A stretch of DNA of 64,000 bases from Tannerella sp. (GTDB taxonomy: Bacteria > Bacteroidota > Bacteroidia > Bacteroidales > Tannerellaceae): assembly GCA_031285565.1 (NCBI GenBank), contig JAITVY010000044.1, positions 1 to 64,000 of the forward strand, given 5' to 3'. The notes beneath the pieces were generated by a model, which had not been told where the DNA came from, made no database searches, and worked only from the letters and a program-made list of their open reading frames with translations. Of this stretch, positions 1 through 64,000 are shown piece by piece. A program made the position numbers and the translations under genes. Each line of letters starts with the position of its first letter. Within the stretch, counting starts at the first letter, position 1.

Positions 1-79
1 CTCCAAAACAACCCAATAAAAGAAAAAAACACAGCCTACATCATTTCAACACCTTCATGCTTCCCTCTGAAAGCGGGTG

Positions 80-112
80 CAAAGATAATGACTTTCTTTC
101 ACCATTTCCAAA
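80..112 (-). promoter_or_regulatory. Bacteroidetes-type promoter for a gene off the left edge
   Basis: On the minus strand a perfect -7 box TATCTTTG (plus strand CAAAGATA, 80-87) lies 21 nt from a -33 TTTG (plus strand CAAA, 109-112). It points out of the window to the left. No start codon with an open frame was found between it and base 1, so the gene it serves begins outside the window with a leader of more than 60 nt. Bases 113-219 show nothing else I can support. Confidence 0.6.
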
Positions 113-219
113 CTTTTTATAAACTATTTTCTAAACAAAACTGTAAACAACAGCTAAACAACAGGGTAGAAGATAAAAAAAATGAACGGCTAATGGTACG
201 GCATCAGAAACCACCTTGA

Positions 220-966
220 TTATTTCGGCAAATGATATTTTGGTAAATGCTCATCTCTTAATAATTCCCGGACAACATTAAACGTATTGAGCCATTCATC
301 TATATTCAACATTTCAGATTTACTATGTTCGTAGTCATATCCTACACTAAAATTCACGCCACAAATATCCGTACATAAAGTACAAATGTCCGTATAAGAA
401 TAAAGATCCGGTTCTGAATAATTAGTTCTTTCTTTAATAAAGTCCCTAAACTCGTCAGTTCCTACATCATAACATTTAAAATCCTTCCCATTACATCTAT
501 CCAGCTGAATTATAAATTGATGAACCTGATTAATTCTTTTTGCAATATGCTTATTCTCATAGATTAACCATCTACTACCTATTCGTCCATGCTCCTCCCC
601 ATCAGTAATAAGCAATGAATGTCCGCTATCTTTCAGTAGCCACAGCATTGCAACTCCTGCCCTATCATCGGCACCCAACAATTGTGCTTCGCCATTTTCA
701 TCTATGGCTTTCAAAACATTCGAATGTTCCAAAAGCTTATGTGTTTTTTGAGGATAGTCATAAAACATATCAAAATATGTATCCGCATGTGCTACCAATA
801 GTACTTTATTTTCACGCTTACCTTCTATATATAGAAAACGTTCTTTCCCGTCCTTGCTTTTTTCCATGAAGATATGCCCGTTTATGGTTTTAAATTCATT
901 AAAAATTTCCTGAGTCGAACTTATTGGGAAATTCAAAAACCGCTTTAATTCATTAATTTCATTCAT
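220..966 (-). CDS. Small M20/M28-type zinc peptidase-like protein
   Basis: A cytoplasmic 248-residue protein without signal peptide or membrane segment. It carries the ordered metal-site pattern of co-catalytic zinc aminopeptidases of the M20/M28/M42 fold: His60-Ala-Asp62, Gly-Ala-Asp-Asp-Arg (D100/D101), a Glu-Glu pair (E124/E125), Asp156 and a late His214 in a Tyr-Glu-His context. The likely role is removal of amino acids from small peptides or an acylated substrate. At 248 residues it is much shorter than typical M20/M42 enzymes (about 350-400) and appears to lack the inserted dimerisation or lid domain, so it resembles the bare catalytic domain. It stands alone, divergent from pheT. The family call is fairly sure from the motifs; the substrate is unknown. 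Confidence 0.75.
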   Translation of the reverse strand: MNEINELKRFLNFPISSTQEIFNEFKTINGHIFMEKSKDGKERFLYIEGKRENKVLLVAHADTYFDMFYDYPQKTHKLLEHSNVLKAIDENGEAQLLGADDRAGVAMLWLLKDSGHSLLITDGEEHGRIGSRWLIYENKHIAKRINQVHQFIIQLDRCNGKDFKCYDVGTDEFRDFIKERTNYSEPDLYSYTDICTLCTDICGVNFSVGYDYEHSKSEMLNIDEWLNTFNVVRELLRDEHLPKYHLPK

Positions 967-1481
967 ATAGGTTTAAATTTTGCAGTTAAAAATCATAAGG
1001 AATACAATAAAAACAAAATTGTGCCCTTTTAATACATTATACTACCCAAGTTTCGCAAGCTCACCTTTTGTAGTAATCAAAGATGTAACTAAAGGAAACA
1101 CAATATATGGCAAAAATAATATTTTCCCTCATACATATTATTCTCTTGTAATTCGAATCAATCTCTAGTTTAATAATATCCCTATCTCACATTTTTATCA
1201 CTAAATGTCTCTGATTTATAATCCGGATATTTCAATATAAACTTCTTCTTTATACTATAATCATAGACTTTATACTGACTTTAATGTGAGTTTGGTGAGA
1301 CTTTGATCACAAAATGGTGGTGAGAATAAGATACTTATACAGTAATAATTTTACAGCAATTTCCAGCCTTTTTATTCAGACCGAATCTTTTTATTCTATA
1401 AAACACAATTGCAATTTTGTATTGGTTTTCATTTTTTTGTACTTTTGCGGGTCATTATAACGTAAATAACCTATATACACA
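967..1481. other. Intergenic region upstream of pheT
   Basis: About 515 bases of AT-rich sequence between divergent genes. The only elements I can support are the pheT promoter near its right end and, by inference, a promoter for the peptidase near its left end, where I found no perfect match. A 62-codon open frame at 980-1168 has no recognisable protein character and was not called. Confidence 0.5.
1416..1447 (+). promoter_or_regulatory. Promoter of pheT-yebC
   Basis: TTTG (1416-1419), a 20-nt spacer, then TACTTTTG (1440-1447) match the Bacteroidetes primary sigma factor consensus TTTG-N19-21-TAnnTTTG exactly. The ATG of pheT follows 34 nt after the -7 box, giving a short leader. Confidence 0.75.
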
Positions 1482-3944
1482 ATGAATATATCGTACAATT
1501 GGTTGAAAGAATATCTTTCATTCGATTTGCAACCGGAAGAAGTTGCCGCTGCATTAACATCAATCGGATTGGAAACCGGAGGAGTTGAAGAAGTTCAATC
1601 TGTTAAAGGAGGTCTGGAAGGACTTGTAATTGGCGAAGTACTTACATGCATTGAGCATCCCAATTCAGATCATTTACACGTCACCACTGTAAATTTAGGT
1701 GACGGTAATCCGGTTCAGATTGTTTGCGGAGCGCCCAATGTTGCTGCGGGACAAAAAGTTGTTGTAGCAACAGTTGGAACAAAGCTTTATAGTGACGATG
1801 ATGAATTTACTATTAAAAAAAGTAAGATTCGTGGCGAAGAATCATATGGAATGATTTGTGCGGAAGATGAAATCGGCATTGGAACCAGTCATGAAGGTAT
1901 CATTGTACTTCCCGGCGATGCGATTATCGGAATGCCTGCAAAAGAATACTACCAAATAGAAAATGATTATATACTTGAAGTAGATATTACGCCCAACCGT
2001 GTGGATGGTACTTCTCATTGGGGAGTCGCACGTGACCTGGCTGCTTATTTGAAACAAGCAGGAAAACCGGCAGAATTAAAACAACCGTCAGTAGATGCAT
2101 TTAAAATTGATGATTCGTCTCCGGCTGTCATCGTAGAAGTCGAAAACAAAGAAGCATGTATCCGGTATTCAGGTGTAACTATAAAAGGTGTCACAGTTAC
2201 AGAAAGTCCGGACTGGTTAAAAAACAGATTACTTGTAATAGGTTTGCGCCCCATTAATAATGTAGTAGATATCACAAATTATATCCTGCATGAACTCGGA
2301 CAACCATTGCATGCTTTTGATGCAGCTAAGATCTCTGATAATAAGGTTGTGGTGAGAACCATGCCAAACGGAACAAAATTTATCACATTGGATGGCATCG
2401 AACGGACGTTAACAGATCAGGATTTAATGATTTGCGATTCTCAAAAGCCAATGTGTATAGCCGGAGTATTCGGTGGTTTGGATTCAGGAGTAACAGAAGC
2501 AACAAAAGATGTGTTTCTGGAATCTGCTTGTTTTCATCCGACCTGGATTCGTAAAACATCACGCCGTTTTGGTTTAAAAACCGATGCTTCGTTCCGGTTC
2601 GAACGTGGATTAGACCCGAATCAGACATTATATGTTCTGAAACGTGCTGCTTTATTAATCAAAGAAATTGCAGGAGGTCAAATAGTGGGTGATATACAGG
2701 ATGTTTACCCCGAAGAGGTAAAACCCTATCCGGTAAATCTGACATACAAAAAGATTAATACATTAATAGGTAAAGAAATTCCTGTAGAAACGGTTAAAAG
2801 TATATTGGCATCTCTGGAAATGGAAATTGTTTCTGAAACAACAGAAGGCTTGTCTATCCTTGTACCGGTATATCGTATTGATGTACGCCGGGATGTAGAT
2901 GTCATTGAAGATATTTTACGTATTTACGGATACAACAATGTAGAACTAGATGATCATATGTATTCTACATTGAGTCATCTTACACCTACAGATCGGAATT
3001 ATAAACTTGAAAATCTGATTTCCGAACAATTATGTGGAGCAGGTTTCAATGAAATCATGAATAATTCCCTGACCCGTTTAGGCTTTTATGAAACACTGAC
3101 GACTTATCCTGCATCACGTTCAGTACTATTAATAAATCCTTTAAGTACGGATTTAAATTGTATGCGGCAGACTTTATTATTCGGGGGATTGCAAAGTGTC
3201 GCTTATAACATAAAGTATAAACACAAAAATATACGTTTCTTCGAATTTGGTAATTGCTATTCATACTATCCGGAGAAAAAGAACGAAGAAAACACTATTG
3301 CCGAATATAATGAAGAATATCATTTAGGCTTATGGATTTCAGGCCAACGTGTCGAAAACAATTGGGCTCATACCAATGAGAACTTTTCGGTTTACGAATT
3401 AAAGGCACATGTGGAAAACATTTTAGCTCGTATCGGTATCGATCATAATAAACTCAAATGGAACGACATCTCGAATGATATATATTCAACCGGGTTTACA
3501 GTGAATACTTCTTCAGGAAAAACGTTAGGAACCCTGGGTATTGTACATCGTTCATTGTTAAAATTGGCAGATATCGAAAATGACGTGTATTTTGCAGAGT
3601 TCTCATGGGATGCATTAATGCGCGAAATCAGAAAAGCTAAAGTGGAGATTTCCGATATATCTAAATTTCCGGAGGTAAAACGGGATATGGCATTATTATT
3701 AGATAAGAAAGTATCTTTTGAAGCAATAGAAAAAATAGCATACGAAAGCGAACGTAAACTACTCAAACAAGTTTCTTTGTTTGATGTCTATGAAGGCTCG
3801 CATTTACCGGCAGGTAAAAAATCATATGCAGTCAGTTTCTATCTGCAAGACGAAAGCAAAACTTTAACGGATAAGCAGATTGATGCCATCGTCAAAAAAA
3901 TACAAACCAATCTGGAAGAAAAATTAGGAGCTCAATTAAGATAA
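1482..3944 (+). CDS. pheT: Phenylalanine--tRNA ligase beta subunit
   Basis: Beta subunit of the alpha2-beta2 phenylalanyl-tRNA synthetase, which charges tRNA-Phe in the cytoplasm. Its 820 residues match the full-length bacterial PheT layout: an N-terminal EMAP/tRNA-binding OB domain (about 40-150, with the HPNSDHLHV motif), the B3/B4 editing domain (about 215-390), a B5 domain (about 405-475), a catalytic-like core, and a C-terminal anticodon-binding ferredoxin-like domain (about 725-820, beginning near the ISKFPEVKRDMAL motif). The start ATG lies just downstream of an exact promoter. yebC follows after 39 nt, so the two are probably co-transcribed. pheS is not in the window, as is common where the two subunits are unlinked. 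Confidence 0.97.
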   Translation: MNISYNWLKEYLSFDLQPEEVAAALTSIGLETGGVEEVQSVKGGLEGLVIGEVLTCIEHPNSDHLHVTTVNLGDGNPVQIVCGAPNVAAGQKVVVATVGTKLYSDDDEFTIKKSKIRGEESYGMICAEDEIGIGTSHEGIIVLPGDAIIGMPAKEYYQIENDYILEVDITPNRVDGTSHWGVARDLAAYLKQAGKPAELKQPSVDAFKIDDSSPAVIVEVENKEACIRYSGVTIKGVTVTESPDWLKNRLLVIGLRPINNVVDITNYILHELGQPLHAFDAAKISDNKVVVRTMPNGTKFITLDGIERTLTDQDLMICDSQKPMCIAGVFGGLDSGVTEATKDVFLESACFHPTWIRKTSRRFGLKTDASFRFERGLDPNQTLYVLKRAALLIKEIAGGQIVGDIQDVYPEEVKPYPVNLTYKKINTLIGKEIPVETVKSILASLEMEIVSETTEGLSILVPVYRIDVRRDVDVIEDILRIYGYNNVELDDHMYSTLSHLTPTDRNYKLENLISEQLCGAGFNEIMNNSLTRLGFYETLTTYPASRSVLLINPLSTDLNCMRQTLLFGGLQSVAYNIKYKHKNIRFFEFGNCYSYYPEKKNEENTIAEYNEEYHLGLWISGQRVENNWAHTNENFSVYELKAHVENILARIGIDHNKLKWNDISNDIYSTGFTVNTSSGKTLGTLGIVHRSLLKLADIENDVYFAEFSWDALMREIRKAKVEISDISKFPEVKRDMALLLDKKVSFEAIEKIAYESERKLLKQVSLFDVYEGSHLPAGKKSYAVSFYLQDESKTLTDKQIDAIVKKIQTNLEEKLGAQLR

Positions 3945-3983
3945 TATTGTTGCTATAGGGAAAATAAATTAACAAATAAATAT

Positions 3984-4703
3984 ATGGGAAGAGCGTTTGA
4001 ATATAGGAAAGCCAGAAAAATGAAACGTTGGGGTAATATGGCCCGCGTATTTACAAAACTGGGAAAAGAAATTACAATAGCAGTTAAAGCCGGTGGCGCA
4101 GAGCCGGAAACAAATCCCCGTTTGCGCGTATTGATGCAAACTGCAAAAAAAGAAAACATGCCGAAAGACAATGTCGATCGTGCAATTAAAAAAGCAACCT
4201 CTAAAGATTTTACTGATTATAAAGAGGTAAACTACGAAGGATATGGTCCTTTTGGTATTGCCGTTTTTGTTGAAACAGCAACAGACAATACGACCAGAAC
4301 AGTAGCAAACGTACGTAGCTATTTCAACAAATTTGGAGGTTCATTAGGAACCAGTGGTTCACTAGAGTTCTTATTCGACCATAAATGTGTTTTTCATATG
4401 ACGAAAAAAGAAGGCGTAGAATTGGACGACCTGGAGCTTGAACTGATCGATTTTGGTGTAGATGAACTGGAAGAAGAAGACGATGAAATTATCCTTTACG
4501 GAGAATTTTCTCAAAACTCTGCTATCCAAAAATATCTGGAAGATAACGGATATGAAATAACCAGCAGCGAATTTGTCCGTATTCCGAACGATCAAAAGGA
4601 AGTAACAGCCGAACAAAGGGAAACTTTAGACAAACTACTTGAAAAATTAGAAGAAGACGAAGACGTCCAAAATGTTTTCCACAATATGAAAGAAGAAGAT
4701 TAA
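3984..4703 (+). CDS. yebC: YebC/PmpR family transcriptional regulator or translation factor
   Basis: A 239-residue protein with the full YebC/PmpR layout. It opens with the family signature MGRAFEYRKARK and a Lys/Arg-rich helical domain (1-75, including the MPKDNVDRAIKKA segment), followed by two mixed alpha/beta domains with an acidic C-terminal part (EEDDE, EEDEDV). Family members bind DNA as regulators, and some act on the ribosome to relieve stalling at proline runs; which applies here cannot be read from sequence. It lies 39 nt after pheT in the same orientation and is followed by a strong terminator, so pheT-yebC looks like a closed two-gene unit. Confidence 0.93.
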   Translation: MGRAFEYRKARKMKRWGNMARVFTKLGKEITIAVKAGGAEPETNPRLRVLMQTAKKENMPKDNVDRAIKKATSKDFTDYKEVNYEGYGPFGIAVFVETATDNTTRTVANVRSYFNKFGGSLGTSGSLEFLFDHKCVFHMTKKEGVELDDLELELIDFGVDELEEEDDEIILYGEFSQNSAIQKYLEDNGYEITSSEFVRIPNDQKEVTAEQRETLDKLLEKLEEDEDVQNVFHNMKEED

Positions 4704-4740
4704 GGAGTAACGCGAGTCTTAGGTTACTTTTATTAGCTTA

Positions 4741-4797
4741 AAAAAAAGAAACCGAAAGGATTGTGATGTGATCAAATCCTTTCGGTTTCCTTTTTTT
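4741..4797. terminator. Bidirectional intrinsic terminator between yebC and the GH5 gene
   Basis: A perfect 15-bp inverted repeat (4748-4762 with 4775-4789) encloses a 12-nt loop. It has A7 immediately before and T7 shortly after, so it can end transcription from both the plus-strand yebC and the minus-strand GH5 gene, whose stop codons flank it. Confidence 0.9.
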
Positions 4798-4811
4798 ATG
4801 GACATCTAATC

Positions 4812-6071
4812 TTATTTCTCCGGGTTCAGACCCAATGCCAGAATATAATCTTTTTCAATCTGATTGTTTTCAAATCTGCATTGTTCCAGCATCTTTAATA
4901 AAATATTTCTCGAAGCTTCCTGATCAGGACGTGCCTTACGAATATCTTTATAGGTTGTACGATTTGCCTCTGAGAAAGCTATAATCGTTTCCCAACCTTC
5001 AGGAGGAACAATACTGACAAAACATGAACCATTCATCTTTTTATAAGGCCAGAACGTCCATCCGATATTGTTATCTTCCATTGTTTTACAGAATGTCGCC
5101 ATCCATTCATTTGTATTATGACCTATTTCTCCCATATACATAGGCAAATTCACCCGGTCACGAAAATCTATAAATTCACGAATAGCATCGGGTGTCGGTT
5201 CACCTCCGTAACGATGACAGGTATACATTATCTTATCATCAAAAGTCGAATCATTCAATGGCTTAAAGTTTCCGTTCCACTGCGCACCACCTAACAGTAT
5301 GATATGGTTTTTATCTACTTCACGAATAGCTGCGACTCCCATTTTATAAAGAGTTTCAAGCTTTCCATTCAGTTCTTCTATATTCTCAAAATAAGGAGCA
5401 ATCGGTTCATTGAATAACTCATAACCCAAAATAACGGGTTCATTCTTATAATAATCTGCTATTTTCCGCCAGATATTGCAATATAACTCCTGGCTCACTT
5501 TGCTATCAAACAGCCATGGATAACCATAACTATCATCAATATTATCTCCCGTTTGGCCTCCCGGCGCATCATGCATATCCAGTATCAGATATAATCCTTC
5601 CGCACGACACCATTCCACAACCGAATCAATCCGGGCAAAGCCATCCTGATTCACAGTCAAACCCATATAGTCCTCATCCGTAAACGATTTATAATGAAAT
5701 GGAATACGGATTGTATTACCGCCTATTTGCTTAATAAACCGAACGTCTTTCCGGGTGATATAATTATCTTTAAACGTCTCCCAGAATTCTGCCGTAAAAT
5801 CAGGTCCTACTAGCTGACACAACATCTCATTGATAAAACGTGCCGAATTGGTTTTGCTAAAACCAAACATATACCCCTCAGGATTCAACCAGTTTCCAAA
5901 ATTGGTCCCTTTAATAAAGAACTTTTCTCCGTCGGGAGTTATCAGGTCAGGTCCCTGTATTCGGATAAACTGATTAGTCTGAACAACTGGTTCTTCTTTT
6001 TTTTCAGCCTGACATGCCACCAGTAAGCAAAATATAGCGGCAATATAAATGAATGAATATTTATTTTTCAT
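4812..6071 (-). CDS. GH5 family glycoside hydrolase, lipoprotein (glucanase-like)
   Basis: A 419-residue secreted glycosidase. A lipoprotein signal ends at the lipobox LVAC with Cys20, so the enzyme is probably anchored in an outer or inner membrane leaflet. The TIM barrel shows GH5 landmarks: GTNFGNWLNPEG near residue 55, DMHDAPGGQTG near 165, the acid/base Glu222 in an Asn-Glu-Pro motif, and the nucleophile Glu315 in a Gly-Glu-Ile-Gly context. The Asn-Trp-Leu start and Ala-Pro-Gly-Gln motif resemble exo-beta-1,3-glucanase-like GH5 members more than classic cellulases, but the subfamily is not certain. It lies 103 nt after the GH30 gene on the same strand, so the pair is probably one transcript, divergent from the HTCS regulator. 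Confidence 0.88.
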   Translation of the reverse strand: MKNKYSFIYIAAIFCLLVACQAEKKEEPVVQTNQFIRIQGPDLITPDGEKFFIKGTNFGNWLNPEGYMFGFSKTNSARFINEMLCQLVGPDFTAEFWETFKDNYITRKDVRFIKQIGGNTIRIPFHYKSFTDEDYMGLTVNQDGFARIDSVVEWCRAEGLYLILDMHDAPGGQTGDNIDDSYGYPWLFDSKVSQELYCNIWRKIADYYKNEPVILGYELFNEPIAPYFENIEELNGKLETLYKMGVAAIREVDKNHIILLGGAQWNGNFKPLNDSTFDDKIMYTCHRYGGEPTPDAIREFIDFRDRVNLPMYMGEIGHNTNEWMATFCKTMEDNNIGWTFWPYKKMNGSCFVSIVPPEGWETIIAFSEANRTTYKDIRKARPDQEASRNILLKMLEQCRFENNQIEKDYILALGLNPEK

Positions 6072-6174
6072 ACGATAATATTTTATTTGTAATAGTTAGT
6101 TGAATGGATGTCTTGACTGGCATTTTGACTATGGCCGACTTACGCTTCGCTCCAATTCAACATTCAATTCTCAA

Positions 6175-7665
6175 TTATTTTAACGACCAAACATATGTTC
6201 CTACTGCACCCGGCTCCAAACGGATATTTGCATACCGACTGCGGAATTGGATACGAAACAAATTGGTATTCCAGGTATTATTTGCTACTACTAATACATA
6301 TCTACCTTCAGGAGTGTGGAACGCAACATTCGGCAGAATGCTGTTATTATCGTATGTGGCAACCCGCACAACTTCTCTTCTTTCCTCATCCGTAGTTAAA
6401 GCCACAGACATATCTCCCGTATTAGTAGAACCAATACGTACCGAGCCGGGGCGGATAAATTTAGAAGCATGTGCTATTACATAATAAGCCAGATTCTTTG
6501 TCACATTATCTTTATCAATCGTTACAGCACCCTGACACATCGGACAACCACCATCATCAGTATGAGGATCATTATTGGGGTCTGCAGCGAAGTTCCAAAG
6601 AATCACATTCCGGCTCCAGTTACGTGTCACATCTACAATCATCCGTTTTACCTGTGCCGCAATTTCAATGCGGTCACTGCCGGGACGCTCGATGACCATT
6701 TGTTCGGTAAAATACAAATGCTTATCCGGATATGCAGCATGCATAACCGACATGGCGCTCATATCCCCACCATAATGGTGGAAACCTGATCCGTCTACAT
6801 ATTTAGTTGCTTCCGGGTCGCTCAAAATCGTTAAAGGATAATCGGGACGATCCAGATTATGATCAAATAAAACTATTTTTGTTTTTAATCCGTTCTTTTC
6901 GAGCAATGGTCCCAGATGATCTTTAATAAACGTTTTTTGTTCATGTGCACTCATTCGCATACTAGGTGTATTATTTGCATTCAGTGGCTCATTCTGAATA
7001 GTAATTGCATCAATCGTTATCCCCTGTGCTTTCATAGCCTGAATATATTTAACAAAATAGAGAGCATATACACCATAATATTCCTCTTTCAGTGAACCCG
7101 CTTTTACCTTTCCGTTTGTCTTCATCCAGACGGGCGGAGACCATGGAGAAGCCATAATCTTAATATCAGGACAAATAGATAAGATTTCTTTCATCACAGG
7201 GATCACATCTTTTTTATCTTGCGCCAAATCAAATTTCGACAAAGAAAGATCTGTTTCTCCTTCTTTCAAGTCATTATATGAAAACACAAAGCTGTTTAAA
7301 TCAGATGCCCCAATCGTAAGTCTTACATAGCTGACTCCAACCTTATCGCCTCCTGTTGAAAATAAATCCTGCAACAAAGCTGTACGGGCTGCCGGGCTCA
7401 TCTGCATCATCAACTCTGCACTTCCTCCTGTCAATGCAAATCCAAAACCATCCACACCCTGCATTTGAAGAGATTCGTCAATTACAATAGTAGCACCTCC
7501 CCTACCCGGTTCAGCATTAAAAGGTATTTTTTCCGGTTGTTGTTGGAATAACATGGAACGATCAGGCTGTGTCACCCACGACTCCATCTCAAATGAAATA
7601 TTTTGTTGTGCAGAAGCAAAGTTTATAAGTCCCGCACCCATTAAAATTACAAGTAGTTTATTCAT
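6175..7665 (-). CDS. GH30 family glycoside hydrolase (beta-glucosidase/beta-1,6-glucanase-like)
   Basis: A 496-residue secreted enzyme with a cleavable signal peptide (cut near ASAQ, residue 20). The GH30 pattern is complete: the Gly-Phe-Gly-Phe-Ala-Leu-Thr-Gly-Gly segment, the MASPWSPPVWMK motif, acid/base Glu226 in Gln-Asn-Glu-Pro, nucleophile Glu321 in Phe-Thr-Glu-Gln, and a C-terminal beta-sandwich (about 420-496). GH30 members of this type act on beta-1,6-glucan or glucosyl/xylosyl beta linkages; the subfamily was not resolved. It is the first gene of a GH30-GH5 unit divergent from the HTCS gene, which suggests control by that regulator. Confidence 0.9.
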   Translation of the reverse strand: MNKLLVILMGAGLINFASAQQNISFEMESWVTQPDRSMLFQQQPEKIPFNAEPGRGGATIVIDESLQMQGVDGFGFALTGGSAELMMQMSPAARTALLQDLFSTGGDKVGVSYVRLTIGASDLNSFVFSYNDLKEGETDLSLSKFDLAQDKKDVIPVMKEILSICPDIKIMASPWSPPVWMKTNGKVKAGSLKEEYYGVYALYFVKYIQAMKAQGITIDAITIQNEPLNANNTPSMRMSAHEQKTFIKDHLGPLLEKNGLKTKIVLFDHNLDRPDYPLTILSDPEATKYVDGSGFHHYGGDMSAMSVMHAAYPDKHLYFTEQMVIERPGSDRIEIAAQVKRMIVDVTRNWSRNVILWNFAADPNNDPHTDDGGCPMCQGAVTIDKDNVTKNLAYYVIAHASKFIRPGSVRIGSTNTGDMSVALTTDEERREVVRVATYDNNSILPNVAFHTPEGRYVLVVANNTWNTNLFRIQFRSRYANIRLEPGAVGTYVWSLK

Positions 7666-7750
7666 ATTTTTTGTTTACATTATTAGAAAAGCTATCCCGA
7701 TAATTCTGTAGCGTGGCAATATACATATTTTTTTCTTTCTGACGATTCTT

Positions 7751-7770
7751 TGTCGATCGAGGAATCGACA
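7751..7770. promoter_or_regulatory. Inverted repeat in the GH30/HTCS divergent region
   Basis: TGTCGAT (7751-7757) and ATCGACA (7764-7770) form a 7-bp inverted repeat with a 6-nt centre, 86 nt upstream of the GH30 start and 101 nt upstream of the HTCS start. Its place between a glycosidase operon and its divergent AraC-type regulator makes it a candidate operator. This is inference from position and symmetry only. Confidence 0.35.
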
Positions 7771-7802
7771 TAAAATACACCATTAACAAATAACCAACCT
7801 CT

Positions 7803-7836
7803 TTTGATAGAAAACAAACTATTTTTCGTACATTTA
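7803..7836 (+). promoter_or_regulatory. Possible HTCS promoter
   Basis: TTTG (7803-7806), a 22-nt spacer and TACATTTA (7829-7836; one mismatch to TAnnTTTG) lie 35 nt before the HTCS start codon. This is a weak match in spacing and in the last base. Confidence 0.3.
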
Positions 7837-7870
7837 CATATAATATTGTAGGCAGGAAAATGAGAGTGGA

Positions 7871-10800
7871 ATGAGAAAATGTCATTTTATTATAACAATT
7901 TATATACTACTAACGCAAATACCTTATTTGCATGCCCTTTCATTTCGCCATTTGAATGTGGAAGACGGATTAAGCAGCCGACAGGTTTTTCAGATTCAAA
8001 AAGATGCATCCGGATTTGTGTGGTTATTTACCTCTATGGGCATCGACCGGTACGACGGTATGGAATTCAGGCATTATCAACTGAATAAAAAACTCGAAGC
8101 AAAAGATCATATCCTATCATCATCCATGATGACGTGCGACAAGAATGGAGACCTATGGATATCACTAAAAAATGGAGAAGTTTACACATACAATCAGACT
8201 ACAGATAACTTCATTTTAAAAATAGAACTAGCTGATTATTTTGCTGGCGCAGCAACTCTAAATGCCATATATTTTGACAAATTAAATCGCTTATGGCTTT
8301 GTTTATCAAACGGATTATTTATATATGATATTGAATCTGATAAAATATCTGAAATACAGGGTTTCTCTGCTACAAATATTACTCAAATAATTCAATCAGA
8401 CGACCATACATTTTACGTTGGATCCGGACAACATATCTACTTTTTCAAGGATAATCAAGATCACACACAATTTTCATTACCAGAGAAGATCCTGACTGAA
8501 ACAGGTGTAATTGAATCATTACATATAGAAAATCAAGACCTGTATATAGGAACCTTCTCTAACAGTGCTTATGTTCTGAATATGAATACGGGAAATATGC
8601 TTTCACTTAAAAACATTATTCCGTCAGTACCCATTCGTTCGATTATAAGCACACATAACAATGAAGAAATATGGTTGGGCACCGATGGAAACGGAATCTA
8701 TGTGATTAATGCACACGACCATCAACTAAAAACAAGATATTTCACTAACGAAGATGATCCCAATAGTCTAAGCGGCAATACCGTTTCAGATCTGTGTATA
8801 GACGAACATAATTGTATATGGGTAACAACCAGTACCAATGGAATATGTATTTTCAACTCACAGTCTAATAACATACAATGGGTAACCCACGAATTAAATA
8901 ACAGGAATTCTCTGGTATCAAGCCATATAAACACGATCATAGAAGATTCGGATGGGGATATCTGGTATGGCACAAACAATGGAATAAGCCTATTTCGTAA
9001 AAAACAGCAGGAATGGTCACATTTTCTTAACCTTCAAAATAAAGATACAGGCCACTCAACTGTAATTTTAGCACTCTGTGAAGACAATCACAAAAACGTT
9101 TGGGCCGGAGGATATGGTACAGGTGTATTTTGTATTGATAAACAAAATGGAAAGATAAAACAACTGGAAAAGCATGAACAACAATCAAATAAAGGAATAA
9201 CGACAGATTATATATATTCCATATATTTCGAAAACGGATATATCTGGATTGGGGGAATAGAAGGCAAGCTCACCCGGTATCATCCCGAAACAAATACATA
9301 TAACTATTATGCTGCCGATTGTATAGGCGATATTAAATCAGGTTCCGAAAACACATTGCTACTAGCTGGTTGCGAAGGGCTTGGAGTTTTAGACAAACCT
9401 TCAGGAGAGATTGATTGGATACGTAAATTCAACAAGACTACGCTTCAGTACCCCATTCGTTGTCTGTTACAATCATCATCCGGAGATATCTGGATGGCTA
9501 CTGATGGAGAAGGACTAATCTGTTTCAATACGGAAAGCTTAGATTCCGAAGTATTCCGGTCAAATGAGATTCTTAAATCTAATGCTATTAACGGAATAGC
9601 AGAAGACACCCTGGGTCGTATCTGGTTTACAACAGAAAAAGAACTTTATTGCATTGTACCTTCGGAGAACCGGATAACTTGTATGAATGAATTTATTGGT
9701 GTAGAGTGGGGATATTTTAACCCGAATGCCTGCATAACAATATGTAATCATAATCTCATTTTTGGTACAGCCAAAGGTGCTATTGAATTCTCCCCTTATG
9801 CTCAATTAGATATAAAAGACTCTTTACCTATTATATTAACCGACTTCAGGTTATTGTATGAATCGGTTAAGGCAGGAGAAACCGGATCTCCATTAAAAAA
9901 AACGGTTAATAAAACCGAATCGCTATCATTAAAATACACTGAGAATTCGTTCTCTATCAGTTTCTCTACGATCAGCTTTGCATATCCGCATCAGACTGAA
10001 TTTCAATACAAATTAGAGAATTTCGACACACAATGGAGAATATCCTCCCCTACCCGTATCGCCGAATATATGAATCTAAGTCCCGGGAAATATACTTTCC
10101 GGCTAAAAGCAATCAATAAATATACGCGCGAAACCATTGGAGAACGGTTACTTACAATTAACGTAGGTCATCCTTTCTGGGCTTCCGGATGGGCGCTGTC
10201 ATGCTACTTCCTGATTTCACTAACTATTATCTTTTTAACGGTTCAATATGGTAGAAACCGCATTGCAAAACATGATGCGAAAGAAAGAATACGCTTTTTT
10301 ATAGATGTTGCTCACGATATTCGAACGCCTATCTCACTGATAAAAGCGCCTCTAAGTGAAATTGAGACAAAAGAGGCTTTATCTGAACATGGACGCGGAC
10401 TATTATCTGTCGCCATGCAAAATGCGGAAAAACTATTTCTGATGGTTTCCCAGTTATTAGATCTACAAAAAGCTGAAATTACAGATAAGAATTTAAATGA
10501 GACACCACAGGATATCTCAGCCTATATGAATGAAAAGGTTACATCATTCCACATGGCAGCCGTACAAAAAGGATTTGATTTGGAATTAGAAATCGAACCT
10601 GGTTTTCCTGAAATCTGCTTTGATAAAAACAAAATGGATAAAATTATTGACAATCTACTTTCCAATGCAATTAAATATACGGAAAAAGGAAGTGTATCAA
10701 TCAGTTTGAAATATACACCGACAAACTGGTCTGTGACAATTGATGATACAGGAATCGGAATTCCGGTCAATGATCAAAAGCAACTATTTAAAGATTTCTA

Positions 10801-11758
10801 TAGAGCCGGAAATGCCATTAATTCAGGTGAAAGCGGATCAGGTATCGGATTGGTTCTGATAAAAAAACTCGTCAGATTAATGCATGGGACTATAACCTTT
10901 TCAAGTGTAGAAAATCAAGGATCATCATTCTTAATCAGCTTTCCTTTAAAAACAACTGGTATATTACCGGAAATAATGCAACAGCCCCCGGATGATTATT
11001 ACGAAGATTTGGAAAAAGAAATACTCTTACTTGCCGAAGATAATGACGAGATGCGGACTTATCTTAAAGAAAGCCTGTCTTCCGATTTTCAGGTAATCGA
11101 CGTGGCTGATGGTGAAAAAGCATTGGAATTAGCAAAAGAAATAAATCCTTCCATCATTATTTCCGATATCATAATGCCAAAACTTAGAGGTGATGAGGTC
11201 TGTAGAATCTTAAAGTCATCCATAGAAACAAGCCATATTCCTTTTATCTTACTTTCAGCCTTAAGCGAAAAAGAAAATGTGATCATGGGATTGGAAGCAG
11301 GCGCAAATGATTATATCATAAAACCTTTTGATTTCAACATATTAAAAGCTCGCATTCACAACATTTTACAGAACAGGGAACAACTACGTAAAAAATTATT
11401 ATCAACCGAAACTGGTATAGAAGAATTAAATTATACAAACCAACTCGATAAAGAATTCCTGGATAAGGCAATCGAAACGATTGAAAGCGAACTCTCTAAT
11501 CCGAATTTCTCTATTAATAATTTCTGCAAAGTATTAGGAATGAGTCGTACATCGGTATACAACAAAATAAAAACACTGACTAACCAATCCCCTAATGACT
11601 TTATCCGGATCATCCGGTTAAACAAAGCAAAAGCCTTGCTGAAAACCAAGAAACACACGATTGCAGAAGTGGCATATATGGTAGGTTTCTCCGATCCCAA
11701 ATATTTCAGCACCAGTTTTAAAAAACAATTTGGTATCAGTCCGAGTAAACTCGAATAG
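7871..11758 (+). CDS. Hybrid two-component system regulator (HTCS), one-protein sensor kinase plus AraC regulator
   Basis: A 1295-residue inner-membrane sensor-regulator that senses a glycan breakdown product in the periplasm and activates PUL genes. Domain order: signal peptide (1-22), about 14 two-component propeller (Reg_prop) repeats (about 25-690), Y_Y_Y domain (about 705-765), one membrane helix (about 773-793), HisKA with phospho-acceptor His815 in VAHDIRTP, HATPase (N-box near 927, then DDTGIGI and GSGIGL), receiver with phospho-acceptor Asp1099, and a C-terminal AraC-type double HTH (about 1200-1295). All key residues are present, so it looks functional. It is divergent from GH30-GH5; the amino-sugar locus 3 kb downstream could also be a target. 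Confidence 0.95.
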   Translation: MRKCHFIITIYILLTQIPYLHALSFRHLNVEDGLSSRQVFQIQKDASGFVWLFTSMGIDRYDGMEFRHYQLNKKLEAKDHILSSSMMTCDKNGDLWISLKNGEVYTYNQTTDNFILKIELADYFAGAATLNAIYFDKLNRLWLCLSNGLFIYDIESDKISEIQGFSATNITQIIQSDDHTFYVGSGQHIYFFKDNQDHTQFSLPEKILTETGVIESLHIENQDLYIGTFSNSAYVLNMNTGNMLSLKNIIPSVPIRSIISTHNNEEIWLGTDGNGIYVINAHDHQLKTRYFTNEDDPNSLSGNTVSDLCIDEHNCIWVTTSTNGICIFNSQSNNIQWVTHELNNRNSLVSSHINTIIEDSDGDIWYGTNNGISLFRKKQQEWSHFLNLQNKDTGHSTVILALCEDNHKNVWAGGYGTGVFCIDKQNGKIKQLEKHEQQSNKGITTDYIYSIYFENGYIWIGGIEGKLTRYHPETNTYNYYAADCIGDIKSGSENTLLLAGCEGLGVLDKPSGEIDWIRKFNKTTLQYPIRCLLQSSSGDIWMATDGEGLICFNTESLDSEVFRSNEILKSNAINGIAEDTLGRIWFTTEKELYCIVPSENRITCMNEFIGVEWGYFNPNACITICNHNLIFGTAKGAIEFSPYAQLDIKDSLPIILTDFRLLYESVKAGETGSPLKKTVNKTESLSLKYTENSFSISFSTISFAYPHQTEFQYKLENFDTQWRISSPTRIAEYMNLSPGKYTFRLKAINKYTRETIGERLLTINVGHPFWASGWALSCYFLISLTIIFLTVQYGRNRIAKHDAKERIRFFIDVAHDIRTPISLIKAPLSEIETKEALSEHGRGLLSVAMQNAEKLFLMVSQLLDLQKAEITDKNLNETPQDISAYMNEKVTSFHMAAVQKGFDLELEIEPGFPEICFDKNKMDKIIDNLLSNAIKYTEKGSVSISLKYTPTNWSVTIDDTGIGIPVNDQKQLFKDFYRAGNAINSGESGSGIGLVLIKKLVRLMHGTITFSSVENQGSSFLISFPLKTTGILPEIMQQPPDDYYEDLEKEILLLAEDNDEMRTYLKESLSSDFQVIDVADGEKALELAKEINPSIIISDIIMPKLRGDEVCRILKSSIETSHIPFILLSALSEKENVIMGLEAGANDYIIKPFDFNILKARIHNILQNREQLRKKLLSTETGIEELNYTNQLDKEFLDKAIETIESELSNPNFSINNFCKVLGMSRTSVYNKIKTLTNQSPNDFIRIIRLNKAKALLKTKKHTIAEVAYMVGFSDPKYFSTSFKKQFGISPSKLE

Positions 11759-11902
11759 TTTAAAGTACATGTTTCTAACCAAAACTTATTATGGATTAAT
11801 TTACGATAGTTAATTAAAATATAAAGATTAATATTATATTCATAATAAAACAAATACTTCTTCGTTTTACAATAATTAAATAATTATTAACACCCCCAAA
11901 AT

Positions 11903-12955
11903 ATGAATATTAAACTATTTCTGACTTTTAATCATGAATTACCTTTAGGAAGGTTAAATACATCGTATAATAGAGCATTATTTGATCCTACTCAAAAAAT
12001 TATGGATATAGCAGATAAACATAATATAAAAATAACCTTATTTTCTGATATCCTTTGTGCGTATAGATATAAAGAATGGGATCATGAAAACTTTTACTTA
12101 CCATACAAAACTCAACTTCAATATGCAGTTAAAACAGGGCATGATGTACAATTACAAACTTATCCTCATTGGTTAACTACCGAATATAACAATACATACT
12201 TTCATCCATCAAAAGATTTTGCATTGTCAGATTTTAAAGATGACAATCAGTTTGGAGGAATTCCCGGAATTATAAAACTATCAATAGATGAATTAAGCAA
12301 CATATGTATTCCTATAAACGATAAATATAAATGTATTGCCTATAGAGCCGGCGGATATAATATTTATCCCGATACGGAATTAATATTTAATAGTCTATAT
12401 AAGAATGGAATTCGTTATGATAGTTCCTTGGCTAAAGATTATTATTTCAAATCCGATATTTCTGAAATTGATTTCAGAAAATTACCCGATTTACCCAACT
12501 GGATCATTGACCCAAGCAATTATCACTTGAATTTACCGGATAAATCCGGAATTTTGGAAATACCTATTGCAACAATACCTAAAACCATTTTTGAAATTCC
12601 CACAAGATTCAAATTAAAGAAATATGCCTACAGAGCTATCGAAAACAGAGGAAAGATGATCCACACTGACAATCAGATTGATATTTATTCTAAAATTAAA
12701 ATGCTTTTTTCTGCAAGAATGCTCTCTTTTGATAATCATACCTTATCTCTCGATTATCTTCTGAAAATTTTCAATTATACAATTAAAAAATACGAAAATC
12801 AATCAAATACGATCATGCTAAGTGTAATATCTCATCCTAAAAGTATGGGAAATTATTCTTTCGAATTAATGGATAAATTCATCACTTCGATACAAAAAAC
12901 ATATTCAAATGTAGAATTTATGACATATTCAAAACTATATGATAAAAGGAAGTGA
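11903..12955 (+). CDS. NodB-like polysaccharide deacetylase-fold protein
   Basis: A 350-residue protein without signal peptide. It shows parts of the NodB/CE4-type polysaccharide deacetylase fold seen in capsule and LPS loci: an N-terminal TFNHELPLG strand in place of the usual T-F-D-D/E, a His80...His89 pair (His-Asp-Val-Gln ... Pro-His-Trp) suited to metal binding, an Arg-Ala-Gly-Gly motif near residue 150, and a late Ser-His-Pro motif. The first motif has Asn-His-Glu instead of Asp-Asp, so deacetylase activity is not assured. Its base composition is clearly more AT-rich than its neighbours, and it stands alone between an HTCS and an OadB gene, which suggests transfer from a surface-polysaccharide cluster. 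Confidence 0.6.
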   Translation: MNIKLFLTFNHELPLGRLNTSYNRALFDPTQKIMDIADKHNIKITLFSDILCAYRYKEWDHENFYLPYKTQLQYAVKTGHDVQLQTYPHWLTTEYNNTYFHPSKDFALSDFKDDNQFGGIPGIIKLSIDELSNICIPINDKYKCIAYRAGGYNIYPDTELIFNSLYKNGIRYDSSLAKDYYFKSDISEIDFRKLPDLPNWIIDPSNYHLNLPDKSGILEIPIATIPKTIFEIPTRFKLKKYAYRAIENRGKMIHTDNQIDIYSKIKMLFSARMLSFDNHTLSLDYLLKIFNYTIKKYENQSNTIMLSVISHPKSMGNYSFELMDKFITSIQKTYSNVEFMTYSKLYDKRK

Positions 12956-13039
12956 ATTTTTGTCGCTGATGTAAACGCATTATTTCATCAAATGATATAA
13001 TTAGCTAAATAAAACGATATATAACAGCTAAAAGATTCC

Positions 13040-13192
13040 TTATCCTTTTTCATCAGGTTCAGGTTCTTCTTTGAATGGGAATATTTTGTGTAATGCAAAA
13101 ATGATTACACCAAAGAGTAACATGAAAACAAAGATTCCTGTCATTCCTATACCCATAATTTTTAAAGCAGCAAAAAAAGTAGTTGTTTCCAT
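13040..13192 (-). CDS. oadG: OadG-family small sodium-pump decarboxylase gamma subunit
   Basis: A 50-residue protein starting at ATG 13192-13190. It has a short N-terminal tail, one membrane helix (about residues 10-38, GIGMTGIFVFMLLFGVIIFA) and a charged acidic C-terminus (FKEEPEPDEKG). This is the OadG/MmdG-like pattern of the small membrane subunit that stabilises Na+-pumping decarboxylases. It begins 15 nt after the oadB stop on the same strand, which supports the call. It is shorter than typical OadG (about 80 residues) and lacks a long soluble tail. Confidence 0.75.
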   Translation of the reverse strand: METTTFFAALKIMGIGMTGIFVFMLLFGVIIFALHKIFPFKEEPEPDEKG

Positions 13193-13207
13193 TTCTAAAC
13201 GATTTAA

Positions 13208-14338
13208 TTATAAAAAATAGGGTACCAGTGAAAGAAGTAAGCCACCGGCAATTACCGATCCGATCTGGCCGGATACGTTCGCACTAACAGCCGGCATTAA
13301 AAGATAATTGGTACTATCCGCTTCCAGTCCCATCCGATGGATGACTCTGGCTGACATCGGAAATGCAGAAATACCCGCCGCACCTACCATTGGATTTATT
13401 TTATACTTAGGAATCAGGAAGATATTCAATATTTTAGCAAAAATAACACCCCCTGCCGTATCCATAATAAAAGCAACCAAACCCAACAGGATGATGTAAA
13501 GTGTTTTCACATTGATGAACTGCTCACCCGTCATGGTAAACGAAATAGTTATACCCAAAAGTATTGTTACAAGGCTGGAAAGTTCATTTTGTGCAGAAAG
13601 GGATAATTTTTGCAAGACACCGCATTCACGGATCAGGTTGCCGAACATAAGGAATCCTATTAACGATATAGAAGTTGGCGCTATTATTCCGGCTAAAAGT
13701 GTTACAAGAATAGGGAAAAGAATCAGGGTAACTTTTGAAACCGGGACCTGATTACCCGTCATATGCATCCTACGTTCTTTCTTCGTCGTTAAGGCTTTTA
13801 TAACAGGTGGTTGTATAATGGGTACCAGAGCCATATATGAGTAGGCTGCCACAGAAATAGGACCCAATAAATCTTCTGCGAATTTCGAGGCTACATATAT
13901 AGACGTAGGTCCGTCAGCCGCACCGATTATCCCGATTGAAGCAGCTTCTTTGAGATCAAACCCGAACAGTACTGCAAGTGCGATCGTAAAGAAAATGCCG
14001 AATTGGGCTGCCGCTCCAAACAATAACAGCAATGGATTACGAAACAAAGCGCTGAAATCAATCATGGCTCCCACAGCTACAAAAATCAACAATGGAAAGA
14101 TTTCTGTCTTTATACCGGCATTGAAAAATATAGTTAAGGCTCCATCAGGGCCGATTGCTGATGATAAAGGAATATTTACCAATAAGGTCCCGAAACCCAT
14201 AGGCAGAAGTATAGCCGGCTCATATTTTTTTGCTATAGCCAGATAGATCAATGTACAACCTATCACAATCATAACAAGCTGTTTCCATGTAAACAGCGTT
14301 AATGTTTCAAAAAGTGCAGAGAACAATCCAGTTTCCAT
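13208..14338 (-). CDS. oadB: Sodium ion-translocating decarboxylase subunit beta (OadB/MmdB family)
   Basis: A 376-residue polytopic inner-membrane protein of the OadB/MmdB/GcdB family. This is the subunit that couples decarboxylation of a carboxybiotin to Na+ export. Family features are a hydrophobic bundle with re-entrant segments, the buried acidic stretch GAMIDFSALFRNP, the loop GAADGPTSIYVASKFA, and the C-terminal MVGAAGISAFPMSARV and MPAVSANVSGQIGS motifs. The gamma-like subunit follows after 15 nt. No carboxyltransferase (alpha) or biotin carrier gene lies nearby, so the pump must take its partner from elsewhere in the genome. The exact substrate (oxaloacetate, methylmalonyl-CoA or another) cannot be told. 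Confidence 0.92.
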   Translation of the reverse strand: METGLFSALFETLTLFTWKQLVMIVIGCTLIYLAIAKKYEPAILLPMGFGTLLVNIPLSSAIGPDGALTIFFNAGIKTEIFPLLIFVAVGAMIDFSALFRNPLLLLFGAAAQFGIFFTIALAVLFGFDLKEAASIGIIGAADGPTSIYVASKFAEDLLGPISVAAYSYMALVPIIQPPVIKALTTKKERRMHMTGNQVPVSKVTLILFPILVTLLAGIIAPTSISLIGFLMFGNLIRECGVLQKLSLSAQNELSSLVTILLGITISFTMTGEQFINVKTLYIILLGLVAFIMDTAGGVIFAKILNIFLIPKYKINPMVGAAGISAFPMSARVIHRMGLEADSTNYLLMPAVSANVSGQIGSVIAGGLLLSLVPYFL

Positions 14339-14894
14339 AATGTAATGTATAGATAAAAATGGTGAGTTATTTAATATATAACAAAATCAGCATAAAATTA
14401 GTTCGATTTTATCAGTCGTTTTTTCGCAGCGGCATAATCCAAGTAAACTTTGCTTCTGCTCGCCTGCTTAACAAAAACGTTCTTTAAAAATAGTCGTTTT
14501 GGCTATGGCTGATTTTCAATTGCTGCTAAGCAGCGAACGCTGTTTCTCGCTGTGGCATAATCAAAGCTAACTTTCTTAAAAGTGCGTTTACTTGTCTCGG
14601 CATGATCCGAACAAGTTCGGCTTCTACTCTCATCTTCGCAAACGTTGCTTCTGCTCACCTGCTTAACGAAAACGTTCATCCATAATAGTAGTACAAGATA
14701 TGTAAAAGTATTTACCCCAATATTCATATGCTTATAATATAGAAAACAAGGATATAACAAACATCAAACCTTTTTTGTCAATAATCAAACCTGTTTTTGT
14801 AGAATTATAAATAGTATTGTAAACTGAAAGGCCAATACTGGAAGCAAAGAAAACACTTAAATAAAAACATTCGAATATTAAAAATACACATAAA
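14339..14894. other. Intergenic region with degenerate repeats, no gene
   Basis: About 556 bases between oadB and the ROK kinase with no credible reading frame. Roughly half (14417-14676) is made of degenerate repeat units described separately. The last 150 bases before the kinase are AT-rich, without an exact TTTG/TAnnTTTG pair that I could find. Confidence 0.6.
14417..14676 (-). repeat. Dispersed degenerate repeat, copy A (3-4 units)
   Basis: Read on the minus strand, this region holds three to four imperfect units with the core GAGnnnAGAAGC followed by a TTATGCCG-like box (for example units near 14417-14482, 14551-14590, 14595-14640 and a partial one at 14641-14676). The same unit type recurs at 21101-21320 and 46425-46526 on the plus strand. 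It is not protein-coding in any consistent frame. Confidence 0.6.
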
Positions 14895-15836
14895 ATGGAA
14901 ACATACTTAGGCATCGACTTAGGCGGCACAAAATTGTTAATCGGAGAATTAGACTGCAATGGAAATATTTTAAAATATAAAAAATATGACTCCGGTTATT
15001 TCAGCCAGCAAGCAGCATTGGAAATCATCAAAAAATCCCTGGATGATTACATCAAAACAGTAGGTTGGACAGATAGTAAACCTGTCGGAATGGGAGTCGG
15101 TCTGATCGGACGGGTTGATCCCGAACAAGGAATCTGGTTGCAGATAGACCCTTCACGCACCCAGGCGATCCCATTGGCAAAAGAATTATTCGACCTGTAC
15201 GGCATACCTTGTCACATCGATAATGATGTAAAAAGCTCAACACGTGCAGAACGTCATTTCGGATTTGGACAAATATCCAAAAACTTCATATATATAAATG
15301 TAGGAACCGGGATTGCTGCCGGATTTGTCGTTAATGGAAGACAAATTCGCGGAAGTCATTACAATGCCGGTGAAGTAGGTCATACACAAGTAGGTGTAAA
15401 CATAGGTATACGATGCGGATGTGGCCGGATGGATTGTGTCGAACAAATTGCAGCCGGAATCGGATACGACAGTTGTGCACGGTTGCTACAACCAAAATTT
15501 GAAACAAATCTTCACATACCTGATGAACCCGGCAACCGGGTCAGTATTTCTGAAGTTTTTGAATTGAGTAAAAAAGGTGATCCGTTATGTGTGGAACTAG
15601 TCGAAAATGCATCACAAGCGCTTGCTAATCTTATCATGAATTTAGTAAGAGTCAGCGATCCCGACACCGTTGTACTGGGAGGTGGAATCGTTTCTGATGG
15701 TTATATACACACGAAAGTACTGGAGAAACTGAATGCTAACACCATACGTTTTGTAAAGAACGGCGTGGTTATTACCAAGCTGAATCCTGACTTTATTGGT
15801 CTGATGGGAGCTGGCGCTGTGGCGATGAACGTGTAG
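14895..15836 (+). CDS. ROK family sugar kinase (glucokinase / N-acetylglucosamine or glucosamine kinase)
   Basis: A cytoplasmic 313-residue ATP-dependent hexose kinase. The N-terminal phosphate loop reads GIDLGGTKLLIGE (residues 5-17); GTGIAAGFVVNG follows near 140. The substrate and zinc region is complete: GEVGHTQV (about 161) and the ROK zinc motif Cys174-Gly-Cys176-Gly-Arg-Met-Asp-Cys181-Val-Glu. ROK enzymes phosphorylate glucose, GlcNAc, ManNAc or related sugars at O6. With a NagB-like deaminase and a GlcNAc-type transporter directly downstream, GlcNAc or GlcN is the most likely substrate. It is the first gene of the amino-sugar locus; 191 nt separate it from nagB. Confidence 0.88.
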   Translation: METYLGIDLGGTKLLIGELDCNGNILKYKKYDSGYFSQQAALEIIKKSLDDYIKTVGWTDSKPVGMGVGLIGRVDPEQGIWLQIDPSRTQAIPLAKELFDLYGIPCHIDNDVKSSTRAERHFGFGQISKNFIYINVGTGIAAGFVVNGRQIRGSHYNAGEVGHTQVGVNIGIRCGCGRMDCVEQIAAGIGYDSCARLLQPKFETNLHIPDEPGNRVSISEVFELSKKGDPLCVELVENASQALANLIMNLVRVSDPDTVVLGGGIVSDGYIHTKVLEKLNANTIRFVKNGVVITKLNPDFIGLMGAGAVAMNV

Positions 15837-16027
15837 ATAGTGATTAATGGTTAATGATTAATTGAAGAAAGTCTACTACATAGCCATAAAAGCAATCTTG
15901 AATATTGAATCTTAAATATTGAATTTATTTATCGTATGAAACGAAGCATGAGAACAATGCCCTCACCAAAAGAGAACCATATGTATGCTGAGTCCTATAC
16001 ATCCTTAATATAAAAATAAAATATCGT

Positions 16028-16753
16028 ATGAAAATTACAATAGCAAAAAACGAAACAGAATTTGACAGCATAGCCGCATGGCGGATAATCAGTGAAATAC
16101 TTAATAATCCGAAAGCTGTGATTGGGTTATCAACCGGTAAAACAACCAAAAACATACATCTCAATGTCAGCCGGATATATAAACACGATCCTTTCGACAT
16201 ATCAGGTATTACAATTTTCGGAGTGGATGAAGTAACAAATGTACCACGCGAATACGCAGGAGCCTGCTACACCATGCTAAAAACGGAAATCGTTTATGCC
16301 CTGGGTATTCCTGAACATAATTTTATTATGCCTCCCACTTATTCGGATGATTTTGACAAAGAAGCACTGCTATTTCAACAAGCATTGGAAGCAAGAGGTG
16401 GTATCGACCTGCAAATGTTGGGGCTTGGTACAAACGGACACCTGGGTTTTAATCAGCCGGGTACACCGTTTGAGAGTAATACATGGCATTCCAATATGGA
16501 CAATGAATTGGAAATACGGATACGGAAAGAAACTAATACTCCTCCGGATATTAAATTAGGAGGCCTTACATTAGGTATTAAAAACATCATGCAGGCACGT
16601 AAAATAGTTATGGTTGCCAAAGGAGAAAGTAAATCTGAAATTGTAAAAAAAATGTTGCATGGACCTGTAACAACAGCAGTCCCGGCTTCCGTCTTACAAC
16701 TTCATCCCAACTGTGAATTCATACTGGATACCGAATCGGCAAAATTACTTTAA
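16028..16753 (+). CDS. nagB: NagB-like glucosamine-6-phosphate deaminase
   Basis: A 241-residue cytoplasmic deaminase/isomerase of the NagB family, which converts glucosamine-6-phosphate to fructose-6-phosphate and ammonia. Visible motifs: phosphate loop GLSTGKTTKN (about 38), the Val-Asp-Glu-Val active-site segment (about 67), and LGLGTNGHLGFNQPGTPF (about 131-148). In the well-studied enzymes the last motif ends Gly-Phe-Asn-Glu-Pro. Here the Glu is Gln143 (codon CAG, 16454-16456), so a residue of the ring-opening His/Glu relay is changed. It may still work, prefer another amino-sugar phosphate, or be weak. It lies between the ROK kinase and a GlcNAc-type transporter. Confidence 0.85.
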   Translation: MKITIAKNETEFDSIAAWRIISEILNNPKAVIGLSTGKTTKNIHLNVSRIYKHDPFDISGITIFGVDEVTNVPREYAGACYTMLKTEIVYALGIPEHNFIMPPTYSDDFDKEALLFQQALEARGGIDLQMLGLGTNGHLGFNQPGTPFESNTWHSNMDNELEIRIRKETNTPPDIKLGGLTLGIKNIMQARKIVMVAKGESKSEIVKKMLHGPVTTAVPASVLQLHPNCEFILDTESAKLL

Positions 16754-16758
16754 ATGAG

Positions 16759-16828
16759 CACCCCCTTAATCCCCTAAAGGGGGAATTATTAGATAAGACT
16801 TTAAAGTCCCTTTAGGGATTTAGGGTTA
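16759..16828. repeat. Intergenic inverted repeat between nagB and the transporter
   Basis: A C-rich arm with ATCCCCTAAAGGGG (about 16768-16781) and a second arm TCCCTTTAGGGATTTAGGG (16807-16825) are imperfect inverted copies of each other and each is also self-complementary. It can fold into one long or two short hairpins just after the nagB stop. It is probably a small dispersed element or a transcript-stabilising hairpin; the function is unknown. Confidence 0.6.
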
Positions 16829-16885
16829 CTTTGCCTCCTGATTCACATAACTCATAATTCTTAATTAATAATTAATATACATACC

Positions 16886-18208
16886 ATGACACAACAAGAA
16901 AAACAAGTAAATTATGTCGGGCCTTTTATTACAATGGTCTTCTTATTTTTCATTGTAGGCTTTTTGACTACAGTAAATACTCAATTTCAAGGCCCACTGA
17001 AAGAAGCATTTCTGGCAGGGGTTGGCGATCTGAAAAATACATTTGCTACGTTAATCACCTTTTCCTGGTTTCTGGCTTATCCATTATGCGGAGGTATCGG
17101 TTCCAAATGGACAACCAGGTACGGATACAAAGGAACACTGATTCGTTCACTATTCATCATGATTATGGGATTGGGATTCTTTTTTCTTTCATCCTGGTTC
17201 ACCGTTCAGTTTCCGGATGCAAACCTGACACTGGGTTCTAATCTTGTTCCCGCCGGCTTTTTTATATTCCTATTAGGTTCATTTGTGGTAGGGGCATCCG
17301 CAACCATTTTACAGGTAGTAATTAACCCGTACCTGACAGCCTGTTATGTAAAAGGAACACAACCCATTCAACGTCTGGCAATCGGAGGATCTGCTAATTC
17401 AATCGGAACAACAATTGCTCCTTTCTTTGTGACCGGCATCGTGTTCGGAGGATTAGCCATGGAAGACGTACAAGTTAGTCAACTAATGATCCCATTTCTG
17501 TCACTGATGGCCATAATTGGACTGGTTGTAATCATATTGCTTAGACTCTCACTACCCGATATCCAAGGCACAAAAGCAGATGTCGGTGAAAAACTCGAGA
17601 AGAGTGTTTGGTCATTTAGTCACCTGACATTAGGCGTCATTGCCATTTTCTTTTATGTAGGCGTAGAAGTGTGTATCGGTGCAAATATCAACTTATACGC
17701 CATTGAACAGGAAGCTGCAAATGGGGCTTTCTCATTCTTCGGTAACAGTTCGCTAACATTATTCGGCATTAACTTCGCCATCCCTGCATTAATGGCAACC
17801 TTATACTGGGGCGGAATGCTGATCGGACGTCTGGTAGGTAGTTCACTAAGCACTGTTCCTCCACGTACACAATTGGTTGTAACAACCGTAAGCGCCACAA
17901 TACTTACATTACTGGCTATCACCTTTAATAATCCCTGGTTATTAACAGCAGTCGGTTTATTTCATTCCATTATGTGGGGAGCGATCTTTACACTGTCTGT
18001 TGCAAAACTTGGAAAATACACCTCTGTAGCTTCAGGTGTCTTTATGATCGGAGTGGTTGGTGGAGCCATACTACCATTATTACAAGGTATGATTGCAGAT
18101 GCAATAGACGGATGGCGATGGTCGTGGTTTATTGTGATCTTCGGTGAATTATTCATGTTATATTATGCATTGATCGGTTCCCGGATTAAACAATCGTCCG
18201 AATTATGA
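16886..18208 (+). CDS. nagP: Sugar MFS transporter, FucP/NagP (FHS) family
   Basis: A 440-residue inner-membrane sugar:H+ symporter with about 12 membrane helices. The N-terminal segment FFIVGFLTTVNTQFQGPLKE matches the FHS-family pattern (W/V-G-F-x-T-x-x-N-x-x-F/L-x-P-x-L-K). Conserved loops include the Tyr-Pro-Leu-Cys-Gly-Gly region near 72, QVVINPYLTA near 148, NSIGTTIAPFF near 173 and YWGGMLIGRLVGS near 310. Its place between nagB, the ROK kinase and GH18/GH20 genes points to GlcNAc or GlcN as cargo, as for NagP. Fucose or glucose cannot be excluded from sequence alone. Confidence 0.87.
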   Translation: MTQQEKQVNYVGPFITMVFLFFIVGFLTTVNTQFQGPLKEAFLAGVGDLKNTFATLITFSWFLAYPLCGGIGSKWTTRYGYKGTLIRSLFIMIMGLGFFFLSSWFTVQFPDANLTLGSNLVPAGFFIFLLGSFVVGASATILQVVINPYLTACYVKGTQPIQRLAIGGSANSIGTTIAPFFVTGIVFGGLAMEDVQVSQLMIPFLSLMAIIGLVVIILLRLSLPDIQGTKADVGEKLEKSVWSFSHLTLGVIAIFFYVGVEVCIGANINLYAIEQEAANGAFSFFGNSSLTLFGINFAIPALMATLYWGGMLIGRLVGSSLSTVPPRTQLVVTTVSATILTLLAITFNNPWLLTAVGLFHSIMWGAIFTLSVAKLGKYTSVASGVFMIGVVGGAILPLLQGMIADAIDGWRWSWFIVIFGELFMLYYALIGSRIKQSSEL

Positions 18209-18360
18209 ATTATGTGAATCAGTAGTCAAGTAGTTATCAGTTGCTTCGCAACTTCGGAGTTAAGTAGAAATACATTTGCATTATACTTTTCTCCTTGACT
18301 ACTAACGAGCGTAGCGAGTGATAACTCCTTTAACTCCTGATTGGCATAAATTATGAATTA
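18201..18360. repeat. Intergenic palindromic element after nagP
   Basis: The ends (about 18201-18226 and 18337-18360) are imperfect inverted copies: ATTATGAATTATGTGAATCAG against the reverse complement of CTGATTGGCATAAATTATGAAT. The centre carries small palindromes such as TTGCTTCGCAA (18241-18251) and the ACTACT-type segments around GAGCGTAGCGAG. This is a MITE-like or REP-like non-coding element inside the operon. The gap to the next gene holds nothing else. Confidence 0.5.
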
Positions 18361-18423
18361 TGAATTTCAAGATATTCGTCATATCGAATTTTTCAGATGA
18401 TTCAACACATTAACATTCCAATA

Positions 18424-18903
18424 ATGAAACACATATTAATAGCCTTATTGCTTCTTACGGTGACTTTACAGTCCTGGTCGCAACAATACAAGGTCAGCGC
18501 TCAACGGACATGGGATAAATATCCGCCCGAAGCACAGGAACGAGGCTTCGGATTATACGCATCCCAGCTTGTTCAGATGGACGATGATCCGCAACAGGAA
18601 GAAGTGATGCTGTTCAGCGCTCATAACGGACACTATCCCTACTTTGATTTGTTTAAAAACTATTATGTTATCATTGATAATTACACAAAAACAATCAAGT
18701 ATAAATCAGACATAGTTATTTCAACACAACGCGATATACTTCTTGAAGATCGTAACAATGATGGAATATTTGAACTGTATCGCTCGTATTTTCTAGACGG
18801 AAAGTTTTCCGTAGATGAATTTGGTAATAATCTCAAAACAACATGGGTCTATGATTGCATTGAATGGAGCGAATCCGAAAAGAATATTAGAAAAAACAAA
18901 TAG
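18424..18903 (+). CDS. Small secreted protein of unknown function
   Basis: I chose the second ATG (18424), because it places a clean signal peptide at the N-terminus (MKHILIALLLLTVTLQSWSQQ, cut near residue 20). The first ATG, 27 nt upstream, would put polar residues before it. The mature part (about 139 residues) is soluble and rich in aromatic and acidic residues, with YKVSAQRTWDKYPPEAQERG near its start and a Tyr/Asp-rich middle including an Asp-Arg-Asn-Asn-Asp-Gly segment that could bind calcium. I do not recognise the family. It overlaps nothing and ends 4 nt before the GH18 start, so the two are probably translated together. Confidence 0.7.
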   Translation: MKHILIALLLLTVTLQSWSQQYKVSAQRTWDKYPPEAQERGFGLYASQLVQMDDDPQQEEVMLFSAHNGHYPYFDLFKNYYVIIDNYTKTIKYKSDIVISTQRDILLEDRNNDGIFELYRSYFLDGKFSVDEFGNNLKTTWVYDCIEWSESEKNIRKNK

Positions 18904-18907
18904 GAAA

Positions 18908-19939
18908 ATGAAAAATTCACTTTATATATCAACCTTAGTTTTACTAACCGGACTATTTGCGTGTTCCGGAAATAAATCCAAACAACCGGAAACAGGAATG
19001 GTACAAGCAAAAGTAATTGTAGCCTACGTTACTTCATGGAGCCAGACTATACCTGAACCGGCCTATATGACGCATATAAACTATGCATTCGGACATGTGA
19101 ACGACACATTTAACGGCATACGTATTGACAATGAGGAAAGGTTAAAACAAATCGTTGCATTAAAAGAGCAACATCCATCATTGAAAATATTACTCTCCAT
19201 AGGAGGTTGGGGAAGCGGCCGGTTCAGTGAAATGGCTGCTGACGAACAATACAGGGAACAATTTGCGGAAGATTGTTTGCGGGTCGTGAACGACTTTCAG
19301 TTAGATGGGATCGATATTGATTGGGAATATCCCACCAGCTCATTAGCCGAGATTTCCTCATCACCGGATGATACGAACAATTTTACACTTCTAATGAAAG
19401 ATATTCGCGAGTCGATCGGAAAAGATAAACTTCTGACTTTGGCTTCTGCCGCATCTGCTGAATTTATCAACTTTAAAGCTATTGATCCGTATATTGATTT
19501 TGTAAATATTATGGCATACGATATGGCCTCTGCCCCACTTCATCATTCTGCATTGTATAAATCAGAAAACAGTGGTGAAAATACATCACACGATGCCGTC
19601 AGCAAACATCATTCAAATGGAGTTCCATACCATAAGCTCGTATTAGGTATGCCTTTTTATGGACGGGGAGGAAAAGGAGGAATATCCAGTTTTATCGATT
19701 ACAAAGAAATAGAACAATTATCGGGTTATGAAATGCAATGGGATGGAGAAGCGCAGGTTCCTTACCTGACCGATTCAACAGGTACATTCGTCTGCGGATA
19801 TGAAAACCCGCGTTCGCTAACTATCAAATGCCAATATATAAAAGAAAATGCATTATTAGGTGCAATGTATTGGGATTATGATGGCGATAACGAAACCGGA
19901 GATTTACGGAAGGCAGTTTATGAAACAATTATGAAATAG
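18908..19939 (+). CDS. GH18 chitinase-type glycoside hydrolase, lipoprotein
   Basis: A 343-residue GH18 enzyme. Start ATG 18908 gives a lipoprotein signal ending LFAC (Cys18-19 region); a longer upstream frame overlaps the previous gene and spoils the signal. The TIM barrel carries LKILLSIGGWGSG (about 95), the catalytic DxxDxDxE as Asp133-Gly-Ile-Asp-Ile-Asp-Trp-Glu140, Met-Ala-Tyr-Asp near 203, and a late MYWDYDGD. The DWEYP form is that of chitinases rather than of endo-beta-N-acetylglucosaminidases. It probably cuts chitin or chito-oligosaccharides at the cell surface. No separate binding domain is present, so long crystalline chitin is a less likely substrate. Confidence 0.92.
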   Translation: MKNSLYISTLVLLTGLFACSGNKSKQPETGMVQAKVIVAYVTSWSQTIPEPAYMTHINYAFGHVNDTFNGIRIDNEERLKQIVALKEQHPSLKILLSIGGWGSGRFSEMAADEQYREQFAEDCLRVVNDFQLDGIDIDWEYPTSSLAEISSSPDDTNNFTLLMKDIRESIGKDKLLTLASAASAEFINFKAIDPYIDFVNIMAYDMASAPLHHSALYKSENSGENTSHDAVSKHHSNGVPYHKLVLGMPFYGRGGKGGISSFIDYKEIEQLSGYEMQWDGEAQVPYLTDSTGTFVCGYENPRSLTIKCQYIKENALLGAMYWDYDGDNETGDLRKAVYETIMK

Positions 19940-20007
19940 ACGATAATAAACGATCCCAAACCCCTAGGAGAACCAGTAAAAAAGTAGACAGGAAAAGTAG
20001 CAATCAA

Positions 20008-20934
20008 ATGAAAACAATACTCAAAATAACAATCCTATGTTTTCTAAGCCTGGCAATGATCCCTGAAATCGACGCTCAACAGAAAATTAAAACAATGATT
20101 GTCACCGGACAAGATGGAAGTCATTGGTGGAAGGGAGGAAGTGAAGCCATAAAAATGATACTCGAAAACAGCAATCTGTTTTCGGTTGATATCCTTATCA
20201 CTCCGGATTGGAATGAAGACATTAGCGGCTTTAATCCCGATTTCAAAAAATACGACCTGGTAGTTATCAACTACGGAGGTACAACCTGGGCAGAAGCTGC
20301 ACGCAGTAAATTGGAACAATTTGTTTCCGGAGGCGGAGGAGTTGTTGTAGTACATTCATCCGTTGTGGGTATGGATAACTGGAAAGGATATAACGAAATG
20401 ATCGGACTGGGGGCCTGGAATGGACGAAACGAAAAAGACGGTCCTTATGTATATTGGCATAATGACCAATTTGTTTATGACTATTCTCCCGGTTGGGCTG
20501 GTTACCATGGCCTGCAGCACTCTTCAACCATCATACACCGGAATCCGGAACATCCAATATTAAAAGGATTACCGGAAGAATGGCTACATTTTAAAGATGA
20601 AATCTATGCACGTTTAAGAGGACCTGCCCGAAACATGGACATTCTGGCAACTACCTACGAAGTTCCGGAAGATGGTCGTGAAGGACGCCATGAACCGATC
20701 CTCTGGACAGTCAAATATGGAAAAGGAAATGTCTTTGTCACACTATTAGGCCATGCAGGCAATGATCCCGAACTACGTTATGCAATGGAATGTACCGGAT
20801 TTCAGGTTACTTTATTACGTGGAGCCGAATGGGTGGCCACCGGAAAAGTAACCCAAGAAGCTCCGAAAGATTTTCCTAATAAAGGAATCAACACGTTGCG
20901 GAAAGAATTTAAAGCACCGTTTAATGCATTCTGA
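20008..20934 (+). CDS. ThuA-like (class I amidotransferase-fold) secreted protein, copy 1
   Basis: A 308-residue protein with a signal peptide (cut near IDAQQ, about 24) and one ThuA/trehalose-utilisation domain (about 28-275). Motifs: MIVTGQDGSHWW, YDLVVINYGG, GGGGVVVVHSSVVG, EHPILKGLPEEWLHFKDEIY, and a C-terminal VFVTLLGHAG ... GFQVTLLRGAEW. The Gly-His-Ala-Gly and aromatic/His-rich pockets are as in ThuA proteins, whose chemistry is poorly known, though some lie in keto-sugar pathways. It is very similar in its C-terminal third to the protein at 62302-63216 (shared GFQVTLLRGAEW and ATGKVTQ motifs). It sits between GH18 and GH9. Confidence 0.85.
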   Translation: MKTILKITILCFLSLAMIPEIDAQQKIKTMIVTGQDGSHWWKGGSEAIKMILENSNLFSVDILITPDWNEDISGFNPDFKKYDLVVINYGGTTWAEAARSKLEQFVSGGGGVVVVHSSVVGMDNWKGYNEMIGLGAWNGRNEKDGPYVYWHNDQFVYDYSPGWAGYHGLQHSSTIIHRNPEHPILKGLPEEWLHFKDEIYARLRGPARNMDILATTYEVPEDGREGRHEPILWTVKYGKGNVFVTLLGHAGNDPELRYAMECTGFQVTLLRGAEWVATGKVTQEAPKDFPNKGINTLRKEFKAPFNAF

Positions 20935-21396
20935 TAGTAGTGAGTAGAAAGTAGTTGGTAGAAGTTACATTCGTAAATAATGGAAAGTCTAAACAAACTT
21001 TTAATATTAATACTACAATCAGCCAATAAACCCAAACCGACCTCGTGTGGTGAGCCGTAAAACAAGTGAAATGGCGTCAAAAATCTATGCTGTTTGAATG
21101 CGCCGTTTAAGCGAGAGCAAAAGACAAGTTTACTTGTATTATGCCGAGTGTAGGCGCTTCGCTGTGATAACAGCAAAAATAAAAGAAGCGAGTTCATAGA
21201 TTTTAGTCATTGAATGCAGTTTTTACGAGTGAAGTACACGCAGTCTTGAAAATGCCGTTTAAGTGAGGGCAGCGTCAAGCTTGCTTGAGAGATGCCGAGC
21301 GAAGGCTTTTGAACGAAGTTAAATTTTGATACTTTTATATCAAGATAAAAGTACGAATAAAAGTCAAACAACAAACAGAAATAACAAACATATAGA
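20935..21396. other. Intergenic region with degenerate repeats, no gene
   Basis: 462 bases between the ThuA-like gene and GH9. It contains two dispersed repeat units (21101-21320) and a 9-bp inverted repeat (21330-21338 with 21345-21353; TACTTTTAT / ATAAAAGTA), the latter about 45 nt before the GH9 start. A -7-like TACTTTTA (one mismatch) coincides with the left arm. No gene is supported. Confidence 0.55.
21101..21320 (+). repeat. Dispersed degenerate repeat, copy B (2 units)
   Basis: Two units with the pattern GCCGTTTAAG-(C/T)-GAG, a CAAG-TT-rich palindromic middle and TGCCGAG lie at about 21101-21160 and 21252-21312. They match the units at 14417-14676 (opposite strand) and 46425-46526. 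Confidence 0.6.
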
Positions 21397-23850
21397 ATGA
21401 ACAAAACAACATCCCTCATAACATTACTACTTGTAACAAACACCCTGTTTGCACAACTGCAAATAACACAAGACACCGCACTGAATCAGGACCTGATTAG
21501 AACCGGACTGATTCATAGCCCATTGCCTCTTGATGCATCCAAATCATTCGAAGCCAACAACTGGCAAAAAAAAGTGCTGTATAATCAATATCTATATGAT
21601 GGCAAAAACATAACAGACTGGCAACATGCCGGATTGGGCAAAATTGATTTTTCTGCCGACCAAACTATTAGTGGTAAACAAAGTCTGAAAATAGAGTTCC
21701 CGACTCATACCGGGAAAAGAGCACAGGGATCTCCCTCCGACCCCGATTATGCAACATATGGCAACATTCGTACAACCTATCCACTGCAAGGTGAGAACTG
21801 GGAAAAATATAACCGAATCGAATTTTATATCTACCCCGATTGTGAAGGGGCACGTGTAGTAAATCTAAACTTTTCATTCGAAAATGAAAATAAATCCGGT
21901 AAAGAAGGACGCCACTCTGCCTCTCATTTAATTAACCTTGTCAATCGCCAATGGAACCGTTGTTTCTTCGAATTAGGCGAATATAACCGGGACAATGTAA
22001 AGAGTATAGGATTTAATTGCACCGTCAAAGGAAAAGACCGTACCTCCGGTGATGTTTCCATATACTATATCGATCAGATAGAATTGCAGCAAATCGAAGA
22101 TCCCGACATTGTAAGTGGATGGGCACCAGGTGAAAACCGGATTGTATATTCCACGACCGGCTATATGTTGAATGATCATAAGACCGCAATTGCTAATTTT
22201 CAAAACAAAAATGTTACTCATTTCGAACTGATTGACCAGAAAACCGGACAAATCGTCTTTACCGGAGATATTAAGGTTCAAAAAACAACGATCGGTAATT
22301 TTCAGGTACTGGATTTTACTGCATTCAATCAACCAGGCGGATATAAAATTAAGGCTGACAACATAGAAACACCGGCTTTTCAGATTGGTGAAAATATCTG
22401 GGATAATTCCTTATGGCGTGTATTGAATTTTATATTTTGCCAACGTTGCGGTTATCCCGTACCCGGAAAGCACGGTACATGCCACACCGACCTTTGCGCA
22501 GAACATAACGGGGTAAAAATATCATACGGAGGAGGTTGGCACGATGCAGGAGATTTATCGCAGCAAACACTTCAGACCGGAGATGTAACGTTTTCGCTGT
22601 TGGAAGCTTATAACAAACTGAAAAATCAAAATCCGTTACTGGCTGCGCGATTACTGGAAGAAGCCGAATGGGGATTGGAATTTATACTGCGAACCCGCTT
22701 CGGGGATGGTTACAGGGCAAGTAGCGTTGGGCTACTGATCTGGTTAGACGGTATGTTCAACACATTAGACGACATCTCTACCGTACGCAAACAAAACCTG
22801 TCATTCAATAACTTCCTGTATGCCGGATATGAAGCATATGCTGCTATGACAATTGACCGCGACCCAATGCTACAGGAACATCTGCAACGGATCGCCAAAG
22901 AAGATTTTAAATTTGCCATGCAACGGCATAAAGAAGTAGGCTATGGAGAGTTCCTTCATTTCTATGAGCATGGATACAACACTTCCGAAAGCCAATACAT
23001 GGCCACCATATCCTGGGCTGCCAGTATGCTTTATAAGCTTACGCAGGAACAACAGTATGCTGACATAGCAGCGGAATATATCCGCTTCACACTCGATTGC
23101 CAGCGTAAAGAACCTTTAGGAGATACTAATAAGACCCGCGGCTTTTTCTACCGCGACAAATCCCGGCAATCCATCGTACATTACATCCACCAGTCACGCG
23201 AACAGGTGTATATGCAAGCCATGACCTTACTTTGTGAAACTCAACCCAAACATTCCGATTATGAAAAGTGGTCGGAATCTATTCGATTATACGGAGACTA
23301 TCTGAAAGGACTCATGCAATATACGGCTCCTTATGGTATGCTGTCAAGTGGAGTATATCATATAAATGAATATCAGGATTCTGTCAGTTTTTACCGGCTA
23401 CACCTCTTTCCACCCGAAAATGCGAAAGAATTGTACACCGAACAAGTAAAAAAAGGCGTCAAATTAGATAAAGAACATTATTTGAAACGCTTCCCGGTCT
23501 GGTTCAGCATCTTTAATGGGAATACTGCGATTCACCTCTCGACTGGGAAAGCAGCCGCGATATGCGGAAAATTTCTGAATGATGAAACATTATTGAGCAT
23601 CGGACGTGAACAGATGTACTGGACGGTAGGAAAAAATCCTTTCGGACAATCTCTTATCTATGGTGAAGGTCATAATTACCCGCAGATGGATAGTTTTTCT
23701 TCCGGCGAAATGGTTGGCGAAATGCCGGTAGGCATCCGCAGCCTTGATAACGAAGATACCCCCTACTGGCCGCAAACCAATAATGCCTGCTACAAAGAAG
23801 TATGGGTCACATCGGCCGGGAAATGGATTTCGCTGGCAGTTGAATACTAA
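21397..23850 (+). CDS. GH9 family glycoside hydrolase with N-terminal accessory domains
   Basis: An 817-residue secreted enzyme with a short signal peptide (cut near LFAQ, residue 20). Residues about 35-235 form a beta-sandwich (carbohydrate-binding-like, ending QIELQQIEDPD). A CelD_N Ig-like domain follows (about 245-335, from GENRIVYSTTGYMLND). The GH9 (alpha/alpha)6 barrel takes the rest: Trp-His-Asp383-Ala-Gly-Asp386 supplies the base, and Glu801 in CYKEVW is the acid at the expected C-terminal place. Classic GH9 enzymes are endoglucanases, but some in chitin loci are exo-beta-glucosaminidases. Its place between GH18, GH20 and GlcNAc genes makes the latter, or a chito-oligosaccharide activity, plausible. 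Confidence 0.9.
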   Translation: MNKTTSLITLLLVTNTLFAQLQITQDTALNQDLIRTGLIHSPLPLDASKSFEANNWQKKVLYNQYLYDGKNITDWQHAGLGKIDFSADQTISGKQSLKIEFPTHTGKRAQGSPSDPDYATYGNIRTTYPLQGENWEKYNRIEFYIYPDCEGARVVNLNFSFENENKSGKEGRHSASHLINLVNRQWNRCFFELGEYNRDNVKSIGFNCTVKGKDRTSGDVSIYYIDQIELQQIEDPDIVSGWAPGENRIVYSTTGYMLNDHKTAIANFQNKNVTHFELIDQKTGQIVFTGDIKVQKTTIGNFQVLDFTAFNQPGGYKIKADNIETPAFQIGENIWDNSLWRVLNFIFCQRCGYPVPGKHGTCHTDLCAEHNGVKISYGGGWHDAGDLSQQTLQTGDVTFSLLEAYNKLKNQNPLLAARLLEEAEWGLEFILRTRFGDGYRASSVGLLIWLDGMFNTLDDISTVRKQNLSFNNFLYAGYEAYAAMTIDRDPMLQEHLQRIAKEDFKFAMQRHKEVGYGEFLHFYEHGYNTSESQYMATISWAASMLYKLTQEQQYADIAAEYIRFTLDCQRKEPLGDTNKTRGFFYRDKSRQSIVHYIHQSREQVYMQAMTLLCETQPKHSDYEKWSESIRLYGDYLKGLMQYTAPYGMLSSGVYHINEYQDSVSFYRLHLFPPENAKELYTEQVKKGVKLDKEHYLKRFPVWFSIFNGNTAIHLSTGKAAAICGKFLNDETLLSIGREQMYWTVGKNPFGQSLIYGEGHNYPQMDSFSSGEMVGEMPVGIRSLDNEDTPYWPQTNNACYKEVWVTSAGKWISLAVEY

Positions 23851-23993
23851 AGATAATGCTTACTTATATATCTATAAGACACTTTGATTAATTTATTGTA
23901 TTCTATTGCAAAACCAGAACTTCGCATTTAATTACCTAAATGCGCTTTATAAATATGCTTTGTCAACCCGAACAAAAGGCTTTTGTCAGTACG

Positions 23994-24033
23994 GACAAAG
24001 GGTCTTTGTCCGAGTTATCAAAGACCCTTTGTC
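23994..24033. promoter_or_regulatory. Strong hairpin upstream of susC
   Basis: GACAAAGGGTCTTTG (23994-24008) and CAAAGACCCTTTGTC (24019-24033) are a perfect 15-bp inverted repeat around a 10-nt loop. Each arm is itself nearly palindromic, and a similar small palindrome ACAAAAGGCTTTTGT lies just upstream (about 23972-23986). There is no T-run directly after it, so it is not a standard intrinsic terminator; an attenuator, RNA-processing site or protein site is possible. Confidence 0.65.
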
Positions 24034-24069
24034 TGAAAAAATAGCACCCTAATAATGTCTTTGTCATTC

Positions 24070-24142
24070 AAAAGGTTTGTTTTCTGCCAAACAGGGTTTA
24101 AAATTTATCATTTTACCCGATTTGTCAAGAAACAAACCTTTT
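24070..24142. repeat. Second inverted repeat in the susC leader
   Basis: AAAAGGTTTGTTT (24070-24082) and AAACAAACCTTTT (24130-24142) form a perfect 13-bp inverted repeat with a 47-nt interior. Together with the hairpin at 23994-24033 it gives the leader of susC a potential for alternative structures. Confidence 0.55.
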
Positions 24143-24230
24143 CTGAAAGAACGTAAACATCATTCATAATTGAATATTTTATACTTGCAGTCACATAGAC
24201 GACAAATTAAACACAATATCTGTAATATCA

Positions 24231-27200
24231 ATGCCCATGAAAAAAAGAGACATAAACCAATTTAAAACAAATACTATGAGAGTTATTTTATCTTCATTGT
24301 TAGTAATGCTATGCTGCTTCAAGGCTTTTGGACAACAAGGTCCATTGTCATTAGCAGGAGTAGTATACGATCACCTAGGAGAAACAGTACCAGGTGTGAA
24401 TGTGTATATAAAAAGTAATCCGTCGGTAGGTACTGTCACTGATATTGACGGCAACTTTAAGCTTCAAGCAACTCTGGGAGATGTATTGGTGTTTGCATTT
24501 ATCGGATATGAAAACATTGAACATCCGGTAACAAAGAGTGAACCCAACCTGGCTATCCGTTTTAGTGAATCATCCCAACTATTGGATGAAGTAATCGTGG
24601 TAGGCTATGGCGTACAAAAGAAAAGTGTACTTTCGTCTGCCGTAAGCCGCGTCACTAGCGAAGAACTGGACCGGGGTAATCCGACCAATGTACAAAATGC
24701 ATTGAAAGGAAAAGTTTCAGGCGTACAGATCACATCTAATTCCGGACAGCCGGGTACGGATTCTAAAATCCGTATTCGTGGAACAGGAACGGTTAACGAC
24801 TCCAATCCTTTGTATATCATAGATGGGATGCCTCTTATAGAAACACCATCTAATGATGGAAAATCTTCAACAGGAGGAATCAATCACCTCAATCCATCGG
24901 ATATCGAATCGATCGAAATCCTGAAAGATGCTGCTTCGGCTGCTATCTACGGGGCACGCGGCGCCAATGGTGTTGTACTGGTAACAACTAAAAAAGGGAA
25001 ACAAGGAAAAGCCAGTGTTAATTATGAATTCACCTATGGCATACAAAATCCGGCTAAAAAAATCGGATTACTCAATAGTCAGGAATACCAGATGCTAATG
25101 AATGAAATGGCAGCTAACTCCGGAAAAGAACCTTACTTCCCAACGGCATCATCTGTTGATACCGATTGGCAAAAAGAATTGACTAACAGCAACTCACCGA
25201 TTATCAATCATAAAGTATCAGTTAGCGGAGGTGGAGAAAGTTCTACGTATTATGCCTCTTTCGGATATCTCAAACAGGAAGGTATTTATGCCAAAGGACA
25301 TTCCGATTATGAACGCTATAACATGCGCCTGAATTACAATAACGTATTGTTTGAGTCTAAAGAACGCAACTGGCTTAATAAAGTATCTTTCGGAGCAATC
25401 GTTAGTTATTCCAAGACTATAAAAACAGGAAACGATATATCCAATAGCGAAGCCAGCGGTCTGATTGCTTCTATAAATATGCTTCCGCCCACCGAGTCCG
25501 TATACCAGACCGACCTGGCTACATTAGCCCAGTACGAATCGCTTTATCCCAACTACGTAAAGTCTCCCGACGGACAAGTATACAATATTATTGACATGCG
25601 TGAAATCAATAATCCGTTGGCCAGGTTACAGGTAGAACATAACCAAAGAAGAGTTCCGCAGACATTCGGGACTAACTTTAATTTAGACATGATTCTATTA
25701 CCCGGTCTGAGTTTCAAAACGACTTACGGTATGGATTGGGTTTTCAATTCTATCAAAAACGTGATCCCGGTATATGAACTGAACTCCACATCTAAAAATG
25801 CGACCTCACGGGTTGAAGATGAGAAAACCGAATCTCAATATTGGCAATGGGAAAACATCTTATCCTACAATAAGTCATTCAATTTACATAACCTGGGTGT
25901 ATTGGTAGGTACAACCATGTCTTCTTACCATTATTCCAACATAAAAGCCAAAGATTATGATTTATTAGTGGTTGATATTGATAAAGGATACATCGATTCG
26001 GCTACGGCTCCAGAAGATAAGTCTGAAGTTGCGGGAGGAGCAAGCGATCATCGTATAGCATCTGTCTTTGGCCGTTTAAACTACAATTATGACGAAAAAT
26101 ATCTATTGGAAGCAGTAATAAGACGTGACGGTTCTTCTAATTTCGGGAGGAACAATCAATATGCTGTTTTCCCATCCGTATCCGCTGGTTGGGTGTTGAC
26201 ACGCGAAAACTTTATGGAGAACAAACCATCCTGGTTCGACTTTGCAAAAATCCGTTTCAGTTGGGGACAAAACGGGAACGAACGGATCGGAGCCTTTGCT
26301 TATACTAGTATGATGACAAAAAACGGTCTAAGTGCAGTAGAGGCTGGTAAAGTTTATACAGGTATGAAACCTAAAGGATACGCCAATGTAGACCTGAAAT
26401 GGGAAACATCCGAACAAACGGATATGGGACTTGATCTCCGTTTCTTAAATAATGCGTTGTCACTCTCTGCCGATTATTTTATCAAGAAAACCAAAGACAT
26501 GTTATTAAATATGCCTATACCTATGTACACAGGTTATGGTACCATGACAGTCAATCAGGGAACTGTTGAAAACAAAGGGATTGAATTTGAAGCTTCTTAC
26601 CGTTTCAAAACCGGACAAGTAAATTGGGGGATTGGCGGAAATGCTTCATATGTAAAGAATACCGTAACCAATCAGGGACCTGACAGGATCGGGCTGAACA
26701 GCATCGGTGGCGGTATGGGAGGACAAGTAAGTTATAGCGAAAACGGACGTCCTTACGGCTTCTTCTATGGATATGTGCACGATGGTATCTTCCAGAATTG
26801 GGACGAGATAAATAGTTACGTAACAGAAAACGGTTCGCTGAAACAGCCCAACGCAAAACCCGGTGATGTCCGTTTTAAAGACCTGGATGGCGTAGACGGA
26901 ATCAACAGCGACGACCGTACTATGATCGGGGATCCTAATCCGGATTGGACATTTGGGTTTAACCTGAGTGCAGACTGGAAAAACTTTGACTTCAGCGCAT
27001 TCTTCCAGGGTACGCAAGGAAATGATATCTACAAATTATACAGACGCTCGAATGTAACATATGGAAACTGGGATGAATCATGGTTAAACCGTTGGTACGG
27101 AGAAGGTACATCCAACTGGATGCCACGTCTGGTCGAAGGCGATCCCAACAACAACACAAACTGGGTGTCAAGTTTTTATGTAGAAGATGGTTCCTACCTG

Positions 27201-27416
27201 CGACTTAAAGTAGCACAGTTAGGATACACTTTCCCGAAGAGATTGTTAAACAAAATATATGTCAACAATTTCCGCATATTTGTACAGGCTGAAAACCTGT
27301 TCACCATTACCGACTATAGCGGATATGATCCTGAAGTGGGTACACGCGATGGTTTCGACGGAGGAACATACCCACAGGCACGTACATATACGATTGGAGC
27401 AAATATTACATTCTAG
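24231..27416 (+). CDS. SusC-like TonB-dependent outer-membrane transporter
   Basis: A 1061-residue outer-membrane beta-barrel that imports oligosaccharides with its SusD partner. Order: signal region (1-35, hydrophobic core MRVILSSLLVMLCCF, cut after FGQ), a carboxypeptidase-regulatory-like Ig fold (about 38-112), a TonB-box-like segment and plug (LDEVIVVGYGVQKK near 118, plug to about 255 with DPxxxESIEILKDAASAAIYG-type signature), then the 22-strand barrel to a C-terminal Phe. ATG 24231 was kept as start because a basic KKRDINQFKTNT leader is typical of this family; the ATG at 24276 would leave the bare hydrophobic signal. SusD follows after 44 nt. Confidence 0.96.
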   Translation: MPMKKRDINQFKTNTMRVILSSLLVMLCCFKAFGQQGPLSLAGVVYDHLGETVPGVNVYIKSNPSVGTVTDIDGNFKLQATLGDVLVFAFIGYENIEHPVTKSEPNLAIRFSESSQLLDEVIVVGYGVQKKSVLSSAVSRVTSEELDRGNPTNVQNALKGKVSGVQITSNSGQPGTDSKIRIRGTGTVNDSNPLYIIDGMPLIETPSNDGKSSTGGINHLNPSDIESIEILKDAASAAIYGARGANGVVLVTTKKGKQGKASVNYEFTYGIQNPAKKIGLLNSQEYQMLMNEMAANSGKEPYFPTASSVDTDWQKELTNSNSPIINHKVSVSGGGESSTYYASFGYLKQEGIYAKGHSDYERYNMRLNYNNVLFESKERNWLNKVSFGAIVSYSKTIKTGNDISNSEASGLIASINMLPPTESVYQTDLATLAQYESLYPNYVKSPDGQVYNIIDMREINNPLARLQVEHNQRRVPQTFGTNFNLDMILLPGLSFKTTYGMDWVFNSIKNVIPVYELNSTSKNATSRVEDEKTESQYWQWENILSYNKSFNLHNLGVLVGTTMSSYHYSNIKAKDYDLLVVDIDKGYIDSATAPEDKSEVAGGASDHRIASVFGRLNYNYDEKYLLEAVIRRDGSSNFGRNNQYAVFPSVSAGWVLTRENFMENKPSWFDFAKIRFSWGQNGNERIGAFAYTSMMTKNGLSAVEAGKVYTGMKPKGYANVDLKWETSEQTDMGLDLRFLNNALSLSADYFIKKTKDMLLNMPIPMYTGYGTMTVNQGTVENKGIEFEASYRFKTGQVNWGIGGNASYVKNTVTNQGPDRIGLNSIGGGMGGQVSYSENGRPYGFFYGYVHDGIFQNWDEINSYVTENGSLKQPNAKPGDVRFKDLDGVDGINSDDRTMIGDPNPDWTFGFNLSADWKNFDFSAFFQGTQGNDIYKLYRRSNVTYGNWDESWLNRWYGEGTSNWMPRLVEGDPNNNTNWVSSFYVEDGSYLRLKVAQLGYTFPKRLLNKIYVNNFRIFVQAENLFTITDYSGYDPEVGTRDGFDGGTYPQARTYTIGANITF

Positions 27417-27445
27417 TTGAAAATTGAAAATTGAAAGTTGAAAAT
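27417..27445. repeat. TTGAAAATTGAAA-type tandem in the susC-susD gap
   Basis: Directly after the susC stop come three to four tandem copies of an 8-10 nt unit (GTTGAAAATTG / AAAGTTG). The same motif, with an inverted partner, is found after susD (29023-29097). It may be a slippage-prone spacer repeat. Confidence 0.5.
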
Positions 27446-27460
27446 TAAAGAGAAAAACAT

Positions 27461-29020
27461 ATGAAAAAGATATTCATTATAATAGCAATCTGCTGTACCG
27501 GTTTATTTTCCGGATGTAGCGATTTTCTGGAAACAAATCCAAGGACAGACGTAGCAGAAACAGAATTTTACAAAACTGAAAGTGATATGATGATGGGATT
27601 ATATGCCATCATGAATGAAGTGCAGGTTCGTATTATGGAAGTATGGTCTTACTCGTCTTTACTATCCGACGAATCCGAAACCGGTGGTGGTATTGGTGAA
27701 GGTTCTTATAAAACCAAGTGGGATACTTTCTCATTTGATGCAACAACTTGTTTTGGTTATTGGGGATATGGTTCCTGGTGGAACGAATGGGATTATGGTG
27801 TATACCACGGAGTCATAGCCTCCAACATCCTGATCGATAAACTTGCCGATTGCGACTTAAGTGAAAGTTTTGTAAATGCAATCGATGCAGAAGCACGTTT
27901 CTATCGTGCATTATTTTACAATCACCTTTTTATGGGATACGAACAATTCCCGTTGATTAAAGGAACACTGCTTGCCAGCGAAATGTATACCGTTCCTAAA
28001 GGTACCCGCCAGGAAATCTATGAATTTATGATGAGCGACCTGGATGATGAAATAACCCAATATCTTCCGGTCAGAAGCGCAACACCACAGGGTCGTATCT
28101 GTCGTGATGCTGCAAAACTTCTGCGTGCAAAAATCATATTATTCCACCGGGACGAAAGCAAATATCAACTGGCACTCAACGATATGAAAGAAATCATTAA
28201 CAGCGGTAGATATTCCCTGAATCCGAACTACCTGAATCTATGGGTGAAAGCCGGAGAATGGGGATCAGAATCTATTTATGAGGTTGCCTTTGCCGGCGAC
28301 AATTCGGGCGAAGGAAACAGCCTGGGACGCTCTTTAGGCGGACGTGATATCAATGACCCAAGAAGCGCCGAACAAGGAGGATTGGAAGAAGGATACGGAC
28401 AAAACACCATGCCAAGTACCATCTATAATATGTTCAAACCGGGAGATACGCGCCGCGAAGGTACTGTAATCGTATATGCTGATGAAAAAAACAAGGTGGA
28501 TGAGTTAGTGAAAAACGGTGATCTTCCCGAAGGTAGCGCATTCGTAATGAGTGAAAAACAGGAAAACTTCGAAGGACTGGGACATTATAAATATCACCCC
28601 AGAAAAGAAACCTCTTCAAGCGTTAATCCGTTATCCAATTACTCTTTCTCATACCGTTTCTATCGCTATGCAGATGTATTGTTGTTAGCCACGGAGTTAG
28701 AAGCACGTACCACCGGAACAGTTAGCGCCGAAGGACAAGGATGGTTCAATCAAATCAGGGATCGCGCTTTCAAAAACCAGGAAAACTGGATCACTTTAAG
28801 CGGAAAAGGCAAACAGGAAATACTCGATATCATTTTCGAAGAAAGAGGCTATGAGTTTATCGATGAGATGCAGCGTTGGTTCGATATATTGCGTTTCGAT
28901 AAGGGAACTGAAATTTTAGGAAGCAAAGGATGGACTGAAAAATACAGGTATTTCCCGATCGACCAATCGGAAATGGATCGTGCAAACGGACATCTAACCC
29001 AAAATCCGGGATGGCTATAA
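27461..29020 (+). CDS. SusD-like (RagB/SusD) glycan-binding outer-membrane lipoprotein
   Basis: A 519-residue surface lipoprotein that forms the lid of the SusC transporter and binds the glycan. The lipobox is LFSGC, with the Cys near residue 19, followed by the family start SDFLETNPRTD. The TPR-rich core (about 60-250, with AEARFYRALFYNHLF) and the C-terminal SusD domain (from about 330; FRYADVLLLATELEAR-like segment and EERGYEFIDEMQRWFDILRF) are intact. The Trp/Gly-rich region around 80-115 (FGYWGYGSWWNEWDYG) is unusually aromatic and probably lies in or near the binding site. It is coupled to susC upstream and followed by three ThuA-like genes. Confidence 0.95.
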   Translation: MKKIFIIIAICCTGLFSGCSDFLETNPRTDVAETEFYKTESDMMMGLYAIMNEVQVRIMEVWSYSSLLSDESETGGGIGEGSYKTKWDTFSFDATTCFGYWGYGSWWNEWDYGVYHGVIASNILIDKLADCDLSESFVNAIDAEARFYRALFYNHLFMGYEQFPLIKGTLLASEMYTVPKGTRQEIYEFMMSDLDDEITQYLPVRSATPQGRICRDAAKLLRAKIILFHRDESKYQLALNDMKEIINSGRYSLNPNYLNLWVKAGEWGSESIYEVAFAGDNSGEGNSLGRSLGGRDINDPRSAEQGGLEEGYGQNTMPSTIYNMFKPGDTRREGTVIVYADEKNKVDELVKNGDLPEGSAFVMSEKQENFEGLGHYKYHPRKETSSSVNPLSNYSFSYRFYRYADVLLLATELEARTTGTVSAEGQGWFNQIRDRAFKNQENWITLSGKGKQEILDIIFEERGYEFIDEMQRWFDILRFDKGTEILGSKGWTEKYRYFPIDQSEMDRANGHLTQNPGWL

Positions 29021-29022
29021 TT

Positions 29023-29097
29023 AGTTGAAAATTGAAAGTGGAAAGGCTGGTATGGGTATTTCTTTCATTTTCAACTTTCAATTTTCAATTTTCAACT
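29023..29097. terminator. Hairpin between susD and the ThuA-like genes
   Basis: TTGAAAATTGAAAGT (29025-29039) and ACTTTCAATTTTCAA (29074-29088) form a perfect 15-bp inverted repeat, and the second arm is followed by a further TTTTCAACT. It begins 5 nt after the susD stop. It could attenuate transcription between the abundant SusCD part and the downstream enzymes or protect the 3' end. No clean T-run follows. Confidence 0.5.
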
Positions 29098-29143
29098 ATT
29101 TTCCATATCATTGCAAAAAGAAAACCTAAAAACACATAATCCA

Positions 29144-29929
29144 ATGAAGCAAATTCAATTAATCGTATGCTCATTAGCTATTATTCTTTTTTGTAGCTGT
29201 AATACTAAAACAAAAACAGATACGGAAGAAACTGTAGAAAAAACACCGGTAAAACTGCTTGTGCTCACAGAACGGGGCGGTCAACACGGAGGGTTTACCG
29301 ATGCCGGAATAAAATGGCTTGGAGAACAGTCACAGGCTATGAATTTCGAATTTACAGAGGTAAACAACACAGAAAAAATCAATGATGAATTCCTGTCACA
29401 ATTCAATGCAATTATTCAGCTCGATTATCCACCGTATACATGGACAGAAGATGCCGAACGGGCATTTATCAAATATATTGAGGATGGTTTAGGCGGCTGG
29501 ATCGGCTTCCATCATGCCACTTTATTAGGTGAATTTGACGGATATCCCATGTGGCAATGGTTTTCCGACTTCATGGGAAGAATCCGTTTTCAAAACTATA
29601 TCGCACCGTTAGCCAACGGCACCGTTCTAGTAGAAGACAAAACACATCCGGTAATGCAAGGCGTATCCGAATCGTTTATCATTCCTGATGATGAATGGTA
29701 TACTTTCGATAAAAATCCTCGTCCGAATGTACATGTACTTGCTTCGGTTGATGAATCGACCTATACTCCGGATTCAGATATCAAAATGGGCGATCATCCT
29801 GTTGTCTGGGTCAATCCGCATAAAAAAGCGAAGAACGTTTACTTTCTGATCGGACACAGCAATAAGCTCTATGAAACTGAAGATTTCACAAAGATGTTTA
29901 GCAATGCAATCCGCTGGGCGACAGAATAA
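29144..29929 (+). CDS. ThuA-like lipoprotein, copy 2
   Basis: A 261-residue lipoprotein. I chose ATG 29144, which gives a signal ending in the lipobox FCSC (residues 16-19); an upstream TTG extension only adds polar residues. The ThuA domain spans about 40-258: VKLLVLTERGGQHGGF, LGGWIGFHHATLLG, THPVMQGVSESFIIPDDEWY and VYFLIGHSNKLY. The His-rich pocket (Gly-Phe-His-His-Ala, Gly-His-Ser) matches ThuA proteins. It differs from copy 1 and is closer to the next gene (copy 3) in domain layout and motif spacing. Membrane anchoring suggests it works on the sugar in the periplasm or at the outer membrane. Confidence 0.82.
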   Translation: MKQIQLIVCSLAIILFCSCNTKTKTDTEETVEKTPVKLLVLTERGGQHGGFTDAGIKWLGEQSQAMNFEFTEVNNTEKINDEFLSQFNAIIQLDYPPYTWTEDAERAFIKYIEDGLGGWIGFHHATLLGEFDGYPMWQWFSDFMGRIRFQNYIAPLANGTVLVEDKTHPVMQGVSESFIIPDDEWYTFDKNPRPNVHVLASVDESTYTPDSDIKMGDHPVVWVNPHKKAKNVYFLIGHSNKLYETEDFTKMFSNAIRWATE

Positions 29930-29965
29930 TTTTCAACTCTCCATTTTTAATTAATAGATTATCCC

Positions 29966-30787
29966 ATGAAAAAACAATTATTTCTATCAATACTAATGGT
30001 TTTCATCCTACTGGTTCCATGCCTGAAACTACATGCACAAATACCGGAAGGATATCCTGCTAACTATGCAAGTGCGCCTCGTTTTAAAGCATTGGTCTAC
30101 TATACCCATCATGCAGAAGAAGCGCATGTGGATTTTGCATTGCAAGCTGTCGAATTTTTCAAACGTTTAAATTACGGTGATGGCTTTATCTTAGATATAA
30201 CCACCGATTTTTCGGAATATCCTTATGAGAAGCTGGAAGAATACGACATTGTTGTGATGTTGGATGGCTACCCAAATACAAAAACCGAACGCGACGTCTT
30301 CGAACAATATATGGAAAATGGAGGTGGATGGATGGGCTTCCACGTAGCAGCCTATAACGATAAAACAACTAATTGGCCCTGGTTGCTACAATTTCTGGGA
30401 GGAGGTATTTTTTATTGCAACAACTGGCCACCTCAACCGGTATTAGTCGAAGTTGATCATTCATCCCATCCGGTAACTAAAAACCTGCCGAAATCGTTTG
30501 TCGTCCCCGAGAGCGAATGGTATCAATGGAATCCAAGTCCGCGCGAAAACAAAAACATAGAGGTTTTGCTCTCTATCTCACCGTCAAATTATCCGTTAGG
30601 AATCAAAGATGTCATTAACTTCGGTGATTTCCCGATTGTCTGGACGAATAAAAATTACCGGATGATCTACCTGAATATGGGACATGGAGATGACGAATTC
30701 ACAGATGCCACTCAGAAATTATTATTCATCAATGCATTCAGATGGGTACTTAGCAAAAGTCCTAAAGGAAACCCATTCGAAGTATGA
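29966..30787 (+). CDS. ThuA-like secreted protein, copy 3
   Basis: A 273-residue protein with a cleavable signal peptide (about 25 residues, to LHAQ). The single ThuA domain runs from about 35 to 265: FKALVYYTHHAEEAHVDFA, YDIVVMLDGYPN, GGGWMGFHVAAYN, SHPVTKNLPKSFVVPESEWYQW and MIYLNMGHGDDEF. The paired Tyr-Thr-His-His and Gly-Phe-His motifs are the probable binding site. It begins 37 nt after copy 2 and ends 21 nt before copy 4, so the three ThuA-like genes form a tight sub-operon. The substrate is unknown. Confidence 0.82.
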   Translation: MKKQLFLSILMVFILLVPCLKLHAQIPEGYPANYASAPRFKALVYYTHHAEEAHVDFALQAVEFFKRLNYGDGFILDITTDFSEYPYEKLEEYDIVVMLDGYPNTKTERDVFEQYMENGGGWMGFHVAAYNDKTTNWPWLLQFLGGGIFYCNNWPPQPVLVEVDHSSHPVTKNLPKSFVVPESEWYQWNPSPRENKNIEVLLSISPSNYPLGIKDVINFGDFPIVWTNKNYRMIYLNMGHGDDEFTDATQKLLFINAFRWVLSKSPKGNPFEV

Positions 30788-30807
30788 ATTATAAAGTATG
30801 AATTATA

Positions 30808-31545
30808 ATGAAAAAAACAATCATCTATTCAATAACATTATTAATGGCATTGTCTTCCCTGCAATCCCATTGCAAAGAAACAATCCGCCTGGCATTTATA
30901 TCCGGAATGAACCCTATTCTTAATGAAGAATTATATGCACCTCTTCTAAATGATTTTGATGGCGTCACATGGCGTGCTTATACGAACGAAGAATCGCAGG
31001 AACTGTTTAAACCTGAAAATGCTGACACCTATGATGTGATCGTTTTTTATGACATCTGCCTGGAAGAGATACCAGAAACGACCAAACAGCATATTACCGA
31101 TGTGATTAGTGCAGGAAAACCGGTATTTATTTTACACGATGGTTTACTGACCTACAATACCTGGCCTGAATTTGCCAAAATTGCAGGAATGAAATACTTT
31201 ATGAGTGCACAAAATGTTGATGATGTTCCCCATGGCGTTTCCAAGTACAGACATCAGCAGGATATTCCAATAAAAGTTGCGGATAAACTCCATTTCATCA
31301 CACAGGGAATGGATGACACTTTTACCGTACACGATGAAATATATAATGATCTATGGCAATCGCCGGATTTGCATATGTTATGGGAAACATCGCACCCGGA
31401 AAGCATCCGTAACATCATGTATACACATTCGTATGGAAAAGCAAAGGTTGTAGGTATTGTTATCGGTCATGGCCCGGAACTGTTCTTCGACAAGAATTTC
31501 AAACTGGCTTTTCAACGCTCCATTCTTTGGTTAACGACTGAATAA
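30808..31545 (+). CDS. ThuA-like secreted protein, copy 4
   Basis: A 245-residue protein with a signal peptide (about 22 residues, cut near SHC or after it). The ThuA-type fold is visible in the core YDVIVFYDICLEEIP, AGKPVFILHDGLLTY, LHFITQGMDDTFTVHDEIYNDLW and KVVGIVIGHGPELFFD. The catalytic-like His in Leu-His-Asp-Gly and Gly-His-Gly is kept, but the N-terminal strand carries ISGMNPILNEEL instead of the Thr/His-rich loop of copies 1-3, so its chemistry may differ. It ends a three-gene ThuA run and is followed by a 767-nt gap without a convincing gene. Confidence 0.75.
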   Translation: MKKTIIYSITLLMALSSLQSHCKETIRLAFISGMNPILNEELYAPLLNDFDGVTWRAYTNEESQELFKPENADTYDVIVFYDICLEEIPETTKQHITDVISAGKPVFILHDGLLTYNTWPEFAKIAGMKYFMSAQNVDDVPHGVSKYRHQQDIPIKVADKLHFITQGMDDTFTVHDEIYNDLWQSPDLHMLWETSHPESIRNIMYTHSYGKAKVVGIVIGHGPELFFDKNFKLAFQRSILWLTTE

Positions 31546-31689
31546 ATATAGCTTGAAACAAGTTTTGATGATGTTTCTCACGTATACAGAGATATTAGCA
31601 TCAATCATGTTGTGTCATCAGGCTGGCACAAGATTGCCACACCGGTGGCACTGATGTGGCATAATAATGGCATTGATATCTCATTTCTT

Positions 31690-31848
31690 TTAATCATACC
31701 CAGGTCCCGCATAATATACATTTATAATCGCGATCAGATTTCCATAACATACAGCAATGCTATCTTTTTGAGCCGGAATAAATTTCGCCAAGCTTAAAAT
31801 ACGATATCCAGCCGATTCCTTTATGCGATCAGCCAGACAAATGTCCAT
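31690..31848 (-). CDS. Unidentified 52-codon frame, possibly a gene remnant
   Basis: An ATG-started minus-strand frame of 52 residues whose composition looks protein-like (MDICLADRIKESAGYRILSL at its start, a Tyr-Tyr-Ala-Gly-Pro-Gly-Tyr end). It lacks a recognisable domain, promoter or ribosome site. It may be a fragment of a longer lost gene, or chance. I do not assign a function. Confidence 0.2.
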   Translation of the reverse strand: MDICLADRIKESAGYRILSLAKFIPAQKDSIAVCYGNLIAIINVYYAGPGYD

Positions 31849-32097
31849 AATAATAAAATAGTTTTTTCTTCACTCGTACTTTATTGTTAAGTTCATAGAG
31901 CTAAAAAAAAATCTTACAATTATTAAGCAGCGTATCGTAAATAAAGTTATGCTAAATATCCCATTGGATAATCTGAAAAGCATCTTCCCGACAAAAAAGA
32001 GTGTATCAATCCGATAAGTATAATAACAATCCAACCTTTTTTGTCTGTATTTAAACTTCAATTCCTCTTTTTATCTGTAATATTGCATTCACAGGAA

Positions 32098-32299
32098 CTT
32101 AGAAACTGTTTAAATTTTAGCAATAGGTATTTATAGATACAATTTACGAATATCTTTGCTATTTGTTTTGGCTCTTTTGGGCATATTTTTCACTTTTTCC
32201 TCTTGATTTAGCCCGCTAAATCTGCAAGTAAAAATCAAAAAATATATCCCAAAATAACTCAAAACAAGATTTGCAATAAAATTTAAACAGTCTCTTAGA
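32098..32299. mobile_element. MITE-like palindromic element, about 200 bp
   Basis: Terminal inverted repeats ACTGTTTAAATTTTA (32105-32119) and its exact complement (32277-32291) enclose a second long imperfect palindrome (about 32162-32210 with 32217-32270) around a GCCCGC loop, plus an inner pair TAGCAA/TTGCTA. The 6-mer CTTAGA lies directly outside both ends (32098-32103 and 32294-32299) and could be a target-site duplication. It has no coding capacity. It ends 13 nt before the GH20 start codon. Confidence 0.7.
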
Positions 32300-32312
32300 A
32301 AAAGATAAAAAC

Positions 32313-33416
32313 ATGAAACACAAACTTACTTTCTTCACATTTCTGTTCATATGGCAGGCTATTGCGGTATGTGCACAAGACAACAGGCAACCCATCGATT
32401 CTGTATTGCCTGTACGCGGCCTTGCAATTGCAGCGCCTTCAGTAAAACAAATGGACTTGTTCCTCAAATTTATTGAAGAAGAACTGGCTCCGGCTCATTT
32501 CAACCTGCTCATCCTGCGGGTTGACTGGAATTACGCATACGAATGCCACCCGGAATTGAGGGATCCGGATCCATTAACCCAATCCGATGTAAAAAAGCTT
32601 GTTTCTACCTGCCGGAAGCATGGTATCCAATTAGCGCCCCAGATTAACTTACTGGGACACCAATCGTGGGCGGAAACAACATATGCCTTACTTCGCGAGT
32701 ATCCCCAATTTGATGAAACACCACATGTAGATACAAAAAATTATACGGGTTGGCCTAATCCAGACGCATTATATTGTAAAAGTTACTGTCCGCTTCATCC
32801 GGATGTTCATAAGATCGTATTTGCACTGGTTGATGAATTAACGGATGTTTTCGAAACCAAACTTTTCCATGCCGGAATGGACGAAGTTTTTTATATTGGT
32901 GACGACAAGTGCCCACGTTGCAGTGGCCGCGACAAAGCAGAATTATATGCAGGCGAAGTAACCAAAATTCAAAATCATTTAGCAGAAAAAGGCAAGCGGC
33001 TGATGATCTGGGGCGATCGCCTGATTGATGGAAAAACAACTGGAATGGGCATGTGGGAAGCCAGCATGAACAACACATACCGCGCTATAGATATGATACC
33101 CAAAGAGGTTTTTATCTGCGATTGGCATTATGAACGTCCGGACCAGACTGCCGTCTATTTTGCAATGAAAGGCTTTGATGTAGCAACCTGCCCCTGGCGC
33201 AAACCGGAAATTGCATCAACCCAGTTAGAGGATATGCTTCGCTTCCGGAAAAATGCTACACCAGAGATGCAAAAACGGTATCAGGGGATTATTGCTACCG
33301 TTTGGTCAGGTGCAGACAATTTCCTGAAGAATTATTATGATCCGGAACTTAACTCTAAAACCGAATCGGATGCACTGACATTGAAAAAATTAATGAAAGA
33401 GTACAAGGAGTTATAA
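32313..33416 (+). CDS. GH20 beta-N-acetylhexosaminidase-like catalytic protein
   Basis: A 367-residue periplasmic enzyme with a signal peptide (about 22 residues, cut after VCAQ). It contains only the GH20 TIM barrel, without the usual N-terminal GH20b domain. The signature His186-Ala-Gly-Met-Asp190-Glu191 supplies the catalytic acid Glu and the Asp that orients the substrate N-acetyl group. GH20 enzymes cut terminal GlcNAc or GalNAc with help from the 2-acetamido group, so a free amine is not cleaved. A Cys-x-x-Cys pair (KCPRC, near 198) is unusual. The stop codon lies 3 nt before the NagX-like gene, so the two are strongly coupled. Confidence 0.85.
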   Translation: MKHKLTFFTFLFIWQAIAVCAQDNRQPIDSVLPVRGLAIAAPSVKQMDLFLKFIEEELAPAHFNLLILRVDWNYAYECHPELRDPDPLTQSDVKKLVSTCRKHGIQLAPQINLLGHQSWAETTYALLREYPQFDETPHVDTKNYTGWPNPDALYCKSYCPLHPDVHKIVFALVDELTDVFETKLFHAGMDEVFYIGDDKCPRCSGRDKAELYAGEVTKIQNHLAEKGKRLMIWGDRLIDGKTTGMGMWEASMNNTYRAIDMIPKEVFICDWHYERPDQTAVYFAMKGFDVATCPWRKPEIASTQLEDMLRFRKNATPEMQKRYQGIIATVWSGADNFLKNYYDPELNSKTESDALTLKKLMKEYKEL

Positions 33417-33419
33417 ATT

Positions 33420-34640
33420 ATGAAACCAACAACTGACTTTACGCAACGTAATGTTGCCATTGATATCCTCCGGGCATTAACCATGTTGTTAATGATCTTC
33501 GTAAATGACCTATGGACAATCTCCGGTTATCCGGAATGGTTAGGACATGCAACCCGTGATCAGGATATGTTAGGACTAGCCGATATTGTCTTTCCCTGTT
33601 TTCTCTTTGTTGTAGGGATGTCTATACCTTTCGCTATTGAACGACGATTCAGTAAAGAACTCTCCGGCGTAAGTACTGTCGGACATATCCTGACTCGTTC
33701 ATTAGCGCTTCTATTAATGGGTGTTTTCATTGTGAATACGGAATCCGGAGTATCCCCGGCAACAGGTTTTACGATGGCGACCTACCGGATACTTATGGTT
33801 GCAGGATTCTTATTAGTATGGAATGTATACCCACGCAGTGAGAACCCTAATATGAACCGGCTTTATACAGCATTGAAAGGATTAGGTATACTCATACTTA
33901 TTTATTTAGCTATCATCTTTCGTGATGCCGAAGGTGGTGTCTTCCAGGCCCGCTGGTGGGGAATTCTGGGACTAATCGGTTGGACATACTTAATCTGTGC
34001 ACTCATTTACGTGTTTACCCGCGACCGCTTGAAATACCTCATACCTATCTGGATTATATTTGTAGTATTATGCATCTTAAAAAGTACGATGCGCGATGGT
34101 AACGTGATATTAGATTTACCACACGGCAACTTTCTTGATGAATTCCTTAACATTCTACATGTAGGGAAAGGCGCTTTACCCGCTTTTACTATGGGGGGTA
34201 TTATTCTTTCATTGGTTGCAACTAAATATACCCATGTGAATAACAACAGGAAAATACTGTTTGCCATATCATCTGTCGCTTTATTATTGATCGCCGGATT
34301 TATATCTCATCAGTTCTGGATTGTATCCAAACTACAGGATACTCCACCCTGGATATTCTTCTGCACGGCGATCGCTATCGGGACATACGCAATTATTTAC
34401 TGGCTAACAGAAAAGGGAAAAGCCCATTGGTTCAATATCATCAAAACAGCCGGCACAGCGACATTGACCTGTTACCTGGTTCCTTATGTTACCTATAGCC
34501 TCACTTCCATTATGGGTATTCAGTTACCGGAATGGTTAACAACCGGTTGGATGGGCATTCTGAACTGCATTGCTTATTCATTTATTGCAGTTGGAATTAC
34601 ATGGTTATTAGGAAAGATACATATCAAATTGAAGATTTAA
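33420..34640 (+). CDS. NagX/HGSNAT-like membrane acyltransferase (DUF5009/DUF1624 type)
   Basis: A 406-residue inner-membrane protein with about ten to eleven helices. It opens with the family signature AIDILRALTMLLMIFVND, then a Trp-Leu-Gly-His43-Ala segment and LADIVFPCFLFVVGMSIP with Asp55. The His corresponds in position to the active-site His of heparan-alpha-glucosaminide N-acetyltransferases, which move an acetyl group from cytoplasmic acetyl-CoA through the membrane onto a terminal glucosamine. Bacterial relatives (NagX) often lie in GlcNAc loci with unknown role. It starts 3 nt after the GH20 gene, and a hairpin follows, so it ends the locus. Confidence 0.85.
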   Translation: MKPTTDFTQRNVAIDILRALTMLLMIFVNDLWTISGYPEWLGHATRDQDMLGLADIVFPCFLFVVGMSIPFAIERRFSKELSGVSTVGHILTRSLALLLMGVFIVNTESGVSPATGFTMATYRILMVAGFLLVWNVYPRSENPNMNRLYTALKGLGILILIYLAIIFRDAEGGVFQARWWGILGLIGWTYLICALIYVFTRDRLKYLIPIWIIFVVLCILKSTMRDGNVILDLPHGNFLDEFLNILHVGKGALPAFTMGGIILSLVATKYTHVNNNRKILFAISSVALLLIAGFISHQFWIVSKLQDTPPWIFFCTAIAIGTYAIIYWLTEKGKAHWFNIIKTAGTATLTCYLVPYVTYSLTSIMGIQLPEWLTTGWMGILNCIAYSFIAVGITWLLGKIHIKLKI

Positions 34641-34690
34641 TACGCACTTTCTAAACCAACCATTTGTAAAGAAGCATTACATATATCTTA

Positions 34691-34752
34691 ATCAGAACAG
34701 GTAATAATTTCAAAAGGACAATCCCGGACGGAATCCTGTTACCTGTTTTGAT
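34691..34752. terminator. Possible terminator between convergent genes
   Basis: ATCAGAACAGGTAA (34691-34704) and TTACCTGTTTTGAT (34739-34752) pair over 14 bp with one mismatch, with a long loop that contains a second small palindrome. It ends at the stop codon of the minus-strand lipoprotein gene and follows the NagX-like gene. Confidence 0.45.
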
Positions 34753-35513
34753 TAAATCCCCAATCGAAAATCAGATACACTCTTCAGTTCCAGACCAAGT
34801 TCCTCAAACAAACTTTTACTACCCTTTCCTATAGGACATTGAGTACTAATACCCACCCATATTTCAGCCGGGTAATTATTTTCATACAGGCGCACCATTT
34901 GCCAGTTTTCATTGTCAAGTGAATAATATGACGCTATAGTCTGTGTATCCGAAGATATTTTCATATAAACGTGTGCCTGTTCAACTACATCATGATTATT
35001 GTCATCAGATGAACCAACTGTCCGAACTGTTACAATACGATGCTTTCCACGTTCATCCTGTTCAAAACAAAGTTTCTGAAAAAAACTATCGTTCGTATAA
35101 ATATAAAGCACACCAGCATTATATAAATCATTTCCCGAAAAATCAGGGGTTACTTTAGCTGTGAAAGTGAATGGTTTTGTGTTATCAATCTGTGTTAATA
35201 AAATAGGTGCTGTTGTATTTGATAGTTTGCCGTTAGGGTCACTAAAATAATCAGTCTTTTCTCCTGCAGTAAATACAACCTTGTCATTCTCCTCAACCGA
35301 AACACAAAGTAGTGCATCATTTACTGATTTAGTGAAATGTATACCCCCGATTGTAAGATCACATGCAGTTCCACTTACCTGGGCATCAGGCTGAACAGAG
35401 GTAACAACTACTGCATCCTCCTGCTCTGTATTTTTGGAAGTATCATCATTTACACAACTACTAAAAGACATTCCTGCCAGGACTATACAAATCATTACTA
35501 CTAACTTTTTCAT
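34752..35513 (-). CDS. DUF1349-like lipoprotein (concanavalin-like domain)
   Basis: ATG 35513 gives a lipoprotein signal MKKLVVMICIVLAGMSFSSC with Cys20; an upstream ATG 24 nt earlier adds only polar residues. The 253-residue protein has a short linker and one beta-sandwich domain (about 55-250) with the pattern of DUF1349/beta-xylosidase C-terminal concanavalin-like domains: KPFTFTAKVTPDF, AGVLYIYTNDSFFQKLCFE, HVYMKISSDTQTIASYYSLDNENWQMVRLYE, and AEIWVGISTQCPIG. Such domains bind or surround carbohydrates; none is known to be catalytic alone. It stands alone and is convergent with the PUL end. Confidence 0.7.
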   Translation of the reverse strand: MKKLVVMICIVLAGMSFSSCVNDDTSKNTEQEDAVVVTSVQPDAQVSGTACDLTIGGIHFTKSVNDALLCVSVEENDKVVFTAGEKTDYFSDPNGKLSNTTAPILLTQIDNTKPFTFTAKVTPDFSGNDLYNAGVLYIYTNDSFFQKLCFEQDERGKHRIVTVRTVGSSDDNNHDVVEQAHVYMKISSDTQTIASYYSLDNENWQMVRLYENNYPAEIWVGISTQCPIGKGSKSLFEELGLELKSVSDFRLGI

Positions 35514-35596
35514 TTTAATCAATTTATTTCTGGTCATTAAAACTGGATAACTTTATACAGCAAAGATAGTTTTGTACCAGGATAAAATCAATACTT

Positions 35597-36097
35597 TTAA
35601 TCATTCCCTTCAAATGCCCGTTTAAGAACTTCAATATCAAGTTTCCTCATCGTAAACATGGCATGGGTCATACGCTTAACCTTTTCTATGTCAGGATCAG
35701 CCATCATCTCAGTTAATACAACCGGGACTACTTGCCATGAAACACCAAACTTATCTTTCAACCAGCCACACATGCTTTCTTCACCACCATCTGCAGTTAG
35801 TTGTTCCCAATAATAATCTACTTCTTCCTGGGTTTCGCAGTTAATAATAAAAGAAATCGCTTCTGTGAATTTGAATACAGGACCACCATTCAATGCCGTA
35901 AACTTTTGTCCTTCGATCGAAAACTCAACCGTCATTACACTTCCTGCAGGCATACCATGTATATCCAGTCCTTCATCAGTATAGAGTAAAATCCGTCCTA
36001 CCTCCGAATTACTAAAAACAGAGACATAAAAGCGTGCTGCTTCTTCTGCACAATTTTCGAACCAAAGGTGCGGTTCTATTTTCTGAATGATTTTCAT
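35597..36097 (-). CDS. VOC/PhnB-like (glyoxalase-fold) protein
   Basis: A 166-residue cytoplasmic protein, started at ATG 36097 because this gives the normal PhnB beginning MKIIQKIEPHLWFEN; an upstream extension runs through remains of the neighbouring pseudogene. It contains one 3-demethylubiquinone-9 3-methyltransferase-like VOC fold: HLWFENCAEEAARFYVSVF, GQKFTALNGGPVFKFTEAISF, Gln-Glu-Glu-Val-Asp-Tyr-Tyr-Trp, CGWLKDKFGVSWQVVP and a C-terminal AMFTMRKLDIEVLKRAF. Members are widespread and mostly of unknown function. It lies 7 nt after the stop of a decayed SRPBCC gene, so it was probably once second in an operon. Confidence 0.8.
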   Translation of the reverse strand: MKIIQKIEPHLWFENCAEEAARFYVSVFSNSEVGRILLYTDEGLDIHGMPAGSVMTVEFSIEGQKFTALNGGPVFKFTEAISFIINCETQEEVDYYWEQLTADGGEESMCGWLKDKFGVSWQVVPVVLTEMMADPDIEKVKRMTHAMFTMRKLDIEVLKRAFEGND

Positions 36098-36104
36098 AAG
36101 CTTA

Positions 36105-36443
36105 TTACTTTTCATTTCGCATAAAATCAAATGCTCCTTTCCATAGGTTAATACCATATTACAACCAGGCAATCAGGCAGGCAAGAAAATAACTCCCTGT
36201 TGTCCTCACCATCCCAGGTTATTGAGATAGACTTGTCTGTTTCTATTTTACCCACACGGACCGGTGTCTCACCATCGAGTTCAGGGAAACGTCAGAGAAC
36301 AATTTTTCCAGCTTCGATCCGTATCGGCCTTCAAAAATAAAATAATTCGACATCTGAGCCGGATCTATAGTAGCCTCAAATACTTCATGTACAGGTTTAC
36401 TGATCTGCAATGCCGCATTTATTGTTAACTCTTCCGTTTTCAT
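36105..36443 (-). pseudogene. Decayed SRPBCC/AHSA1-type (START-like) gene
   Basis: An N-terminal frame of an SRPBCC domain (MKTEELTINAALQISKPVHE) continues in a second frame as GRIEAGKIVL*RFPELDGE, where TGA (36292-36294) stands for an expected Trp. After a further frame change or deletion it ends as the C-terminus typical of the family, AWL*YGINLWKGAFDFMRNE, with TAA (36159-36161) in place of Glu. So at least two frameshifts/indels and two nonsense changes are visible, and the natural stop is at 36105-36107. It cannot make a full protein. Confidence 0.75.
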
Positions 36444-36455
36444 ACTGCATTCTTT

Positions 36456-36590
36456 TTAGATGTTGTTAAAAGTTTTTACAATAAACCTATATTGTTCCGG
36501 AGCATAAGGAATAACAAATCCTTGCCCGAAAGGTTCATTCCTGTATACCATTCTTGTTCTGCTGTCAACATATCTAAATGAAATGACATA
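36456..36590 (-). other. 44-codon open frame after the MFS stop, possible remnant
   Basis: In frame with and directly after the MFS stop codon there is an open frame of 44 codons with protein-like sequence (for example VYRNEPFGQGFVIPYAPEQY), ending 13 nt before the pseudogene's ATG. It could be a stub of a deleted gene or an unrelated tail. I do not recognise it. Confidence 0.25.
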
Positions 36591-37979
36591 TTAATTTTCT
36601 ACTTTTCCTCTAGCCATTGAAGTATAGACTCCTACGGCACAAATGAGAGCAAATATGAAAAAAGTAATATGGATCACTCTCATTAAATCATCACTGACTT
36701 CGGGAGTTATGGCTTGTTTTCCAATAATAATTGAAATAATCATTGTTACGATTCCCATGCTGAACGATTGTCCCATCAGTCTGACAGTTCCGGTTGTTGC
36801 CGATGCCATACTGTAATTTTTCCGCTCTACAGAACCCATAATTGCATTGGTATTAGGTGAAGAGAATGCTGCAAAACCAACTCCTAATATACCCAACATA
36901 ACCATCAAAAATCCTACAGATGTTCCGGGGGTTATAACGAACGATAGCAAAAGCAATGTGCCCGTGATAAGCGCCATACCTACAGAAGCAATATAACGTG
37001 GTTGCATGTGATCCGACAACTTACCTGCGAGGGGTGATAATGCAGATTGTATAAGCGGCTGAACAATCAGTATGATCCCTGCATTCTGTGCATCTAATCC
37101 TTTTACTTCCTGCAAATATAAACTTATCAGAAAGCCTATCGGGAAAGTAGCTGCATAATTGATAAGTGCAGCAGCCGACGACATTCGAAAGATTCTGTTT
37201 TTAACAAACAGGCTTACATTAAACACAGGATAAGGTTCTTGTTGTTCGTGCTTTACGAAAAAAACAAATAAGATGAACGATGCAACAACCAAGATAAAAC
37301 CGGTAATCTGTGGGAGAATTGTCAGACCGTATATCAGCATCATCACAGCTAAACCATAAATAACCGTTCCTTTCATATCAAAAGGCTCACCGGCAGCTTC
37401 CACCCATTTTTCTTTCATAAAAATAAAGGCGCCTATCAATGAAACAGTTGCGGTTGCAGCAGTAATAAAGAATATATATTCCCAACCCAGGCTTTCAGTA
37501 ATAAATCCCCCTAGTGAAGGCCCCGCTGCAATAGATACATATACGGTTGCTGCATTAACCCCCATTGCGATTCCCCGCTCTTTTGGTGGAAAAACAGAAG
37601 AAATTATAGCAATATTTGTACTGAAAATCATAGCGCTACCTACACCTTGCAGTATCCGTAAGATGATAAGAAATGCACCATTGGATGAAAATCCGCAGCC
37701 AAAAGTTGCTATGGCAAACAAACTTAATCCCAGGATAAAAACATTCCGTTTTCCCCAGATATCAGCCAATCTCCCAAATGGAACTTGTAGAACGGTTGTA
37801 GATAATAAATAAGCGGTAAGTATCCAGCTTTGTTCAATACCATTCAGGTCAAACTCACGCGCAATCTGAGGCAATGCCAGATTAATGGACGAGCCCATGA
37901 AAGGAACTAGAGACGAAGACTGGCAAGCTATAAATAAAATCCAGTTCCGGTATGATTTGGAAGATGTATCTAAAAGCAT
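36591..37979 (-). CDS. MFS multidrug exporter, DHA2 (EmrB/QacA) type
   Basis: A 462-residue inner-membrane drug:H+ antiporter with about 14 helices. The N-terminal half shows SLVPFMGSSINLALPQIAREF, the motif-A loop GRLADIWGKRNVFILGL and the motif-C-like segment AAGPSLGGFITESLGW, all typical of the 14-TM DHA2 group. The C-terminal part carries a second half-repeat with PLAGKLSDHMQPRY. It is divergent from a TetR regulator across a 199-nt gap with an inverted repeat, the usual layout for repressor-controlled efflux. The natural substrate is unknown. Confidence 0.88.
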   Translation of the reverse strand: MLLDTSSKSYRNWILFIACQSSSLVPFMGSSINLALPQIAREFDLNGIEQSWILTAYLLSTTVLQVPFGRLADIWGKRNVFILGLSLFAIATFGCGFSSNGAFLIILRILQGVGSAMIFSTNIAIISSVFPPKERGIAMGVNAATVYVSIAAGPSLGGFITESLGWEYIFFITAATATVSLIGAFIFMKEKWVEAAGEPFDMKGTVIYGLAVMMLIYGLTILPQITGFILVVASFILFVFFVKHEQQEPYPVFNVSLFVKNRIFRMSSAAALINYAATFPIGFLISLYLQEVKGLDAQNAGIILIVQPLIQSALSPLAGKLSDHMQPRYIASVGMALITGTLLLLSFVITPGTSVGFLMVMLGILGVGFAAFSSPNTNAIMGSVERKNYSMASATTGTVRLMGQSFSMGIVTMIISIIIGKQAITPEVSDDLMRVIHITFFIFALICAVGVYTSMARGKVEN

Positions 37980-38093
37980 GGCAATTTAATTTAATCAAAG
38001 TTACAAACTTTTTATCATATCCGGCACAAATCGCAGGCTTACGCCAATTTCTTACCTTTTCTCACTATTCAAACAATCCGCTTAAACATTAAG

Positions 38094-38116
38094 TTGGTTA
38101 AATTTGTTTTAACTAA
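38094..38116. promoter_or_regulatory. Candidate TetR operator
   Basis: TTGGTTAAA (38094-38102) and TTTAACTAA (38108-38116) form an inverted repeat (one mismatch) around a 5-nt centre, 63 nt before the TetR start and in the divergent MFS/TetR region. Size and place fit a TetR-family dimer site. This is inference. Confidence 0.4.
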
Positions 38117-38178
38117 TAACAAGTATTATAAGAATTTCAATATATATATAATTTGAATATTTAGAACGGTAATAAAAT

Positions 38179-38766
38179 ATGAAACAACAAACAATCGATT
38201 TGATTCTAAAAGAGTCTTTCAAGTTATTTGCAGGAAGTAGATACGAACATGTAACAGTTGCAGACATAGAACGGGCTACCAAATTAACCCGTGGCGCAAT
38301 CTTTTATTACATGGCAAACAAAGAACATTTGTTTAAGGAAATTGCTGATAAATATATTTTCAACCAGGAATTAACATCAAAAGGCAATAAACAAAATCTG
38401 GCTTCATTCATTGATAGTTTTATTGGTCAATTAAAAGACCTGAAAAAACAAATGAAATCACTAGGCGTAAAAAATGCAAACTATGCTTATATAAATATTA
38501 TTAATCAGGCTACCCACTACTATCCGGATTATATCAAGGAATCAAAAAAGAATGAAAAAAAAGAGCTGAACATCTGGATTGAAGTAGTTCAAAATGCAAT
38601 ATCTTCAGGAGAAATCGTAAAAGATACCAATAGTACAGCCATAGGAAGTATCTTTTATCATTTATATGCCGGTTTTTCCTACAAAAGTATTTTTCTTCCG
38701 GATGGCATCGATATAGATCAACTCCAGAAGACTTTCGACACGGTCTATCAGATGATAAAAAAATAA
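38179..38766 (+). CDS. TetR/AcrR family transcriptional regulator
   Basis: A 195-residue cytoplasmic repressor. The N-terminal HTH (about 1-60) is classic: ILKESFKLFAGSRYEHVTVADIERATKLTRGAIFYYMANKEHLFKEI. The C-terminal all-helical ligand domain ends GFSYKSIFLPDGIDIDQL, similar to regulators of efflux genes in Bacteroidetes. It is divergent from the MFS exporter and probably represses it and itself until a ligand binds. A second TetR-like gene follows 75 nt downstream. Confidence 0.9.
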   Translation: MKQQTIDLILKESFKLFAGSRYEHVTVADIERATKLTRGAIFYYMANKEHLFKEIADKYIFNQELTSKGNKQNLASFIDSFIGQLKDLKKQMKSLGVKNANYAYINIINQATHYYPDYIKESKKNEKKELNIWIEVVQNAISSGEIVKDTNSTAIGSIFYHLYAGFSYKSIFLPDGIDIDQLQKTFDTVYQMIKK

Positions 38767-38841
38767 CTGCACAGGTAACAATCCGACAATATACAATTCA
38801 GGATATGCAGTTCATATTTAATCAAATAAACAGCTGTTTAT

Positions 38842-39576
38842 ATGGATAATTCCGAACAAAAAATTATAAAGAATAAACGCACACGACGAACAGATGCTGA
38901 AATCAAAAAAAGCATCTTCGACGCAATTTATCAAATCATTAAGGATAAAGGAATTTCTGTCCTATCAATTAACCTGATTGTAGAATATTCGAAAATAAGC
39001 CCATTGGTTATCAATAAACGGTTTAAAGATTTAAATGATATTATCGAACAATTCATTAGCCGCTGGGACTATTGGACAGACCTTTTTTCGGAGAATAAGC
39101 ATCAGGTCCCGACCAAAGAATCCTACCGGGAAACATTGGAATCAGTATTGGATATTATATGGAAAAAGAAAGCAATACAACAAATCCTGGCCTGGCAAAT
39201 CACAGAAGATTCATGGTTGCAAGATTCAACCATAAAAGAACAAGAAGCCGGAATAAAAAAATTCACCGGTCAATATGATAATTTATTTAAAGATTCAGGA
39301 TACGATATCCATATCATAACAGCAATATTTCTTGCCTCCATCTACTATATATCATCATACAAGAAAAAAGCTTCCTTTTGCGGGTTAAACCTGAAAGGGC
39401 ATTTCGGAAATATAAAACTACTGGAAGGAATAAGTCAATTATCAGGTCTGGTATTCGAGAACGTAAATAAGACCAAAGAAAAAGAAATTGCAAAAAAAAT
39501 GCTGGAAAGTGGTGATCATGCTGATAAAGTAATGCATATCACCGGGCTTAGCAAAGAAGAAATAAAGGCTTTGTAA
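38842..39576 (+). CDS. TetR-like regulator with an unusual C-terminal tail
   Basis: A 244-residue protein. The N-terminal TetR HTH (about 15-70) is divergent but readable: RTDAEIKKSIFDAIYQIIKD, then ISVLSINLIVEYSKISPLVINKRFKDLNDIIEQF. The middle is helical, with a Trp-rich segment. The last 35 residues (KEKEIAKKMLESGDHADKVM, then HITGLSKEEIKAL) resemble the C-terminal tail of Rpn/PD-(D/E)XK transposase-like proteins, where such a helix-turn-helix follows the nuclease. It lies 75 nt after the first TetR gene, so the two may be co-transcribed. The target is unknown. Confidence 0.65.
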   Translation: MDNSEQKIIKNKRTRRTDAEIKKSIFDAIYQIIKDKGISVLSINLIVEYSKISPLVINKRFKDLNDIIEQFISRWDYWTDLFSENKHQVPTKESYRETLESVLDIIWKKKAIQQILAWQITEDSWLQDSTIKEQEAGIKKFTGQYDNLFKDSGYDIHIITAIFLASIYYISSYKKKASFCGLNLKGHFGNIKLLEGISQLSGLVFENVNKTKEKEIAKKMLESGDHADKVMHITGLSKEEIKAL

Positions 39577-39586
39577 TACGAAAATA

Positions 39587-39738
39587 GGGACTGTCCGGAA
39601 AATTTGTTTTCCGTCATTCCGATCGAAGAGAGGAATCGCATAAACGCTAATAATATTATGCCTATGCGATGTCTCTATATACATCGACATGACGAAGTCG
39701 CTTTTGAAACCGGAATACTAGCTTTCCGGATAGTCCCC
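39587..39738. mobile_element. MITE-like palindromic element, about 150 bp
   Basis: Ends GGGACTGTCCGGAAA (39587-39601) and TTCCGGATAGTCCC (39724-39737) are inverted copies with one mismatch. Inside, CGTCATTCCGAT and ATCGACATGACG, and ATCGCATA and TATGCGAT, are further inverted pairs, so the whole stretch is one long imperfect palindrome. It codes for nothing and lies between the convergent TetR-like and OMP genes. Confidence 0.65.
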
Positions 39739-39769
39739 TTTTCAAATATAAATTCTATACTTCAAGCCA

Positions 39770-40237
39770 TCAAAAATGATAAGCCACCCGGGCGCCTATT
39801 AAAGCCTGATCATAATCATTAATCAAATTATATTTAAAATCCATTCCGATTGACAGTTCATCCATTATCCTGAACTCACCACCTAACCCGATATTAGGTC
39901 CTACACGGGTATCTTTACCACTTGAATGTTTAGGATCCCAAATAGAAAGGCTCAGTCCGCCTATCGGATAAAATGAAAAAATACGTGTTACATCAATTAC
40001 ATAATGAGCGTCAACATCAATATACCAGGCTTGTAAACCCTTACTACGAGCCATATAAGTGATAGAAGGAGCAATCCGCACATCCGATAAAATATTGTAA
40101 CGAAAATCTACTCCAAAAGTCACAGTTTCATATTCAAGCGCCAATCCCATCGTTGCACCTGCAGACGCATGCCCCTTCTGTGCATATCCGCTTACTGCTA
40201 TTACAGCAAATAAAAATAAAAAAATAACCTTCTTCAT
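39770..40237 (-). CDS. Small outer-membrane beta-barrel protein
   Basis: A 155-residue protein with a signal peptide (cut near GYAQ, about 20). The mature part is a run of amphipathic strands with alternating aromatic residues (LEYETVTFGVDFRYNIL, AWYIDVDAHYVIDVTRIFSFYPIGGLSLSIWD) ending in a Phe, as in OmpW/OprF-like 8-strand barrels. It probably sits in the outer membrane. It lies 25 nt downstream of the C69 dipeptidase gene, so the two may be co-transcribed. The function is unknown. Confidence 0.75.
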   Translation of the reverse strand: MKKVIFLFLFAVIAVSGYAQKGHASAGATMGLALEYETVTFGVDFRYNILSDVRIAPSITYMARSKGLQAWYIDVDAHYVIDVTRIFSFYPIGGLSLSIWDPKHSSGKDTRVGPNIGLGGEFRIMDELSIGMDFKYNLINDYDQALIGARVAYHF

Positions 40238-40262
40238 CTTCTTTCAATTTTAAAAATACCTA

Positions 40263-41909
40263 TTAATTACCTCTTACCTTTAATCTTTCACCCGCACTAT
40301 TTACAATACTACGATAGTATTCTTCGTCGTAACCCGGAAAATCAGGCGAAGCAGGCAATCCGTACGGATTCCTTTTAAAACGGCCGTTTTCCTCTTTCTT
40401 CACATTTCCATCAATGTATTTTACCAATAAATACTCACCCAGTTGCTTCCATAGCGCCGTAGCCTGATCTGCATTCGATAAACTAAACTGCGTTAAGAAA
40501 TCAACGGCCTCCTTTGGATTTTTATTATATAGTTCAACCGCTTTTTTTTCAATCAGCGATAAATTCTTTTCGTATCCACCTTCAATCTCATCCTGCACTT
40601 TCCGTATATCCTGGATCATAAAACTATACTTATGATAAGCCATATTAGCAACCCAGTTATGAATCCAGAATGCCGAAGTCCATGAGAAATTATATAAATC
40701 ACCATTTCCGACCCGGTAGCATAAAGGTGTTTCCACAGCACAACAATATACCGGATTAAATAATGTCATATCTGCATCATCGACACCAAACCAAAGAATG
40801 CCACCGACCGGATCCGGCAACCAGTTACGCATTTGCGGCACAATTACAAAAGCAGTCTGCTGCGTTGCAATCGCACGTTCATTCAGGTATTGTTCGCCGT
40901 CTACAGTGAAATTCATCGGACGCCAGCGGTAAGGTACTTTATAAGGACCAGCACCAGCATCTTTTGTCATATCCAGATCCGTTCCTTCAAAATGATCGCG
41001 CATGCCGTTCTGCACATCTCTTACCGATAATTTACGGTTCGGCTTAATATATAAAGGCATAGGTTCTTTTGTAGGATCACCTTTTATAAAATCGGCATAC
41101 TGATCCATTGTATTATCATATTTACGGAAAAACGACCATACACGGGCTTCACATGCTCTTAACCCACCGAAATCATACGGGTTGTATGTCTTGGCAAAGC
41201 TAAAATCTTCATCTTTCCCACTGAAATAACCTTTCTTACGGGCAAACGAAACCACATCCGGCGAATACATACAATTTTCCTTATCATTAAAAGGTATCTG
41301 CTGGATACGGGATTGATTGGCATGTGCCGAAATACAATCATCGGGAATACGGATCGCTACCCATACAGCGCCTTTATTACCAACGCCTTTACCGACCATC
41401 TCCATAACCCAGGCTTCGTTTTTATCGGCTATCGAAAATGTTTCACCACCACTATAATATCCATGGGCAGCAACTAAATCGGTCATTACTTTAATAGCTT
41501 CGCGGGCTGTCTTTGCACGCTGCAATGCAATATATATCAGGCTTCCGTAATCAATAATACCAGTCGAATCCTCTAACTCTGAGCGGCCGCCAAAGGTACT
41601 TTCCGTAATAGCCAACTGATGTTCGTTCATATTCCCCACTACAGAATAGGTTTCTGCTACTTGTGGAATCTGTCCTAAAAATTTACCCGAATCCCAATCA
41701 TACACATCCAATACCGTACCTTTTGGCCATTGGGCTGCAGGCCAACGATACATTTCTCCATATAAGTTATGCGAATCTGCTGCATAGCTGATCATTACAG
41801 AACCGTCAACCGATGCCTTTTTCCCTACCAGCAGTCCTGTACAGGCAAAAGCCTGACTACTAATAATTGTACAAGTCAAAATAAGAGCGGCAATTAATTT
41901 TTTGTTCAT
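40263..41909 (-). CDS. C69 family dipeptidase (PepD-like), secreted
   Basis: A 548-residue Ntn-hydrolase-type dipeptidase. After the signal (1-22, ending AFA) the mature chain begins at Cys23 in CTGLLVGKKASVDGSVM. In C69 enzymes this N-terminal Cys is the nucleophile, exposed by processing. Family features follow: NMNEHQLAITESTFGGR, AKTAREAIKVMTDLVAAHGYYS, NKNEAWVMEMVGKG-like segment, and a long C-terminal part with the AFWIHNWVANMAYHKY region. It probably degrades dipeptides in the periplasm. A barrel-type OMP gene follows after 25 nt. Confidence 0.92.
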   Translation of the reverse strand: MNKKLIAALILTCTIISSQAFACTGLLVGKKASVDGSVMISYAADSHNLYGEMYRWPAAQWPKGTVLDVYDWDSGKFLGQIPQVAETYSVVGNMNEHQLAITESTFGGRSELEDSTGIIDYGSLIYIALQRAKTAREAIKVMTDLVAAHGYYSGGETFSIADKNEAWVMEMVGKGVGNKGAVWVAIRIPDDCISAHANQSRIQQIPFNDKENCMYSPDVVSFARKKGYFSGKDEDFSFAKTYNPYDFGGLRACEARVWSFFRKYDNTMDQYADFIKGDPTKEPMPLYIKPNRKLSVRDVQNGMRDHFEGTDLDMTKDAGAGPYKVPYRWRPMNFTVDGEQYLNERAIATQQTAFVIVPQMRNWLPDPVGGILWFGVDDADMTLFNPVYCCAVETPLCYRVGNGDLYNFSWTSAFWIHNWVANMAYHKYSFMIQDIRKVQDEIEGGYEKNLSLIEKKAVELYNKNPKEAVDFLTQFSLSNADQATALWKQLGEYLLVKYIDGNVKKEENGRFKRNPYGLPASPDFPGYDEEYYRSIVNSAGERLKVRGN

Positions 41910-42130
41910 ATTTTATATCCGGTTTTGATTTATTAATGGTATATGTATGCAAAGAAACAAAATTCCGTATAAAAACTTATAAAGATTATCTTATTTTAAC
42001 CTCATTCATTTCATTGTACGATTAATAACCTTCTTGTCTTATCTTTTTATTTTTAACATATAAGTTTTGAATTTAAAATGTAAAAGCAAATCTGACAAAA
42101 ATTGATAAAATAATACGGGGTAAGCTATAA

Positions 42131-42162
42131 AAAAGGCAGATGATTTAGAACATCTGCCTTTT
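42131..42162. terminator. Intrinsic terminator of the arginine decarboxylase gene
   Basis: AAAAGGCAGATG (42131-42142) and CATCTGCCTTTT (42151-42162) form a perfect 12-bp inverted repeat with an 8-nt loop. A-rich sequence precedes it, giving a U-rich tail on the minus-strand transcript that ends the gene at 42205. Confidence 0.85.
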
Positions 42163-42204
42163 CACTTATCAAATATATGCCCTTACATAAACAAATTACA
42201 GCAA

Positions 42205-42738
42205 CTACGCATTTGGCTGAATAAAATCAGTAAAACAAAGCGCTGCTAAAGCTGTACCATAGCGTCGTTCTACCGTAAGTCCTTCTGTAACAAAATTCAG
42301 ATCTCCCAGATAGAATTTACCATATGTACGTTGATGTAAATCATTAATTACACGTATCAGACGCGCTTCCAGTTCTTCAATCCTATAGCGTCCGCTAACT
42401 TCGCATACCAGACCACCCACTTTTTCGTCGAAATTCTCATCTTTGTACATCCAGGCATATACAATACCTGCCGAAACAAACTCGTCCTGATAACCATGTG
42501 TTACAGACATTATTGTTTTCATTTCCGAACCAAACGGAGGCAAATCAATTTCGTCCATTGTTGCCAAATGAGCTGTCCCCGGTATTACTGACGAGTAAGT
42601 CATAATGTTAAAATCGGCAATACCTGCATCATGCAATGCCATGTGATAAGAACCAGCATGCTTTTCCAGATCGGAGTCGCCACTGCCTTTTGCAACAAAA
42701 AAGGTATTCGGGATCAGATTCCCAACTTTTTTTACCAT
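42205..42738 (-). CDS. Pyruvoyl-dependent arginine decarboxylase
   Basis: A 177-residue cytoplasmic enzyme that turns arginine to agmatine using a pyruvoyl group made by self-cleavage. The cleavage site is Ser49-Ser50 in IMTYSSVIPG; Ser50 becomes the pyruvoyl end of the alpha chain. Other family parts are visible: Glu-Met-Lys, VTHGYQDEFVSAGIVYAWMYKDE, and a C-terminal FVTEGLTVERRYGTALAALCF. The length matches the family. It is a single gene with its own promoter and terminator, so it probably serves polyamine synthesis or acid tolerance rather than an operon pathway. No agmatine-processing gene is nearby. Confidence 0.9.
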   Translation of the reverse strand: MVKKVGNLIPNTFFVAKGSGDSDLEKHAGSYHMALHDAGIADFNIMTYSSVIPGTAHLATMDEIDLPPFGSEMKTIMSVTHGYQDEFVSAGIVYAWMYKDENFDEKVGGLVCEVSGRYRIEELEARLIRVINDLHQRTYGKFYLGDLNFVTEGLTVERRYGTALAALCFTDFIQPNA

Positions 42739-42813
42739 CTCAAAAAAATCCTTTTTATCAAAATTAATACTACATTATCCCGCTTCCGTTTCGTGATGTT
42801 CCATTCGGGCTCG

Positions 42814-42843
42814 CAAAAATACAAACTTCTTTGGTATTTCAAA
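42814..42843 (-). promoter_or_regulatory. Promoter of the arginine decarboxylase gene
   Basis: On the minus strand TATTTTTG (plus CAAAAATA, 42814-42821) is a perfect -7 box, with TTTG (plus CAAA, 42840-42843) 18 nt upstream. The start codon lies 76 nt downstream. The -33 spacing is slightly short. Confidence 0.6.
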
Positions 42844-42882
42844 TAATGTGAAAGACAATATTATTTAGATGTTGTTTAAATT

Positions 42883-43836
42883 TTATAATGTCGGCGTTCC
42901 TTTCAGTAAATAAATAGTATATATTACATAAACAGAGACCAATAGGAGACCTTCCAAACGATTAATCCGAAAACCTGTTCTGACAAGCGGCAGAAGTAAA
43001 ACCGAGACACCCAGCATAACTAATAAATCCACATAATTTACCTGTAAAGCCGTAATCGGATGTACTAATGCCGAAAGACCCATAATTGCTAATATATTGA
43101 AGATGTTCGATCCGACAATATTCCCGATTGCAATATCGGATTGTCTCTTTGTTGCAGCAACTATCGATGTGGCCAGTTCCGGCATACTCGTGCCGGCTGC
43201 AACAATCGTCAAGCCTGTTACCGCCTCACTAATACCCGCAAACTGTGCAATTATGACAGCCTGCTTTACCAATAAATCCGAAGCAAATACCAATACAACC
43301 AGCCCAATGACAATCAATCCTATATCAAATGACCAGTGTTTCAGTATTTTCATACCGCTTTCGTCATTTGCATCCGCTGCATCTTTCCTTTTTCTAGAGT
43401 AATAGAGGCTCATACCCGTGTATACAAGAATACCGGCAAAAAACAACCCTCCTCCTATTCTTCCTAAAAATCCATCCCAAAACATTACAGTAAATAAGAC
43501 GGAAGCAACCACCATTACTGGGATATCCACTTTAAATAACTGTACTTTAGCTTGTAACGGATACACTATGGCTGATAATCCTAATATGAAAGCTATATTA
43601 AATATATTAGATCCGATCACATTACCGACAGCAATATCTCCTTGTCCGCTCAATGTAGCATTCAGACTGACAACCAATTCCGGCGAACTTGTTCCGAAAG
43701 CCACCACTGTCAATCCTACTACAAGCGGTGAAATACTTGCTCTCAAAGCCAGTGAAGAACTGCCACGCACCAGCCATTCCGCTCCAAAATAGAGTGCAAC
43801 AAGCGATAGAATCAACAAAAGAATTGTTATGACCAT
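42883..43836 (-). CDS. Calcium/sodium antiporter (CaCA family, YrbG type)
   Basis: A 317-residue inner-membrane exchanger with about ten helices in two inverted halves. Each half has the alpha-repeat: VVGLTVVAFGTSSPELVVSLNA with GNVIGSNIFNIAFILG, and VTGLTIVAAGTSMPELATSIVA with GNIVGSNIFNILAIMG. The acidic Glu in each Gly-Thr-Ser-x-Pro-Glu is the ion-binding residue. It expels Ca2+ in exchange for Na+ or K+. It lies 1 nt after the stop of a PAP2 gene, so it is translated with it. Confidence 0.95.
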   Translation of the reverse strand: MVITILLLILSLVALYFGAEWLVRGSSSLALRASISPLVVGLTVVAFGTSSPELVVSLNATLSGQGDIAVGNVIGSNIFNIAFILGLSAIVYPLQAKVQLFKVDIPVMVVASVLFTVMFWDGFLGRIGGGLFFAGILVYTGMSLYYSRKRKDAADANDESGMKILKHWSFDIGLIVIGLVVLVFASDLLVKQAVIIAQFAGISEAVTGLTIVAAGTSMPELATSIVAATKRQSDIAIGNIVGSNIFNILAIMGLSALVHPITALQVNYVDLLVMLGVSVLLLPLVRTGFRINRLEGLLLVSVYVIYTIYLLKGTPTL

Positions 43837-43837
43837 A

Positions 43838-44695
43838 CTAAAACGTACATACCATTCCTAAACCTACACTATGTGTATTAACAGACGGCATAAACACCAT
43901 ACTTCGCCGGCTGCTTTCAATACCAAACAAACGATGCCATACCGGCAACATCAAATATCCGATTTCGGCACTTAAAATACCAACTCCTGCTGCCGTAACA
44001 ACATCGCTTACCCAGTGTGCACGATTCATTACCCGTAATACACCGGTTGCTGTTGCAATTGTATATCCTCCGACTCCAATCCATGGGGAGATATGCTTAT
44101 ATTCTTTAAACAGAAGATGTGCTCCCGTAAAAGCTACTGATGTATGGCCTGAAGGAAAAGAATCATCATACCATCCTCGTGGACGTGTTACAGATGTTGC
44201 TTTTTTTGTTATCTGAACGGCTCCATACATGAATAAATAAGAAGTTGCGTAAACCATAGTCCGGTCACGAAAGTTATGCTCAGATTCAATGCCAGGAATA
44301 AAATCCAATCCATATCCCACTATAGCAGGTATTAACTGTAATTCATTATCGATACCATAATGTCTTGTAACATGCCTATCTACCTGTCCCGCAATATGTT
44401 TATCAAAATTCCGGATCGGTGTATCATTAAAACGTGCAACTACTCCATACGTTATACAAACGGTAGGAACAATAAATTTAGTAAATGGTCTGGACTTTTT
44501 CTGCTTCTGTACATCTTGTGTTAAAGTAAAAGCCGGTTTTTCCATTTGGAAAGGGTCAACCTGAAAAGCTGTATCTCTTAATGAAACATACGAAAATATA
44601 CGGCTGTCTGCAGTTTCTTTTTCGAATAATGACTCCTGAGCACAGATTGGTAAAGATATAAAAATAATAAGGAATTGTAAATAACTTAATTTCAT
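43838..44695 (-). CDS. PAP2-family lipid phosphatase, signal-peptide type
   Basis: A 285-residue protein with a cleavable signal peptide (cut near ICAQ, about 19). The PAP2 catalytic triad motifs are complete: KKATSVTRPRG (K-x6-R-P), Pro-Ser-Gly-His184 (PSGHTS), and RVMNRAHWVSD (S/N-R-x5-H-x3-D). Signal-peptide PAP2 proteins of this size in Bacteroidetes act on lipid-linked phosphates such as undecaprenyl-PP or lipid A. The active site would face the periplasm. It is followed after 1 nt by the antiporter gene and preceded after 106 nt by a second PAP2 gene. Confidence 0.87.
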   Translation of the reverse strand: MKLSYLQFLIIFISLPICAQESLFEKETADSRIFSYVSLRDTAFQVDPFQMEKPAFTLTQDVQKQKKSRPFTKFIVPTVCITYGVVARFNDTPIRNFDKHIAGQVDRHVTRHYGIDNELQLIPAIVGYGLDFIPGIESEHNFRDRTMVYATSYLFMYGAVQITKKATSVTRPRGWYDDSFPSGHTSVAFTGAHLLFKEYKHISPWIGVGGYTIATATGVLRVMNRAHWVSDVVTAAGVGILSAEIGYLMLPVWHRLFGIESSRRSMVFMPSVNTHSVGLGMVCTF

Positions 44696-44801
44696 TTATA
44701 AGGTATTCATTTAATTTTATTACTAAGAGATCGTTTAATTTCATACAAATCTCTTGTATAACGTGAACAGGCATAAAATATTTTCTTCTCTTCTGTCTCC
44801 G

Positions 44802-45365
44802 CTACTTAAAATAATGTTTGGATATATATCCATATAAAAAATAAGTGAAGATACCCAGCAATATGCCAACAATCATTCCACCTGCTACATCTGTAATAAA
44901 ATGGGCACCTAAATATACCCGGGAATAAGCCATCAAAAAGGCCCAAAGCAGAATAACAATCGTATATACTTTATTTTTAAGCAGTAGCAATGAAAGGATA
45001 GCAAAGCCAAAGGCATTTGTTGTATGACCTGAAATAAATCCATACAACCCGTCAGCTGTATATTCACGTAATAATGTAACAACATCCATAAAAGCCGGAT
45101 GCGTTGTCGGACGAAACCGGGTAAAAAAAGGTTTAAACAGAATTTCTGATACAGTAAAACAAAACACAGGAATCAAAACCAGAGAAATCAAAGCAGGTAT
45201 CCAGTTTTTGGGACGCCGCCAGATAAAATATAACGGAACCAATAGAAGCGGACACCAGACTAACATACCCGAAAACGGCCAGAATAAAGCATCCAAAAAA
45301 GGTGTGTGCGTTCCGTTAATCCACAGAAAAGCATTCCTTTCCCAATCTAATAATGATTCCATCAT
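44802..45365 (-). CDS. PAP2-family membrane phosphatase
   Basis: A 187-residue membrane protein with about six helices. Motifs: FKPFFTRFRP (K-x-x-x-x-x-R-P), GFISGHTTNAFG (S-G-H) and AYSRVYLGAHFITD (S-R-x5-H-x3-D). These are the three parts of the PAP2 active site. It has no signal peptide, unlike its neighbour. Possible roles are undecaprenyl-pyrophosphate or phosphatidylglycerol-phosphate phosphatase; sequence alone does not decide. It begins 6 nt after the stop of the dehydrogenase gene on the same strand, so they share a transcript. Confidence 0.87.
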   Translation of the reverse strand: MMESLLDWERNAFLWINGTHTPFLDALFWPFSGMLVWCPLLLVPLYFIWRRPKNWIPALISLVLIPVFCFTVSEILFKPFFTRFRPTTHPAFMDVVTLLREYTADGLYGFISGHTTNAFGFAILSLLLLKNKVYTIVILLWAFLMAYSRVYLGAHFITDVAGGMIVGILLGIFTYFLYGYISKHYFK

Positions 45366-45371
45366 ATGACT

Positions 45372-46340
45372 TTAAGTACTTTGGTTAACCATTTCTTTCT
45401 CGTCTAGTTGCTTCAGCATATCTTTCACCATAGCTTCCAAATTATATTTCGGATTCCATCCCCATTCATCACGTGCACATGTATCATCCAACGAATTTGG
45501 CCACGATTCCGCTATCGTCTGGCGTAACGGATCTACCTGATATTCCATTTCAAAATCCGGGACATATTTCCTGATCTGGTTAAATATGATTTCAGGATCA
45601 AAACTCATCGCTGTAATATTAAATGCATTACGATGTTTCAACCGCGAAGGATCTGCTTCCATTATCTGTATGGCAGCTTCCAAACCATCCGGCATATACA
45701 TCATATCCATAAACGTACCGGCTGCAATCGGGCAAATAAAACGTTCTTTTTTCACTGCCGCATAAAATATCTCAACGGCATAATCAGTAGTACCTCCTCC
45801 AGGAGGCGTTACATATGAAATCAGACCGGGGAAACGAACCGAACGTGTATCCACTCCAAAACGTTTAAAATAATAATCACTCAGTAACTCACCGGTTACT
45901 TTCGTTACTCCATACATCGTATGCGGATTTCGAACTGTATCCTGTGGAGTTTTGTTTTTGGGAGCATCTTCTCCGAATGCACCGATTGAACTTGGGGTAA
46001 ACACGGCACACTTCATCTCTCGTGCAACTTCCAGAACATTGAATAATCCACCAATCCCGATTTTCCAGGCCAACTGAGGTTTTGCTTCGGCAACTGCCGA
46101 AAGCAACGCTGCAAGATTGTATATGGTATCTATATTATAACGTGAAACCGTTTCGGCTATTTGTTGTTCATTTGTTATATCCACAATTGATGATGGTCCT
46201 GATTCAGCCAACTCACCCCGAGGTTCGGCACCCGGTATATATCCGGCTACAATTTGCCCATTCGGATAACGCTTCCTCAATTCCATTGTCAGTTCCGAAC
46301 CTATCTGTCCTGTAGAGCCGATAATCAATACATTCTTCAT
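45372..46340 (-). CDS. NAD-dependent epimerase-type L-threonine dehydrogenase
   Basis: A 322-residue cytoplasmic extended short-chain dehydrogenase. It has the Rossmann loop GSTGQIGSEL (residues 8-17) and catalytic Tyr-x-x-x-Lys in YGVTKVTGELL (near 144). The substrate region TPPGGGTTDYAVEIFYAAVK and GTFMDMMYMPDGLEAAI are specific for the epimerase-like L-threonine 3-dehydrogenases, which oxidise threonine to 2-amino-3-oxobutyrate. A UDP-sugar epimerase is less likely because of these motifs. It heads a transcript with two PAP2 genes and an antiporter, which have no clear metabolic link to it. Confidence 0.85.
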   Translation of the reverse strand: MKNVLIIGSTGQIGSELTMELRKRYPNGQIVAGYIPGAEPRGELAESGPSSIVDITNEQQIAETVSRYNIDTIYNLAALLSAVAEAKPQLAWKIGIGGLFNVLEVAREMKCAVFTPSSIGAFGEDAPKNKTPQDTVRNPHTMYGVTKVTGELLSDYYFKRFGVDTRSVRFPGLISYVTPPGGGTTDYAVEIFYAAVKKERFICPIAAGTFMDMMYMPDGLEAAIQIMEADPSRLKHRNAFNITAMSFDPEIIFNQIRKYVPDFEMEYQVDPLRQTIAESWPNSLDDTCARDEWGWNPKYNLEAMVKDMLKQLDEKEMVNQST

Positions 46341-46359
46341 AACATTTCAAAATTTGGCG

Positions 46360-46367
46360 CAAAGTTA
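46360..46367 (-). promoter_or_regulatory. -7 box of the threonine dehydrogenase transcript
   Basis: TAACTTTG on the minus strand (plus CAAAGTTA) matches TAnnTTTG exactly, 19 nt upstream of the start codon. No clear TTTG is found at the -33 place. Confidence 0.5.
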
Positions 46368-46424
46368 AATAAATATTATTTCAAGCAGCATTAAACCTTC
46401 TATAAAATATGATTGTTTTAAATA

Positions 46425-46526
46425 GTGAGTGCAGAAGCTAAACTTGTTTAGATTATGCCGACTCATGCAAAAGTACATTTAAGTGAGCGTAATAATAGGC
46501 TTGCATAATTATTACCGAGTCTAGCA
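46425..46526 (+). repeat. Dispersed degenerate repeat, copy C (2 units)
   Basis: GTGAGTGCAGAAGC followed by AACTTGTTTAGATTATGCCGA (46425-46461 region), then TTTAAGTGAGCG followed by a TTATTACCGAG box (46479-46520). These are the same unit as at 14417-14676 and 21101-21320. Confidence 0.6.
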
Positions 46527-46654
46527 CTTTCTATTTATATGAATTGGAGTCAAGCGTAAATCAACCATAGCTAAAATAACTATTTTTAATAAACGCAAAT
46601 AGTTGTCCGGAAGAAACTCATAAACCGGTTAAATTATTACGGATATCATAATAA

Positions 46655-47626
46655 TTATAATTGCGATAAACTCTCTATGACTTTACGTTGTTCTTCCAAA
46701 AAACCAACCCGCTCTTTTTCACTGCTCCCTGTAATCAATGTAGATTGCCGCTTCATAGATTGTACCCTGAGTTTCAGTTCCTCGGATACCCGTTTATCTG
46801 TTGTAGCAATCCCATTAAGTATAAATGCTTTTATAATCGTCAAATGATAGTCAGGTGCAGATACATAGATATAGTTTGTACCTACATTTACATATGAAAT
46901 ATAAATATCCACTCTTTTTCCTGTTTCTCTAAATATTCCGGTATTAGACAAATCAGCTATTTCATCCAATATATCTAACAACTCCTGCTTTATTAGTTGT
47001 ACCTCTTCTCGGGTCATTAAACCGGCACTATAAAAATACCTGATATCGGCAACCAGATAGTGGAAAAGCAAATGATCAAAAATATAACTTGCGCGTAAAC
47101 GCTTTGCCCATTCAACATATTCCGCCTGCACTTTCAGCAACTTATCTGCAAGTACTACATCTTTATAAGGCATTGCTTTATTCAGGTTGGATTGATATTT
47201 CCATTTAAACAGGTAAAACCGGGTAATATTCTTATAGGGTAAATATAATGGTTGAGGCAATATGTTTGTAATTTCTGCAGCTTCAGAATCAGAATTACTG
47301 TTGAAGGACCTCATGATGGCAGTCATTTCCTCCATCAAGGCAAAATCCGTTTCCACTGGGTTTATATATTCAATCAGCTTCATCCTGAATGGTTCGGTTA
47401 TTAATGAGCCATTCATTTTCAAATGATCTAAAGAGATATCCAATTGACCGGAAATCGTCATTATTTCATAAAAAGTAAATGATTCCTCTCCTTTTAATTT
47501 CCGGGTTACATCTTCCCTGTTTATAGATAATATATTGGAAAGGACTTTTACCACTTCCGTTTTTTGAGGAACTTTTTGTACTATTTCTTTTAGAAAACTA
47601 TTGTAAAGAATTTCTTCTTTTTCCAT
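46655..47626 (-). CDS. HTH-domain protein of unknown function
   Basis: A 323-residue cytoplasmic protein. Residues about 18-70 look like a Cro/CI-type helix-turn-helix (VVKVLSNILSINREDVTRKLKGEESFTFYEIMTISGQLDIS), a pattern typical of short DNA-binding domains. The rest is all-helical and lacks a known enzyme motif, with a long middle and a C-terminal ELKLRVQSMKRQSTLITGSSEKERVGF. Such HTH-plus-helical proteins occur in Bacteroidetes with regulatory but undefined roles. It is preceded by an exceptionally strong Shine-Dalgarno sequence and is divergent from an envelope gene cassette, which it may control. Confidence 0.6.
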   Translation of the reverse strand: MEKEEILYNSFLKEIVQKVPQKTEVVKVLSNILSINREDVTRKLKGEESFTFYEIMTISGQLDISLDHLKMNGSLITEPFRMKLIEYINPVETDFALMEEMTAIMRSFNSNSDSEAAEITNILPQPLYLPYKNITRFYLFKWKYQSNLNKAMPYKDVVLADKLLKVQAEYVEWAKRLRASYIFDHLLFHYLVADIRYFYSAGLMTREEVQLIKQELLDILDEIADLSNTGIFRETGKRVDIYISYVNVGTNYIYVSAPDYHLTIIKAFILNGIATTDKRVSEELKLRVQSMKRQSTLITGSSEKERVGFLEEQRKVIESLSQL

Positions 47627-47631
47627 ATAAA

Positions 47632-47638
47632 CCTCCTT
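47632..47638 (-). promoter_or_regulatory. Strong Shine-Dalgarno sequence
   Basis: AAGGAGG on the minus strand (plus CCTCCTT) lies 5 nt before the ATG at 47626. Genes in this phylum rarely use such a strong site, so it stands out and confirms the start. Confidence 0.7.
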
Positions 47639-47799
47639 ACTTTACCGGAATGATTGTTTTTAATACAAAAATATATAAAAATTCACACTCCGTAATATCA
47701 TTTCATGCTACATCTCAATTAAAAAAAACTAAGTTTTCAAAAAAAAAGGCACTTCACCGCTTTTTTTACCGGAACAGATTAATCAAATTCTAAATTGTG

Positions 47800-47807
47800 T
47801 ATATTTG
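47800..47807 (+). promoter_or_regulatory. -7 box of the envelope gene cassette
   Basis: TATATTTG matches TAnnTTTG exactly. It lies inside the 5' extension of the next open frame, which shows that translation must begin downstream (47836). No clear -33 TTTG is seen. Confidence 0.55.
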
Positions 47808-47835
47808 TGCGATTAAGATAATGACTGTAATTGCA

Positions 47836-48552
47836 ATGGAAAAAATACATATCATTACTCCTGTAAAAGACTCGATTGATCTGACATTACAAACCATACG
47901 ATCAATCTCGGCTTCATCATTCACCCTACCACATAACTATACCATTTACAACGATTTCAGCACTGCAGAGAATACACTTCGTCTCAAAAATGCATCAAAA
48001 GAGTATGGATTTACCTTAATAAATCTCCCAGATATAACCCAACATCCTTCACCGAACTATTTATTGGTACTGCAAACAGCCCAAAAAAAAGCGCTTTCAG
48101 AAAATGCTGCATTATGCCTCGTTGAATCTGATGTAATTGTTAAGCCGGAAACAATCCAATCGCTTTTCGATCAATCAGTCCAATTGCCCGATTGCGGAAT
48201 GATTGCTTCTGTAACAGTTGATGCTAACGGGGAGATCAATTACCCATACTCATACGCAAAAGGCAAAGAAAATACTTCTTTCGAAACACGTAAACGCCTT
48301 AGTTTTTGCTGCACCTTAATGACATGGCAGTTTCTGAATACATTTAGTTTTGAATCGCTTGATCAGACAAAATCATGGCACGACGTGACAATATCCCGCC
48401 AATCCTTAAAACATGGCTTCAAAAATTATCTGCTTACCAATCTACCGGTTGTTCATCAACCACACGGTAGTCGTCCCTGGAAACAACTAAAGTATACACA
48501 TCCTCTGAAATACTACTGGTTGAAGCTGAGACTTAAACGTGATAAGATATAG
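47836..48552 (+). CDS. GT2-like glycosyltransferase
   Basis: A 238-residue cytoplasmic protein with a GT-A nucleotide-diphospho-sugar fold: IHIITPVKDSIDLTLQTIRS at the start, then TIYNDFS and the Asp-containing VESDVIV segment (about residue 105) in place of the metal-binding DxD. The ATG at 47836 was chosen because the -7 promoter box lies upstream of it; two earlier ATGs are too close to that promoter. It probably adds a sugar to lipid A core or another surface glycan. It is followed after 16 nt by a lipid-A-kinase-like gene and an LtaS-like transferase, so it belongs to an envelope cassette. Confidence 0.7.
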   Translation: MEKIHIITPVKDSIDLTLQTIRSISASSFTLPHNYTIYNDFSTAENTLRLKNASKEYGFTLINLPDITQHPSPNYLLVLQTAQKKALSENAALCLVESDVIVKPETIQSLFDQSVQLPDCGMIASVTVDANGEINYPYSYAKGKENTSFETRKRLSFCCTLMTWQFLNTFSFESLDQTKSWHDVTISRQSLKHGFKNYLLTNLPVVHQPHGSRPWKQLKYTHPLKYYWLKLRLKRDKI

Positions 48553-48568
48553 AAATCATTTCTTAACA

Positions 48569-49300
48569 ATGATATCCGGACAAAAAACAGTTATACATCC
48601 CAACTTTGAGGTATTGAGAGAATTCATACAATCGATTCCTTTCCGTTTCGACCATGAAGGAACCGTCATATACAAAGGACGAAACGAATTACGCCATTAT
48701 AGTATTCAGGGATATGAACTGATCGTAAAGGCATACAAACGTCCTGTTTTTATTAATCGAATCGCATATGGCTTCTTGAGATCCTCAAAAGCCGAGAGAG
48801 CTTACCGGTATGCATTGAAACTATTAAAGGCAGGCTTTAAAACACCTGAACCGGTTGGTTTCATCACTTGCCGCCAACGACTTTTGTTCGATAAAAGTTT
48901 CTCGATTTCATTAAAATCAAACTGTCCTTACACATATAAGGATCTCTCTGCTGAAAAATTCAGTCGGTATGACGAAATAATAAATGCAATCGTTCTTTTT
49001 ACAGCCCGCTTCCATGAAGCGGGATTCCTTCATAAAGATTATTCTGCCGGAAATATTCTTTTTGATGATACGACAAAAGAGATTGCAATAGAAATCATTG
49101 ATTTGAACCGTATCACTTTCACAAAGGTTGGATTAGAGAAAGGGTGCAGGAATTTCGAACGCCTTCCTGCCAAAGATGATACGTTAAGTTTAATGGGTAC
49201 TACATATGCAAAAGCAAGAGGATTTGATCCGGATACATGTATCAGGATAATCAAAAAATATATACAAATTGAATTAAAAAAACGATTGAAACAATCATAA
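48569..49300 (+). CDS. WaaP/Kdo-kinase-like lipopolysaccharide kinase
   Basis: A 243-residue cytoplasmic protein of the eukaryotic-kinase-like fold. The core shows FHEAGFLHKDYSAGNILFD (His-Lys-Asp in place of His-Arg-Asp, catalytic loop) and IDLNR in place of the DFG motif. N-terminal strands contain LRHYSIQGYELIVKAYKRP with the ATP-binding Lys. Such proteins phosphorylate heptose or Kdo of the LPS inner core. ATG 48569 was chosen; an upstream GTG would overlap the previous gene. With a GT2 gene before it and an LtaS-like gene 15 nt after, a role in core or lipid A decoration is likely. Confidence 0.8.
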   Translation: MISGQKTVIHPNFEVLREFIQSIPFRFDHEGTVIYKGRNELRHYSIQGYELIVKAYKRPVFINRIAYGFLRSSKAERAYRYALKLLKAGFKTPEPVGFITCRQRLLFDKSFSISLKSNCPYTYKDLSAEKFSRYDEIINAIVLFTARFHEAGFLHKDYSAGNILFDDTTKEIAIEIIDLNRITFTKVGLEKGCRNFERLPAKDDTLSLMGTTYAKARGFDPDTCIRIIKKYIQIELKKRLKQS

Positions 49301-49315
49301 AAGAAGAGGTTTACT

Positions 49316-51136
49316 ATGAAACGAAGAATTTTACTATATATAAGTGTTTTTGTTTTCTTTATATTCATTTTTTTTATCCAGAAAACAGCATTCATTCTGA
49401 TTCACGGATATACGAATGGTGGCGTAAGTTTTTCTGAAACATTGCAGATTCTATATCATGGTTTATCACTCGATATGTCCATGAGTGGTTATTTGACGAT
49501 AATACCCTCACTTCTGCTTACTATCTCGATTTTCGTCAAACCATCTTCTTTATCCCGATTATTCAATGGCTATTTCATTGTTATTCTTATTTTACTTTCA
49601 ATTATTACAATTGTTGATATTATTCTTTATTCATATTGGGGATTTCATTTTGACTCAAGTATTTTTTTATACCTGCAAAAACCCAAAGAAGCTCTTGCAA
49701 GCGCTTCTGCTTTAGAAATAATAGCAGGAATATTATCTTCCGCTTTATTTTTCATATTGATTTATTTTATATATGCTTTTACATTAAAAAAATTATTCAT
49801 CAAACTGACATCGCCCCGATCGAAAACAATGTGTTCTATCACTTTATTTCTGCTTATCGGGCTATTATTTCTTCCGATCAGAGGGGGTATTACCGTATCG
49901 ACAATGAACATAGGACATGCTTATTTCAGTGAACGTATGTTTCTGAATCATGCAGCGATTAATCCGGCATTTAATTTATTCTACTCATTCAGTAAATCGG
50001 AAGATTTTGCTTCTCAATATCAATTCTACGCCTCTGATGATGCAATACATGTATTTGAGCAATTAAACAAACAGCCTCAAAATGACAGTATCCCTCAATT
50101 ATTAAATACGAATCGCCCCAATATTATTCTTTTTATGCTTGAAAGTTTTTCGTATCAAGCGGCTACTGATTCAGTAGTTGCACCTAACATGCATCGTTTT
50201 ATTAAAGAAGGTATTATGTTTGATAACTTCTATGCAAACGGTATCCGTACCGACCGTGGGATTGTTTCCATCCTTAGTGGGTATCCCTCACAACCTACTG
50301 CAGCTATCCTGAAATATCCTCAAAAAACAGTCAATTTACCAACAATCCCGAAGCATCTGAAATCTGCCGGATACGAAAATCAATCCATGTACTATGGAGG
50401 TGATATAAACTTCGCGAACATGCGTTCCTATTTCGTCGGGGCATGTGGTATACAAGATATTACTTCAGATGAAGATTTTCCGGTCAAAGAACGTTTAACA
50501 AAATGGGGAGTTCCCGATAAACACCTTATTGAAAGAGTATATACAGATCTGATTGAAGAACAACAAAATTCTCCATTTTGTAAAATAGTATTAACGCTTA
50601 GCAGCCATGAACCGTTTGATGTACCTACCAATAAATTCGAAACGCCATTTTTAAACTCAATAAATTATGCAGATGAATGTCTGGGAGAATTCGTTTCACG
50701 TTTACAAGCAAGTGATCTTTGGGAAAACACACTGATTATATTTATTGCAGATCATGCCATGCAAAAATACCCGCAAGGTTTTAGCAACAATGAGAAAATA
50801 CGCTTTCATATTCCAATGATCTGGATCGGCGGAGCTGTAAAACAACCAGCTGTAATTTCTGACCTGAGCTCACAAAATGATCTTGCAGCAACATTGTTAT
50901 CACAGCTTAACATTGATCATACCGACTTTAAATTCAGTAAAGACATACTAAATCCGCAAAGCCGGAAGTTTGCATTCTACTCATATGTTAATGGGTTCAG
51001 TATGATAGATTCGACCGGTACATTTACATTTGACAATGATCAGGAAAAAATTATTGAACAAACCGGAAGTTCCGGAATGGAAAAAGATGCCAAGTCATTT
51101 TTTCAGGTGATGTATCTTGATTTAGGTAGCAGATAA
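49316..51136 (+). CDS. LtaS/sulfatase-like phosphotransferase (phosphoglycerol or phosphoethanolamine)
   Basis: A 606-residue inner-membrane protein with five N-terminal helices (about 1-190) and a periplasmic alkaline-phosphatase/sulfatase-fold domain (about 255-575). Catalytic Thr312 lies in NGIRTDRGIVSILSGYP; other metal motifs are NIILFMLESFS, CLSSHEPFDVP-like (LTLSSHEPFDVP) and IFIADHAMQKYP. Such enzymes attach phosphoglycerol or phosphoethanolamine to surface polymers, glucans or lipid A. Its companions GT2 and WaaP-like kinase suggest decoration of an LPS or surface glycan. No terminator is obvious; the next gene is convergent. Confidence 0.87.
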   Translation: MKRRILLYISVFVFFIFIFFIQKTAFILIHGYTNGGVSFSETLQILYHGLSLDMSMSGYLTIIPSLLLTISIFVKPSSLSRLFNGYFIVILILLSIITIVDIILYSYWGFHFDSSIFLYLQKPKEALASASALEIIAGILSSALFFILIYFIYAFTLKKLFIKLTSPRSKTMCSITLFLLIGLLFLPIRGGITVSTMNIGHAYFSERMFLNHAAINPAFNLFYSFSKSEDFASQYQFYASDDAIHVFEQLNKQPQNDSIPQLLNTNRPNIILFMLESFSYQAATDSVVAPNMHRFIKEGIMFDNFYANGIRTDRGIVSILSGYPSQPTAAILKYPQKTVNLPTIPKHLKSAGYENQSMYYGGDINFANMRSYFVGACGIQDITSDEDFPVKERLTKWGVPDKHLIERVYTDLIEEQQNSPFCKIVLTLSSHEPFDVPTNKFETPFLNSINYADECLGEFVSRLQASDLWENTLIIFIADHAMQKYPQGFSNNEKIRFHIPMIWIGGAVKQPAVISDLSSQNDLAATLLSQLNIDHTDFKFSKDILNPQSRKFAFYSYVNGFSMIDSTGTFTFDNDQEKIIEQTGSSGMEKDAKSFFQVMYLDLGSR

Positions 51137-51150
51137 AACAAATTGTAATC

Positions 51151-51957
51151 TCAAGACGTTATGATTTCATAATCAAATTCGTTATTGGGTTTCAAGGTGA
51201 ACAGCAAGTATTTACGTTTTTCAATACTTGATACATTAAAATATAAAATGCCGTCTTCAAATAAATCAGTAACATACAAACCATGTTCATGTCCATTCAT
51301 ACAAAACTGTATCCCTTTATAATTCTTTATCTGGGACTGAAAATCATAGATACGTGCATCATCAAACTGTTCTGAAAGAGGAGGTGCATGCATTACTACC
51401 ACTGTTTTTTCGTAAGCGGCTCTGGTATCGCTTGCCTGTTTTTTCATAAATTCCAAATCAGGCACAGTCTTCGAATAATCAAACTCGAGAGAATTGGTAT
51501 TCAGACAAATAAACTTAGTATCTCCGGCCAGAAAAGAAAAATTTTCAGGTCCGAATACACGGCGATAAACATCAATCCCTGTAGCCAGACAATCGTGGTT
51601 TCCCAACAATGTAACATTAGGCACATCAAGTCCATCCATAAGATCGCGAATCCACAAAAATTCCTTTGTCATACTATATTCGGATACATCTCCGCCATGG
51701 ATCACAAAATCAATATCATTCCGCTTATTTACAGCTTTAACAAAGTCCTGTACCTCATCGTACCAGTGTTGTGTATCACTTATAAATGCAAACCGGAGGG
51801 TCGTTTTGCCTTTACATTCCCCTTCAATAAGTTTTATATTCTTATCGTTCACATTTTTCTCTCCACTGACATTCCCATCATATGGATGCGACTCAAACAT
51901 TTCGCACGACTGTAATACCAGCAAGCAGATATATAATACAGAGATTTTACCCTTCAT
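51151..51957 (-). CDS. Calcineurin-like metallophosphoesterase lipoprotein, copy 1
   Basis: A 268-residue lipoprotein. ATG 51957 gives a signal with lipobox LVLQSC (Cys near 17); a longer frame passes through its promoter. The metallophosphoesterase fold is complete: Phe-Ile-Ser-Asp-Thr-Gln-His, HGGDVSE, LLGNHDC, VMHAPP and MNGHEHGLY, which bind two metals. Substrate is unknown; related secreted enzymes cut phosphodiesters or pyrophosphates. It is about half identical by eye to the protein at 52649-53461, sharing EMFESHPYDG-like starts and the C-terminal SIEKRKYLLFTLKPN. It has its own promoter. Confidence 0.87.
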   Translation of the reverse strand: MKGKISVLYICLLVLQSCEMFESHPYDGNVSGEKNVNDKNIKLIEGECKGKTTLRFAFISDTQHWYDEVQDFVKAVNKRNDIDFVIHGGDVSEYSMTKEFLWIRDLMDGLDVPNVTLLGNHDCLATGIDVYRRVFGPENFSFLAGDTKFICLNTNSLEFDYSKTVPDLEFMKKQASDTRAAYEKTVVVMHAPPLSEQFDDARIYDFQSQIKNYKGIQFCMNGHEHGLYVTDLFEDGILYFNVSSIEKRKYLLFTLKPNNEFDYEIITS

Positions 51958-51998
51958 TGTAGATTTAGAGACTGTTTTAATTTTATACTTTAATTGGC

Positions 51999-52031
51999 AA
52001 AAATAGCAAATAAGCATCACAAAATATCAAA
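51999..52031 (-). promoter_or_regulatory. Promoter of metallophosphoesterase copy 1
   Basis: TATTTTTG (minus strand; plus CAAAAATA, 51999-52006) and TTTG (plus CAAA, 52028-52031) with a 21-nt spacer give a perfect Bacteroidetes promoter. The -33 part overlaps the stop codon region of the upstream gene. Confidence 0.7.
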
Positions 52032-52668
52032 AGATATGGAACTTCAGTCCAAATGCCAGCCGCAGATAATCCGTAGGCTTCAGGTAACGGTTTGTAAAAG
52101 CGCTAAACAGGTATAAATCACAACTACTTACTTCGTAAAAAGCAGTAATTGACTTAGCCATATATCTTTTTTCTTCAGGTATATGTAAGGTTATGCGTTG
52201 TCCCATATAAACCCAGAACCGTAATTTTGTAGAAAAACTATAATAACCACTTGGATATTTATCCGGTTCGCTTACCCAAAATTCCCCGTCAAAAATCGTA
52301 TTTGCTGCTAATCCGCAAGCCAGTGGGTCAATAGTAAACTTATCGCTGATCCGCCGGTTATTCCAGGGTAAAAAGCTTTGCTTCAAGGTTAATGTTGCTT
52401 TTGCATGTTGGGTCGAATAACTCGGGACAAAACCCAACATTACGTCTGTTTCCCATTGTTTGGATTTTCCGTAATCCCAACCTAAACCGGCAGATACGAT
52501 TCCAATACCGCCGGCATATTGTATCTTCGCGTGGTTTGGGATCAATTGTTCCCAGAATGTCCTGGATTTCTCTATGCGCTGCTGGTAAGCCTCCTGAGCT
52601 TTAACATTCATCAAACAAACAATACTTAATATAAAAACAAGATAAACCTTAAAACTCCACCACTTCAT
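52027..52668 (-). CDS. Secreted barrel-like protein of unknown function
   Basis: A 213-residue protein started at ATG 52668 (MKWWSFKVYLVFILSIVCL) with a signal peptide (cut near VKAQ). The mature part has alternating strands with many aromatic residues (QYAGGIGIVSAGLGWDYG, YYSFSTKLRFWVYMGQRITLHIP) and ends in a Phe, as in small outer-membrane barrels. It overlaps the end of metallophosphoesterase copy 2 by 20 nt, so translation is coupled. The gene is flanked on both sides by the two phosphoesterase paralogues. Function unknown. Confidence 0.65.
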   Translation of the reverse strand: MKWWSFKVYLVFILSIVCLMNVKAQEAYQQRIEKSRTFWEQLIPNHAKIQYAGGIGIVSAGLGWDYGKSKQWETDVMLGFVPSYSTQHAKATLTLKQSFLPWNNRRISDKFTIDPLACGLAANTIFDGEFWVSEPDKYPSGYYSFSTKLRFWVYMGQRITLHIPEEKRYMAKSITAFYEVSSCDLYLFSAFTNRYLKPTDYLRLAFGLKFHIF

Positions 52669-53461
52669 AATCATACTCATCATTAGGCTTTAATGTAAAA
52701 AGCATATATTTTCGTTTTTCAATATTCGATACCTGATAATACATAATTCCATCATCAAATAAATTATCTGCTGAAATCTTATGTTCGTGTCCATAAATAC
52801 AAAACTGAATACCAGTATAGCTTTTTACATAATGCTGAAATATCTTTGCAACATTATTATTAAACTGATCTGCATACGGACGAACATGCATAGCTACAAC
52901 CGTTTTTTCATATTCCGGTCGATCGTCTTCCATTTGACTTTCCATAAACTCAAAATCAGGTATAGAATGCGAATAGTCAAATTCAAGCGCATTCGTATTC
53001 AAGCAGACAAATTTAGTATTTCCAGCTAAAAAAGAGAAATTAACATCTCCAAATATTTTATTGAAAATTTCTTCTCCGTTCGCCAGACAATCATGATTTC
53101 CTAATAGAACGACATAGGGTACAGCTAATTCACTCAGGATATCATGCATCCAAACAAACTCTTTTGTCAGTCCAAAATCAGAAATATCTCCTCCGTGAAT
53201 TACAAAATCAATATCATTTCTTTCATTTAATACTTTAACAAAATCTTCCGTCTCATCATACCAACGTTGTGTATCACTTATAAATGCAAACCGGAGCGTC
53301 GTTTTATCCTTACATAACTCTTCAATGCGTTTTATATTTATTGCATTAATTCCTTTCTCGCCTTTTATATGTCCATCATACGGGTGCGATTCAAACATAT
53401 CACAAGATTGCACAACAAACAGACCAACGATTAATAAAAAAAAATTATAGCTTATTCTCAT
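52649..53461 (-). CDS. Calcineurin-like metallophosphoesterase lipoprotein, copy 2
   Basis: A 270-residue lipoprotein paralogous to the one at 51151-51957. Start ATG 53461 is set by the promoter -7 box just upstream; it gives a signal with lipobox VVQSC. Phe-Ile-Ser-Asp-Thr-Gln-Arg, HGGDISD, LLGNHDC, VAMHVRP and IYGHEHK form the metal site. Note His-Val-Arg-Pro replaces His-Ala-Pro-Pro of copy 1, so substrate preference may differ. The two share motif order, C-terminal SNIEKRKYMLFTLKPNDEYD and the SHPYDG start. It overlaps the barrel-like gene downstream by 20 nt. Confidence 0.87.
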   Translation of the reverse strand: MRISYNFFLLIVGLFVVQSCDMFESHPYDGHIKGEKGINAINIKRIEELCKDKTTLRFAFISDTQRWYDETEDFVKVLNERNDIDFVIHGGDISDFGLTKEFVWMHDILSELAVPYVVLLGNHDCLANGEEIFNKIFGDVNFSFLAGNTKFVCLNTNALEFDYSHSIPDFEFMESQMEDDRPEYEKTVVAMHVRPYADQFNNNVAKIFQHYVKSYTGIQFCIYGHEHKISADNLFDDGIMYYQVSNIEKRKYMLFTLKPNDEYDYEVVEF

Positions 53462-53483
53462 TTTATACATTTGAAAAACGACA

Positions 53484-53491
53484 CAAAGATA
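53484..53491 (-). promoter_or_regulatory. -7 box of metallophosphoesterase copy 2
   Basis: TATCTTTG (minus strand; plus CAAAGATA) matches TAnnTTTG exactly, 22 nt before the ATG at 53461. No TTTG is seen at -33. It decides the start, since the longer frame begins upstream of it. Confidence 0.55.
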
Positions 53492-53633
53492 ATGCTTATT
53501 AAAAGAATCATTTTGTTCCATATTTACATAAAACTAGTTCTTTTGTCGCATTAAAAGGCTGTCAGAGTTCTTTTAGTTCTTTCAACTCTTATACTTTTTA
53601 TTATCATCAGTCTGGAAATTCATTGGTTTCTGT

Positions 53634-53641
53634 TATTTTTG
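53634..53641 (+). promoter_or_regulatory. -7 box of the TauE-like exporter gene
   Basis: TATTTTTG is an exact -7 box, with TCTG (one mismatch to TTTG) at 53611-53614, 19 nt upstream. The start codon lies 25 nt downstream. Confidence 0.55.
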
Positions 53642-53666
53642 TATCGGATCCTACATATAAAATAAA

Positions 53667-54422
53667 ATGTCTGAATTTTCTCTGTGGATGAATTCTCCTT
53701 ATGACTGGATACTTCTTTTCACATGTGCTTTATTGATTGGTATGTCTAAAACCGGTATCCAGGGAATTACTTTACTGGCAATACCATTAATGGCTATTAA
53801 TTTCGGAGCTAAACCTTCTACCGGTCTAATATTGCCTATGCTCTGTTTTTCGGATTTAATTGCTGTTATCTATTACCGGCGTACAGCCGAATGGAAGTAT
53901 GTATTCAGACTACTACCAGCAGCCATAGTTGGTTTTTTCGTAGCTATCGCTGTCGACAAGGTGATTCCTGCCGATGAATTCCGCAGATTAATGGCCATAT
54001 GTATCTTTATGGGTATCGGTGTTATGTTCTGGATGGAGAAAAAGAGTCCCGATAATAAAATGCTGACTTCCTGGTGGTATGCCCCCCTGTTTGGATTAAT
54101 GGGAGGTTTCACAACGATGATCGGAAATGCCGCAGGACCAGTCATGTCAGTCTATCTCTTATCTATGCGTTTACCTAAGTACAGTTTTGTCGGCACCAGC
54201 GCTTGGTTTTTCCTGGTAGTTAATTATCTGAAACTCCCGCTACAAATATTTGTCTGGGATAATATTTCTGTTACGACTGTCATATTAAATGCAATAGCAA
54301 TCCCCTTCATGATTATAGGCGCCATTATTGGAATTTATTTTGTAAAGAAAATACCGGAAAAAAGCTACCGAACCTTCATTATTGTCATCACTATTTTGTC
54401 GACGGTTATGCTGCTATTTTAA
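53667..54422 (+). CDS. TSUP/TauE-SafE family anion exporter
   Basis: A 251-residue inner-membrane protein with about eight helices. It has the two half-repeat motifs of the TSUP family: KTGIQGITLLAIPLMAINFGAKPSTGLILPML near 30 and GFTTMIGNAAGPVMSVYLLS near 150. These transport organosulfur or sulfite-type anions, or acetate-like compounds, out of or into the cell. The substrate cannot be told. It stands alone with its own -7 box and ends 131 nt before rmuC. Confidence 0.88.
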   Translation: MSEFSLWMNSPYDWILLFTCALLIGMSKTGIQGITLLAIPLMAINFGAKPSTGLILPMLCFSDLIAVIYYRRTAEWKYVFRLLPAAIVGFFVAIAVDKVIPADEFRRLMAICIFMGIGVMFWMEKKSPDNKMLTSWWYAPLFGLMGGFTTMIGNAAGPVMSVYLLSMRLPKYSFVGTSAWFFLVVNYLKLPLQIFVWDNISVTTVILNAIAIPFMIIGAIIGIYFVKKIPEKSYRTFIIVITILSTVMLLF

Positions 54423-54552
54423 GGATATCTTTACTTAGTATTACGTATTAGAGTTGGCGTTATTTTGTTGAATCGTTAAAGCGTTAGGGTGCTAAGACGT
54501 TTAAATAAATCAACATTTAGACATTTTGCACTTAACACAACATTGGTAAATT

Positions 54553-55818
54553 ATGGAATATATTATTCTTATAAGCATCTTCATTGCGATTATTTTACTG
54601 GTCATACAAATCATTAAGCTCCCCAAAAAAGATCAGGACGAAACTTTTTTACTTAGCTCACTGGAGGAGATCCAAAGGGCGTTCGACCGTATCGAGAAGA
54701 ATTTCAGGGAAGACTTCCGGCTAAACCGGGAAGAAAGCAGGGAAGTTGCCCGCGAAAACCGGGAAGATCTATCACGCTCATTACACGAATTCGGTGAATC
54801 ATTCGATAAAGCTATCGCCTCTTTTAATGATTTACAACGCGAGAAATTCGCAACAATGGATGAACGCCAGCGTCTACTACTTGAAAATACGGAAAAACGT
54901 CTGGAACAAATCCGCATAACGGTAGATGAGAAATTACAAAAGACCTTGAATGAACGAATCGGCCAATCATTTCAGCTTGTCAGCAAACAACTCGAAAATG
55001 TCCAGAAAGGATTAGGTGAAATGCAAAGTCTGGCACAGGATGTGGGAGGGCTGAAAAAAGTTCTAAGTAATGTCAAAACACGTGGGAACATCGGTGAAAT
55101 TCAATTATGTATGCTATTAGAACAAATTCTTGCTCCGGAACAATATGAGGCAAATGTAAAGACTTTACCTTCCGGAAATGATTTTGTAGAGTTTGCAGTT
55201 AAACTTCCCGGTAAAGACGAGATTCATGATTTTGTATATCTTCCGATTGATGCCAAATTTCCTAAAGATATTTATGAACAACTTGTGGAAGCATATGATG
55301 CCGGGGATCCACAAGCGATTGAAGCTGCCGGCAGGCAGATGGAAACTGTCATCAAAAAAATGGCCAGGGATATCTCCGATAAATACCTGAATCCACCTGT
55401 AACAACTGATTTTGCAATTATGTTCCTGCCTTTCGAAAGTATTTATGCAGAAGTAATCCGCCGGTCTTCGTTATTGGAAGACTTACAACGTACTTATAAG
55501 GTTGTGGTTACCGGCCCGACTACATTAGCTGCAATTCTGAATAGTTTGCAAATGGGTTTTCGAACGCTAGCTATCCAGAAACACTCAGGTCAGGTATGGT
55601 CTGTTTTAGGCGAGGTAAAAAAAGAATTTGAAAAAATCGGAGGTATGCTTGAGAAAGCGCAAAAAAATCTACATACGGCAAGCGGACAGATAGATGAAGT
55701 ATTAGGTACCCGCACACGAGCTATTCAACGGAAACTACGCGATATAGATACAATGGGCGAACTAAAAGAAGCTGACAAAGAACTTTCGGATGAAAATCTT
55801 TTCAATACTGAAGAATAA
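54553..55818 (+). CDS. rmuC: RmuC-family DNA recombination protein
   Basis: A 421-residue protein with one N-terminal membrane helix (3-24), a long coiled-coil (about 30-185, rich in Arg/Glu heptads) and the RmuC nuclease-like domain (about 190-385: RGNIGEIQLCMLLEQIL, VYLPIDAKFPKDIYEQLVEAYD, FAIMFLPFESIYAEV, VVVTGPTTLAAILNSLQMGF). Family members limit recombination at inverted repeats. Its 3' end overlaps the convergent comEC-like gene by 17 nt. Confidence 0.93.
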   Translation: MEYIILISIFIAIILLVIQIIKLPKKDQDETFLLSSLEEIQRAFDRIEKNFREDFRLNREESREVARENREDLSRSLHEFGESFDKAIASFNDLQREKFATMDERQRLLLENTEKRLEQIRITVDEKLQKTLNERIGQSFQLVSKQLENVQKGLGEMQSLAQDVGGLKKVLSNVKTRGNIGEIQLCMLLEQILAPEQYEANVKTLPSGNDFVEFAVKLPGKDEIHDFVYLPIDAKFPKDIYEQLVEAYDAGDPQAIEAAGRQMETVIKKMARDISDKYLNPPVTTDFAIMFLPFESIYAEVIRRSSLLEDLQRTYKVVVTGPTTLAAILNSLQMGFRTLAIQKHSGQVWSVLGEVKKEFEKIGGMLEKAQKNLHTASGQIDEVLGTRTRAIQRKLRDIDTMGELKEADKELSDENLFNTEE

Positions 55819-57067
55819 TTTGTCTGAATAACACGAGTAAAAGGAGCAAAAGGCTTACAAATAATACAAGGAAACGTCGCGATTGAAAATAATATAATAC
55901 GAGCCCCAATATTATATATGCAAATATCAATGTAAAAAAATCAAAACGTAAAGCAAATGTTGCGCCCGGAAGTTGGCTAAACCGGTTCACAATCCACATC
56001 ATTCCTTTTGTTAGTACTTCAACCATAGATTGCAACCATTCATAACCTGGCATCTCAGCCGGCAATAGCATATAAAATAAAGTCAGTGGAATTAATACTG
56101 TAGCTAATAAGGATAGAAATAAATTTGTAAATAAAAACACAGTTGAAACCTCTCCAAAATAAAAAGCGCAAAGGAAAATCGTTCCAATCTGTGCGGCGAC
56201 AGTTACAGTAAGTACTCCCCATGGCATTGCAATTAAAGGATTCCGGACCTCTATTAACTTGTAAAACCGGGGCTGAAGATATAATATAAAAAATACAGCA
56301 ACAAAACTCAGTTGAAATCCGATATCAAATAAATAGAACGGATTATACACCAGCATACAAAATGCCGCTGCAGCCAATGTGTTATACCGGTCAGGCCGGT
56401 ATTGAAACTGCTCACCAACTACATAAACGGTAAACATTAAAGCAGCCCTTACCGAAGCAGCTGAAAGTCCGGCAATATAGGCAAATGCCCAGACCAATAA
56501 GAGTATCAGAATGAATCTAAGCCATCGAAAAACTGAACGTTTAGGAAAAACTGAAAACAATAAAGACAAAAGAGCCGCTACAATCCCAACATGAAAGCCG
56601 CTGACAGAAAGCAAATGAGCCACTCCGGTAGCAGAAAACTGATGACGTACTTCCCGTTTCATTGCTTTACGATAATTTACAGTAATCGTTGCTAAGATTG
56701 ATTTTTCATTATCATCTAAATGAAGTTTATCTAATTTCCCAACCATATGTTCCTGCACATTATGTGCCCGTTCCTGTAACCATCCGGTATGTGCAGGAAC
56801 CGCTAAACGATGTTCGACAAGTGCTGTTAGCTGGATAGCCAGGAATATAAATAAACAACTCACCACTACCCCCCAAATCCAACGGGAATCATAAAAGATA
56901 CCGGATGATTTTTCCACAGCAAACAAAGAAAGTATAACAACAGCTACCACCGGAAGCAACAAAAGGCAGGATAGCTGTTGGAGCGGAAAACAAACTTGCA
57001 GTACAATACCTGTTATCCAATAAAAAAGCGGCCTCACAAAAGGTCGCTTCTGTATCTCTTCAATCAT
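55802..57067 (-). CDS. comEC: ComEC/Rec2-like DNA uptake membrane protein, short form
   Basis: A 421-residue inner-membrane protein. It has the ComEC core domain: TGVAHLLSVSGFHVGIVAALL near 150, GLSAASVRAALMFTVYVVGE near 200, Gln-Leu-Ser-Phe and a run of about ten helices. The N-terminal part before this is the DUF4131-like region. The C-terminal metallo-beta-lactamase domain of long ComEC forms is absent, as in many Bacteroidetes versions. It probably forms the channel for single-stranded DNA across the inner membrane. It follows rpe by 25 nt on the same strand and is convergent with rmuC. Confidence 0.88.
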   Translation of the reverse strand: MIEEIQKRPFVRPLFYWITGIVLQVCFPLQQLSCLLLLPVVAVVILSLFAVEKSSGIFYDSRWIWGVVVSCLFIFLAIQLTALVEHRLAVPAHTGWLQERAHNVQEHMVGKLDKLHLDDNEKSILATITVNYRKAMKREVRHQFSATGVAHLLSVSGFHVGIVAALLSLLFSVFPKRSVFRWLRFILILLLVWAFAYIAGLSAASVRAALMFTVYVVGEQFQYRPDRYNTLAAAAFCMLVYNPFYLFDIGFQLSFVAVFFILYLQPRFYKLIEVRNPLIAMPWGVLTVTVAAQIGTIFLCAFYFGEVSTVFLFTNLFLSLLATVLIPLTLFYMLLPAEMPGYEWLQSMVEVLTKGMMWIVNRFSQLPGATFALRFDFFTLIFAYIILGLVLYYFQSRRFLVLFVSLLLLLLVLFRQIILQY

Positions 57068-57092
57068 AAAACGAAATAAGTAGCGTATATTT

Positions 57093-57743
57093 TTACAATG
57101 ATTTTAATTCTTTTATTGTCTGTATCGGATCAGCAGCCTTGAATATATAGCTACCGGCCACCAATACATCGGCTCCGGCACATAATAATTGCTGAGCCGT
57201 TTCTTTATTGACACCACCATCCACTTCAATCAACGTTGGCAAACCTCTTTCTGTGATCATTTTCTTCAGCCTGGCTGTCTTGGCAACCGAATGCTCAATA
57301 AACTTTTGTCCGCCGAAGCCCGGATTTACAGACATAAGCAGTACCATATCAACGTCTTGTATTATTTCATCCAGTACGGATATCGGTGTATGCGGATTTA
57401 ATGTTACACCTGCTTTCATTCCTGCCTCTTTAATAGCAGCAACCGTACGGTTCAGATGAATACAGGCTTCATAATGCACATTCATCAGATAAGCGCCTGA
57501 TGCTGCAACTTCATGGATAAACTTTTGTGGTTCCACAATCATCAGATGTACATCCATCGGTTTCGTGCTCACATCCTTCAAAGCCTCCAATATAGGGAAA
57601 CCAAATGATATATTCGGAACAAATACGCCATCCATTACATCCAGATGCAACCAATCTGCTTCACTTGCATTTACCATTTCAACTTCTTGCTGCAAATGCA
57701 TAAAATCGGCAGCAAGCAATGAGGGTGCTATCTTATGATTCAT
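57093..57743 (-). CDS. rpe: Ribulose-phosphate 3-epimerase
   Basis: A 216-residue cytoplasmic TIM-barrel enzyme of the pentose phosphate pathway (D-ribulose-5-phosphate to D-xylulose-5-phosphate). Signatures: APSLLAADFMHL at the start, WLHLDVMDGVFVPNISFG with the catalytic Asp and His, VHLMIVEPQKFIHE, VNPGFGGQKFIEHS, and EVDGGVNKETA with the second Asp. Length and order match the family. comEC follows after 25 nt, and a strong terminator lies just upstream of the start. Confidence 0.96.
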   Translation of the reverse strand: MNHKIAPSLLAADFMHLQQEVEMVNASEADWLHLDVMDGVFVPNISFGFPILEALKDVSTKPMDVHLMIVEPQKFIHEVAASGAYLMNVHYEACIHLNRTVAAIKEAGMKAGVTLNPHTPISVLDEIIQDVDMVLLMSVNPGFGGQKFIEHSVAKTARLKKMITERGLPTLIEVDGGVNKETAQQLLCAGADVLVAGSYIFKAADPIQTIKELKSL

Positions 57744-57779
57744 TTTTCAAATACGATTAAGTGTCAGTCAAAGATAAAA

Positions 57780-57812
57780 AAAAGAGAATGGATTTACAAA
57801 TCCATTCTCTTC
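57780..57812. terminator. Intrinsic terminator between the small gene and rpe
   Basis: AGAGAATGGATTT (57783-57795) and AAATCCATTCTCT (57798-57810) are a perfect inverted repeat, in practice an 11-bp stem with a short loop. A run of eight A before it gives a U-tract for minus-strand transcripts, so it ends the small gene at 57834-58019. Confidence 0.85.
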
Positions 57813-57833
57813 TCATTTTCTTAACAAACTTAT

Positions 57834-58019
57834 TCAGTTTACAATATAGGAACAAAGACCTTGGTCTAAAGTAGGTTCAAACTGATAAACCCGGGCAAAT
57901 TGGCGAATAAAATTTAAAGTATCTTCACCTGGTCTTAACGACTTTCTTCCCGCTTTTGCACTGTTCTTTTGTTCCGCATTAGTTTTTGTTGATAAAGTAA
58001 AATTTCTTTTCATAGGCAT
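57834..58019 (-). CDS. Small conserved-type hypothetical protein
   Basis: A short basic protein of about 61 residues if started at ATG 58019 (MPMKRNFTLSTKTNAEQKNS) or 59 from 58013. The longer frame to 58052 begins in a less likely context. It contains a Lys/Arg-rich middle with AGRKSLRPGEDTLNFIRQFARVY and ends in a hydrophobic tail. It has its own strong terminator and lies downstream of the ECF sigma gene, 96 nt from it, so it may be co-regulated. I recognise no domain. Confidence 0.6.
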   Translation of the reverse strand: MPMKRNFTLSTKTNAEQKNSAKAGRKSLRPGEDTLNFIRQFARVYQFEPTLDQGLCSYIVN

Positions 58020-58114
58020 CTGTTCTACGTTACTAACATTAGAACGGAACAACCTATAAAATTATTGTTTACAGTTTATCTTTTCCGTCATTTTTAACAA
58101 AAGAACCACTTTTC

Positions 58115-58708
58115 TTACGAGAAGGATAATTCTATTTGATTTTCTTCAGCCATGCGTCGCATATTCAATATCGCGTAACGCATACGTCCTAAGGCTGTAT
58201 TAATACTTACTCCGGTAATATCTGCAATTTCTTTAAAGCTCAGGTCTTGATAATAGCGCATTTCCAATACTTCACGCTGATTTTCCGGCAAATGTTTCAC
58301 CATTTTTTTCACATCATCAAACACCTGATTCTGTATGATGTTGTCTTCTATTGTACCATCACACAACCGAACATCATTGAATAAATCAACATCAACTTCG
58401 TCATTCGAAATTGTATTTTCATTGCGTTCCTGGCGGAAATTATCAATAACAAGATTATGAGCTATACGCATGATAAAGGCTTTAAATTTACCACTTTCAG
58501 TATAACGACCTTGTTTAATAGTCATAATTACTTTTACGAATGTTTCCTGAAAAATATCTTCAGCTAAATCCCGATCGCGGATAATATAGTAAATATACGA
58601 ATGAACACTACTCTTGTAGCGGTTCAACAATACATCAAATGCAGGATTATTACCTTTTGCATAAAGAACGACCAATTCCTCATCGGTCATCGTTTTCAAA
58701 TTTTTCAT
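58115..58708 (-). CDS. ECF-type RNA polymerase sigma factor (sigma-70 family)
   Basis: A 197-residue sigma factor. Region 2 (about 10-95) contains FDVLLNRYKSSVHSYIYYIIRDRDLAEDIFQETFVKV and KFKAFIMRIAHNLVIDNFRQ; region 4 (about 130-190) contains LPENQREVLEMRYYQDLSFKEIADITG and the recognition helix VSINTALGRMRYAILNMRRM. No anti-sigma gene is adjacent, as is usual for it and its conserved Bacteroidetes relatives. It heads a stretch with a small basic protein and may control envelope or housekeeping functions. Confidence 0.93.
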   Translation of the reverse strand: MKNLKTMTDEELVVLYAKGNNPAFDVLLNRYKSSVHSYIYYIIRDRDLAEDIFQETFVKVIMTIKQGRYTESGKFKAFIMRIAHNLVIDNFRQERNENTISNDEVDVDLFNDVRLCDGTIEDNIIQNQVFDDVKKMVKHLPENQREVLEMRYYQDLSFKEIADITGVSINTALGRMRYAILNMRRMAEENQIELSFS

Positions 58709-58911
58709 TACGTCCTGTTTTTAGGTTTTCAGAGTAATGTTATGCTATAGGCAGATAGATTTAATTATTTGTATTTAATTATTTGCGAAAACAAAGAAAA
58801 AGAAAGAATCTCATTCGACCAAATTTTTAACAAAAAAACACCCCAATTTGCAAGTTTATTGTACAAAATGGGGAGTTTTATGGACGAAACCATCTTTTTA
58901 ATTTATATTAA

Positions 58912-60507
58912 TCAGAATTTATATCCGAATGTTAATGCCAGACGTGTTGTTTTGGCTGAAACTTTTGCCGGGTCGGAAACTACAGGAGAGATTCCATCTT
59001 CCGGATAATTCCAAAATGTATTAGAGTACGGATATAACTTTTCATTTTGTACACGATAAATGCATGCCAGATCCATATAGAAATTCGGTGTAAAACGATA
59101 GCCCAAACCAAATGTATAATGATTAGTCGTATTCAGTACCGTGTAATGAGGTATTGTCCCGGAAGGTAACACTTCCACTAATTCATCTCGATTAGAAGAT
59201 GTAAGATTTTTTTCCATCGGACTGGGTTGCCAGATATATCCGGCACGTACAGCAAACTGAGGTGTGACTTTATACTCTGCTCCGATTTTAACAGTATGTC
59301 CGGGCTTAAAATCCTCTTTTATATATGTATTAGTGTTATATTCATTTCCATCACGGTCCGATAAACGCATCGATCTGTAATTCGTCAGTTCATAATCTAA
59401 ACTAATCAATGCAGATGTACCAATAATTCCGGCAGCACTAAAAATCCAACGATCGGGAGTACGAAGTTTATATTCTGAGTATGATCCTTCAGGGGTATAG
59501 TCATCAAATTCAGGATCAGGATCAGCCGACAAATAACTTCCGGCCTCCGCATAATAGTAATCCGTCATACGATACCATTTAGGTGAATTATAAGCAACTC
59601 CCACACGCAATATATCCCATGGACGCGCAATTACACCTATATTAAAAGAATAACCAGTACCTTCGGTCTCAATACTATTATCTAAGTACAAATAATCTTT
59701 ACCTCCGAAACTTTCATCGTGCGAAGATGACATCCGGTAATCAATATCTGTTACTCCAAAAGTAGCACCGACAAATACACGATCGGAAATATTTGTAGAC
59801 AAAGAAAAATTATATTCACTGATACTACCTTTTTCAGAAACCCGTAAAGTCGTTTCATTCGGAGCTTTGCCAAATGCACTGTAATAAATATCATTATTGC
59901 CAGCATCAGACTTCGGTTCAATCAAACCTCCACGATAACCAATAACAGGTAACCAATTACCAACCAATTCATTATTAAAATATGGATCATTTGTAAACTC
60001 ATTAAGAGTAATACCACCTTTCTCACCAAAAGCATTTGTAGCACGAGATGCGACATAATCCGCCAGTGATGACTGAGGAGAGCCTGTTATTCTGTATTCG
60101 CGATTAAAATCTTTTGCCTTATTATAAGAGATACCAATATTCCAACTTTTTGTACCCTGGTCTCTTCCGGTCGGGAAATAACCGACATAAGAGAAATTAG
60201 TAAACCCAAACTTTGTCCGGTTCTTATCGGAATTAATACCCATCCATGTAGCATCCATATTAGCCATATTCAAATCTAAAGTAGCCTGAACCTCCGAACT
60301 TCGGTACACTCCTATCCCAGCCGGATTGTGAGACATAGCAGACATATCACCACCTAAAGCCCCAAAAGCCCCTCCCATACTCATCGAACGTGCAGAACCA
60401 TTCAAATCCAAATGAGAGAAACGAAATGCATCCATTTCATTTTGAGCGAATAAAGCGCCAACACATAATAAAGCCAGCGCACTCACATATATCTTTCTCT
60501 TTTTCAT
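58912..60507 (-). CDS. OmpP1/FadL-family outer-membrane transport protein
   Basis: A 531-residue outer-membrane beta-barrel with signal peptide (about 21 residues, cut after LFAQ). It has the FadL N-terminal hatch: SARSMSMGGAFGALGGDMSAMSHNPAGIGVYRSSE (Asn-Pro-Ala-Gly motif). The barrel strands continue to a C-terminal LALTFGYKF ending in Phe. These proteins let hydrophobic compounds such as long-chain fatty acids cross the outer membrane. It has its own -7 box and stands alone. Confidence 0.9.
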   Translation of the reverse strand: MKKRKIYVSALALLCVGALFAQNEMDAFRFSHLDLNGSARSMSMGGAFGALGGDMSAMSHNPAGIGVYRSSEVQATLDLNMANMDATWMGINSDKNRTKFGFTNFSYVGYFPTGRDQGTKSWNIGISYNKAKDFNREYRITGSPQSSLADYVASRATNAFGEKGGITLNEFTNDPYFNNELVGNWLPVIGYRGGLIEPKSDAGNNDIYYSAFGKAPNETTLRVSEKGSISEYNFSLSTNISDRVFVGATFGVTDIDYRMSSSHDESFGGKDYLYLDNSIETEGTGYSFNIGVIARPWDILRVGVAYNSPKWYRMTDYYYAEAGSYLSADPDPEFDDYTPEGSYSEYKLRTPDRWIFSAAGIIGTSALISLDYELTNYRSMRLSDRDGNEYNTNTYIKEDFKPGHTVKIGAEYKVTPQFAVRAGYIWQPSPMEKNLTSSNRDELVEVLPSGTIPHYTVLNTTNHYTFGLGYRFTPNFYMDLACIYRVQNEKLYPYSNTFWNYPEDGISPVVSDPAKVSAKTTRLALTFGYKF

Positions 60508-60533
60508 TTCTCTTACGTATTTATTTTACCTCG

Positions 60534-60541
60534 CAAATATA
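60534..60541 (-). promoter_or_regulatory. -7 box of the FadL-type gene
   Basis: TATATTTG (minus strand; plus CAAATATA) matches TAnnTTTG exactly, 26 nt before the start. No TTTG is seen at the -33 place. Confidence 0.5.
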
Positions 60542-60557
60542 ATAATATCAATAAACA

Positions 60558-60577
60558 TAGGGTGCTTTAGCACCCTA
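60558..60577. terminator. Short hairpin after the Ser/Gly-rich gene
   Basis: TAGGGTGC and GCACCCTA form a perfect 8-bp stem with a TTTA loop. It follows the stop of the minus-strand gene at 60608 by about 30 nt. The following sequence is U-rich but not a clean run. Confidence 0.5.
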
Positions 60578-60607
60578 CTTGTTAAAATCTTATTTATTTA
60601 TCAGCAA

Positions 60608-62035
60608 TTACCGACGGCCACCGCCACCACCGGAACGGCCACCACCGCCACCGCTGGAACGACCGCCTCCACCACCGCCACCGCTATAGCTACCACTACT
60701 GCTGGAACGGCCGCTGCTTCCGGATGAATAAGAGCTACTGCTGCTTGAGCGCGTGCTGCTTCCGGAATAGCTGCTTGAAGAGGGCGACGAAGAACGTGAA
60801 CTACTTCCCGATACTCCGGAACTCCGTGATGAAGAACTGCGACTGCCTGACGAAGATACTCCACCACTACTCCGCGTAGTTCTTGTTGAATTAACTGTTC
60901 CCGAATTTGAACTCCGTGAAGATGAACTACCGGAAGAGTTAACACTTGATGAAGAACGTGAACTGGAAGAACGCGTACCAGAAGAGTTAACACTCGATGA
61001 AGAACGCGTACCGGAAGAACGTGAGCTGTTTACAGCTGAATTATCACGTCCGGTTGTTGTACCCGATGATCTTAACGATGAACTTCTGCCCGAACTACGT
61101 GTTGCTGCCGATTCACCGGAAGAACGCGTTGATGAACTGCGCATTGACGAAGAGGTACTTCGTCCGCTGGTTGCCGCTGAAGACCGGTAAGCTGAACTGC
61201 TACGACCACTACTCCTGCTGGCAGCCGTTCCACGGCCTGCCTGATTCCTATAATTAGGCCTGTACCAACCATTATCGTGATGATGATGTCCATAATAACC
61301 ACCACCATAGTAACCTCCGTAATAACCACCATAGTAGCCTCCATAATACCACGGACTATACCAGCCACTGTAGAAGCCACCCCAGCCCCAGTTCCATCCG
61401 AACCCCCAGGATGGGCCGTACCAAGATGAATAACCCCAATACGGACGGTAACGCCATGAGCTATAATACCAAGGATCATAGAACCAGGGATCATACCAGC
61501 CACCCCAGCCATTACCGATATTAACATTCACACTTACATTGGAAGATCCATCAGAATAATCGGTATCATAATCATAGGCATAATATCCTTCGCTCAGGTA
61601 CAAATCTACCTGATCAGCTCCGGCAATAGTTATCTTACTTGGCGAATGGTACCGGATAACCCGTTCTGTGTATTCCGTATCCGAACGACGTTCGTCTTTT
61701 TTCTTTTTCGGTTCGTCTTCATTGGCATACAAATCTTCGTCTTCTATATATAATTCTTCATCCGCATCTGTATACCGGCGGTTATATGCATCTACATCCA
61801 TTGCTGTAATATCGCCAGACGATGCATTACTTGTAGCCATTGACGTAGTACTTGCTACTTTTGTTGGCGTTTGAGTTGATGTATTAGTGGAAACGGCAGT
61901 CTTTTTTTCTACCTTTTCATTCTTTTTGCTTTTCTCGGAAGAGAAATACACATCATCAAAAAACTCCTCCTGTGCCGCTACATTCAGCGTCATGACTAAC
62001 ATAATCAATAAGGAAGTTAATTTCATTGCTTTCAT
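60608..62035 (-). CDS. Secreted low-complexity Tyr/Gly- and Ser/Arg-rich protein
   Basis: A 475-residue secreted protein with a signal peptide (cut near NVAAQ, about 21; an ATG at 62026 gives a similar signal). Order: charged linker (about 22-130), a small region with ITIAGADQVDLYLSEGYYAYD, a Tyr/Trp/Gly-rich block (about 165-255, repeated YYGGYYGG units and His run), and a Ser-Arg-Ser-rich tail (about 270-450) closing in Gly runs. It is low-complexity and probably disordered, so other frames here look open by chance. Possible roles are adhesion, surface coating or a matrix. I do not recognise a family. Confidence 0.7.
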   Translation of the reverse strand: MKAMKLTSLLIMLVMTLNVAAQEEFFDDVYFSSEKSKKNEKVEKKTAVSTNTSTQTPTKVASTTSMATSNASSGDITAMDVDAYNRRYTDADEELYIEDEDLYANEDEPKKKKDERRSDTEYTERVIRYHSPSKITIAGADQVDLYLSEGYYAYDYDTDYSDGSSNVSVNVNIGNGWGGWYDPWFYDPWYYSSWRYRPYWGYSSWYGPSWGFGWNWGWGGFYSGWYSPWYYGGYYGGYYGGYYGGGYYGHHHHDNGWYRPNYRNQAGRGTAASRSSGRSSSAYRSSAATSGRSTSSSMRSSSTRSSGESAATRSSGRSSSLRSSGTTTGRDNSAVNSSRSSGTRSSSSVNSSGTRSSSSRSSSSVNSSGSSSSRSSNSGTVNSTRTTRSSGGVSSSGSRSSSSRSSGVSGSSSRSSSPSSSSYSGSSTRSSSSSSYSSGSSGRSSSSGSYSGGGGGGGRSSGGGGGRSGGGGGRR

Positions 62036-62153
62036 TTCTTGTTTCTCCTCTACTTTAATTTTTTAACTCTCTATTCCTAATCTATTAGACTTGTTTTTGT
62101 TAGTAAGGTTTAATTAACCACTCTACTATAATAATAAAAAATTTCTCCTCTTA

Positions 62154-62184
62154 CAAATATAAATCTTTTCCTGCAACCAACAAA
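62154..62184 (-). promoter_or_regulatory. Promoter of the Ser/Gly-rich gene
   Basis: TATATTTG (minus strand; plus CAAATATA, 62154-62161) and TTTG (plus CAAA, 62181-62184) with 19 nt between them match the Bacteroidetes consensus exactly. The start codon lies about 119 nt downstream. Confidence 0.7.
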
Positions 62185-62244
62185 CAATTACAGACTATTT
62201 AACATCCGCAAAAGTATCACCTTTTCTAAAGACATGATGCAAAA

Positions 62245-62271
62245 AAAGAGGATATGCTGCAAATCCTCTTT
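62245..62271. terminator. Intrinsic terminator of ThuA-like copy 5
   Basis: AAAGAGGAT (62245-62253) and ATCCTCTTT (62263-62271) form a perfect 9-bp stem with a 9-nt loop. The A-run before it gives a U-tract on the minus-strand transcript. Confidence 0.8.
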
Positions 62272-62301
62272 CCTTTTTATACATTTTTAAGAATTCCCTT
62301 T

Positions 62302-63216
62302 CTACTGATTATATTGATACGCTTTACGCATCGAAGTCTGTGTAGAAGACGGAAAATCCGCAGGGATATCCTGCGTTACTTTTCCCGTTGCGGCCCATTC
62401 CGCTCCCCGTAATAAGGTTACTTGAAATCCCGTACATTGCATAGCCGGATTATCTTCAAGTGTTTCTCCGGCGTGTCCTAACATTGTATGGAATATACGT
62501 CCCTTTCCATAACTGATTGTAAAAAGAAGCGGTTCTTCCCTACCCGATCCTCCTGTTAACGTGTCCGAATAAGCTGTATAAAGCAAATCCTGAATATCGG
62601 CCGGACCACGCATCCGATCATAAAGTTCATCTTTTGCATGTAACCATTGTTGCGGTAATCCTTTTGTAACCGGATGTTCTGCACTTCGGCAGTTTAAAAC
62701 ATATTCATGTTGCGAACCATGCGATCCTCCAGAACCAGGAGCGCTATCTTTTACGATACTCCCATCTTGCCAGTATAAATAAGGACCGGATTTCTCGTCA
62801 CGGCCTTCCCAACCACCCAATGCACAAATTTTATTATACTCTTTCCAGTTGGGGAAAGCATTGTCTGCTGCATGATAGACAACCACACCACCACCGTTTT
62901 CTACGAATTTAAGAAATTGGGACTGCGTTTCTTCGGGCCAGGCATCGCCATTATAATCAAGTACTACTAGATCATATGGAGTAAAGTCAACAACAAAGTC
63001 CGACATATCTCCTCCTTTTTCCGGTGATATGGCAAATTCAACAGAAAACATCGCCGAACTTTCTAAGATCTGTTGAATAGCCAAATGGCTTACCGGCCAA
63101 TTATGATTATTTTGTCCGGTTATCAACAATGTTTTGATTGGTTGTTCGGATTGATTACATGCCATAAGTATCCATCCTGTAAGAAATAATAAAACAAGGG
63201 CTAACAATCGTTTCAT
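62302..63216 (-). CDS. ThuA-like lipoprotein, copy 5
   Basis: A 304-residue lipoprotein started at ATG 63216, which gives the lipobox LMAC (residues 17-20); the longer frame runs through the -7 box. The ThuA domain (about 28-275) has LLITGQNNHNWPVSHLAIQQ, YDLVVLDYNGDAWPEE, GGGVVVYHAADNAFPNWKEYN, EHPVTKGLPQQWLHAKDELYDRMRG and RIFHTMLGHAG. Its C-terminal part (GFQVTLLRGAEWAATGKVTQ) is almost the same as in the ThuA-like protein of the amino-sugar locus at 20008-20934. It stands alone, 30 kb away, and is divergent from a partial outer-membrane gene. Confidence 0.85.
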   Translation of the reverse strand: MKRLLALVLLFLTGWILMACNQSEQPIKTLLITGQNNHNWPVSHLAIQQILESSAMFSVEFAISPEKGGDMSDFVVDFTPYDLVVLDYNGDAWPEETQSQFLKFVENGGGVVVYHAADNAFPNWKEYNKICALGGWEGRDEKSGPYLYWQDGSIVKDSAPGSGGSHGSQHEYVLNCRSAEHPVTKGLPQQWLHAKDELYDRMRGPADIQDLLYTAYSDTLTGGSGREEPLLFTISYGKGRIFHTMLGHAGETLEDNPAMQCTGFQVTLLRGAEWAATGKVTQDIPADFPSSTQTSMRKAYQYNQ

Positions 63217-63266
63217 ATACACACATTTATAAGTCTGGTATTCAATTATTCCGTTAATCTCTTTCA

Positions 63267-63274
63267 CAAAGATA
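63267..63274 (-). promoter_or_regulatory. -7 box of ThuA-like copy 5
   Basis: TATCTTTG on the minus strand (plus CAAAGATA) matches TAnnTTTG exactly, 50 nt before the start. Only a weak -33 half (ATTG) is seen. Confidence 0.5.
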
Positions 63275-63295
63275 GGACTTTCTGGTAAAAAACAA

Positions 63296-63303
63296 TATTT
63301 TTG
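63296..63303 (+). promoter_or_regulatory. -7 box of the partial right-edge gene
   Basis: TATTTTTG matches TAnnTTTG exactly, 17 nt before the ATG at 63321. It lies 21 nt from the divergent -7 box on the other strand, so the two promoters share DNA. Confidence 0.5.
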
Positions 63304-63320
63304 CATTCAAATTCAAAAAC

Positions 63321-64000
63321 ATGAGAGCTATCTATAGACTTATATTCTTTCTATTTGTATTCACCAGTTACACTTCTTTCATTACTGCCGACGAAAGCTG
63401 GCGTGACAAAATGAAAGACTTAATTTACTCACCACGCTATTTCGGACCGAATGCCCTTCCGATACCGGAGTTGCGAAGCGGTCGCATTGATACACGCTGG
63501 GAAGCGGAAGTAAGGGGTGAATATCATCATTATGAAGGAGATAAAACCAAAGACCTATTTGCACGGCTATTCATCCCGATAGCTAATGGACTGGCTGGTG
63601 TTGAATTATATGGTGTAATCACAGAAGATTATAAATTGACACCTGAAACCCGTGATGAACGTCATGCAGTAGAAACAGAATCACCCATTGGATGCCATGG
63701 TGATTTTATTTTCAGTGCTTTTTACCAGGTCTTGCGAAACGAGAAATGGTGTGATATAATGGTTTCAGCCAATTTCAAAACAGCCAGTGGAAACAGAGTA
63801 TGTGATGCACGATATACGGATGCCGGAGCCTATTGGTTCGATGCAACACTTGGACGCAACTTATATCAAAATGCTGATAAAACAGCATCTATCCGCATGC
63901 AAATGATGGCTGGTTTTTATTGCTGGATGACCAACGACCTGATTCACCGACAAAACGATGCGTTTCATTATGGTATCGGAACAAGTGGTCATTATAAAGC
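63321..64000 (+). CDS. Partial secreted outer-membrane-type protein, cut by the window edge
   Basis: A frame of 226 codons without stop runs off the right edge. It begins MRAIYRLIFFLFVFTSYTSF, a signal peptide cut near ITA (about 23). The mature part shows barrel-like alternating strands (WEAEVRGEYHHYEGD, FARLFIPIANGLAGVELYGV, WCDIMVSANFKTASGNRVCDARYTDAG, ASIRMQMMAGFYCWMTND). It is divergent from ThuA-like copy 5 across a short shared promoter region. I do not recognise the family. Confidence 0.65.
   Translation, partial: MRAIYRLIFFLFVFTSYTSFITADESWRDKMKDLIYSPRYFGPNALPIPELRSGRIDTRWEAEVRGEYHHYEGDKTKDLFARLFIPIANGLAGVELYGVITEDYKLTPETRDERHAVETESPIGCHGDFIFSAFYQVLRNEKWCDIMVSANFKTASGNRVCDARYTDAGAYWFDATLGRNLYQNADKTASIRMQMMAGFYCWMTNDLIHRQNDAFHYGIGTSGHYK

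Follow-up and report, generated by a model that had tools for sequence, protein, structure and literature searches.

A conserved pair of a small GH20 glycosidase and an HGSNAT-family transmembrane acyltransferase in a Tannerella amino-sugar locus: a possible acetylate-then-cut module

Introduction

In the assay of human HGSNAT, 4-MU is released by lysosomal hexosaminidase. The assay supplies MU-beta-GlcN to a cell homogenate and takes released 4-MU as its readout, and the enzyme has been solved with this beta-linked glucosaminide bound (available text of PMC11199644). With that hexosaminidase release, an acetylate-then-cut sequence with GH20 already exists as assay chemistry. For the bacterial relative NagX, acetylation of free periplasmic glucosamine was proposed by Price (2022), with fitness data from five bacteria in which NagX was required on glucosamine and not on GlcNAc, Caulobacter being a possible exception; as far as its available text goes, the same source describes NagX as frequent in chitin operons and as distantly related to TfMurT (PMC9007349). 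Together with Tf_MurK, Tf_MurT rescued growth on MurNAc in an E. coli murP mutant (Ruscitto 2016, as related in part of PMC5790795). The available portion of PMC12423673 groups DUF5009 with HGSNAT, counts function as experimentally confirmed for no DUF5009 protein, and records that some other members of the superfamily O-acetylate. Literature searches, mostly outside subscription journals, returned, among the papers listed, no bacterial HGSNAT-GH20 acetylate-then-cut pair in titles or opening abstract text, and no work on chitosan PULs.

Here we examine a window of 64,000 nucleotides, the whole stretch of DNA analysed, from a Tannerella genome assembly of 5.0 Mb with a completeness of 83%. The original prediction described a GH20 hexosaminidase and a NagX/HGSNAT-like acetyltransferase that together would process glucosamine ends, and treated the role of NagX as open, a view that the proposal of Price (2022) had already overtaken.

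Results

A utilisation locus ending in the GH20 and acyltransferase genes

A run of genes from kinase to acyltransferase occupies the plus strand from 14895 to 34640, with a small GH20 enzyme (GH20s) and the transmembrane acyltransferase (TmAT) as its last two members:

14895..15836, plus strand: ROK-family sugar kinase (phmmer matches to glucokinase and ManNAc kinase structures)
16028..16753, plus strand: NagB-like glucosamine-6-phosphate deaminase (PF01182; 2bkv, E 9e-34)
16886..18208, plus strand: MFS sugar permease (PF07690, 35.1 bits against a cut-off of 33.4), with a putative NagP-like role
18815..19939, plus strand: GH18 chitinase-like lipoprotein (PF00704, 233 bits; top PDB match chitinase 5gzu, E 6e-87)
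20008..20934, plus strand: first ThuA-domain protein (PF06283)
21397..23850, plus strand: GH9 enzyme of 817 aa (PF00759 and PF02927; weak PDB matches including 5dgq and 3h7l)
24231..27416, plus strand: SusC-like outer-membrane transporter (ORF, labelled by eye)
27461..29020, plus strand: SusD-like glycan-binding lipoprotein (PF07980, PF14322)
29111..29929, 29966..30787 and 30808..31545, plus strand: three ThuA-domain proteins (PF06283 in each)
32098..32298, no strand assigned: MITE-like inverted-repeat element of about 200 bp (22-nt arms, 91% complementary)
32313..33416, plus strand: GH20s, single-domain GH20 glycosidase of 367 aa (PF00728; stop codon TAA)
33420..34640, plus strand: TmAT, HGSNAT/NagX-family transmembrane acyltransferase of 406 aa (PF16401, DUF5009)
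33504..33506, 33546..33548 and 33582..33584, plus strand: codons of TmAT N29, His43 and D55, catalytic by alignment with HGSNAT

SusC/D proteins, a chitinase, a hexosaminidase and a GlcN6P deaminase, here found together (SusC by eye), make up the set of a chitin utilisation locus, and from its gene content the 14895-34640 region looks like a utilisation locus for chitin or a related amino sugar. NagA, scoring 254.9 bits (cut-off 225.65), is encoded elsewhere in the genome. The real start of the GH18 gene probably lies 3' of 18815, and its lipoprotein call was made by eye.

As predicted, three nucleotides separate the GH20s stop from the TmAT start and both reading frames are open; both are also backed by conservation, with 32 GH20s relatives 40-73% identical and 46 TmAT relatives 31-71% identical. 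To describe the two as fused by translation was too strong, since two ORFs and a 3-nt gap rule out a true gene fusion and leave two separate genes with translational coupling at most.

The inverted-repeat element ends 14 nt 5' of the GH20s start codon and contains a -7-like site, TAnnTTTG, at 32151. There are 14 full or partial matches to it in this genome. Copies lie directly 5' of nagA and of another acyltransferase gene; others stand in unrelated contexts, which makes a MITE likelier than a shared regulator, a role that we disfavour.

The pair is conserved beyond chance

We collected the best 80 of at least 565 TmAT relatives; the gene was called in 79 (L116 was dropped), and among these GH20s lies within two genes of TmAT in 17 loci. 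In 16 of the 17 it directly precedes TmAT on the same strand, with called gaps of -35 to 527 nt (the widest in L101). A GH9 gene intervenes in L070, and four loci (L088, L090, L101 and L125) are bare two-gene units whose outer neighbours are both on the opposite strand. When neighbours within five genes of TmAT were clustered without prior choice, GH20s was the commonest (17/79 loci), followed by SusC (15/79) and GH18 (10 by best match); a classical large GH20 was near TmAT in 1 of 79 loci. In the other 62 of the 79 loci no GH20s lies within two genes of TmAT, and GHL10, UxuA/SDR or other genes adjoin some of these.

On a tree of 117 rows (113 from the TmAT clade and 4 outgroups), with 22 rows labelled adjacent, the adjacency label requires 10 changes, 8 of them forced by starred branches, and is strongly clustered, none of 500 shuffles being as low; the 17 paired loci are therefore not independent. 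Co-occurrence was assessed in two separate genome samples with our own genome left out. Both GH20s and the TmAT clade are found in 4 of 148 genomes of the order (P 6e-5, with thresholds for a positive genome set after the lists were seen) and in 4 of 394 genomes of the other sample (P 1e-3), both P values being hypergeometric and ignoring relatedness. In each sample two of the four genomes have the genes adjacent and two do not; the gene order of the window is found in G007 and G338, and the reverse order in G064 and G256. GH20s occurs without the TmAT clade in 3 of 8 GH20s genomes in the order sample and in 4 of 9 in the other, own genome included.

HGSNAT-family genes beside GH20 and GH89

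At the level of the whole family, HGSNAT_cat gave 94 matches, some below cut-off, spread over 55 of the 149 genomes from the order, and these 55 genomes hold 142 GH20 matches after split hits were merged. Ten of the 55 genomes contain HGSNAT_cat/GH20 pairs within 1.5 kb, eleven pairs in all where random placement predicts 0.4 (P 2e-11 without the window); for the pair in G014 the acyltransferase match is below cut-off. The window type accounts for three of the 11 (our own, G007 and G064). Five partners (L208-L212) best match canonical NagX, with its Arg and DPEG motif, and stand beside GH20 enzymes of 833-861 aa. On the locus, family-level and co-occurrence counts together, we reject chance adjacency of GH20s and TmAT.

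GH89 is present in 10 of the 55 genomes. In G109, a NAGLU (GH89) gene (start chosen by hand) that has all three NAGLU Pfam domains follows 10 nt after a canonical NagX carrying Arg and DPEG; one such pair within 1.5 kb was thus observed where 0.05 were expected. A candidate second HGSNAT-NAGLU pair, in G121, was dropped: its acyltransferase ORF had no phmmer match to NagX or TmAT at 1e-8, and lacks the Arg and the DPEG motif as well. GH92, which is commoner than GH20, gave one pair within 1.5 kb among the matches listed, in our own genome (C52), a comparison made by eye on part of the matches and hence a weak control.

GH20s: conserved catalytic residues and an apparently altered exo-subsite

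GH20s matches PF00728 at 53 bits (cut-off 22.3) and, with an N-terminal signal peptide read by eye, is predicted to be periplasmic. Its model (pLDDT 91.6) has the fold of a GH20 TIM barrel, and the closest solved structures are 8bal (Niako3494, 41%) and 9fyl/9fym (T. denticola lacto-N-biosidase, 33-34%); our search, mostly outside subscription journals, found no published work on 8bal or 9fym. Across 33 aligned sequences, window included, the Asp-Glu catalytic pair D190-E191 and Trp233, Trp248, Trp331 and Tyr273 are present in all 33; judged by this alignment, GH20s keeps the catalytic residues typical of a 2-acetamido-dependent enzyme. The exo-subsite arginine that binds O3/O4 of a terminal GlcNAc, which we take to be Arg162 of S. 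plicatus Hex, is expected at column 43 (placed by hand), and this column is variable, with R in 2 of 33 sequences. GH20s apparently lacks the arginine expected of enzymes that cut unsubstituted terminal GlcNAc. Arg69, found in 31 of 33 sequences and in 8bal, with Glu in the 9fym chain, might stand in for it.

TmAT: conserved catalytic residues and an apparently different acceptor site

TmAT scores 32 bits against PF16401 (DUF5009; cut-off 25). PF07786 (HGSNAT_cat) was absent from hmmscan and reached 34.4 bits (cut-off 22) in the genome search, and the two disagree on this point. By sequence TmAT matches only human HGSNAT in the PDB, with E about 3e-7 for the single sequence and 5e-22 for a 47-row profile, and a fold search of its model (pLDDT 94) returned human HGSNAT as all 15 PDB chains at E of 0.001 or below (TMq 0.59-0.66), MFS matches in the same search being insignificant. 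The claimed His43/Asp55 region was borne out. All 80 sequences (the window and its 79 best relatives) carry N29, H43 and D55, which correspond by profile alignment to HGSNAT Asn286, His297 and Asp307, residues whose mutation strongly reduces activity (available text of PMC11199644). D15 and R18 occur in 46 of 47 rows (one gap) and R93 and Y352 in 47 of 47 rows of the 47-row alignment, and the clade keeps the DxxR, FxxxxG, TMH3-Arg and TMH9-Tyr positions described for the acyltransferase superfamily in the available part of PMC12423673. By these alignments the acetyltransferase machinery is predicted to be intact. When helices were assigned by hand on the model, 17 Lys/Arg fell in loops predicted inside and 7 in loops predicted outside, a bias that would place His43 on the periplasmic side.

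The site that holds the acceptor differs. In HGSNAT, glucosamine is bound at its 6-OH by Arg372 and at its 3-OH by Glu499 (PMC11199644, in part), and ten canonical NagX proteins of the same order keep the Arg in 10/10 and the Glu of DPEG in 9/10. The TmAT residues aligned there by profile are R178-WWG, in the Arg372 region, and GKG, at Glu499. Across 80 sequences of the clade, the Arg372 column holds R in 21 and the Glu499 column E in 4, so that the glucosamine-contacting pair is not conserved in this profile alignment. Instead, the Arg372 region has an invariant Gly after two aromatic positions (position 179, W in 78 of 80 and a gap in 2; position 180, W in 72 and Y in 8). This is a strong hint that in the TmAT clade catalysis is conserved and acceptor recognition has changed; it is a hint and not proof, because it comes from alignment rather than superposed structures.

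The tree and the motif columns place TmAT in a sister clade of canonical NagX, so that the NagX identity first assigned to it has to be revised; as a plain canonical NagX it is rejected on the acceptor-site columns. Its nearest named relatives among the matches listed are from Bacteroides sp. 519, a Tannerellaceae bacterium and Dysgonomonas alginatilytica, which points to a probable Bacteroidales source. HGSNAT_cat matches four times in our own genome, and the match at C38 is a canonical NagX; in G019 canonical NagX and TmAT-clade genes adjoin.

Discussion

We propose, with a probability of roughly 0.4, that GH20s and TmAT form a periplasmic acetylate-then-cut module that acts on an amino-sugar end. 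TmAT, in the inner membrane, would draw acetyl-CoA from the cytoplasm and, by means of its His43-Asp55 dyad and Asn29, pass the acetyl group to a periplasm-exposed amino sugar of an imported glycan; soluble GH20s, dependent on the 2-acetamido group, would then release the acetylated sugar, and the GlcNAc-type product would enter the kinase/NagA/NagB route. We infer that the end of a glycan is the acceptor, that this end feeds GH20s, and what kind of amino sugar it carries.

The original prediction had named glucosamine ends of chitin or chitosan as the substrate. The non-chance pairing, the apparently intact machinery, the predicted periplasmic His and the retained GH20 catalytic residues all argue for acetylation of such ends, as do the HGSNAT-family genes that stand beside GH20, and once beside GH89, in other genomes. 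Against it, the TmAT clade lacks the residues with which HGSNAT holds glucosamine, GH20s seemingly lacks the exo-subsite Arg, and of the two solved relatives nearest to GH20s one goes by the name of lacto-N-biosidase. That TmAT acetylates GlcN ends for GH20s is plausible but unproven, and certainty about chitosan ends is not supported. In both partners the sites of substrate recognition look altered. Because both depart from the standard residues that recognise terminal GlcN/GlcNAc, we would expect the substrate to be an amino-sugar end that is unusual or substituted, and not a plain chitosan end.

Our computations weakly part this proposal from three others. A shared substrate is favoured by the specific partnership with GH20s and by the two-gene units that stand alone; the altered acceptor site speaks against plain NagX function and equally against plain GlcN ends. 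Part of the pairing would be explained by one shared amino-sugar regulon, even without hand-over of a substrate.

The first and main alternative, which we consider unlikely, is that TmAT carries out NagX-type salvage, acetylating free periplasmic glucosamine for a GlcNAc permease, a kinase and NagA, with GH20s a mere member of the same regulon. The locus encodes a ROK kinase, an MFS permease and NagB, the genome encodes NagA, and the GH9 enzyme could free GlcN, a specificity that occurs among GH9 relatives of Vibrio and Photobacterium; literature on GH9 exo-glucosaminidases, among the items listed and mostly outside subscription journals, gave no usable lead. The fitness data for NagX in five bacteria lend this explanation further weight (Price 2022; available text of PMC9007349). 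However, the TmAT clade lacks the GlcN contacts that canonical NagX keeps, our genome possesses a canonical NagX besides TmAT, members of the two clades are neighbours in G019, the favoured neighbour is a GH20 enzyme expected to free GlcNAc-type sugars and not GlcN, and the four two-gene units consist of GH20s and TmAT only.

More doubtful still is a different acceptor, with TmAT acetylating a hydroxyl or another amino sugar of the glycan in the service of uptake or recognition and not of cutting, and with GH20s as a biosidase-type enzyme that takes a substituted GlcNAc. Such a role would fit acceptor residues that differ from those of HGSNAT, with an aromatic pair and an invariant Gly in the Arg372 region, the likeness of GH20s to T. 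denticola 9fym, called a lacto-N-biosidase, and the existence of O-acetylating superfamily members (PMC12423673, in part), but TmAT shares its His-Asp-Asn set with HGSNAT, which N-acetylates, and where GH20s has R69 the 9fym chain has Glu. Import of the GH20s product by TmAT as a sugar transporter resembling Tf_MurT, the N-acetylmuramic acid system, draws on the distant kinship of NagX and TfMurT (Price 2022; PMC9007349, in part) and on the restored MurNAc growth of the E. coli murP mutant with Tf_MurT and Tf_MurK (PMC5790795, in part), yet is very improbable for a protein that keeps the acyltransferase N/H/D and superfamily positions, finds HGSNAT and no significant MFS match in a fold search, and has a separate MFS permease in its locus.

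Returning to the acetylate-then-cut module, we suggest tentatively, as a possibility short of an even chance, that it may be a recurring strategy of the Bacteroidota, pairing HGSNAT-family acetyltransferases with GH20 enzymes of several types and, in one case at least, with GH89, in which the branch of TmAT and GH20s has co-shifted to a different end. If so, periplasmic re-acetylation of sugar ends would let acetamido-dependent glycosidases of bacteria act much as they do in the lysosome, DUF5009-type membrane proteins would gain a function, the consumption of partly deacetylated amino-sugar glycans would be accounted for, and the Sanfilippo C enzyme would have small relatives to serve as models. 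The new part would be the bacterial use, the lysosomal form and its assay chemistry being already known, and the published HGSNAT substrate MU-beta-GlcN makes the question directly testable.

Comparison with known systems

Human HGSNAT and NAGLU (GH89) offer the closest parallel, with a transmembrane acetyltransferase fold, an Asn-His-Asp site and a partner glycosidase that needs the 2-acetamido group. In the window, by contrast, the partner is GH20 and not GH89, TmAT has no luminal domain, and the acceptor-binding Arg372 and Glu499 of HGSNAT are not conserved in its clade. Bacterial NagX (PF07786) shares with TmAT its family, its setting in amino-sugar operons and a proposed reaction in which acetyl-CoA from the cytoplasm serves an amino sugar in the periplasm (available text of PMC9007349), but TmAT belongs to a sister clade, canonical NagX is a separate gene in this genome, and NagX keeps the acceptor Arg/Glu. 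Within the DUF5009/TmAT superfamily, TmAT is over the PF16401 cut-off and has the superfamily residues.

GH20s has the same small, single-domain GH20 architecture as Niako3494 (8bal) and T. denticola 9fyl/9fym, with R69 distinguishing it from the Glu of the 9fym chain. The chitin locus of Flavobacterium johnsoniae likewise combines SusC/D, GH18, GH20, an inner-membrane transporter and a GlcN6P deaminase; unlike the locus described here, its 11 genes listed in the available text of PMC7426924 include no acetyltransferase, GH9 or ThuA, and its FjGH20 is a large multidomain enzyme, in contrast to the small GH20s of the window.

Sequence context of the pair in the window

Immediately upstream of GH20s, the small single-domain GH20 glycosidase gene that forms the pair with the acyltransferase TmAT, lies a MITE-like inverted-repeat element; it and other flanking features are as follows.

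4812-11758: GH5 and GH30 genes, on the minus strand, and a hybrid two-component regulator-like gene labelled by eye
20008-20934, 29111-31545 and about 62392-63120: ThuA-domain genes (ThuA-domain matches)
32098-32298: MITE-like inverted repeat whose arms, 22 nt each, are 91% complementary

The GH20s start codon falls 14 nt past the end of the element, within which a motif match to a TAnnTTTG -7-like site is found at 32151. Full or partial matches to the element number 14 across its own genome; they include matches within about 5 nt of the start of another acyltransferase gene (C52) and 16 nt from the nagA start (C35), but also matches in unrelated gene contexts.

Of the seven ThuA-domain matches in the genome, the window holds five, and four of these are within the amino-sugar utilisation locus; the GH20s/TmAT pair of genome G064 also has ThuA genes next to it. 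Upstream, the GH5 and GH30 genes together with the regulator-like gene may represent a separate glucan cluster.

Neighbours of related acyltransferases

Neighbouring genes of other members and relatives of the TmAT clade are given below.

L128:7920-9945, Bacteroides gallinarum: UxuA (mannonate dehydratase) and a short-chain dehydrogenase, then an acyltransferase of the TmAT clade
L206:4813-8113 (G109, C46): canonical NagX, followed after 10 nt by a GH89 NAGLU

Because UxuA and the short-chain dehydrogenase precede the acyltransferase, the B. gallinarum arrangement suggests a uronate-containing glycan. At three loci (L091, L096 and L104), NagB-matching proteins of 663-686 aa are encoded immediately 5′ of the acyltransferase; PIG-L de-N-acetylase matches likewise have three members in this protein set, probably as a fusion. 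A protein cluster labelled GHL10 from its scanned member, in L064, occurs near the acyltransferase in 8/79 loci (L064, L068, L070, L071, L073, L074, L106 and L120).

Canonical NagX adjoins a GH20 of 833-861 aa at five loci (L208-L212); the two genes share a strand in L210 and are divergent at the other four. Genes near the NagX-NAGLU pair of G109 encode another NAGLU, a GntP permease and, by eye, a putative glycerate kinase. This canonical NagX and GH89 NAGLU are a bacterial look-alike of the human lysosomal HGSNAT-NAGLU pair.
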